21,534 bases of DNA from a virus: IMG/VR virus record IMGVR_UViG_3300040807_000614, positions 1 through 21,534 of that record; one strand, given 5' to 3'. Position numbers and translations under genes: made by a program. The first letter of the stretch is position 1. Each line of letters begins with the position of its first letter. This document shows positions 1 through 21,534 of this stretch, piece after piece. The notes beneath the pieces were generated by a model. That model was not told where the DNA came from. It saw nothing but the letters and a program-made list of their open reading frames with translations, and searched no databases.

Positions 1-239
1 AGATAACTATAAAGTCCTCCGTGCATCCAAATAGTTTCTGGTATGTTTCCTACATTTGGATTTCTACCAAACTTATGTATTGCACTATACCCATCAACGA
101 GTCCACCTGCGATAGGAATATTCGATGCAATTCCAAACGAATTGATAAGATTACCATCTTTATCCGATAGCATAAATGCTTCAAATAAAGTTTTATTATC
201 TTGTAAATAAGCTTGGTTGTTTTTATTCCAAATTGCCAT
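1..239 (-). CDS. Virion structural protein, N-terminal part (runs off the window)
   Basis: The frame is open from an ATG at 239 to the left edge, giving 79 residues of an incomplete protein that starts MAIWNKNNQAYLQ. It contains GYSAIHKFGRNPNVG followed by a PETIWMHGG segment. This KFGRNP...PE(D/T)IW pattern is one I recognise from putative structural proteins of marine tailed phages. The start overlaps the stop of the upstream gene as TAATG, matching the coupling style of this operon. It lies last in the late-promoter operon that begins at 4012, which supports a virion role. The exact part (tail, fibre or neck) cannot be told from this fragment. Confidence 0.6.
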   Translation of the reverse strand, partial: MAIWNKNNQAYLQDNKTLFEAFMLSDKDGNLINSFGIASNIPIAGGLVDGYSAIHKFGRNPNVGNIPETIWMHGGLYSY

Positions 240-484
240 TATGGTGTTCCTTGAGTAAATCTATAGTCGTAAAAGTCTTTATTAATTTCACCATTTACCA
301 GAGTTTTTCCTGGCTTCCTGCATTTAATATAAGTTTGAGTTGTGTGACCACCTGAGTTAGGTACTGTAAATGTTCTGACACCCGCGGAGACCGTTCCTGG
401 AGAGTCAACATAGGTATCAGCAGCGGTTGCTGTATTTTCATATTCCCATGTTCCATTACTTCCTGGTACTGTTACGAATGCCAT
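239..484 (-). CDS. Small putative virion protein (81 aa)
   Basis: An 81-residue protein starting MAFVTVPGSNGTWEYEN and rich in Gly, Thr, Ser and Tyr, with no membrane segment and no motif I recognise. I chose the ATG at 484 because it forms a TAATG overlap with the upstream stop and has an AAAGGG ribosome site 11 bases upstream; an in-frame GTG at 496 abuts that ribosome site and is less likely. Its stop overlaps the start of the next structural gene. Composition and position in a late operon suggest a small virion component, for example a capsid decoration or neck/tail accessory protein, but this is context only. Confidence 0.65.
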   Translation of the reverse strand: MAFVTVPGSNGTWEYENTATAADTYVDSPGTVSAGVRTFTVPNSGGHTTQTYIKCRKPGKTLVNGEINKDFYDYRFTQGTP

Positions 485-1716
485 TATTTTTGCCACCCTT
501 TAATATATTCAGGACTGAAGTTTGCTTTACTAAATTCAAGTCGGTCAACAATCTTTAATGCATTTGTTCCGTATTGGTCAATCGCAACAAATCCTTCTTG
601 ACCTGTCACCTCAAATCCTTTATTTGTTTTAAGCAGAGTACGAATACCTTGAACTTTATTTAATTTATTTATAATCACACCTTTAATATCAACAAGTTTA
701 TCATATAGTGTAAATATCTCTTCAATCTTTCTCAGATTTGATTTTGAAAAGATTGCTAAAGTTGCTGCCGCTTTATCCATTTGTGTTTTCTTACCAGCAG
801 GTGTCTTTCTTGCGTCAGCTTGTTTTCTATAGTAATCTTGTATGTATTTCTGAAGTCCTGCTACGAAAGGTTTAATTGCACCTACACGTTGTCCTTCTCT
901 TACTTTTGAATTAATGTATGTATTTACTTTTTGATTTAAATCTTCGTTATTACTAAACTCGTTTAAAATTTTTGCGTCTATCTTTCTGAATAATCTACCT
1001 GCTTCAGATAGCATATCCGTAATATCTTTGTTCTCTTCTTTTGTAAATGTTGCTGAACCTGATATATCTTTAAATGTTGCGTCTACGTGCCATACTGTTT
1101 TAACTTCTTTGAGTTTTGATGAGATCGCCTGACCAAAACTTGCAGACATTGAGTCAAGAGTTGGTCCTCCGTATGTTGTATGCCAGACCACACCGATTTC
1201 TGATTCTGATATTTTTTTACCGAGGTCTGATGATTTAGGTACCGCGTAAACAATGGTATTAGGATGGAAAGTAACATGCGGTTCTCCATCAATATTTTCT
1301 GTTTTAAGATCGCTTTTTGAATATAAGAAATCACCTTGTACTACTCCTTCAATTCCTATCTTGGCAAGTTCACTTAATGCAATTTTAAATTTAGCATTGA
1401 GGTCACCTGATAGGTCATTATCTATTTCTGCGTTTGTTTTATATAGTTTTGGAGTTTTATTAAATACTCCTTTCTTTGCGACAAAGAATTTTCCATCACT
1501 TGGGTCTTTACCAGCAAAGATCGCAGGAGCACCGTCCCACTTTGTTGTTAAACTAACAGGAGCTGCAGTGTTTCCTGAAAGCATATCGCGAATATTGCGA
1601 ATATAGTTAATTACGTTTCTTGTTCCTGTCACACCACCATCAATAACGGCATCCTCAAGATGAGTCATATGTAGATTCTGCGCAGCTTCCGCTATGTATT
1701 GATTATACGACTTCAT
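484..1716 (-). CDS. KWDG-motif protein with capsid-targeting-like N-terminus (410 aa)
   Basis: The N-terminus MKSYNQYIAEA closely matches the T4 internal-protein capsid-targeting sequence (MKTYQEFIAEA, from memory). IAE-A at residues 8-11 fits the gp21 prohead-protease consensus (L/I)xE-(A/G). Residues 59-62 are KWDG, the shape of the KxDG lysine motif I of covalent nucleotidyltransferases (RNA/DNA ligases, capping enzymes), within LTTKWDGAPAIFAG. QGDFLYS (127-133) could be motif III, and IGVVWHTTYGG (174-184) may be the motif IV region. Similar proteins occur as conserved hypotheticals in marine T4-like phages. The start overlaps the upstream stop by 4 bases (1713-1716). Inference: packaged in the head, processed, and possibly injected; ligase-like activity is unproven. 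Confidence 0.8.
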   Translation of the reverse strand: MKSYNQYIAEAAQNLHMTHLEDAVIDGGVTGTRNVINYIRNIRDMLSGNTAAPVSLTTKWDGAPAIFAGKDPSDGKFFVAKKGVFNKTPKLYKTNAEIDNDLSGDLNAKFKIALSELAKIGIEGVVQGDFLYSKSDLKTENIDGEPHVTFHPNTIVYAVPKSSDLGKKISESEIGVVWHTTYGGPTLDSMSASFGQAISSKLKEVKTVWHVDATFKDISGSATFTKEENKDITDMLSEAGRLFRKIDAKILNEFSNNEDLNQKVNTYINSKVREGQRVGAIKPFVAGLQKYIQDYYRKQADARKTPAGKKTQMDKAAATLAIFSKSNLRKIEEIFTLYDKLVDIKGVIINKLNKVQGIRTLLKTNKGFEVTGQEGFVAIDQYGTNALKIVDRLEFSKANFSPEYIKGWQK

Positions 1717-2573
1717 TTACGATCCTTTAACCTTGAATAACCTTTATGTCTAAAATCTTTTTCAACTCTTTTATGAACCATAGCAGCAACATCATCTAAA
1801 TCTTTAAGATTACTTCCTCTCTTTAAATCTTTTTCCAATTTCTTTTTTAAATCGGAAAGCAATGAATCTAAGACAGCAGAGTCAGGAGCAGCTAATGTTG
1901 ACTCAACCATTGAAGGTTTAAAAGAATTAATCCATTTAACTGCCTTTGGATTTGTTACTGGTTTATCAGCAAATGCCTTACCCCATTTATAACCTTGCTG
2001 CGCTACGTTTGTCAATTGTGTTCCATCAGAGTTATCAAGGATTAACATATTGTTTTTAAAGAATCCTTGGAATCGACCGATGTTCTTTTGAACTGCTTTC
2101 CATAATGTGACAACAGTTGTAGTTGGCAATGATCTTTGTCTCTCGTCATTGCGCTTAATTGCTGTATCTAAATCTGTGTTTACAAAAATCATTGCTACAT
2201 CATAACCTAATGCTTTTAAATTCATTGCTTGATTTCTGATTTTCTCTTCGTCTTTACCAGTTCCGTCAATGACTAAACCTAATCGACCTTCAATATATCT
2301 TTCAAATTGAATACCAGTTAATCGTTTTGCTTTATCTCTTATTGCTTGTCCTTGAGCAGAAAAGATTGTTTCAGGGTCCATTGTCAATCCTGCTTTCTCC
2401 ATTGCTCTTTCAAATGCAATGTCAGAATTTACAATTTTAAATCCATGAGTAGCCAATGATGTTTGACCAACCATAAAAGATTTACCTGAACCTGGTCCAC
2501 CTGCTAAAAAGATTGCTTTAAAGATCGCAGGATCATTTGGTCCTTCGTTTACAAAATCTTTATACTGCTTCAT
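1713..2573 (-). CDS. P-loop kinase-like protein (zeta-toxin/AAA_33 type) with capsid-targeting-like N-terminus (286 aa)
   Basis: A Walker A motif GGPGSGKS sits at residues 25-32 in FLAGGPGSGKSF, followed by a Walker B-like LVIDGTGKD (100-108) and an Arg-rich lid-like KRNDERQRSLP (140-150). This resembles zeta-toxin-like kinases and the polynucleotide-kinase-like AAA_33 group, so the likely reaction is ATP-dependent phosphorylation of an unknown nucleotide, RNA or sugar-nucleotide substrate. The N-terminus MKQYKDFVNEG again resembles the T4 capsid-targeting peptide, and VNE-G (8-11) is close to the head-protease consensus, with Val in the L/I position. The C-terminus is a Lys-rich helical region. 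It overlaps both neighbours by 4 bases, so the three genes are translationally coupled. Confidence 0.8.
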   Translation of the reverse strand: MKQYKDFVNEGPNDPAIFKAIFLAGGPGSGKSFMVGQTSLATHGFKIVNSDIAFERAMEKAGLTMDPETIFSAQGQAIRDKAKRLTGIQFERYIEGRLGLVIDGTGKDEEKIRNQAMNLKALGYDVAMIFVNTDLDTAIKRNDERQRSLPTTTVVTLWKAVQKNIGRFQGFFKNNMLILDNSDGTQLTNVAQQGYKWGKAFADKPVTNPKAVKWINSFKPSMVESTLAAPDSAVLDSLLSDLKKKLEKDLKRGSNLKDLDDVAAMVHKRVEKDFRHKGYSRLKDRK

Positions 2574-4012
2574 AGTGTTACCTCACCAGGAATGTTAGAA
2601 GCAAACGCAATATCTAATCCTAGGAACTTCATTAAACTACTAAACATCTTTTTACCTAGAGAAGCAATCTTTTTCAATATACCAGACACTTTCTTTATAA
2701 CAGCTTTAATTGCATTGTTTACTTTGTCAATTAATACTTTACCTATTGACTTTGCCTTGCTTGCGGCTCTTTTTAACATATCTAAAGGTCCTTCTGCAAG
2801 AAAGTCTTCAGTTAATAATCCATCAACCTGAGACAGTTCTTCCATTACTAAACCATGAAATGTTTGAACCTCTTCTTTAATTGAAAGACGGAATGCAGAG
2901 TAAGCAGGACTTGCTCCACCACCTTTCTTAAATGCTACATAAGGTTTAACTGACTGAGAATATTTTACAATAATAGGATCGTGAATTGTATTGATTGGTT
3001 CTAATACAACTGTACCTGAAGGGTCAAACTTACCTAATAAATTAGCTGCAGCTTTAGAATTAGGAGAACCAAATTTTTGATTACCTGTACTTGCTTCTAA
3101 TACAACATATTTAGAAAACATTGTATTTGCTTCGGTGTTTGAATTGATATAACTTTCCAACATAGCAGATAATTCTTTATTACCTTTATCTTTTTTCTCA
3201 AAGTCAATAACTGCATCGTTCTTTTCACCGGCCTTTGAAGATTTGCTCAATGCCGTAACTGATTCTTTTGAAATTAGAACAGTCATATTCTCTTCCATTG
3301 TGGAAACCAAATCTTGAGCAAACTTTTTCTCATTACCCATTTCAGCAAGGGCAGCTTTAACAATTGCGATTGCTTCTTTCTTTTCGGCTGAAGCTAATTG
3401 AGAACCACCTGCTTTCTTTAATGAAATCTTTTCGTTGAAGTCAGAAGATGCAATATCCGTCTTTGGAGTTTTATTCCTTGCGCCAGATTCTTTCCATATA
3501 GGACCAAGACTTACTGAACCAATACCACGACCAGTTTGAACTAACTGTTTGGCAGATAAACCTTTCTTAAAGTTTTCGGCAATTGTAAATGATTGTTCTG
3601 AGTACTTATCCCAATATTTCATTGCGACTTCTTCTGTCGCAGGATCTGTACTTACACCATTTAATTTATTATAAGCAAATACAATAAGGTCTTCCCACTC
3701 TGCACCAGAAGGAATACCTCCTCCTTCTTTATAATGAGTGAAGGCAGATGACTTATAGCCTTGTCCGCCTTTTAATCGAATAACCTTTCCATCAGGTCCT
3801 TTAATAAATTTCTCAATTTCACCAGTTTCTTTACCTACTGAAACTTCGACTTTACCGCCTGATACTATTTCAAATACATCACCCTTAGTATAACCAAGTT
3901 TGCCTAGTTCAGCAAAGTCGGTACCTTTCCATACAACCTTATGACCAATTACATAGTCGGGTTTCATTAGAGAAGCTTCATTGATAGAAGCAAATGTTTT
4001 AAATCTGCGCAT
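2570..4012 (-). CDS. Head-associated protein with nuclease-like core and cationic C-terminus (480 aa)
   Basis: First gene behind the late promoter at 4047-4054; a CAGG ribosome site precedes the ATG at 4012. The N-terminus MRRFKTFASINEA carries INE-A (10-13), a prohead-protease-type site. EWEDLIVFAYN (105-115), TPKTDI (182-187) and KISLKKAGGSQL (195-206) have the order and spacing of some PD-(D/E)xK nucleases of the T-D-I...SLK type (candidate Asp186 and Lys199), so a DNA-binding or nuclease role is possible. FLAE-G (404-408) is a second candidate cleavage site, after which residues 411-468 form Lys-rich amphipathic helices. Similar proteins are conserved hypotheticals in marine T4-like phages. 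Function is not established. Confidence 0.75.
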   Translation of the reverse strand: MRRFKTFASINEASLMKPDYVIGHKVVWKGTDFAELGKLGYTKGDVFEIVSGGKVEVSVGKETGEIEKFIKGPDGKVIRLKGGQGYKSSAFTHYKEGGGIPSGAEWEDLIVFAYNKLNGVSTDPATEEVAMKYWDKYSEQSFTIAENFKKGLSAKQLVQTGRGIGSVSLGPIWKESGARNKTPKTDIASSDFNEKISLKKAGGSQLASAEKKEAIAIVKAALAEMGNEKKFAQDLVSTMEENMTVLISKESVTALSKSSKAGEKNDAVIDFEKKDKGNKELSAMLESYINSNTEANTMFSKYVVLEASTGNQKFGSPNSKAAANLLGKFDPSGTVVLEPINTIHDPIIVKYSQSVKPYVAFKKGGGASPAYSAFRLSIKEEVQTFHGLVMEELSQVDGLLTEDFLAEGPLDMLKRAASKAKSIGKVLIDKVNNAIKAVIKKVSGILKKIASLGKKMFSSLMKFLGLDIAFASNIPGEVTL

Positions 4013-4046
4013 AAATAACCTGTGTTAAATCTAGTGTACTTTAGTT

Positions 4047-4054
4047 TATTTATA
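4047..4054 (-). promoter_or_regulatory. T4-type late promoter for the capsid-targeted gene operon
   Basis: The minus strand reads TATAAATA, the exact T4 late -10 box recognised by the gp55 sigma factor with gp33 and the gp45 clamp. It lies between the end of gp41 (4064) and the start of the 480-aa gene (4012), leaving a leader of about 30 bases. The position separates early replication genes from virion genes, as expected. Confidence 0.75.
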
Positions 4055-4063
4055 CAGATAAGT

Positions 4064-5506
4064 CTATCTAAGTTCTACATCTCCAAAGACATTTTTACCA
4101 GGTTTACGTTTATTTAGCCTAAGGCCAATATCGGTCTTGTCAAATACAGGACCATCATCATAATTCTGTTTCTTTCCCGGCGATTGACCACCTCCAGGAC
4201 CGTCAAGATTTATATTGCTCTGAGCCGATTCTTCCAACTCATAAATCTTCATCTTTGCTCTTTCGATACCAACTAGGAATCTTCGATAATAACTGATGTC
4301 TCCCCAACGATTCTTCAACTGTTTAATCATCAGTTGATTCATTTCGTCAAGGTATTCAGAACTAACAAGACCAAAGATTGCATCTGCCGTATGAGTAATA
4401 CCCATAGATTCAGAAGTATTTGTTAAGTCAACATCAGAGTTACCATAAGCGTCTCTGTTATATTGAGAAGATGTAACGATTGCACAATTGTATTCCATTG
4501 CCAATCCACGAACTTCTTCTGCGATTGATTTAACTAAAGTATAACTGTTTGCCGCTGCTGCACCTTTAACTCGAGAGGAAGAACAAATATTCAGGTAATC
4601 TAAAAAGATAACATCAGGACTGAAGTTCTTTTTAAGTTTGAGTTCATTCAGCAAATGTCTGAAATGACCACTATGTGCAGAGCCTGTTGGAAATTCTTTA
4701 ATAACCAACTTACCTGTTGTCTTTGTTTTGTAACGAGCCATTCTTTTTTCAAATACATCACGAGGTACTTCAGCAACTTCGTCCAAAGTAATATCCATAA
4801 TGTTTGCGTCAATGCGACGGCCGATTTCTTCAGCAGCCATTTCCATTGTAATATACAGAACATTCTTTCCATACATCAAATGATTTGCTGCCATGTGACA
4901 TTTAAGTAAAGACTTACCACCACCTGTTGTTGCCAACAAGACAGTCATAGATTTACGAGGTATGCCACCTTTTGTAATTTTGTTAAGGATGTCAATATCA
5001 AATGGAATCCTTTCTTCTTTGCGATGATAATGTTCATAACGATCGTCAACATCTTCAAGGAAATCATGACCTACTGATTGGTCAAAACTGATACCTAAAC
5101 TATCAGATAGCAACCTTGGTATTTCACCTTTTCCTTGGTCAGTATTTTGTCCGTCAAGAATAAGGATTGACTTTCGGATACTATTATATAAATCTTTATC
5201 TTGACAAAACTTTTCCGTTTCATCAATTAAAAATTCTATATTGGTATCTTTATCAATAGTCATTTCACTAACTAATTGATGAACACCTTGATATGTATCT
5301 TCAGTCAGATCCTTTCTTTTATCAACAGCAATCTTTAAAGCTTCAAGAGAAGGCGGCTCCTTGTACTTTTCTAGGTACTCGGAAGCCGTCTCAAATACTT
5401 TACGAAGAACGGTATCATCAAAGTAATCTTCTTTAAGATAAGGATATACCTTTCGGCAATAGTCCTCATTCAGAATCAGATTCGATAGTATCGTCTTCTC
5501 GAGCAT
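4064..5506 (-). CDS. 41: Replicative DNA helicase gp41 (DnaB-like)
   Basis: DnaB-family hexameric 5'-3' helicase that unwinds DNA at the phage fork and partners the primase. The N-terminal helical domain (about residues 1-110) contains YPYLKEDYF. The RecA-like domain has Walker A ATTGGGKS (about 192-199) and Walker B VIFLDYLNIC (about 300). Its length of 480 aa is close to T4 gp41. I chose the ATG at 5506 because GGAGGG lies about 5 bases upstream; in-frame ATGs at 5509 and 5521 are possible, but the last would place the ribosome site inside the gene. It overlaps the end of uvsX by about 41 bases and is co-transcribed with it. Its loader gp59 lies upstream in the same block. Confidence 0.95.
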   Translation of the reverse strand: MLEKTILSNLILNEDYCRKVYPYLKEDYFDDTVLRKVFETASEYLEKYKEPPSLEALKIAVDKRKDLTEDTYQGVHQLVSEMTIDKDTNIEFLIDETEKFCQDKDLYNSIRKSILILDGQNTDQGKGEIPRLLSDSLGISFDQSVGHDFLEDVDDRYEHYHRKEERIPFDIDILNKITKGGIPRKSMTVLLATTGGGKSLLKCHMAANHLMYGKNVLYITMEMAAEEIGRRIDANIMDITLDEVAEVPRDVFEKRMARYKTKTTGKLVIKEFPTGSAHSGHFRHLLNELKLKKNFSPDVIFLDYLNICSSSRVKGAAAANSYTLVKSIAEEVRGLAMEYNCAIVTSSQYNRDAYGNSDVDLTNTSESMGITHTADAIFGLVSSEYLDEMNQLMIKQLKNRWGDISYYRRFLVGIERAKMKIYELEESAQSNINLDGPGGGQSPGKKQNYDDGPVFDKTDIGLRLNKRKPGKNVFGDVELR

Positions 5507-6530
5507 CATTTCCCTCCACATTAGTCAGCTTGTACTTTCTTTCAACAAATTTATTAAATGAATCGTTTTGGATTAGGTCTTGGAAGAAACTATCATCTTC
5601 TTCAATATCCTTTCCTCTACGTTTCGGTTCAATAATTTCACCAGTTTCAAGGTCAGTCAAATTATACCATCCTTGTGTTGCCTTTGTAATATGACCGGAT
5701 TCAATCGCAAGATCCATTAAGGAACTCCACTTTTGAATACCTGAATCATATAATACTTTAAACGGCAGCTTTGCTTTTTCTTTTACGTATCTTGACTTTT
5801 CAATATTGATAGTAAATTTCCAACCTGCTAGGTCAGTACCATCTTTCTCTTGGGCCTTAGATATAATAAAGATTTGATTCGCAGAATAGTAAATACCTGT
5901 ACCACCTGAAATAATGTTCTTAGGAAATAACCCAATCTCTTTATATGTATGGTTAACTGCGATACAAGGAATATCCTTTGTAGTCAGTTTAGGTGTAATG
6001 ATTCTGAACAATGACTTGAGTGCTTTTGCTCTCGACATATCCGCTACTGATTTTTCATTCATAGCATCCTCAACTTCTTTCTTCGAAGCAAGGTTACCGA
6101 TTGAGTCAATCATTAGGAATACATTGTCACCTTTCGATACTTCGTCCAATCTTTTTGTAATATCAAACTTTAGTTGTTCAACATCTTCAATTGGAATGTG
6201 AAGTACTCTTGTTGTATCAATATCAAAAGATTCTAAATACTCAGGTGTAATACCATATTCAGAATCGTATAACAAAGCAACACCTTTCGGGTACTTTTTC
6301 AAATAAGCCTTCATACAATATAAGCCGAGCAAAGTTTTGAAACTTTTTGATTCTCCTGCTACAACTGTAAGACCTGGGATAAGACCACCTTTCAACGAAC
6401 CACTAAATGCAATATTTACAATAGGTAGTTCTGTTTGAATAGGATCCTTATCTTTAAAGAAAGCAGAATCAGATAGAGCAGATGCCTGCTTTATTGACCC
6501 AGCTTTTAACATTTTATCGAGTAAACTCAT
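5466..6530 (-). CDS. uvsX: RecA-like recombinase UvsX
   Basis: Strand-exchange ATPase that forms filaments on ssDNA and drives recombination-dependent replication and repair in T4-like phages. Walker A is GESKSFKT at residues 59-66, with the distinctive UvsX form G-x-SKSFK, and Walker B is VFLMID at 137-142. Length is 354 aa, compared with about 390 in T4. The start is the ATG at 6530 with GGAG seven bases upstream; an in-frame GTG at 6542 is less likely because it would contain the ribosome site. The C-terminus is acidic (EGNDAREDD), as in ssDNA-metabolism partners of gp32. It follows the 94-aa gene by one base and overlaps gp41. Confidence 0.95.
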   Translation of the reverse strand: MSLLDKMLKAGSIKQASALSDSAFFKDKDPIQTELPIVNIAFSGSLKGGLIPGLTVVAGESKSFKTLLGLYCMKAYLKKYPKGVALLYDSEYGITPEYLESFDIDTTRVLHIPIEDVEQLKFDITKRLDEVSKGDNVFLMIDSIGNLASKKEVEDAMNEKSVADMSRAKALKSLFRIITPKLTTKDIPCIAVNHTYKEIGLFPKNIISGGTGIYYSANQIFIISKAQEKDGTDLAGWKFTINIEKSRYVKEKAKLPFKVLYDSGIQKWSSLMDLAIESGHITKATQGWYNLTDLETGEIIEPKRRGKDIEEDDSFFQDLIQNDSFNKFVERKYKLTNVEGNDAREDDTIESDSE

Positions 6531-6531
6531 T

Positions 6532-6816
6532 TTATTCTCCACTTAAAATTTGATGTAACTTATCGGCAAACGCATCAAGTTTCTCATATCGGTTTGGCCA
6601 ATATATGTAATCCTTTTCTGGGTTAGCTTTTAAGTTGTTCAATAACGGTACGACCGCATCATATAGTAATTGAGCCTTAGCAGCGTTCTGTTCAGCAGAA
6701 GCAGATGTTGTTTCAACCTGTTCCTTTGCTTGTTGAACTACTTCCAATTCATCGGCGTCAACAGCAGTAAAACCAAAATCAAAATCAAGTATAGTGGTTT
6801 CTTTTTCTATAGACAT
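6532..6816 (-). CDS. Conserved small protein between gp32 and uvsX (94 aa)
   Basis: A 94-residue acidic protein. The N-terminal DFDFGFTAVDADEL stretch is followed by a predicted helix (about 25-60) and then a conserved-looking ANPEKDYIYWPNRYEKLDAF segment near the C-terminus. I recognise this pattern as a conserved hypothetical of marine T4-like phages with no assigned function. AAGGAG sits six bases before the ATG. It is the first gene after the terminator behind gp32 and is coupled to uvsX, so a role in recombination or replication is plausible by context only. Confidence 0.8.
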   Translation of the reverse strand: MSIEKETTILDFDFGFTAVDADELEVVQQAKEQVETTSASAEQNAAKAQLLYDAVVPLLNNLKANPEKDYIYWPNRYEKLDAFADKLHQILSGE

Positions 6817-6827
6817 ATAATCTCCTT

Positions 6828-6855
6828 AAAAAAGGAGGGCACCGAAGTACCCTCC
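6828..6855 (-). terminator. Strong intrinsic terminator behind gp32
   Basis: On the minus strand GGAGGGTAC pairs with GTGCCCTCC (nine pairs, one T-G wobble) around a TTCG loop closed by C-G, the very stable UUCG tetraloop, and six T residues follow directly. The T run runs into the ribosome site of the next gene. The stem is at 6834-6842 and 6847-6855. It lies 9 bases after the gp32 stop and would reduce read-through into the 94-aa gene, uvsX and gp41. Confidence 0.9.
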
Positions 6856-6864
6856 GTGCTGTTA

Positions 6865-7791
6865 TTAACTACGTGCCAATTCCTTAAAGATACTAAGGTC
6901 ATCATCATCATCACTAGCGGTTGAGCCTACATTAGGTTCAGCCGTTGCCATTACTGGTTCAGCTGTATCGTTGGACATATCAGATAAATCCAATTCATCA
7001 GCAGTTTCAGTTACCGGTGCAGAAGCAGTCGGTTCATCATTTTGTAAATCAAGAACACGATAGAGTTTAGTTTTCAACTCGGAATATGACTTGAAGTTCT
7101 TTTCAGAAACAATTTCTTCGAGAGAATGTTGTTCTCCCCAAATTCTTTCCAACTCAGCATCGTCTTCAGACAATGGTGAAGCAGGGTCGAACTCAGACTT
7201 GTCATAGTTAGGATAACCTTCAAACTGTCTGATTTTGAGACGGAAGTTTGCTCCTTCCCATAGGTCAAACGGATTTACTGGATCCTCATCTTCAAAAGTT
7301 GGATTCATTAAATCATTCAACTTATCAAAGATTTTCTTACCGAATTGATAAAGGAATACTTTACCTTCGTTTTCAGGATTGCCTGAATCTTTAACGATAT
7401 AGACATTAGCAGTATACTTGAGCCTGCGCTTTTGCTTACGTGCTTGGTCTTTATCAGATTCAACTCCACTATTCCACAGTTTAGAATTAAACTCAGAAAC
7501 AGGATCATCCTGGTTCAATGTGGTTAGTGAATTTTCGATATACCATAAACCTGTAGGTCCTTGGAATCCATGATCCCACAACCTTACGAAAGGCATTTCT
7601 TCACCTTGAGGTGCAGGCAAGAAACGGATTACTGCGAATCCATTACCAGCTTTGTCTCTCGTTGGTTTCCAAAATTTTCCTGCGTTAGGGTCTTGGTATG
7701 ATTTTGAAGATATCTTTTCAAGTTGAGAGTTCAACTTATCCAAGGTCTTCGTGCGATTCTTCTTCAGAGAAGAGAAGTCTGTTAGTGCCAT
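6865..7791 (-). CDS. 32: Single-stranded DNA-binding protein gp32
   Basis: T4-type ssDNA-binding protein (308 aa) that coats replication intermediates and recruits gp59, UvsX and polymerase. The basic N-terminus (SSLKKNRTKTLDKLNSQL) corresponds to the cooperativity region, the OB-fold core includes FAVIRFLPAP (52-61) and a KQKRRLKY stretch, and the C-terminus ends in a five-Asp acidic tail before LSIFKELARS. The T4 zinc site uses His plus three Cys. Here the DHGF His (74) remains but the whole protein has no cysteine, so zinc binding of that type is absent. An AAGGAG ribosome site precedes the ATG. It is isolated from downstream genes by a terminator. Confidence 0.95.
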   Translation of the reverse strand: MALTDFSSLKKNRTKTLDKLNSQLEKISSKSYQDPNAGKFWKPTRDKAGNGFAVIRFLPAPQGEEMPFVRLWDHGFQGPTGLWYIENSLTTLNQDDPVSEFNSKLWNSGVESDKDQARKQKRRLKYTANVYIVKDSGNPENEGKVFLYQFGKKIFDKLNDLMNPTFEDEDPVNPFDLWEGANFRLKIRQFEGYPNYDKSEFDPASPLSEDDAELERIWGEQHSLEEIVSEKNFKSYSELKTKLYRVLDLQNDEPTASAPVTETADELDLSDMSNDTAEPVMATAEPNVGSTASDDDDDLSIFKELARS

Positions 7792-7802
7792 AATTTTTCT
7801 CC

Positions 7803-7822
7803 TTATATAGCGTTATATAGCG
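7803..7822 (-). repeat. Two tandem 10-base units directly upstream of the gp32 ribosome site
   Basis: TTATATAGCG occurs twice in direct succession on the plus strand (CGCTATATAA twice on the coding strand), ending next to the GGAG of gp32. T4 gp32 represses its own translation by binding cooperatively to an unstructured AT-rich leader behind a pseudoknot. A repeated, unstructured AU-rich leader here would suit such an operator, but that is inference. Confidence 0.6.
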
Positions 7823-7827
7823 TAGTA

Positions 7828-8433
7828 TTAAATATCAAACCGTTCCTTGACCATTGTCTTAAAACGATTTGGTTCAAACTCCAAGAAAGGTTTATACTTT
7901 CTGGATTTGTCTATTATATCAAAACTAACATGTTTGTCAACTATTTTCTCACTCCAGTACGAAAATATATTCGCCATGAAAGCTAAAATAGTAAACGTCT
8001 CAAGACTAATCTTCTTTTGTAATAACAATGTCATCACAAGAGGATGTTGTCCATCGACTGATATAAAGTTTCGCTTGTATTCATCATTAAGATGAGCAAG
8101 CTCGGATTTGAAGACATAACCTAATGATTCTATCTTTTTCCTCCAATTCATATATCTGGCTTCGCCTTCGCTGTCAAGCAAATCGCGTACCCAGATGTTT
8201 TTATTTATTAAAAGATTACTTAAAATGAGTCCTTGAACATCATCTTTTTTCGCTAATTTTGCGAATGAATAGGCATCGTTTCGAGACATAAATGTTTCGT
8301 AATTTGCACGTACCTTTCCATTGTATTTAAAGTAATCGTAATTGTCCGTTGTAAAATGTTTTTTCAATGCTAAGAATTTAACATAAGCATTAAAACTATC
8401 ATCACTTGCTAAAGTCTGTGATATCTTGTTCAT
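7828..8433 (-). CDS. 59: Helicase loader gp59
   Basis: Loader that places gp41 helicase on gp32-coated fork DNA. The 201-aa length is close to T4 gp59 (about 217). The N-terminal region has the family pattern FNAYVKFLALKKHFTTDNYD, then FKYNGKV and FMSRNDAYSFAKLAKK. The protein is basic and helical throughout. It overlaps the end of gp33 by 32 bases and lies 36 bases before gp32, giving gp33-gp59-gp32 as in T4. GAAGGA lies just before the ATG at 8433. An internal promoter-like sequence for gp32 lies near its 3' end. Confidence 0.92.
   Translation of the reverse strand: MNKISQTLASDDSFNAYVKFLALKKHFTTDNYDYFKYNGKVRANYETFMSRNDAYSFAKLAKKDDVQGLILSNLLINKNIWVRDLLDSEGEARYMNWRKKIESLGYVFKSELAHLNDEYKRNFISVDGQHPLVMTLLLQKKISLETFTILAFMANIFSYWSEKIVDKHVSFDIIDKSRKYKPFLEFEPNRFKTMVKERFDI
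7913..7940 (-). promoter_or_regulatory. Possible internal sigma70 promoter for gp32, inside gp59
   Basis: Within the gp59 coding sequence the minus strand reads TTGACA, 16 bases, TATAAT, with both hexamers at consensus. A start here would give a leader of roughly 115 bases before gp32. The spacer differs from the exact 17 of the intergenic promoters, and the hexamers are also constrained by coding, so it may be coincidence. Confidence 0.4.
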
Positions 8434-8677
8434 CTTCCTTCTTCACCATCTTTAAAGTAACTGCCTCAGTCCGAATCTTTTCTTTCAAGATAGAACTCTT
8501 CTTTACGATTTGAGCAATTGTTTCTATTTCAATTCCATTCTTCTCGGAGAAGTCGACTAAGGCGTCAATATATGGAACTCCTTTTGAAATATGTTTGCTT
8601 ATTTCGTGATGGATTTTATCGGGTGTTAGAGCTACAACGGACATATCAGTTTTTTCCTTTGAATTCTTTTTTGTCAT
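8402..8677 (-). CDS. 33: Late transcription coactivator gp33
   Basis: A 91-aa helical protein matching the small gp33 family of T4-like phages. It bridges the gp45 sliding clamp and host RNA polymerase to activate late promoters with gp55. The region KIHHEISKHISKG-VPYIDALVDFSEKNGIEIE (about 21-53) followed by KEKIRTEAVTLKMVKK shows the family order. It lies immediately upstream of and overlapping gp59, the T4 gene order. AAGG is five bases before the ATG. Two sigma70-type promoters lie directly upstream (8689-8807), so it would be made early, ready for the late promoters seen elsewhere in the window. Confidence 0.85.
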   Translation of the reverse strand: MTKKNSKEKTDMSVVALTPDKIHHEISKHISKGVPYIDALVDFSEKNGIEIETIAQIVKKSSILKEKIRTEAVTLKMVKKEDEQDITDFSK

Positions 8678-8688
8678 GTATACCTTAT

Positions 8689-8717
8689 ATTATATACTAG
8701 TTAACTGCGTATGTCAA
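8689..8717 (-). promoter_or_regulatory. Consensus sigma70 promoter, proximal, for gp33-gp59-gp32
   Basis: Minus strand TTGACA (8717-8712), exactly 17 bases, TATAAT (8694-8689). This is a perfect match to both hexamers and the ideal spacer. The start site would lie just before the gp33 ribosome site, giving a very short leader. Confidence 0.9.
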
Positions 8718-8778
8718 TAGTTATTTTTGAAATGTATAATAAACCTGCTCAGCTGAAGTATTTCAACCGGACAAGTCT

Positions 8779-8807
8779 ATTATAACAAAGTTTTACTTAG
8801 ATGTCAA
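8779..8807 (-). promoter_or_regulatory. Consensus sigma70 promoter, distal, for gp33-gp59-gp32
   Basis: Minus strand TTGACA (8807-8802), 17 bases, TATAAT (8784-8779). It is 90 bases upstream of the proximal copy. The leader it produces contains an inverted repeat TTGAAAT/ATTTCAA (8760-8766 with 8727-8733) around a TCAGCTGA palindrome. Confidence 0.9.
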
Positions 8808-8871
8808 TCTATTTATTAAGTTAACATGTGGACTTCGATTATGACCATTCATGAGATTTATTCTTTGACAA

Positions 8872-8899
8872 AAGTATAACACCAAAAGTGTCTATACTT
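8872..8899 (-). terminator. Hairpin terminator at the end of the bilin operon
   Basis: On the minus strand AAGTATA pairs with TATACTT, then after one bulged G, ACAC pairs with GTGT around a TTTTG loop; TTG follows the stem, so the T tail is poor. The stem spans the stop codon of the bilin reductase gene. It is AT-rich and thus weaker than the one behind gp32, but it is placed to separate the bilin genes from gp33. Confidence 0.6.
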
Positions 8900-9587
8900 C
8901 TTCAAATAAAACATTCTCTACATATTGATTCTTGCGTTCTTCAGGTACACCCATTGCGAGTATTGAAGAATGAAGCATCTTATTCATTTTCTGATTACGA
9001 CAATATTTGTTCTGTGCTTCTTTTGTATTCAGACAATCTAATTTCTGATGAACAGGATTTCCCATCTCTGAACAATAAAAAGTAACTAAGTTCAAAGCCA
9101 TCTGACAAAGTTGGTCTGTTTCTAATCCTTCTCTTATTGAACCTGCGCCTACAATATTTTCGGAAAAGATTTCTTTTGCCCAGTCAGGCATCTCTCTTGC
9201 TCTTGTCCAAGTTAGTTCTTCGGTTTCGTATTTAAACTTATCTAGGAATACATGACCTCGGTCGTGAAGTGGAGAGTAATCGCAAAAGCAACCTGATATC
9301 TTTTTAGGATTAGCAACAATATCTAAACCAAAGATAGGAAGGTCAACATCAAACTCAGGAAACACATTAATATGCATTAACCACAATTTGTTTTTACCTA
9401 CAGGTTCAATTGTTTTTAAATGACATTTGCGAATAATGTCGTTTGACCAAAAGTGATCTTCCCAACCGTTTAAGTCTGCTGTGTGTTTAGGATTATCATA
9501 ACGTTCCATATAGGAATCAAACACATTACAGATTTCCTCTGATAAATTTCTCAATCTATCAAAGAGAGGACTTTCAATTTTATTCAT
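8892..9587 (-). CDS. pcyX: Ferredoxin-dependent bilin reductase, PcyA/PcyX type
   Basis: A 231-aa member of the ferredoxin-dependent bilin reductases, which reduce biliverdin to phycobilins. GWEDHFWSND (41-50), LWLMHINVFPEFD (68-80), DLPIFGLDIV (82-91) and CFCDYSPLHDRG (100-111) follow the PcyA-like order; Asp103 fits the conserved catalytic Asp. The sequence is unlike cyanophage PebS as I recall it. Phage PcyX enzymes are described as making phycoerythrobilin by four-electron reduction; assigning this gene to PcyX rather than PcyA rests on phage context. I chose the ATG at 9587, which overlaps the heme oxygenase stop by 8 bases and has GGGAAGA upstream; the frame extends to 9701 but would overlap heme oxygenase by over 120 bases. 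Confidence 0.88.
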   Translation of the reverse strand: MNKIESPLFDRLRNLSEEICNVFDSYMERYDNPKHTADLNGWEDHFWSNDIIRKCHLKTIEPVGKNKLWLMHINVFPEFDVDLPIFGLDIVANPKKISGCFCDYSPLHDRGHVFLDKFKYETEELTWTRAREMPDWAKEIFSENIVGAGSIREGLETDQLCQMALNLVTFYCSEMGNPVHQKLDCLNTKEAQNKYCRNQKMNKMLHSSILAMGVPEERKNQYVENVLFEEV

Positions 9588-10200
9588 TGTCTTCCCAACC
9601 GCCCATCTGTCTTGCCATCGCATAATTTTCTGGTTCGTAATCTTCTGCGTTGTTTCGATAGTTTTCCATGAGCTCGTGGAATAACCTTTCTGCATATTCA
9701 AAACATATCATTGCTTCGTCAGCCATTCCATCATGTAATAATTCTCTTACTTGTTTAATCAACTCTGCTCTGTTTTCAAATTCATACATAAGACCTGCGC
9801 CGGGAACATTTCTTTTAATGATTTGACCACCGTGAGCATCTCCAAAGTGTCTTACATACAAATGAGCAAGTAATGCTTCGTTATCACCATCTTCGAGAAG
9901 TTTATGAATATGTTTATTATATTCTATAACGGATTCAAAGTTTTCTTCAACTTCTTCTAAATCGTAAGTAGATTGTAATTCTGATAAATCTTCTTCAATT
10001 AAAGTTGACCTAAAGATAGGTTCTAATTCCATCGGTACTTCAACCGCTGATTCCAATACCATATAATTTTGTAATTGGGCGTGTAAATATTCTTGGTAAA
10101 GTTTAGGACTGATATTCCCAGAAAGTAACATATCGGCAAATTCAGTTCTTTCTGCGTTATCGTGGTGTTGCCTTGTTAGTTCTTTTAAATTGTTTGCCAT
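9580..10200 (-). CDS. ho1: Heme oxygenase (biliverdin-forming)
   Basis: Cleaves heme to biliverdin, Fe2+ and CO using ferredoxin-supplied electrons. At 206 aa it is slightly short of cyanobacterial HO1 (about 240). The proximal heme ligand is His13 in TRQHHDNAE (family pattern HxxAE), and the distal helix is RHFGDAHGGQIIKR (about 116-129) with the family GDxxGG. The C-terminal FEYAERLFHELMENY also fits the fold. GAGGAAA precedes the ATG at 10200. It is translationally coupled to the bilin reductase, which would take its biliverdin. The leader begins at the late promoter box at 10240-10247, implying late expression. Confidence 0.93.
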   Translation of the reverse strand: MANNLKELTRQHHDNAERTEFADMLLSGNISPKLYQEYLHAQLQNYMVLESAVEVPMELEPIFRSTLIEEDLSELQSTYDLEEVEENFESVIEYNKHIHKLLEDGDNEALLAHLYVRHFGDAHGGQIIKRNVPGAGLMYEFENRAELIKQVRELLHDGMADEAMICFEYAERLFHELMENYRNNAEDYEPENYAMARQMGGWEDNE

Positions 10201-10239
10201 TTCGTTTCCTCATGATTTAATTCATTTTGTATATGAAAG

Positions 10240-10251
10240 TATTTATAAATA
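10240..10251. promoter_or_regulatory. Palindromic bidirectional late promoter
   Basis: TATTTATAAATA is its own reverse complement and contains the T4 late box TATAAATA on both strands (plus 10244-10251, minus 10247-10240). The minus copy is 40 bases before the heme oxygenase ATG; the plus copy is 41 bases before the lipase ATG at 10292. It is the only late box in this 91-base divergent gap, and there is no sigma70-type promoter there. Confidence 0.75.
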
Positions 10252-10291
10252 ATTGCTGAACTCAATTGTATATATCTCAATGGGAGAACTT

Positions 10292-11038
10292 ATGAAAAAT
10301 AAAGTACAATTTGATGATGTAAAAAGTGAAGCTATTAAAAAAGCAGAAATGGCAAAAATTGCATATGAAGATGGTAAGGAAGCCAAACCATTATTCAAAG
10401 CATTAGGTTATACCGGTCATAAATTTATTGATAAAGACGGCGCACAAGCTCATTGTGTTTGGAATAAAGAAGAATTCGTTCTATGTTGCCGCGGTACTGA
10501 ACCTACAGAACTCAACGACCTTAAAGCAGATTTAAATATTTGGCCTGATAAGGCTCAAGTTGGTGGTTGGGTACATAACGGTTTCCAAAACGAAGTTGAC
10601 GATATCTGGGAAGACGTTATGAAAGAATTTGGAAAACATTCAGATAAAAAGATTTCAATTTGTGGACATTCATTAGGTGGAGCAATGGCAACAATTGCTG
10701 CTTCAAGATTAAAAGTACACAAACCTGTTCTATATACATTTGGATCACCAAGAGTTGGTAATGCCGAGTTTGTAAAGAACATGTCAAGTGTTGAACATTA
10801 TCGTTTTGTTAATAACAATGATTTAGTTACAGTCATACCACCTTGGGTTATGGGTTACCGTCATCACGGTACAGTTATGTATTTTAACTATAACGGTATT
10901 ATCAAGAACCTTGCTTGGTGGAGAAAGTTGAAAGATAAACTACGAGGTATTGTGACTTCGTGGATTAATCTAAAGCCTTTTGACGGCCTTGCAGACCACT
11001 CAATGGATAACTATACAAAATATACTAAGGACAACTAA
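10292..11038 (+). CDS. Class 3 lipase family protein
   Basis: Alpha/beta-hydrolase of the lipase class 3 group, expected to cleave acyl esters of glycerolipids. The nucleophile is Ser127 in CGHSLGGAMA (124-133), the likely acid is Asp177 in NNNDLVTVIPP, and the likely catalytic His is 236 in DHSMDNY. The oxyanion-side CCRGTE (65-70) and TFGSPRVGN (149-157) are also typical. Length is 248 aa. There is no signal peptide, so it would act in the cytoplasm or at the inner membrane. I chose the ATG at 10292, preceded by GGGAGA, over one at 10253, which would start near the promoter. Its stop overlaps the next start (TAATG). It begins a six-gene late cassette with several membrane proteins. Confidence 0.9.
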   Translation: MKNKVQFDDVKSEAIKKAEMAKIAYEDGKEAKPLFKALGYTGHKFIDKDGAQAHCVWNKEEFVLCCRGTEPTELNDLKADLNIWPDKAQVGGWVHNGFQNEVDDIWEDVMKEFGKHSDKKISICGHSLGGAMATIAASRLKVHKPVLYTFGSPRVGNAEFVKNMSSVEHYRFVNNNDLVTVIPPWVMGYRHHGTVMYFNYNGIIKNLAWWRKLKDKLRGIVTSWINLKPFDGLADHSMDNYTKYTKDN

Positions 11039-11406
11039 TGGACATTTTAGAGAGGCTATTATCAGATACCTTATGGATTTATACAGCAATCCTTGGTTCA
11101 ATCGCAGGCGCAGGATTCTTGTTTTGGTTTAAAGATACAAGAATGGCAACTTGGGCGGTAGCAAAATTTGACGGTATTTTAGAATATCTTGTAATTCGTT
11201 GGGGTTGGACTTGGTTACAAAATGACCCTGAGGCTTGGAGAAAAAAGTATCCTCGTATTACTGGAAAAATTGATGAGCTTGAAGATAGAATAGAAATTCT
11301 TGAAGTAGATTCACATCCTCCTGTTGCTCCTGGTGGAACAACTGAGCTTAAATCGTTGATTGATGATATCAATAAAAGATTAGATAATCTTGAAAAGAAA
11401 AAGTAA
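11038..11406 (+). CDS. Membrane-anchored coiled-coil protein (122 aa)
   Basis: One N-terminal membrane segment (about residues 11-31, LWIYTAILGSIAGAGFLFWF) is followed by a Trp-rich stretch (WGWTWLQNDPEAWRKKYP) and two heptad-like helices (about 74-90 and 104-122, ending KRLDNLEKKK) separated by a Pro/Gly linker (HPPVAPGGTT). I recognise similar conserved hypotheticals in marine T4-like phages; function unknown. TAATG overlaps join it to the lipase upstream and the Fe-S carrier downstream. The layout (short N-terminus, one membrane span, soluble coiled coil) could suit a spanin-like or scaffold role, but nothing is diagnostic. Confidence 0.8.
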   Translation: MDILERLLSDTLWIYTAILGSIAGAGFLFWFKDTRMATWAVAKFDGILEYLVIRWGWTWLQNDPEAWRKKYPRITGKIDELEDRIEILEVDSHPPVAPGGTTELKSLIDDINKRLDNLEKKK

Positions 11407-11720
11407 TGGAACTAACCGATGCAGCAATATCTAAAGCAATTGAAAAAACGTCAGGATCGCAACCTAGCTATATTAGGTTGGGTGTCACTGCTGGTGGGTG
11501 TGTTGGGTTTGAGTATATTATTGAATATGCTAATAAAATTAATAATGATGATATTGTAACTGATTACGGAAAGTTTAAGATAGTCATAGATAAGTTGTCC
11601 GAGTCGTATCTTAAAGATGCAACATTGGATTGGATGAAGGAAGGATTGAACGAATCGTTTAGAATTATCAATCCAAACGAAACCGCTTCTTGCGGTTGTG
11701 GAGTATCAATAGGATTTTAA
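11406..11720 (+). CDS. A-type iron-sulfur carrier (IscA/HesB-like)
   Basis: A 104-aa A-type Fe-S cluster carrier. The three conserved cysteines are Cys32 in AGGCVGFEY and Cys96/Cys98 in SCGCGVSIGF, with the family spacing C-x63-C-x-C; FKIVID (57-62) and FRIINPNETASCGCG are also typical. Such proteins accept and pass on 2Fe-2S or 4Fe-4S clusters, and homologues occur in marine T4-like phages. It is coupled by TAATG to the gene before it. The bilin reductase and heme oxygenase across the shared promoter depend on ferredoxin, so a link with Fe-S supply or with iron released from heme is conceivable but inferred. Confidence 0.92.
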   Translation: MELTDAAISKAIEKTSGSQPSYIRLGVTAGGCVGFEYIIEYANKINNDDIVTDYGKFKIVIDKLSESYLKDATLDWMKEGLNESFRIINPNETASCGCGVSIGF

Positions 11721-11721
11721 A

Positions 11722-11883
11722 ATGGAATTTATATTATTAGCAATTATGCTAACTTCTGTGACCTACTGTGTGGTAAGCTTGCTATTCATTAGGGAAGGAA
11801 GTAAAGGTATCACTAAACCTTACGTAACTAAAGACGGTAAGAAACATACCGCTCGGAAGTCTCGTATAGATTATATAGTGTAA
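11722..11883 (+). CDS. Small single-pass membrane protein (53 aa)
   Basis: Starts MEFILLAIMLTSVTYCVVSL, one hydrophobic span at residues 2-23, then a basic tail (about 24-53) rich in Lys and Arg. There is one base between the IscA-like stop and its ATG, so it is probably translated by coupling; no separate ribosome site is clear. The charge pattern predicts the N-terminus outside and the basic tail in the cytoplasm. It is in the same frame-tight operon as the lipase. No family is recognised. Confidence 0.65.
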   Translation: MEFILLAIMLTSVTYCVVSLLFIREGSKGITKPYVTKDGKKHTARKSRIDYIV

Positions 11884-11902
11884 AATAAAAAAGGAGAAAA
11901 AT

Positions 11903-12067
11903 ATGTTAGATTTTATTAAAGATAGATTAGTCGAAAGAACTTCATTAGACGGTGGCGTACTAATCGCAATATGCGGGTCTATAATTTTATTCGGTGGTAT
12001 TGTAAAACTTGCAGCCTGGGTTGGTCTAGGTTGGGGAGTATATACTTTAGTTAAAGGCGAAAAATAA
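11903..12067 (+). CDS. Small membrane protein (54 aa)
   Basis: Begins MLDFIKDRLVERTSLDGG, an amphipathic charged N-terminus, followed by a long hydrophobic region (about 19-50) that could form one long or two short spans, ending KGEK. An excellent AAGGAG ribosome site lies 7 bases before the ATG, the first strong one in the cassette, implying high expression. Similar short proteins with ERTSLDG occur in marine T4-like phages as conserved hypotheticals. Size and topology are compatible with a small holin-like or membrane-stress protein. It overlaps the next gene as TAATG. Confidence 0.75.
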   Translation: MLDFIKDRLVERTSLDGGVLIAICGSIILFGGIVKLAAWVGLGWGVYTLVKGEK

Positions 12068-12390
12068 TGGAAGAAGAACTTAAAGCAAGCGGACATCATC
12101 CTGCTGATACAAATGGAGACGGTAAAGTTTCCAAAGTCGAAGAGGCAATGTATTTAGAGTTTAAGAGAAAAGAACTCGAAGACCAGGATGCAATGAGAGA
12201 TGCACAACGTAGTATGGCATGGTTCTCATTATATGGAATGTTAGCATATCCTGTTTTAGTAATCGGATCCAATGTGGTCGGTTATGAAAAGGCAGCTGAT
12301 ATCTTGGGCGATATGGCAGGAGTATATTTTATTGCTGTTGCTGGTATTGTTGCTGCATTCTTTGGTGCACAAGCTTGGACTAAAAAGTAA
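12067..12390 (+). CDS. Two-span membrane protein with an EF-hand-like loop (107 aa)
   Basis: Residues 14-25 read DTNGDGKVSKVE, a 12-residue EF-hand-type loop with Asp14, Asn16, Asp18, Gly19 and Glu25 in the calcium-ligand positions, flanked by a helix (YLEFKRKELEDQDAMRDAQR). Two hydrophobic segments follow (about 50-72 and 82-104), and the protein ends TKK. This would put a possible Ca2+/Mg2+-sensing loop on the cytoplasmic face. Homologues are common conserved hypotheticals in marine T4-like phages. It is the last gene of the late cassette, 3 bases before a hairpin terminator. Confidence 0.82.
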   Translation: MEEELKASGHHPADTNGDGKVSKVEEAMYLEFKRKELEDQDAMRDAQRSMAWFSLYGMLAYPVLVIGSNVVGYEKAADILGDMAGVYFIAVAGIVAAFFGAQAWTKK

Positions 12391-12393
12391 AGG

Positions 12394-12412
12394 AAGGGGC
12401 GCAATGCCCCTT
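12394..12412 (+). terminator. Hairpin terminator between convergent operons
   Basis: AAGGGGC pairs with GCCCCTT around a GCAAT loop; the T-rich stretch TTATTATTT follows on the plus strand. It directly follows the EF-hand gene. On the minus strand the same stem is followed by CCTTTACTTTTT, so it may also stop transcripts arriving from the gene at 12416. Confidence 0.85.
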
Positions 12413-12415
12413 TTA

Positions 12416-12679
12416 TTATTTCTCTACTGAATGTAGAGTTTCTATTTTGACGGTGTCATGATAATCACCATCGGAAAAATCTCTAATAGCGGTTTCTTTA
12501 TATAAGTAACCATCTTTAACTCTATAAGAAACAACTTCTTTTCTAAATACACCTTCCATTTTACTTAACGAAGTTTTAAACGGTCCTTCGTTATATACAT
12601 CAAATGGTTTGGTTGCTTCGTCAATCATCTTTTTCTTAAGAGGTGTTAATACCTCAACATTGTGTCCTTTATAATTCAT
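12416..12679 (-). CDS. Conserved hypothetical protein (87 aa)
   Basis: Starts MNYKGHNVEVLTP and has a helical stretch (KKKMIDEATKPFDVYN) followed by predicted beta strands, including VVSYRVKDGYLYKETAIRDF and a GDYHDTVKIETL end. The VKDG-x-L-x-KET-x-R-x-F / DYxDT pattern resembles small conserved hypotheticals of marine T4-like phages. AGAGGA precedes the ATG. It lies last in the operon behind the tail-fibre-like gene. No function is known to me. Confidence 0.7.
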   Translation of the reverse strand: MNYKGHNVEVLTPLKKKMIDEATKPFDVYNEGPFKTSLSKMEGVFRKEVVSYRVKDGYLYKETAIRDFSDGDYHDTVKIETLHSVEK

Positions 12680-12682
12680 AAT

Positions 12683-13417
12683 TTATTCCTCTTCAGGGGG
12701 TTGTTGGTCTGGGTGAGTACCCTCTAACCATTGTAATCTTTCTGGGTCGTCTTCAGGTTCAAATTCTCCATCAACTCCTTCCTCACCAGGGATTGGTGTT
12801 GATGTTGTTAATCTAAGACCAGAATTACCAAGTTCGTTTTCTTGTATTGCATGAGCAGGAACAATAGTTGTGTTAGCTTCGCCTGGTACAATTTCACCTG
12901 CCATATCTCCATCTCGTGCTCGAGCCATTCGAGCATTCTGAATCCAATCAGGATTGTTTGTTACTGTATCATTATAAACAGTTGCTATATGGTCAAAGAA
13001 TGCTGTACCTGGTCCTAGTGTTTGAAAATCCCAAGTTAGGTAATTTACTTCGTCCCAAAATGCTTCTCTTGCTGCATGATATTCATCAGCATACATATAT
13101 GATTTACTTCCCGCTTGGTTGCGACCAATTAGTATCATTGTTCCAACGAAGTGAGTACCTTCTACAAATCCTGAAGACATTGTTAATGCATAACCATCTT
13201 CTGAACATACAAAAACAACTCCGCCTGCATCAGCTGAATTTAAATGAGATTGAAATTGTGTACGAATATATTCACGCTTTGCTTCATTGTCACCAGCAGC
13301 GACAGGTGTGCCTTCCCAAGGATAGCTTCCATTATTTAAGTTATCAATACAATCATCAAACATTCGGTTGAAGTCTGTATCGTTAATCTCTGTTATTAAA
13401 TCAAATCTTATTGCCAT
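12683..13417 (-). CDS. Unknown protein with acidic Pro-rich tail, next to tail-fibre-like gene (244 aa)
   Basis: Residues 1-170 look like a folded alpha/beta domain: an acidic helix (DTDFNRMFDDCIDNLN), a central AGGVVFVCSEDGYALTMSSGFVEG hairpin, then MILIGRNQAGSKSYMY and a helix with DEYHAAREAFWDEVNYL. The last 40 residues are Pro/Glu-rich and disordered (EEGVDGEFEPEDDPERLQW...QQPPEEE). I do not recognise the family; the beta-strand plus IGR...S-YMY arrangement faintly recalls acetyltransferase folds but lacks a clear acetyl-CoA loop. It lies 9 bases after the tail-fibre-like gene with its own ribosome site (AGGA), so it could be a fibre chaperone, adhesin modifier or virion protein. Confidence 0.7.
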   Translation of the reverse strand: MAIRFDLITEINDTDFNRMFDDCIDNLNNGSYPWEGTPVAAGDNEAKREYIRTQFQSHLNSADAGGVVFVCSEDGYALTMSSGFVEGTHFVGTMILIGRNQAGSKSYMYADEYHAAREAFWDEVNYLTWDFQTLGPGTAFFDHIATVYNDTVTNNPDWIQNARMARARDGDMAGEIVPGEANTTIVPAHAIQENELGNSGLRLTTSTPIPGEEGVDGEFEPEDDPERLQWLEGTHPDQQPPEEE

Positions 13418-13426
13418 TATATAATC

Positions 13427-14011
13427 CTATTGTGGTGTTTCAGGTGAAAGTACTGCTCCGTTTGAATAAGGAGCTGTACCAAAAACATAACTGTTTCCCC
13501 AAATCCAACTTGTCCTATTGTTGTTATAGTCTCTGTTCCAACTTGCGTTCGCGGTGTATAAAGTATATGAACCGTCGGTATATCGGTTAAACCAATTCCT
13601 TGGTAAAATACCTCTCATATAAATTACTTGAGAATAGTTTTGCTGATTTTTAAATGTTGTCCAAACTCGATAAAACGCAAGTATTGTTGCTCCTCGGTAA
13701 TTTGTTGGATTGATTGAACCCATCGCAGGAACAATCTCTCCGGTTGAATAACCATAGTTACGAATAAAGTTGGTGCCGATGAGAGCCTGACCACATACTA
13801 GATGCCAACCTCTATGTGTATTATAGAAGTCTGCCATATCAATTGTTCCGCTTGTAGGAACTGTTGTGTTATGTCCTGAACCGTAACTATGAACTCTCGT
13901 CGCATTAACACCGCCTCTATAGTATTCGGCCATGTCCGGACTACCACTCGCACCAAACTGGTTACGAATGTCATTCAAAGAAATTGTACCTGAACCTTGT
14001 AATCTACTCAA
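13427..14011 (-). CDS. Tail-fibre-like virion protein (194 aa)
   Basis: The N-terminal half carries two copies of a motif frequent in putative fibre/structural proteins of marine phages: SGTISLNDIRNQFG with PDMAEYYRGG (about 7-34), and VPTSGTIDMADFYNTHRG (51-68). The C-terminal half (70-194) is rich in Tyr, Asn, Trp and Gly, typical of beta-rich receptor-binding tips. The start is probably the TTG at 14011, which has GAGG nine bases upstream; no in-frame ATG precedes the first motif. A late-type box lies at 14033-14040. The short length suggests a fibre tip or a small adhesin that trimerises with another protein. Confidence 0.72.
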   Translation of the reverse strand: MSRLQGSGTISLNDIRNQFGASGSPDMAEYYRGGVNATRVHSYGSGHNTTVPTSGTIDMADFYNTHRGWHLVCGQALIGTNFIRNYGYSTGEIVPAMGSINPTNYRGATILAFYRVWTTFKNQQNYSQVIYMRGILPRNWFNRYTDGSYTLYTANASWNRDYNNNRTSWIWGNSYVFGTAPYSNGAVLSPETPQ

Positions 14012-14032
14012 TTGAATATACCTCTTTTGATA

Positions 14033-14040
14033 TATTTATC
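14033..14040 (-). promoter_or_regulatory. Candidate late promoter for the tail-fibre-like operon
   Basis: The minus strand reads GATAAATA, one base from the T4 late box TATAAATA, ending 21 bases before the TTG start at 14011 and overlapping the stop of the upstream gene. It sits where accessory genes change to a virion-type gene. Confidence 0.5.
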
Positions 14041-14251
14041 AATCAACGAGCAATTGGATTATTCCATTCTCCCAATTTTCTACAACGTCTCTTGCGTAAG
14101 ATTCACTTTTACCAGGAAGCTTCCTTGATTCTACTACTTGACCATTTTCCAATAAGTCCACAATATACATTGTATCTGGACCTCTTGAGCCTGATTCATT
14201 ATTACCCGTTACGGCTTCCCTACGAATATGTGCTTGTCGAGTTTTACTCAC
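14039..14251 (-). CDS. Small hypothetical protein (70 aa)
   Basis: Starts MSKTRQAHIRREAV with a basic N-terminus, then a Gly/Ser-rich loop and a compact segment YIVDLLENGQVVESRKLPGK, with a final helix (ARDVVENWENGII). The strand-turn-strand plus helix layout recalls small double-stranded-RNA-binding or DUF-type folds but is too short to assign. It overlaps the upstream membrane protein gene by 8 bases. No function recognised. Confidence 0.6.
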   Translation of the reverse strand: MSKTRQAHIRREAVTGNNESGSRGPDTMYIVDLLENGQVVESRKLPGKSESYARDVVENWENGIIQLLVD

Positions 14252-14426
14252 TTTCTTTCTCCAATTCAGATTTTAAAACAGGTACACCATGATGTGTATA
14301 CCCTATTACTTCATCTTTTTCAAATAGGTTATAAAAACTTACACCTATAATTCCAATCCATAAAACAACTCCACTCCATAATAAAAGCTTTGTTGATTCA
14401 TATGCTAATTTATCCAAAAACGACAT
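14244..14426 (-). CDS. Small single-pass membrane protein (60 aa)
   Basis: Starts MSFLDKLAYESTKLLLWSG, has one hydrophobic span (about 15-33, LLLWSGVVLWIGIIGVSFY), and a charged C-terminal tail (LKSELEKESE). I chose the ATG at 14426 with GGAAAAG upstream, because extending to 14504 would overlap the next gene by 95 bases and add a very basic stretch unlike the rest. It overlaps the upstream gene by 17 bases. No family recognised. Confidence 0.6.
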   Translation of the reverse strand: MSFLDKLAYESTKLLLWSGVVLWIGIIGVSFYNLFEKDEVIGYTHHGVPVLKSELEKESE

Positions 14427-14625
14427 TTGCTTTTCCAAGTTTATTACGTCTTTCCAATTCAATTTTGATTTTTCTTTTATCTCTTTTCTTTGTACTCGAA
14501 GCATTATACTTTTCTATTAAAGCCCCATTAGAATATACTTTAATATAATCATGAGTATATTCAAATGAAGGCCTTGCGGCTCCTCTTACAATCTTTCTTG
14601 CGCTTTGTCCTAATTTAACTGGCAT
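14410..14625 (-). CDS. Small basic conserved protein (71 aa)
   Basis: Starts MPVKLGQSARKIVRG, continues with YTHDYIKVYSNGALIEKYN and ends in a very basic helix (KKRDKRKIKIELERRNKLG). The MPVKL...KIVRG and YTH-YIK elements resemble a conserved hypothetical of marine T4-like phages. The charge suggests nucleic-acid binding, unproven. A strong AAGGAG ribosome site precedes the ATG and overlaps the end of the upstream gene. Confidence 0.72.
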   Translation of the reverse strand: MPVKLGQSARKIVRGAARPSFEYTHDYIKVYSNGALIEKYNASSTKKRDKRKIKIELERRNKLGKANVVFG

Positions 14626-14908
14626 CTATTCTCCTTACTGCTTCAATAATCCTATCCGCACAGGGATCATTGAGATAACCATAAATTCCTGGGTCGGCTT
14701 GGTCATAGTCATCTAATATTTTTAATACTTCTTCGTAGGGCGGATCCTCGAAGTCTCCATCTTTGTTTATTATCGCAAGCTCCCAAAGTCCTTTCTTATA
14801 ACCATAAGAACCTGGAAATTTAACTAATGAAATTATATATCCATTCTCAAAGTTAAATTCTTTACGTACCCCACCATACCAAGATTGTGATTTAGGCCAC
14901 TTCGCCAC
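14615..14908 (-). CDS. Conserved hypothetical protein (97 aa)
   Basis: Starts MAKWPKSQSWYGG, then a predicted beta domain FENGYIISLVKFPGSYGYKKG with LWELAIINKDGDF, followed by helical ILDDYDQADPGI and RIIEAVRRIDAS. The NGY...PGSYG...GLWELA pattern is one I recognise from small unannotated proteins of marine T4-like phages. It overlaps the upstream gene by 17 bases and is part of the accessory cluster. Function unknown. Confidence 0.72.
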   Translation of the reverse strand: MAKWPKSQSWYGGVRKEFNFENGYIISLVKFPGSYGYKKGLWELAIINKDGDFEDPPYEEVLKILDDYDQADPGIYGYLNDPCADRIIEAVRRIDAS

Positions 14909-15182
14909 TTGCTGCTCCTGAAGGATAACCTTCCTCCCATGATATAACTGTATTTAACCTAAAAGATCTCCACGCTTCTTTATCAATTGCCCATGCGGCA
15001 ACATGATCTGAATCTGCGCTAAAATCTTTAATGATTGTTTTTACAGAATGTTCTTCAAGTACATCTGGGTTCAATGTACATGGCATAATACGAATCTCTT
15101 CAGTATTAATCTTTTTAAATACAACCGTCACAACACCTTTCTTTAAAGCGTTAATCAAATTTTGTGTTTCTGTTTTTTCCAT
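14892..15182 (-). CDS. DUF2693-like small phage protein (96 aa)
   Basis: The N-terminal helix LINALKKG leads into VVTVVFKKINTEEIRIMPCTLN, the shape of the phage SH3-like DUF2693 family (a short strand, a Thr/Glu turn, then R-x-M-x-CTLN). A C-terminal segment HVAAWAIDKEAWRSFRLNTVI resembles the 'D-x-x-WRSFR' end common in phage versions. The second of two adjacent ATGs (15182) is favoured because AGGAG is six bases upstream. Its start lies 14 bases from the 3' end of the Arg tRNA gene. Function unknown; possibly a regulatory binding module. Confidence 0.72.
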   Translation of the reverse strand: MEKTETQNLINALKKGVVTVVFKKINTEEIRIMPCTLNPDVLEEHSVKTIIKDFSADSDHVAAWAIDKEAWRSFRLNTVISWEEGYPSGAASGEVA

Positions 15183-15195
15183 CATATACTCCTGT

Positions 15196-15270
15196 TGGCG
15201 CCCCCGAAAGGAATCGAACCTCTAGTTGTCGGTTCGTAGCCGACTGTTTTATCCGTTAAACTACGAGGGC
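15196..15270 (-). tRNA. tRNA-Arg (anticodon ACG), CCA encoded
   Basis: Acceptor stem GCCCTCG/CGGGGGC (one T-G pair), anticodon stem GTCGG/CCGAC with loop CTACGAA (anticodon ACG, reads CGT), T arm GAGGT TCGATTC, discriminator G, and an encoded CCA at 15198-15196. Its 5' end directly abuts the TGA stop of the membrane protein gene at 15271, so the two are likely processed from one transcript. Confidence 0.93.
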
Positions 15271-15555
15271 TCATAATAAATTAGACCACCACTGCATCCA
15301 CCATTGACCGTGATCTCTTACGATACCAATAGCCAATATAACAAACGCAGCTCCATTCAAAAGAATAAGTGCTCGGTCTTCCCAAAGCAAACTTACCCAT
15401 AACCATAAACCTATTCCAAAAAAGCTAAAATATAAATCAAGCAAATGGAACTCTGACCCTGCTGACCTAAAAATAATTGCTGATAATACTAAAACGGATG
15501 CTACCCACTTTACGTACCAATCAATTTTTCTTTCACCTTTTTCAGAACGAATCAT
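15271..15555 (-). CDS. Multi-pass membrane protein (94 aa)
   Basis: A charged start (MIRSEKGERKIDWYVKW) is followed by three hydrophobic segments (about 16-30, 38-58 and 64-79) and a Trp-rich end (GQWWMQWWSNLL). The ERKIDWYVKW...SV pattern matches small conserved membrane proteins of marine phages and bacteria; function unknown, with no transport signature. It overlaps the upstream gene as TAATG, and its stop is immediately next to the Arg tRNA. Confidence 0.78.
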   Translation of the reverse strand: MIRSEKGERKIDWYVKWVASVLVLSAIIFRSAGSEFHLLDLYFSFFGIGLWLWVSLLWEDRALILLNGAAFVILAIGIVRDHGQWWMQWWSNLL

Positions 15556-15722
15556 TAACCTATCTCAACTTCTTCAATAATATTTTCTGTTGGCATATCA
15601 ACAATATATCCATCAAGTCTACGGACGTATGTTCGTCCGCCTTCTACTTTTTCAATTGTTCCAGCAACTTCGAGTGTTTGTTCTTCATGCAACTCGTGTG
15701 CATACGTTATTTTCTTTTTCAT
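15555..15722 (-). CDS. Small hypothetical beta-rich protein (55 aa)
   Basis: Starts MKKKITYAHELHEEQ and continues with strands LEVAGTIEKVEGGRTYVRRLDGYIVDMP, probably a small barrel of the SH3/KOW-like kind. I chose the ATG at 15722 with AAAGGA upstream; it overlaps the stop of the HAD enzyme as ATGA. Extending to 15755 would add residues without a ribosome site. No function recognised. Confidence 0.68.
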   Translation of the reverse strand: MKKKITYAHELHEEQTLEVAGTIEKVEGGRTYVRRLDGYIVDMPTENIIEEVEIG

Positions 15723-16426
15723 AATTCCTTTAACCTCTCCCAGGTGTCTTGCCAAGATTCAACAGGATGGTTCCATCCCATCTTACCTAAGTCAATTACT
15801 AATGCAAGTGGATAATCATTTCCACCATAAGCCATTCTATCTCCGAAGAAATGAATAAACTCATATTCTTTATTTAGGATTTTAGCCACTTGTGACTTAT
15901 CATTACCTCTAGGAATAATATCAATACTTATCTGTCCACCGATACTTGCGTGTACTGCTGGATATAGACGATTAATATCTTCTACGATTTGATGTCTTTC
16001 CTTATTCCTTGAATCCCAATCATAATATTGTTGTCTTTGTTGTTCATTTGCATTACGACCAACGACAGAGAAATTAATCATACCTGTTCTAATCTCTAAA
16101 TGATCTCCTGCCTTAATTGGATATTTGCTTCTATGAACAAACTGAGTTAAGTAATGTTTAAATTCATAATCAGGAGTATAGTCATTTTTACTAACACGCC
16201 TATTCTTCTCCCAATACTCGTTTCCATTGCAGTGCCAGACTCCCTTGACAGACTCGTATAAATTTGGACCTATTTGTTCAAAGGTCTTTTGTCTGTCGGA
16301 TCCAGTGACGAAATAGACGTCATTGTTTTTCGCAAATTCAATCATATAGGATTCAAATTCAGAGTCAATAGGTTTCCGTGAATCTGTCAATGTTCCGTCT
16401 ACATCAAATACAAATACTTCTTTCAT
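15719..16426 (-). CDS. Phosphomannomutase-like HAD enzyme (235 aa)
   Basis: HAD-superfamily enzyme with the signature order of eukaryotic-type phosphomannomutase (PMM), which interconverts mannose-6-P and mannose-1-P. Motif I is FDVDGTLTDSR (7-17) with nucleophile Asp8 and acid/base Asp10; GSDRQK is at 42-47; the cap domain has EIRTGMINFSVVGR (111-124) and SIGGQISIDIIPRGNDKS (161-178); FFGDRMAYGGND (193-204) is the metal-binding end. Length is close to PMM (about 245). The alternative is a sugar phosphatase of the same HAD IIB clade. The product could feed GDP-mannose-type sugars for host-surface or DNA modification, but no partner enzyme is present here. The Thr tRNA lies 13 bases upstream. 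Confidence 0.82.
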   Translation of the reverse strand: MKEVFVFDVDGTLTDSRKPIDSEFESYMIEFAKNNDVYFVTGSDRQKTFEQIGPNLYESVKGVWHCNGNEYWEKNRRVSKNDYTPDYEFKHYLTQFVHRSKYPIKAGDHLEIRTGMINFSVVGRNANEQQRQQYYDWDSRNKERHQIVEDINRLYPAVHASIGGQISIDIIPRGNDKSQVAKILNKEYEFIHFFGDRMAYGGNDYPLALVIDLGKMGWNHPVESWQDTWERLKEL

Positions 16427-16439
16427 AACGTTTCCAATA

Positions 16440-16515
16440 TGGTGCCGGATGCAAGAATCGAACTCGCGACCTTCTCATTACAAGTGAGCTGCTCTACCTG
16501 CTGAGCTAATCCGGC
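16440..16515 (-). tRNA. tRNA-Thr (anticodon TGT), CCA encoded
   Basis: Acceptor stem GCCGGAT/ATCCGGC, D arm GCTC/GAGC, anticodon loop CTTGTAA (anticodon TGT, reads ACA), T arm GCGAG/CTTGC around TTCGATT, discriminator A and encoded CCA. The first ten bases coincide with the end of the 56-aa gene upstream, whose TAG stop lies in the tRNA. Confidence 0.93.
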
Positions 16516-16676
16516 AGTTGTTCCTCAACAAGTTTCTTTACTTGTTCAAATTTATACCACAGACCACTATACATTGTTTCTCTACCGTCAGGCCAATTCA
16601 CAATGTACCTTTTATAACCGTAAGGTCGTTCAGAAAAGATTCTGATATCACCGTATGATTCTTCTAACAATCTCAT
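16506..16676 (-). CDS. Small hypothetical protein ending inside tRNA-Thr (56 aa)
   Basis: Starts MRLLEESYGDIRIFSERPYG, then RYIVNWPDGRETMYSG and a basic helix YKFEQVKKLVEEQL. Its ATG overlaps the upstream stop as ATGA, which supports it as a real gene. The last codons (CTG CCG GAT TAG) are read through the 5' acceptor strand of the Thr tRNA, with the stop at tRNA positions 8-10. No family recognised. Confidence 0.65.
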   Translation of the reverse strand: MRLLEESYGDIRIFSERPYGYKRYIVNWPDGRETMYSGLWYKFEQVKKLVEEQLPD

Positions 16677-16885
16677 ATGTACGTTTCAATTACAGGCTTT
16701 GGCATTTTATTAAATACATAGTCAGCGTAATCCTTATACATTCGCAGCATCACTTCGTTTTCTTGTGCTGCTGACTGTAGCCTACGACTATTATTCTTTC
16801 CTCTTGTCCAAACTGAATGGTCGTCTGAATATTCATAATACCAATCATGACTTTGTAGTTCTTTAAAGTATTCTACTAAGTTCAT
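16673..16885 (-). CDS. Conserved small protein (70 aa)
   Basis: MNLVEYFKELQSHDWYYEYSDDHSVWTRG shows the HDW-x-Y-x-YSDDH-x-VW-x-RG pattern, which I recognise from short conserved proteins of marine T4-like phages. It continues with a helix ending LRMYKDYADYVFNKMP. Function unknown. It overlaps its neighbours on both sides (ATGA downstream, about 23 bases upstream). Confidence 0.75.
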   Translation of the reverse strand: MNLVEYFKELQSHDWYYEYSDDHSVWTRGKNNSRRLQSAAQENEVMLRMYKDYADYVFNKMPKPVIETYI

Positions 16886-17006
16886 TGTTTATTCCCTTAT
16901 GTTTAGTATAACCACGGCTTGCTGCCTTCTTACGATCTTTGTGCGTAGCAGGCTTATTGAACTTATTACAGTTCTTCGCTACTGGATTTGATTTGTTCCT
17001 TTCCAT
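16863..17006 (-). CDS. Very small basic protein (47 aa)
   Basis: Starts MERNKSNPVAKNCNKFNKPA and continues THKDRKKAASRGYTKHKG. The NPVAKN...FNKP-ATHKDRKK pattern recurs in very short proteins of marine T4-like phages, which supports this gene despite its size. It is Lys/Arg-rich and probably nucleic-acid associated. It overlaps the upstream gene by 41 bases and the downstream one by 23, with AGAAAAAATGGAAAGG around the start and no strong ribosome site, so coupling is likely. Confidence 0.65.
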   Translation of the reverse strand: MERNKSNPVAKNCNKFNKPATHKDRKKAASRGYTKHKGINNELSRIL

Positions 17007-17151
17007 TTTTTCTAAACCTTTTGTTATAACCTTTCTTAATACTTTTAGTAACGCCTGATTTAGTCAAGTATATATACCACTTGCGACATTTAGTTAGAGC
17101 ATCGTATTCTGCTCCGCCTTTTAGAGGTATTCTTTCTTTCTTCTTAGACAT
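16966..17151 (-). CDS. Small basic conserved protein (61 aa)
   Basis: MSKKKERIPLKGGAEYDAL followed by a helix CRKWYIYLTKSGVTKSIKKGYNKRFRK. The KKERIPLKGGAEYDAL and KRGYNKRFR elements match conserved short proteins of marine T4-like phages. It is highly basic. It is the first gene after the sigma70-type promoter at 17188-17216, with AAGG upstream of the ATG, so it is probably early. Confidence 0.7.
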   Translation of the reverse strand: MSKKKERIPLKGGAEYDALTKCRKWYIYLTKSGVTKSIKKGYNKRFRKNGKEQIKSSSEEL

Positions 17152-17187
17152 TACCTTTTATCTAAACCTTTGTATAAAAACATATTT

Positions 17188-17216
17188 ATTATAACATACT
17201 TTATTAAGAATGTCAA
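17188..17216 (-). promoter_or_regulatory. Consensus sigma70 promoter for the 17151-16440 genes
   Basis: Minus strand TTGACA (17216-17211), exactly 17 bases, TATAAT (17193-17188). The same stretch also reads AATAAATA (17190-17183), one base from the late box, so late use is possible too. It lies in the 68-base gap between the genes at 17220 and 17151. Confidence 0.9.
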
Positions 17217-17219
17217 TCT

Positions 17220-17666
17220 TTAGTCCCATAGGGATTCAAAATATTTGCCAAATAAACGAAAGCCATTACTTATTCGTTCTTGTTCTATACGAAATGAGTC
17301 GTCAAACGGATTGTATCGCATAAACACTTCCTCTAGATTTACCTTACAATCAAATGCATATATCATTTCGTCTAAAATCCAATTCCACCTTTGTTCGTAT
17401 TGGCCCCAAAATAATTCGTCTTGCTCTTTACTGCTAAAAAAATCACGCTGAATTGCTTCGTTGTCAGGGGTTCCTTGTTTAGGCAGATGTGGAACATCTT
17501 CATCGTCAACTATGGGTGAACCGTGTGTAGTCTCTTTTAGCTGTTTGAGCATAGGTAAAATAATAGGAGCAAGTGTATGGTCTATGGACCAAGTATCAAA
17601 GTCGTCTATACGAACATTAATTGTCTGGTCGCCATCAACGTTGTAATTAGATATTTCGACTTTCAT
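17220..17666 (-). CDS. Conserved T4-like marine phage protein (148 aa)
   Basis: An acidic protein: MKVEISNYN, then NVRIDDFDTWSIDHTLAPIILPMLKQLKE, HGSPIVDDEDVP, a helical RWNWILDEMIYAFDCKV, and the end RISNGFRLFGKYFESLWD. This combination (RID-DTW, LPMLKQLKE, DEDVP, ISNGFRLFGKYF) is one I recognise as a widespread conserved hypothetical of cyanophages and other marine T4-like phages. Role unknown; no catalytic motif. It overlaps the 51-aa gene upstream by 20 bases. Confidence 0.85.
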   Translation of the reverse strand: MKVEISNYNVDGDQTINVRIDDFDTWSIDHTLAPIILPMLKQLKETTHGSPIVDDEDVPHLPKQGTPDNEAIQRDFFSSKEQDELFWGQYEQRWNWILDEMIYAFDCKVNLEEVFMRYNPFDDSFRIEQERISNGFRLFGKYFESLWD

Positions 17667-17802
17667 ATATTTCTAAACCTTTTTTAATTGCATCCAATAA
17701 AGCAGATTGAAGTAGTGCTGTAAGGACTTCATTGTCCATATCAATCTGCAGTGTTGCACTACCATCTTCGTGTTCCGTTACTTCTGTTACTACAATATCC
17801 AT
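17647..17802 (-). CDS. Very small acidic protein (51 aa)
   Basis: MDIVVTEVTEHEDGSATLQI is followed by DMDNEVLTALLQSALLDAIKKGLE, a strand-turn-strand plus helix. The EHEDGSAT turn and LLQ-ALL-AI-KG helix resemble conserved tiny proteins of marine T4-like phages. Its ATG overlaps the upstream stop as ATGA. Function unknown. Confidence 0.7.
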   Translation of the reverse strand: MDIVVTEVTEHEDGSATLQIDMDNEVLTALLQSALLDAIKKGLEIYESRNI

Positions 17803-18017
17803 CAGTAGTGTTCTATTCCTAAATGTTCGCCTTCACTAAAATGATAGCCCATTGATATCATAAATTTTTCTAATACTTCAATCATATCATCTTTGCTCAA
17901 ATCTTTTTCCATTACGTCAATGGTGATTCGTGTATTAGTTGAACTTTTATCTTCGTATGGATTGCATATCAATTGAATATAAGGTTTCTCTTCTGCGGGT
18001 TTATGATCCCAAGTCAT
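17802..18017 (-). CDS. Small hypothetical protein (71 aa)
   Basis: MTWDHKPAEEKPYIQLICNPYEDKSSTNTRITIDVMEKDLSKDDMIEVLEKFMISMGYHF: two strands followed by a helix that carries an acidic face. The pattern SKDDMIEVLEKFMISMGY is like the 'sR-dlle-fe-FLraaGy' end of small phage proteins. Gene order (this gene, the 51-aa gene, then the 148-aa gene) is tightly coupled. No assigned function. Confidence 0.68.
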   Translation of the reverse strand: MTWDHKPAEEKPYIQLICNPYEDKSSTNTRITIDVMEKDLSKDDMIEVLEKFMISMGYHFSEGEHLGIEHY

Positions 18018-18049
18018 TATTATTATCCTGTATAGTTAATGTTACTGGG

Positions 18050-18120
18050 CAGACCAGCACGGAGTTGAACCGCAATTTTCAGTTTTGGAGACTGACGTAA
18101 TACCATTATACCACTGACCT
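18050..18120 (-). tRNA. tRNA-Trp (anticodon CCA), no encoded CCA end
   Basis: Acceptor AGGTCAG/CTGGTCT with two wobble pairs, anticodon stem TCAGT/ACTGA with loop CTCCAAA (anticodon CCA, reads TGG), T stem TGCGG/CCGTG around TTCAACT. The 3' end is G then CCC rather than CCA, so the host enzyme would need to finish it. Its T loop TTCAACT departs from the usual TTCGANT. Confidence 0.82.
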
Positions 18121-18127
18121 ATAAATT

Positions 18128-18204
18128 TGGCACGCCCACCAGGACTCGAACCTGGAACCTACAACTTAGAAGGCTGTTGCTCTATCCAATTGAGCTATGA
18201 GCGC
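18128..18204 (-). tRNA. tRNA-Arg (anticodon TCT), CCA encoded
   Basis: Acceptor GCGCTCA/TGGGCGT, D arm GCTC/GAGC, anticodon stem ACAGC/GTTGT with loop CTTCTAA (anticodon TCT, reads AGA), T arm CCAGG/CCTGG around TTCGAGT, discriminator G and encoded CCA. AGA is a common codon in AT-rich phage genes. Only 7 bases separate it from the Trp tRNA. Confidence 0.94.
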
Positions 18205-18215
18205 ATTTCCAAATA

Positions 18216-18641
18216 CTAACTCTGTTCAAACTCATTCATATATTCAATCATGAGTTTCTTCTGTAACCTTCGAGCCTCTTTTTCCCAAGGCTGTTCCCAA
18301 TACGCAGTTTCGGTGTGGTCCTTACCTTTCCAATACTGTAAATTTTCTGTAAGCTCCTTACGAGCAAACTGTTTCACATGAACTAATTCATGAGCTAATG
18401 TCGACATCCAATTCCCATACAATGCGACATCAATAATAAAATTTCTCGGATCCACCGACTCGCAAAGTCCTTCACTGTGGGAGTTGTCTAAAAAGAGCTT
18501 GTGATGGAACTTAATATGAATGTTGGTACGGAGTCGATTTATACCAAGTTCTTTTGTAAAGAACTTGACTGCCATCAAGGCCTGTGCCTGTAAATTCATA
18601 TCTAACTGCCCGTCGCGAGGACCCGAGAAACAAACTTGCAT
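18216..18641 (-). CDS. HExxH zinc metallopeptidase-like protein (141 aa)
   Basis: The zinc-binding HELVH is at residues 84-88 in STLAHELVHVKQFARKEL, and EQPWEKEA (116-123) downstream holds the probable third ligand Glu. This arrangement recalls SprT-like and related small phage metallopeptidases, conserved in marine T4-like phages. The N-terminus MQVCFSGPRDGQL is compact and no signal peptide is present, so action is cytoplasmic or in the virion. The ATG at 18641 has only a weak TTGGA upstream; Met15 is an alternative. Substrate unknown. Confidence 0.75.
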   Translation of the reverse strand: MQVCFSGPRDGQLDMNLQAQALMAVKFFTKELGINRLRTNIHIKFHHKLFLDNSHSEGLCESVDPRNFIIDVALYGNWMSTLAHELVHVKQFARKELTENLQYWKGKDHTETAYWEQPWEKEARRLQKKLMIEYMNEFEQS

Positions 18642-18644
18642 ATT

Positions 18645-18797
18645 TTATAATCCAAAAATTAAAAATAATATTAATAGAGAGAACAGCAAAAATGTGTTTT
18701 CCCAAACTGTCTCCGCAAGCCATAAACAAATCTTAATGACTGCGAAGAAACAAATGGCTACTACGAGAGCAGCCGCAAAAAACCAGATTAGTTCCAC
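18645..18797 (-). CDS. Small two-span membrane protein with GTG start (50 aa)
   Basis: The frame from a GTG at 18797 encodes MELIWFFAAALVVAICFFAV (first span), a short loop with WLAETVWENT, then FLLFSLLILFLIFGL (second span). A GGAGGG sequence lies 11 bases upstream, inside the end of the previous gene, which it overlaps by 10 bases. It fills the gap between two minus-strand genes, and its stop is 3 bases before the next ATG. Two spans and 50 residues would suit a holin-like or membrane-regulatory peptide; no family recognised. Confidence 0.5.
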   Translation of the reverse strand: MELIWFFAAALVVAICFFAVIKICLWLAETVWENTFLLFSLLILFLIFGL

Positions 18798-19027
18798 TCT
18801 GGGTCGAACCCTCCTTCGTTATACGTTGGAGTCAATCCTAGCTCAATGGCTGGGTCAAACTTGTCGTCAGAATATAACGCAAAGTCTTTCATTTTCGCAA
18901 GCTTAGCAGCAGCACGTTCGTTCTTAGCGTTTTCTCGTGCTTCGGCAGTTGCCATTTCCTTTTGGTACTTTACCTTTTCCTTTTCTAGGAATTTCTTAAT
19001 TTGTTCAAATGTCATTGACTTACTCAT
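18788..19027 (-). CDS. Small coiled-coil protein (79 aa)
   Basis: A charged, Ala/Lys/Glu-rich helix dominates (FEQIKKFLEKEKVKYQKEMA through KNERAAAKLAKMKDF), followed by an acidic, Pro/Gly end (YNEGGFDPEWN). The ATG at 19027 overlaps the upstream stop as TAATG. Probably a helical binding protein; function unknown. Confidence 0.68.
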   Translation of the reverse strand: MSKSMTFEQIKKFLEKEKVKYQKEMATAEARENAKNERAAAKLAKMKDFALYSDDKFDPAIELGLTPTYNEGGFDPEWN

Positions 19028-19359
19028 TACGCAGCCTCCATTTCATTTTCAAAGTATTCATTAACATAAGCAGATACAATCTTTGAAGTACCACCGATAT
19101 GCCATCTGTATTCTTTGTTAGACATTGCTTCATAACCACCGTCGTAATCTTTCCAATTGTAAATTGTAAAAGGACGGATAGCATTGTGGTCAAAATCTTC
19201 GATATTCATTTCCCACTCAATATCGACCTTACCGTCACCAGAGGTTTCAGTACATTGTGGATGACCAAAGACCTTGACTAGGTCTGCGTAAGATGCCTCA
19301 ATATAGCCTTGAAGCGAGGTGGACACGAATGTTGTCCTTGGTTTGATTTCATAATTCAT
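19027..19359 (-). CDS. Conserved phage protein (110 aa)
   Basis: Starts MNYEIKPRTTFVSTSLQGYIEASYADLVKVFGHPQC and continues DGKVDIEWEMNIEDF, then FTIYNWKDYDG, and YRWHIGGTSKIVSAYVNEYF. The order GYIxxxYxDLVxxFGxP, K-V-x-x-EW, TIY-WK, W-IGG is one I recognise as a widespread small phage protein of unknown function. I chose the ATG at 19359 because GGGAG is five bases upstream; an in-frame start at 19380 precedes that site. First gene after the promoter at 19393-19421. Confidence 0.78.
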   Translation of the reverse strand: MNYEIKPRTTFVSTSLQGYIEASYADLVKVFGHPQCTETSGDGKVDIEWEMNIEDFDHNAIRPFTIYNWKDYDGGYEAMSNKEYRWHIGGTSKIVSAYVNEYFENEMEAA

Positions 19360-19392
19360 AACAACTCCCATTGTTTTCAAATTTCAGATTAT

Positions 19393-19421
19393 ATTATACT
19401 CTATTTGGGCTATCTTGTCAA
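19393..19421 (-). promoter_or_regulatory. Consensus sigma70 promoter for the 19359-18216 genes
   Basis: Minus strand TTGACA (19421-19416), exactly 17 bases, TATAAT (19398-19393). It lies directly behind a terminator for the upstream gene, so it starts a new transcription unit 34 bases ahead of the gene at 19359. Confidence 0.92.
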
Positions 19422-19432
19422 TAGCTAGACTG

Positions 19433-19473
19433 AAAAAAGTTCTATAATTTTTAGGAATATCCATAGAACTTTT
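19433..19473 (-). terminator. Intrinsic terminator behind the 61-aa gene
   Basis: A perfect 11-base inverted repeat, AAAAGTTCTAT (19473-19463 on the minus strand) and ATAGAACTTTT (19445-19435), encloses a 17-base loop that itself holds GGA-TAT-TCC, and runs on into two further T residues. It separates the 61-aa gene from the promoter at 19393-19421. Confidence 0.78.
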
Positions 19474-19480
19474 AGTTATA

Positions 19481-19666
19481 TCAGACACCATGCGTCATAT
19501 GTTCGTATGCATCAGGACAGGTATTGATGTCTTCTCCGCAACCACAGGTATTATCCTCGTCAATATCTGGAGCTCCAACCAGAGACCTTATTTGTGCCTC
19601 TGTATACCTTTGTTCTCCATCTCTGATTGACTGTTCAGCCAACAATTTAATATATTCATTTTTCAT
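19481..19666 (-). CDS. Small Cys/His-containing conserved protein (61 aa)
   Basis: MKNEYIKLLAEQSIRDGEQRY and SLVGAPDIDEDNT lead to CGCGEDINTCPDAYEHMTHG. Three cysteines and two histidines in the last 21 residues could bind a metal, though the spacing fits no finger I know. I recognise the QSIRDGEQRYT...PDID...CGCGEDINTCPDAY pattern as a conserved short protein of marine T4-like phages. AAAAGGAG precedes the ATG, and it has its own promoter (19700-19728) and terminator, so it is a single-gene early unit. Confidence 0.75.
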   Translation of the reverse strand: MKNEYIKLLAEQSIRDGEQRYTEAQIRSLVGAPDIDEDNTCGCGEDINTCPDAYEHMTHGV

Positions 19667-19699
19667 AATTTAACTCCTTTTCCGATTTCATATACAACT

Positions 19700-19728
19700 A
19701 TTCTATACTATCTCATAACGAATGTCAA
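19700..19728 (-). promoter_or_regulatory. Sigma70 promoter for the 61-aa gene
   Basis: Minus strand TTGACA (19728-19723), exactly 17 bases, TAGAAT (19705-19700). A/T tracts just upstream (19739-19757: AAAAAA then a run of T) resemble an UP element. It diverges from the plus-strand promoter at 19803-19831. Confidence 0.85.
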
Positions 19729-19802
19729 TAGCCAATATGAAAAAATTTGATTTTTTTCTCCTTATACAATATATAGATACCAGACGATAGTGAAATTAAC
19801 TA

Positions 19803-19831
19803 TTGACATTCACAATGAAACCTGTTAGAAT
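19803..19831 (+). promoter_or_regulatory. Distal sigma70 promoter for gp39
   Basis: TTGACA (19803-19808), exactly 17 bases, TAGAAT (19826-19831). The start site would be near 19838, just before the foldable RNA segment. Between 19729 and 19802 I see only A/T tracts and no gene. Confidence 0.85.
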
Positions 19832-19843
19832 GGTATCATAATG

Positions 19844-19904
19844 AATTGCTGGAGAGGGTGGTAAGGCGCGAACTCGTAGAGAAGGTGCAGCCCTGAAAGC
19901 AATT
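19844..19904 (+). ncRNA. Candidate structured leader RNA between tandem promoters
   Basis: AATTGCT (19844-19850) pairs perfectly with AGCAATT (19898-19904). Inside it, AGGG (19855-19858) pairs with CCCT (19891-19894), GCGC (19866-19869) with GTGC (19885-19888), and CTC (19873-19875) with GAG (19879-19881) around GTA. This nested series is GC-richer than its surroundings. A transcript from the distal promoter would begin about six bases before it. I cannot match it to a riboswitch, ribozyme or sRNA class I know. Confidence 0.5.
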
Positions 19905-19909
19905 AACTA

Positions 19910-19938
19910 TTGACATTGACCTTCAACTGTGGTATAAT
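19910..19938 (+). promoter_or_regulatory. Proximal consensus sigma70 promoter for gp39
   Basis: TTGACA (19910-19915), exactly 17 bases, TATAAT (19933-19938). It gives a leader of about 20 bases before the GTG at 19964. An in-frame ATG (19937-19939) overlaps the -10 box and could only be used by transcripts from the distal promoter. Confidence 0.92.
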
Positions 19939-19963
19939 GGCAATTGATGATGGAGACAATATA

Positions 19964-21534
19964 GTGGCAACGAACACTGAACAATTTAGAATACTTACGG
20001 CACGACAGCATGTTCGTGAACGTATCGGTATGTACATGGGTTCAAGTTCTCAGGAAGACATCGAAAGATTTGTTCTTGGAGAATGGAAGAAAGCAAAGTA
20101 TGTACCTGCACTATCAAAGATGGTTGACGAAATTCTTGATAATGCAATTGACGAAGCAATTCGTACTAATTTTAAATACGCAAATAAAATCAATGTAAGC
20201 ATTCGCGGTAATTCTATTACAGTGACAGATAACGGTCGCGGTATTCCTCAAGATAAAATATTTGACGAAACAAGTAAAGAAGAACTTTTACGACCTGTTG
20301 CTGCATGGACAAGAGTTAATGCAGGTACCTCATTTGATGATGAACGAGTTACGATTGGAACTAACGGTGTCGGCTCTGCTGCTACGAACTTCCTATCGGA
20401 ATCTTTCTCAGGTAAAACTTGGTCTAATAAAAAATACATACAAGTTGATTGTAAAGATGGTGCTGATACATTAAAAATTAAAACAGGCGATAGAGCAGGT
20501 CATGGTACCGAAGTAACCTTTACTCCTGACTTTAGTTTATTTGAGGTTGATAGTTTAGAAGAACTTGATACGATTACATTAATTGAAGATCGTCTTATCA
20601 GTTTACAAATGGCTTTCCCAGAAATCCAATTTAGCTTTGATAAGAAAAGAGTTAAAGTAAAAGACATTAAACAGTATGCTGCTTTATTCAGTGATACTAC
20701 AATTCTTGAGAAGACTGATAATCTGTCATACTTTATTGCACCTTCAGAGGATGGATTTAGAACGAATAGTTTTATAAATGGTGTTAACACAAGACAAGGT
20801 GGTACTTATGTAGATGTCTTTATGAACGCTATTATAGATGAACTCGTTGTTAAAATTAAAAGACGTCATAAAGTCGAAGTATTAAAAACTACAATTAAGA
20901 GTGGTTTAACCTTTGTGATGTTTGCTAGGAACTTTACGAATCCTAAATTTGATTCTCAAACAAAAGAAAGGTTAACGAATCCTTGGGGAGAAATCAAATC
21001 CCACATGGAATCTTGCGGTGTTCGTGATGGTGCTTGGCTTGCTCAAAAGATTTTAAATACACCTGATATTATTGACCCAATTATTGAGGCGCAGTTAGCA
21101 AAGAAACTTGCTGCAGATAAAAGAGCTGCTACATTGGCTCAAAAGAAACTCCGTAAGGTTAAGGTTGCTAAACATATATCAGCAAATAAAGATGATGCAA
21201 CATTAAAGATTGTGGAAGGTGATTCTGCGATGGGATTCTTATTAAAGGTTCGCGACCCTGATAAGGTTGGAGCATTTCCACTCCGTGGTGTTATTATGAA
21301 TACCTGGGATATGAAACCTGCTGAGGTATTAAAGAACAAAGAACTATCTGAATTGGTTGCTGTATTAGGATTGGATATTAACGATCCTAATTCTGTAGAC
21401 AATATGTCTTATCAACATATCGCAACATTAACTGATGCTGACCATGATGGTATTGGACATATCAGTCCATTGCTGATTGCGTTCTTTTACAAATTTTGGC
21501 CTCGTCTGTTAACTGAACAGAGAGTAATGATTAC
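19964..21534 (+). CDS. 39: T4-type DNA topoisomerase II large subunit gp39 (N-terminal 523 codons; runs off the window)
   Basis: Type IIA topoisomerase subunit with the GyrB-like ATPase and TOPRIM domains, used with gp52 in phage replication. The ATPase Bergerat fold shows KMVDEILDNAIDEA (52-65; Glu56, Asn60), VTDNGRGIP (87-95) and IGTNGVGSAA (131-140). The TOPRIM part has IVEGDSAMGF (about 415) and DADHDGIGHISPL (about 490), with the catalytic Glu and DxD. In T4 this is split into genes 39 and 60; here both parts are one continuous frame. The start is GTG at 19964 with GGAG eight bases upstream; an in-frame ATG at 19937 is an alternative. Two sigma70 promoters precede it. The 3' end is outside the window. 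Confidence 0.95.
   Translation, partial: MATNTEQFRILTARQHVRERIGMYMGSSSQEDIERFVLGEWKKAKYVPALSKMVDEILDNAIDEAIRTNFKYANKINVSIRGNSITVTDNGRGIPQDKIFDETSKEELLRPVAAWTRVNAGTSFDDERVTIGTNGVGSAATNFLSESFSGKTWSNKKYIQVDCKDGADTLKIKTGDRAGHGTEVTFTPDFSLFEVDSLEELDTITLIEDRLISLQMAFPEIQFSFDKKRVKVKDIKQYAALFSDTTILEKTDNLSYFIAPSEDGFRTNSFINGVNTRQGGTYVDVFMNAIIDELVVKIKRRHKVEVLKTTIKSGLTFVMFARNFTNPKFDSQTKERLTNPWGEIKSHMESCGVRDGAWLAQKILNTPDIIDPIIEAQLAKKLAADKRAATLAQKKLRKVKVAKHISANKDDATLKIVEGDSAMGFLLKVRDPDKVGAFPLRGVIMNTWDMKPAEVLKNKELSELVAVLGLDINDPNSVDNMSYQHIATLTDADHDGIGHISPLLIAFFYKFWPRLLTEQRVMI

Follow-up and report, generated by a model that had tools for sequence, protein, structure and literature searches.

Three adjacent minus-strand genes, C, B and A, of the viral DNA analysed here (the window, an entire IMG/VR record, 21,534 bases long, in which T4-like replication genes are present) are best explained as one late operon of virion cargo enzymes tagged with a T4-like capsid targeting sequence (CTS), a reading that we regard as likely when taken as a whole. 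Packaging of all three proteins into the head, predicted for the present phage from their N-termini, is very probable. The three open reading frames and their N-termini are as originally predicted, with neighbouring genes overlapping by 4 nt, and the box placed upstream of them was found as well (Table 1). The assignment of a T4-like targeting peptide is well supported by conservation of the determinants known from T4, by its modular use on unrelated proteins, by the late promoter, by the presence of gp21 and gp23 in complete relatives, and by the virion proteomes of cyanophages.

Table 1. Features of the window
Feature	Positions	Strand	Remarks
Gene A	484-1716	(-)	410 aa; DUF6267 (PF19782), ligase-like nucleotidyltransferase; KWDG motif I, residues 59-62
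A targeting peptide	1684-1716	(-)	MKSYNQYIAE-A, residues 1-11; full pattern in 32/32 distinct N-termini
Gene B	1713-2573	(-)	286 aa; P-loop kinase (AAA_33 / Zeta_toxin); Walker A GGPGSGKS
B targeting peptide	2541-2573	(-)	MKQYKDFVNE-G, residues 1-11; full pattern in 16/18 distinct N-termini
Gene C	2570-4012	(-)	480 aa; nuclease-like, no known family; KTPKTD-x10-SxK-x13-E core
C C-terminal tail	2570-2791	(-)	residues 408-480; cationic, amphipathic, behind second conserved LxE-G site (putative)
C targeting peptide	3974-4012	(-)	MRRFKTFASINE-A, residues 1-13; full pattern in 17/17 distinct N-termini
TATAAATA box	4047-4054	(-)	T4-type late promoter (presumed), 35-42 nt before C start codon, upstream of three-gene operon
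gp41 helicase	4064-5521		
UvsX	5466-6542		
gp32	6865-7791		
gp59	7828-8433		
gp33-like late regulator	8402-8677		

In T4, the first ten residues of the internal protein IPIII suffice for packaging, and mutations within the CTS separate two functions, residues 4 and 7 affecting targeting and residues 8 and 10 affecting processing by gp21 after L/I-x-E (PMC9026906). The window peptides match at these positions. Aromatic residues stand at positions 4 and 7 (Y4/Y7 in A, Y4/F7 in B, F4/F7 in C), and behind these targeting residues lies the (L/I)-x-E site, which, as the original prediction had it, is exact in A (IAE) and C (INE) and near-consensus in B (VNE), where V replaces I/L, while C has a two-residue insertion before its site (its N-terminus including the site reads MRRFKTFASINEA). 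The likeness to T4 IPI, IPII, IPIII and Alt extends to the organization of these proteins, an N-terminal peptide of ~10 residues encoded in late genes, with unrelated mature parts behind one peptide. The cargo itself is different, however: whereas the T4 internal proteins are small and basic (IPI being an anti-restriction inhibitor) and Alt is an ADP-ribosyltransferase, the proteins here, 286-480 aa long, resemble a ligase (A), are a P-loop kinase (B) or are nuclease-like (C). The window is a 21.5-kb fragment that does not include the head gene block, and neither gp21 nor gp23 lies within it; all seven complete isolate genomes searched, as well as a 143-kb viral contig, encode both a gp21-type protease and gp23, and in the six relatives inspected gp23 has its LxE site around residue 50-58, where T4 has it too.

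The frequency of such peptides was estimated by a scan for a pattern derived from the T4 peptide (an aromatic residue, two residues, a second aromatic, up to three residues, and hydrophobic-x-Glu). Internal start codons matched at a rate of ~0.2% (26 of 11,773, from eleven sequences), placing the chance of finding the pattern on three adjacent genes at ~1e-8 per triple, and as a positive control the scan recovered two T4 internal proteins with MKTYQEFIAEA. Within the window the pattern also matches a 61-aa open reading frame at 19481-19666, which is regarded as spurious.

The alignment of homologous N-termini that the original prediction had proposed as a check found the full pattern in nearly all distinct sequences (Table 1), the aromatic pair being kept in 29/32 for A, 18/18 for B and 17/17 for C, while peptide positions 3, 6 and 9 drift across the three families. 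Each family retains the site in its own manner. Glu10 is invariant in the A family while the linker behind it varies in length, and in the B family the E-G pair is invariant, with I or L as the site residue in 11 of 18 homologues and two variants without the hydrophobic-x-E spacing. The C family keeps [ILV]xE-A in 17/17 distinct N-termini despite varying peptide length, the stretch between aromatics and site differing by up to three residues (compare MRRFKTFVAEA, the C N-terminus given above and MKGFKTYIRSLSEA). Here the peptide persists down to 22-26% identity while neighbouring residues vary; the C homologues encoded by Methylophilales phage Melnitz and by Pelagibacter phage HTVC008M, at 25-26% identity and with profile E-values of about 1e-13 to 1e-14, begin MQGFKTFLSEA and MLSFTGYSNLSEA. 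The DUF6267 protein of HTVC008M carries a degenerate peptide. A strict rule requiring Ala or Gly after the Glu was rejected, since 12 of the 32 DUF6267 N-termini have Q, E, D or S at P1', a position that also varies at the gp23 sites of relatives.

The three genes lie downstream of gp41, preceded by the box TATAAATA, which we take to be the T4 late promoter box. It occurs at -38 to -44 in 22 of 23 distinct sequences upstream of C homologues (gene C 56-99% identical). The notion that the box is rare in the window was discarded, four copies being seen against 2.9 expected; this count is uninformative, so that only the conservation upstream of C carries weight. Past A lies a short open reading frame, followed by the start of a gene whose first 34 residues match PHROG 1645 (head/virion structural protein, E=1.7e-4). 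Related viral contigs show the C-B-A order as well; of 108 loci, among which there is some overlap, 42 had all three genes detected.

Unrelated families carry this peptide too, so that it behaves as a module. In relatives it precedes cytidylyltransferases (L079, C48C1), a phrog_13937 protein, the RimK-like ATP-grasp protein of Melnitz, and a HAD/PNKP-type phosphatase encoded immediately upstream of A in L075 and near A in L072, which matches RNA-repair and polynucleotide-kinase profiles. Conversely, within the family of A (Pfam DUF6267, PHROG 455, T4-GC 71) the cyanophage members checked lack the peptide that A possesses. Their proteins start just past the site position (MSKNTHLEHLED and similar), and no usable in-frame upstream start carrying the peptide was found, in all starts read except that of S-WAM2, which was left out of the comparison as misannotated. 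In S-PM2 a cytidylyltransferase is fused behind such a peptide-less DUF6267.

Published virion proteomes of cyanophages are in agreement with the targeting function. A cytidylyltransferase/NMNAT was detected in purified virions of S-SM1 (PMC3037559), S-CREM2 (PMC10665884), S-SZBM1 (PMC9146016) and S-SCSM1 (PMC9602691; record note), according to the available portions of these reports, which make no mention of a targeting peptide and in two cases leave open whether virion enzymes are contaminants or carry-over (PMC10665884, PMC9602691). In all four phages this protein starts with the peptide (MKKFSAFLNEA, MKNFSSFLTEA, MRFRQFIIEA and MKSFLQFLKEA). No cytidylyltransferase was found within the window; in several phages its gene block adjoins DUF6267, and its peptide resembles those of the window genes. 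A scan of the S-CREM2 genome, with the pattern fixed before comparison with the virion list, returned three real genes and two antisense open reading frames of <55 aa. The three genes encode a SAM hydrolase, an APH/ChoK-like kinase and the cytidylyltransferase, all of which are in the virion list (P=0.003 against open reading frames not named structural), and they are the three that the authors class as regulatory virion proteins (PMC10665884). A wider pattern set after the list was known, and for that reason not taken as main evidence, placed 5 of 7 matches in the list (P=0.0008). By eye, ORFs 12, 13, 15 and 136 of the S-CREM2 virion list look CTS-like as well, ORF12 needing a CTG start or an internal tag. 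The correspondence is incomplete in that the CTS carriers 191 and 192 of S-SZBM1 and the small S-SCSM1_30 do not appear in the available portions of the respective virion lists.

The peptide-less DUF6267 proteins do not appear among the virion proteins listed for S-SZBM1 (141), S-SCSM1 (257) and S-CREM2 (58890-59777), as far as these lists are available, and the DUF6267-cytidylyltransferase fusion of S-PM2 is reported not to have shown in its virion (PMC3037559). We therefore rejected the view that every DUF6267 is a virion protein, the cyanophage copies both lacking the peptide and being absent from the readable parts of three lists. The original prediction had held that homologues losing the peptide while conserving the rest would speak against it; this pattern is seen in one lineage, cyanophage DUF6267. 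Since the same proteins are also absent from the readable virion lists, this favours targeting, restricted to certain lineages.

Of the three putative enzymes, B is a P-loop kinase, as had been suggested, matching the curated families AAA_33 (40.2 bits, cut-off 27) and Zeta_toxin (33.9, cut-off 22.3), with a Walker A motif invariant in its family; the profiles to which it lies close are those of zeta toxin and polynucleotide kinase. A belongs to DUF6267 over its full length (E=2.8e-105, 353 bits against a cut-off of 27, residues 14-401), the one family found for it in a Pfam scan. Its K59-W-D-G62 is invariant in 38 sequences, a late EGFVAID..ALKIVDR block is conserved in its family, and together these resemble the covalent nucleotidyltransferase motifs I, IV and V. 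A fold search with the predicted model of A (pLDDT 74.9) gave RNA or DNA ligases in 19 of the 20 best VIA rows, at weak scores (Z 5-7; best match Z 6.9, rmsd 4.5, 180 aligned). Among viral models (BFVD) the RNA ligase of Atu_ph07 (E 2.4e-4) is the first match with a name other than DUF6267-type, uncharacterised or cytidyltransferase, one NrdB entry aside, and a Foldseek search of the PDB returned nothing below E 0.1. Thus A looks like a covalent nucleotidyltransferase, judged by its KxDG and a weak, ligase-dominated fold match to its model; the original nucleotidyltransferase-like label is supported by motif I and by the weak but consistent fold match, but a sequence link to T4 Rnl1 and Rnl2 did not emerge, hhalign finding no match to either.

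In C, KTPKTD, SxK and E213 are invariant across homologues 22-60% identical, a signature that resembles a PD-(D/E)XK variant and underlies the 'nuclease-like' label; profile searches gave no family match. The predicted fold of C is poor (pLDDT 54.7), so that the motif is the one basis for its label. The LxE-G preceding the last 73 residues of C might, speculatively, be a second protease site.

The proposed mechanism follows the T4 model. The aromatic pair at positions 4 and 7 would bind the scaffold core of the prohead, and the (I/L/V)-x-E at positions 8-10 (10-12 in C) would serve the gp21-type prohead protease as cleavage site, so that the enzymes come free within the head before DNA is packaged. 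The mature proteins, A beginning at Ala11, B at Gly11 and C at Ala13, would then be ejected with the genome and act ahead of phage gene expression. The most likely single job, as yet unproven, would be to heal and seal nucleic-acid ends cut by first-line host defences, with B phosphorylating 5' ends, A sealing them, and C serving as an associated nuclease-like factor. We infer packaging, cleavage and ejection in the present phage, as well as the biochemical roles of the three proteins and the 'cut, phosphorylate, join' scheme originally put forward. Precedents exist in T4, where IPI acts against GmrSD and IPIII is required on ECOR17 (PMC9391042).

Two alternatives concern the peptide itself. 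That its likeness to the T4 CTS arose by chance, or reflects shared N-terminal ancestry without function, is highly improbable: the motif is short and a few spurious antisense open reading frames match it, but against this stand the low background per start codon, the unrelatedness of the families, the selective conservation of the determinant positions, and the fact that a single family has members with and without the peptide. It is also improbable, though less extremely so, that the peptide is a docking or localisation motif for a non-head target such as the replisome, the chaperonin or the membrane, its resemblance to the T4 CTS being convergent. In its favour, the genes adjoin uvsX and gp41 in several relatives, but the match at four T4 functional positions, the conserved protease site, the late promoter and the agreement with virion mass spectrometry in four cyanophages all argue for targeting to the head.

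Given packaging by the CTS, the function of the cargo is less settled. An end-repair role for the enzyme set is a possibility that we hold tentatively. A kinase paired with a KxDG/KxxG nucleotidyltransferase, as in B and A, recalls T4 Pnkp and Rnl1 in tRNA repair and the fungal tRNA ligase Trl1 (ligase-kinase), and both Trl1 and the T4 ligases rank high among the fold matches to A, although sequence homology to A is not detectable. To our knowledge, T4 Pnkp/Rnl1 and Trl1 are newly made or cellular enzymes lacking a packaging peptide. Packaging for host takeover or metabolism rather than repair is a serious contender, if short of probable; the zeta-like B might, for example, phosphorylate small molecules or proteins, A modify a host target, and C attack host DNA. 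Zeta toxin is the only match of B among PDB sequences, other CTS cargo is metabolic (NMNAT/cytidylyltransferase, RimK-like protein, SAM hydrolase, APH/ChoK-like kinase), and in T4 the takeover enzyme Alt is cleaved by gp21 and injected (PMC9026906). The KxDG and ligase-type fold match of A, on the other hand, point to nucleic-acid ends, as does the HAD phosphatase of PNKP type whose gene immediately precedes A in L075. The broader form of the repair reading, in which marine T4-like phages would use the CTS to pre-load an end-repair kit (a nuclease-like factor, a 5'-kinase and a nucleotidyltransferase/ligase, with a 3'-phosphatase in sister lineages) and so repair cut tRNA or DNA before any phage gene is expressed, is rather doubtful.

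The principle of the CTS is known, and reviewers have proposed that CTSs may let T4-like phages load varied proteins (PMC9026906). That marine phages apply it to an enzyme set seems to be undescribed, and in the literature searched nothing beyond one review joins capsid targeting with cyanophages. The present analysis carries the head-loading signal of T4 over to marine phages of an abundant group, and to enzymes that probably act on nucleic acids. A simple sequence rule agrees with virion proteomes for NMNAT-like enzymes, a SAM hydrolase and a kinase, where contamination had stayed possible, and it predicts which unknown phage proteins get injected. Were the end-repair reading true, these phages would practise counter-defence at time zero of infection.

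Targeting peptides of the T4 type, an N-terminal aromatic pair followed by an [ILV]xE prohead-protease site, recur on other proteins of related phages. In cyanophage S-CREM2 the SAM hydrolase, the APH/ChoK-like kinase and the cytidylyltransferase all begin with one, and all three have been reported from virions; judged by eye, ORFs 12, 13, 15 and 136 of the virion list resemble carriers too. At locus L075 the gene for a HAD protein bearing the peptide lies directly upstream of DUF6267. Three consecutive genes of the sequence G004, with N-termini MKNFKNFINEA, MKSFKQFVVEG and MLSFKKFISEN, form, distant from DUF6267, a predicted second cargo cluster. In the older S-PM2 record (NC_006820, 103025-104804, vs LN828717), DUF6267 plus cytidylyltransferase was entered as two broken ORFs, and in BFVD a 591-aa S-PM2 protein matches DUF6267 and is named cytidyltransferase.

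Features in the window and related phages
Feature	Location	Strand	Remarks
HAD protein with targeting peptide	L072:3200-3811; L075:4384-5001		matches RNA-repair/polynucleotide kinase profiles
Three consecutive targeting-peptide genes	G004 (L167) 12834-14676	-	
SAM hydrolase, APH/ChoK-like kinase, cytidylyltransferase	S-CREM2 OR473000 3837-5081, 10579-12846, 124608-125468 (L202, L208)		
C tail, last 73 residues	window 2570-2791	-	cationic, amphipathic
Heme oxygenase gene adjoining ferredoxin-dependent bilin reductase gene	window 8892-10200	-	Pfam
Class 3 lipase	window 10253-11038	+	
A-type iron-sulphur assembly protein	window 11406-11720	+	
Phosphomannomutase-like HAD protein	window 15719-16426	-	
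tRNA genes Arg-ACG, Thr-TGT, Trp-CCA, Arg-TCT	window 15196-18204	-	

The nuclease-like protein C ends in a tail with 14 K/R against 4 D/E, preceded by a conserved LxE site; this tail is possibly a second prohead-protease product acting on membranes.

Elsewhere in the window, heme oxygenase (E-value 1e-20) and bilin reductase (8e-18) constitute a pigment pair. The lipase, phosphomannomutase-like and iron-sulphur assembly proteins are auxiliary genes of uncommon kind. The four tRNA genes would be relevant if the cargo does repair tRNA.
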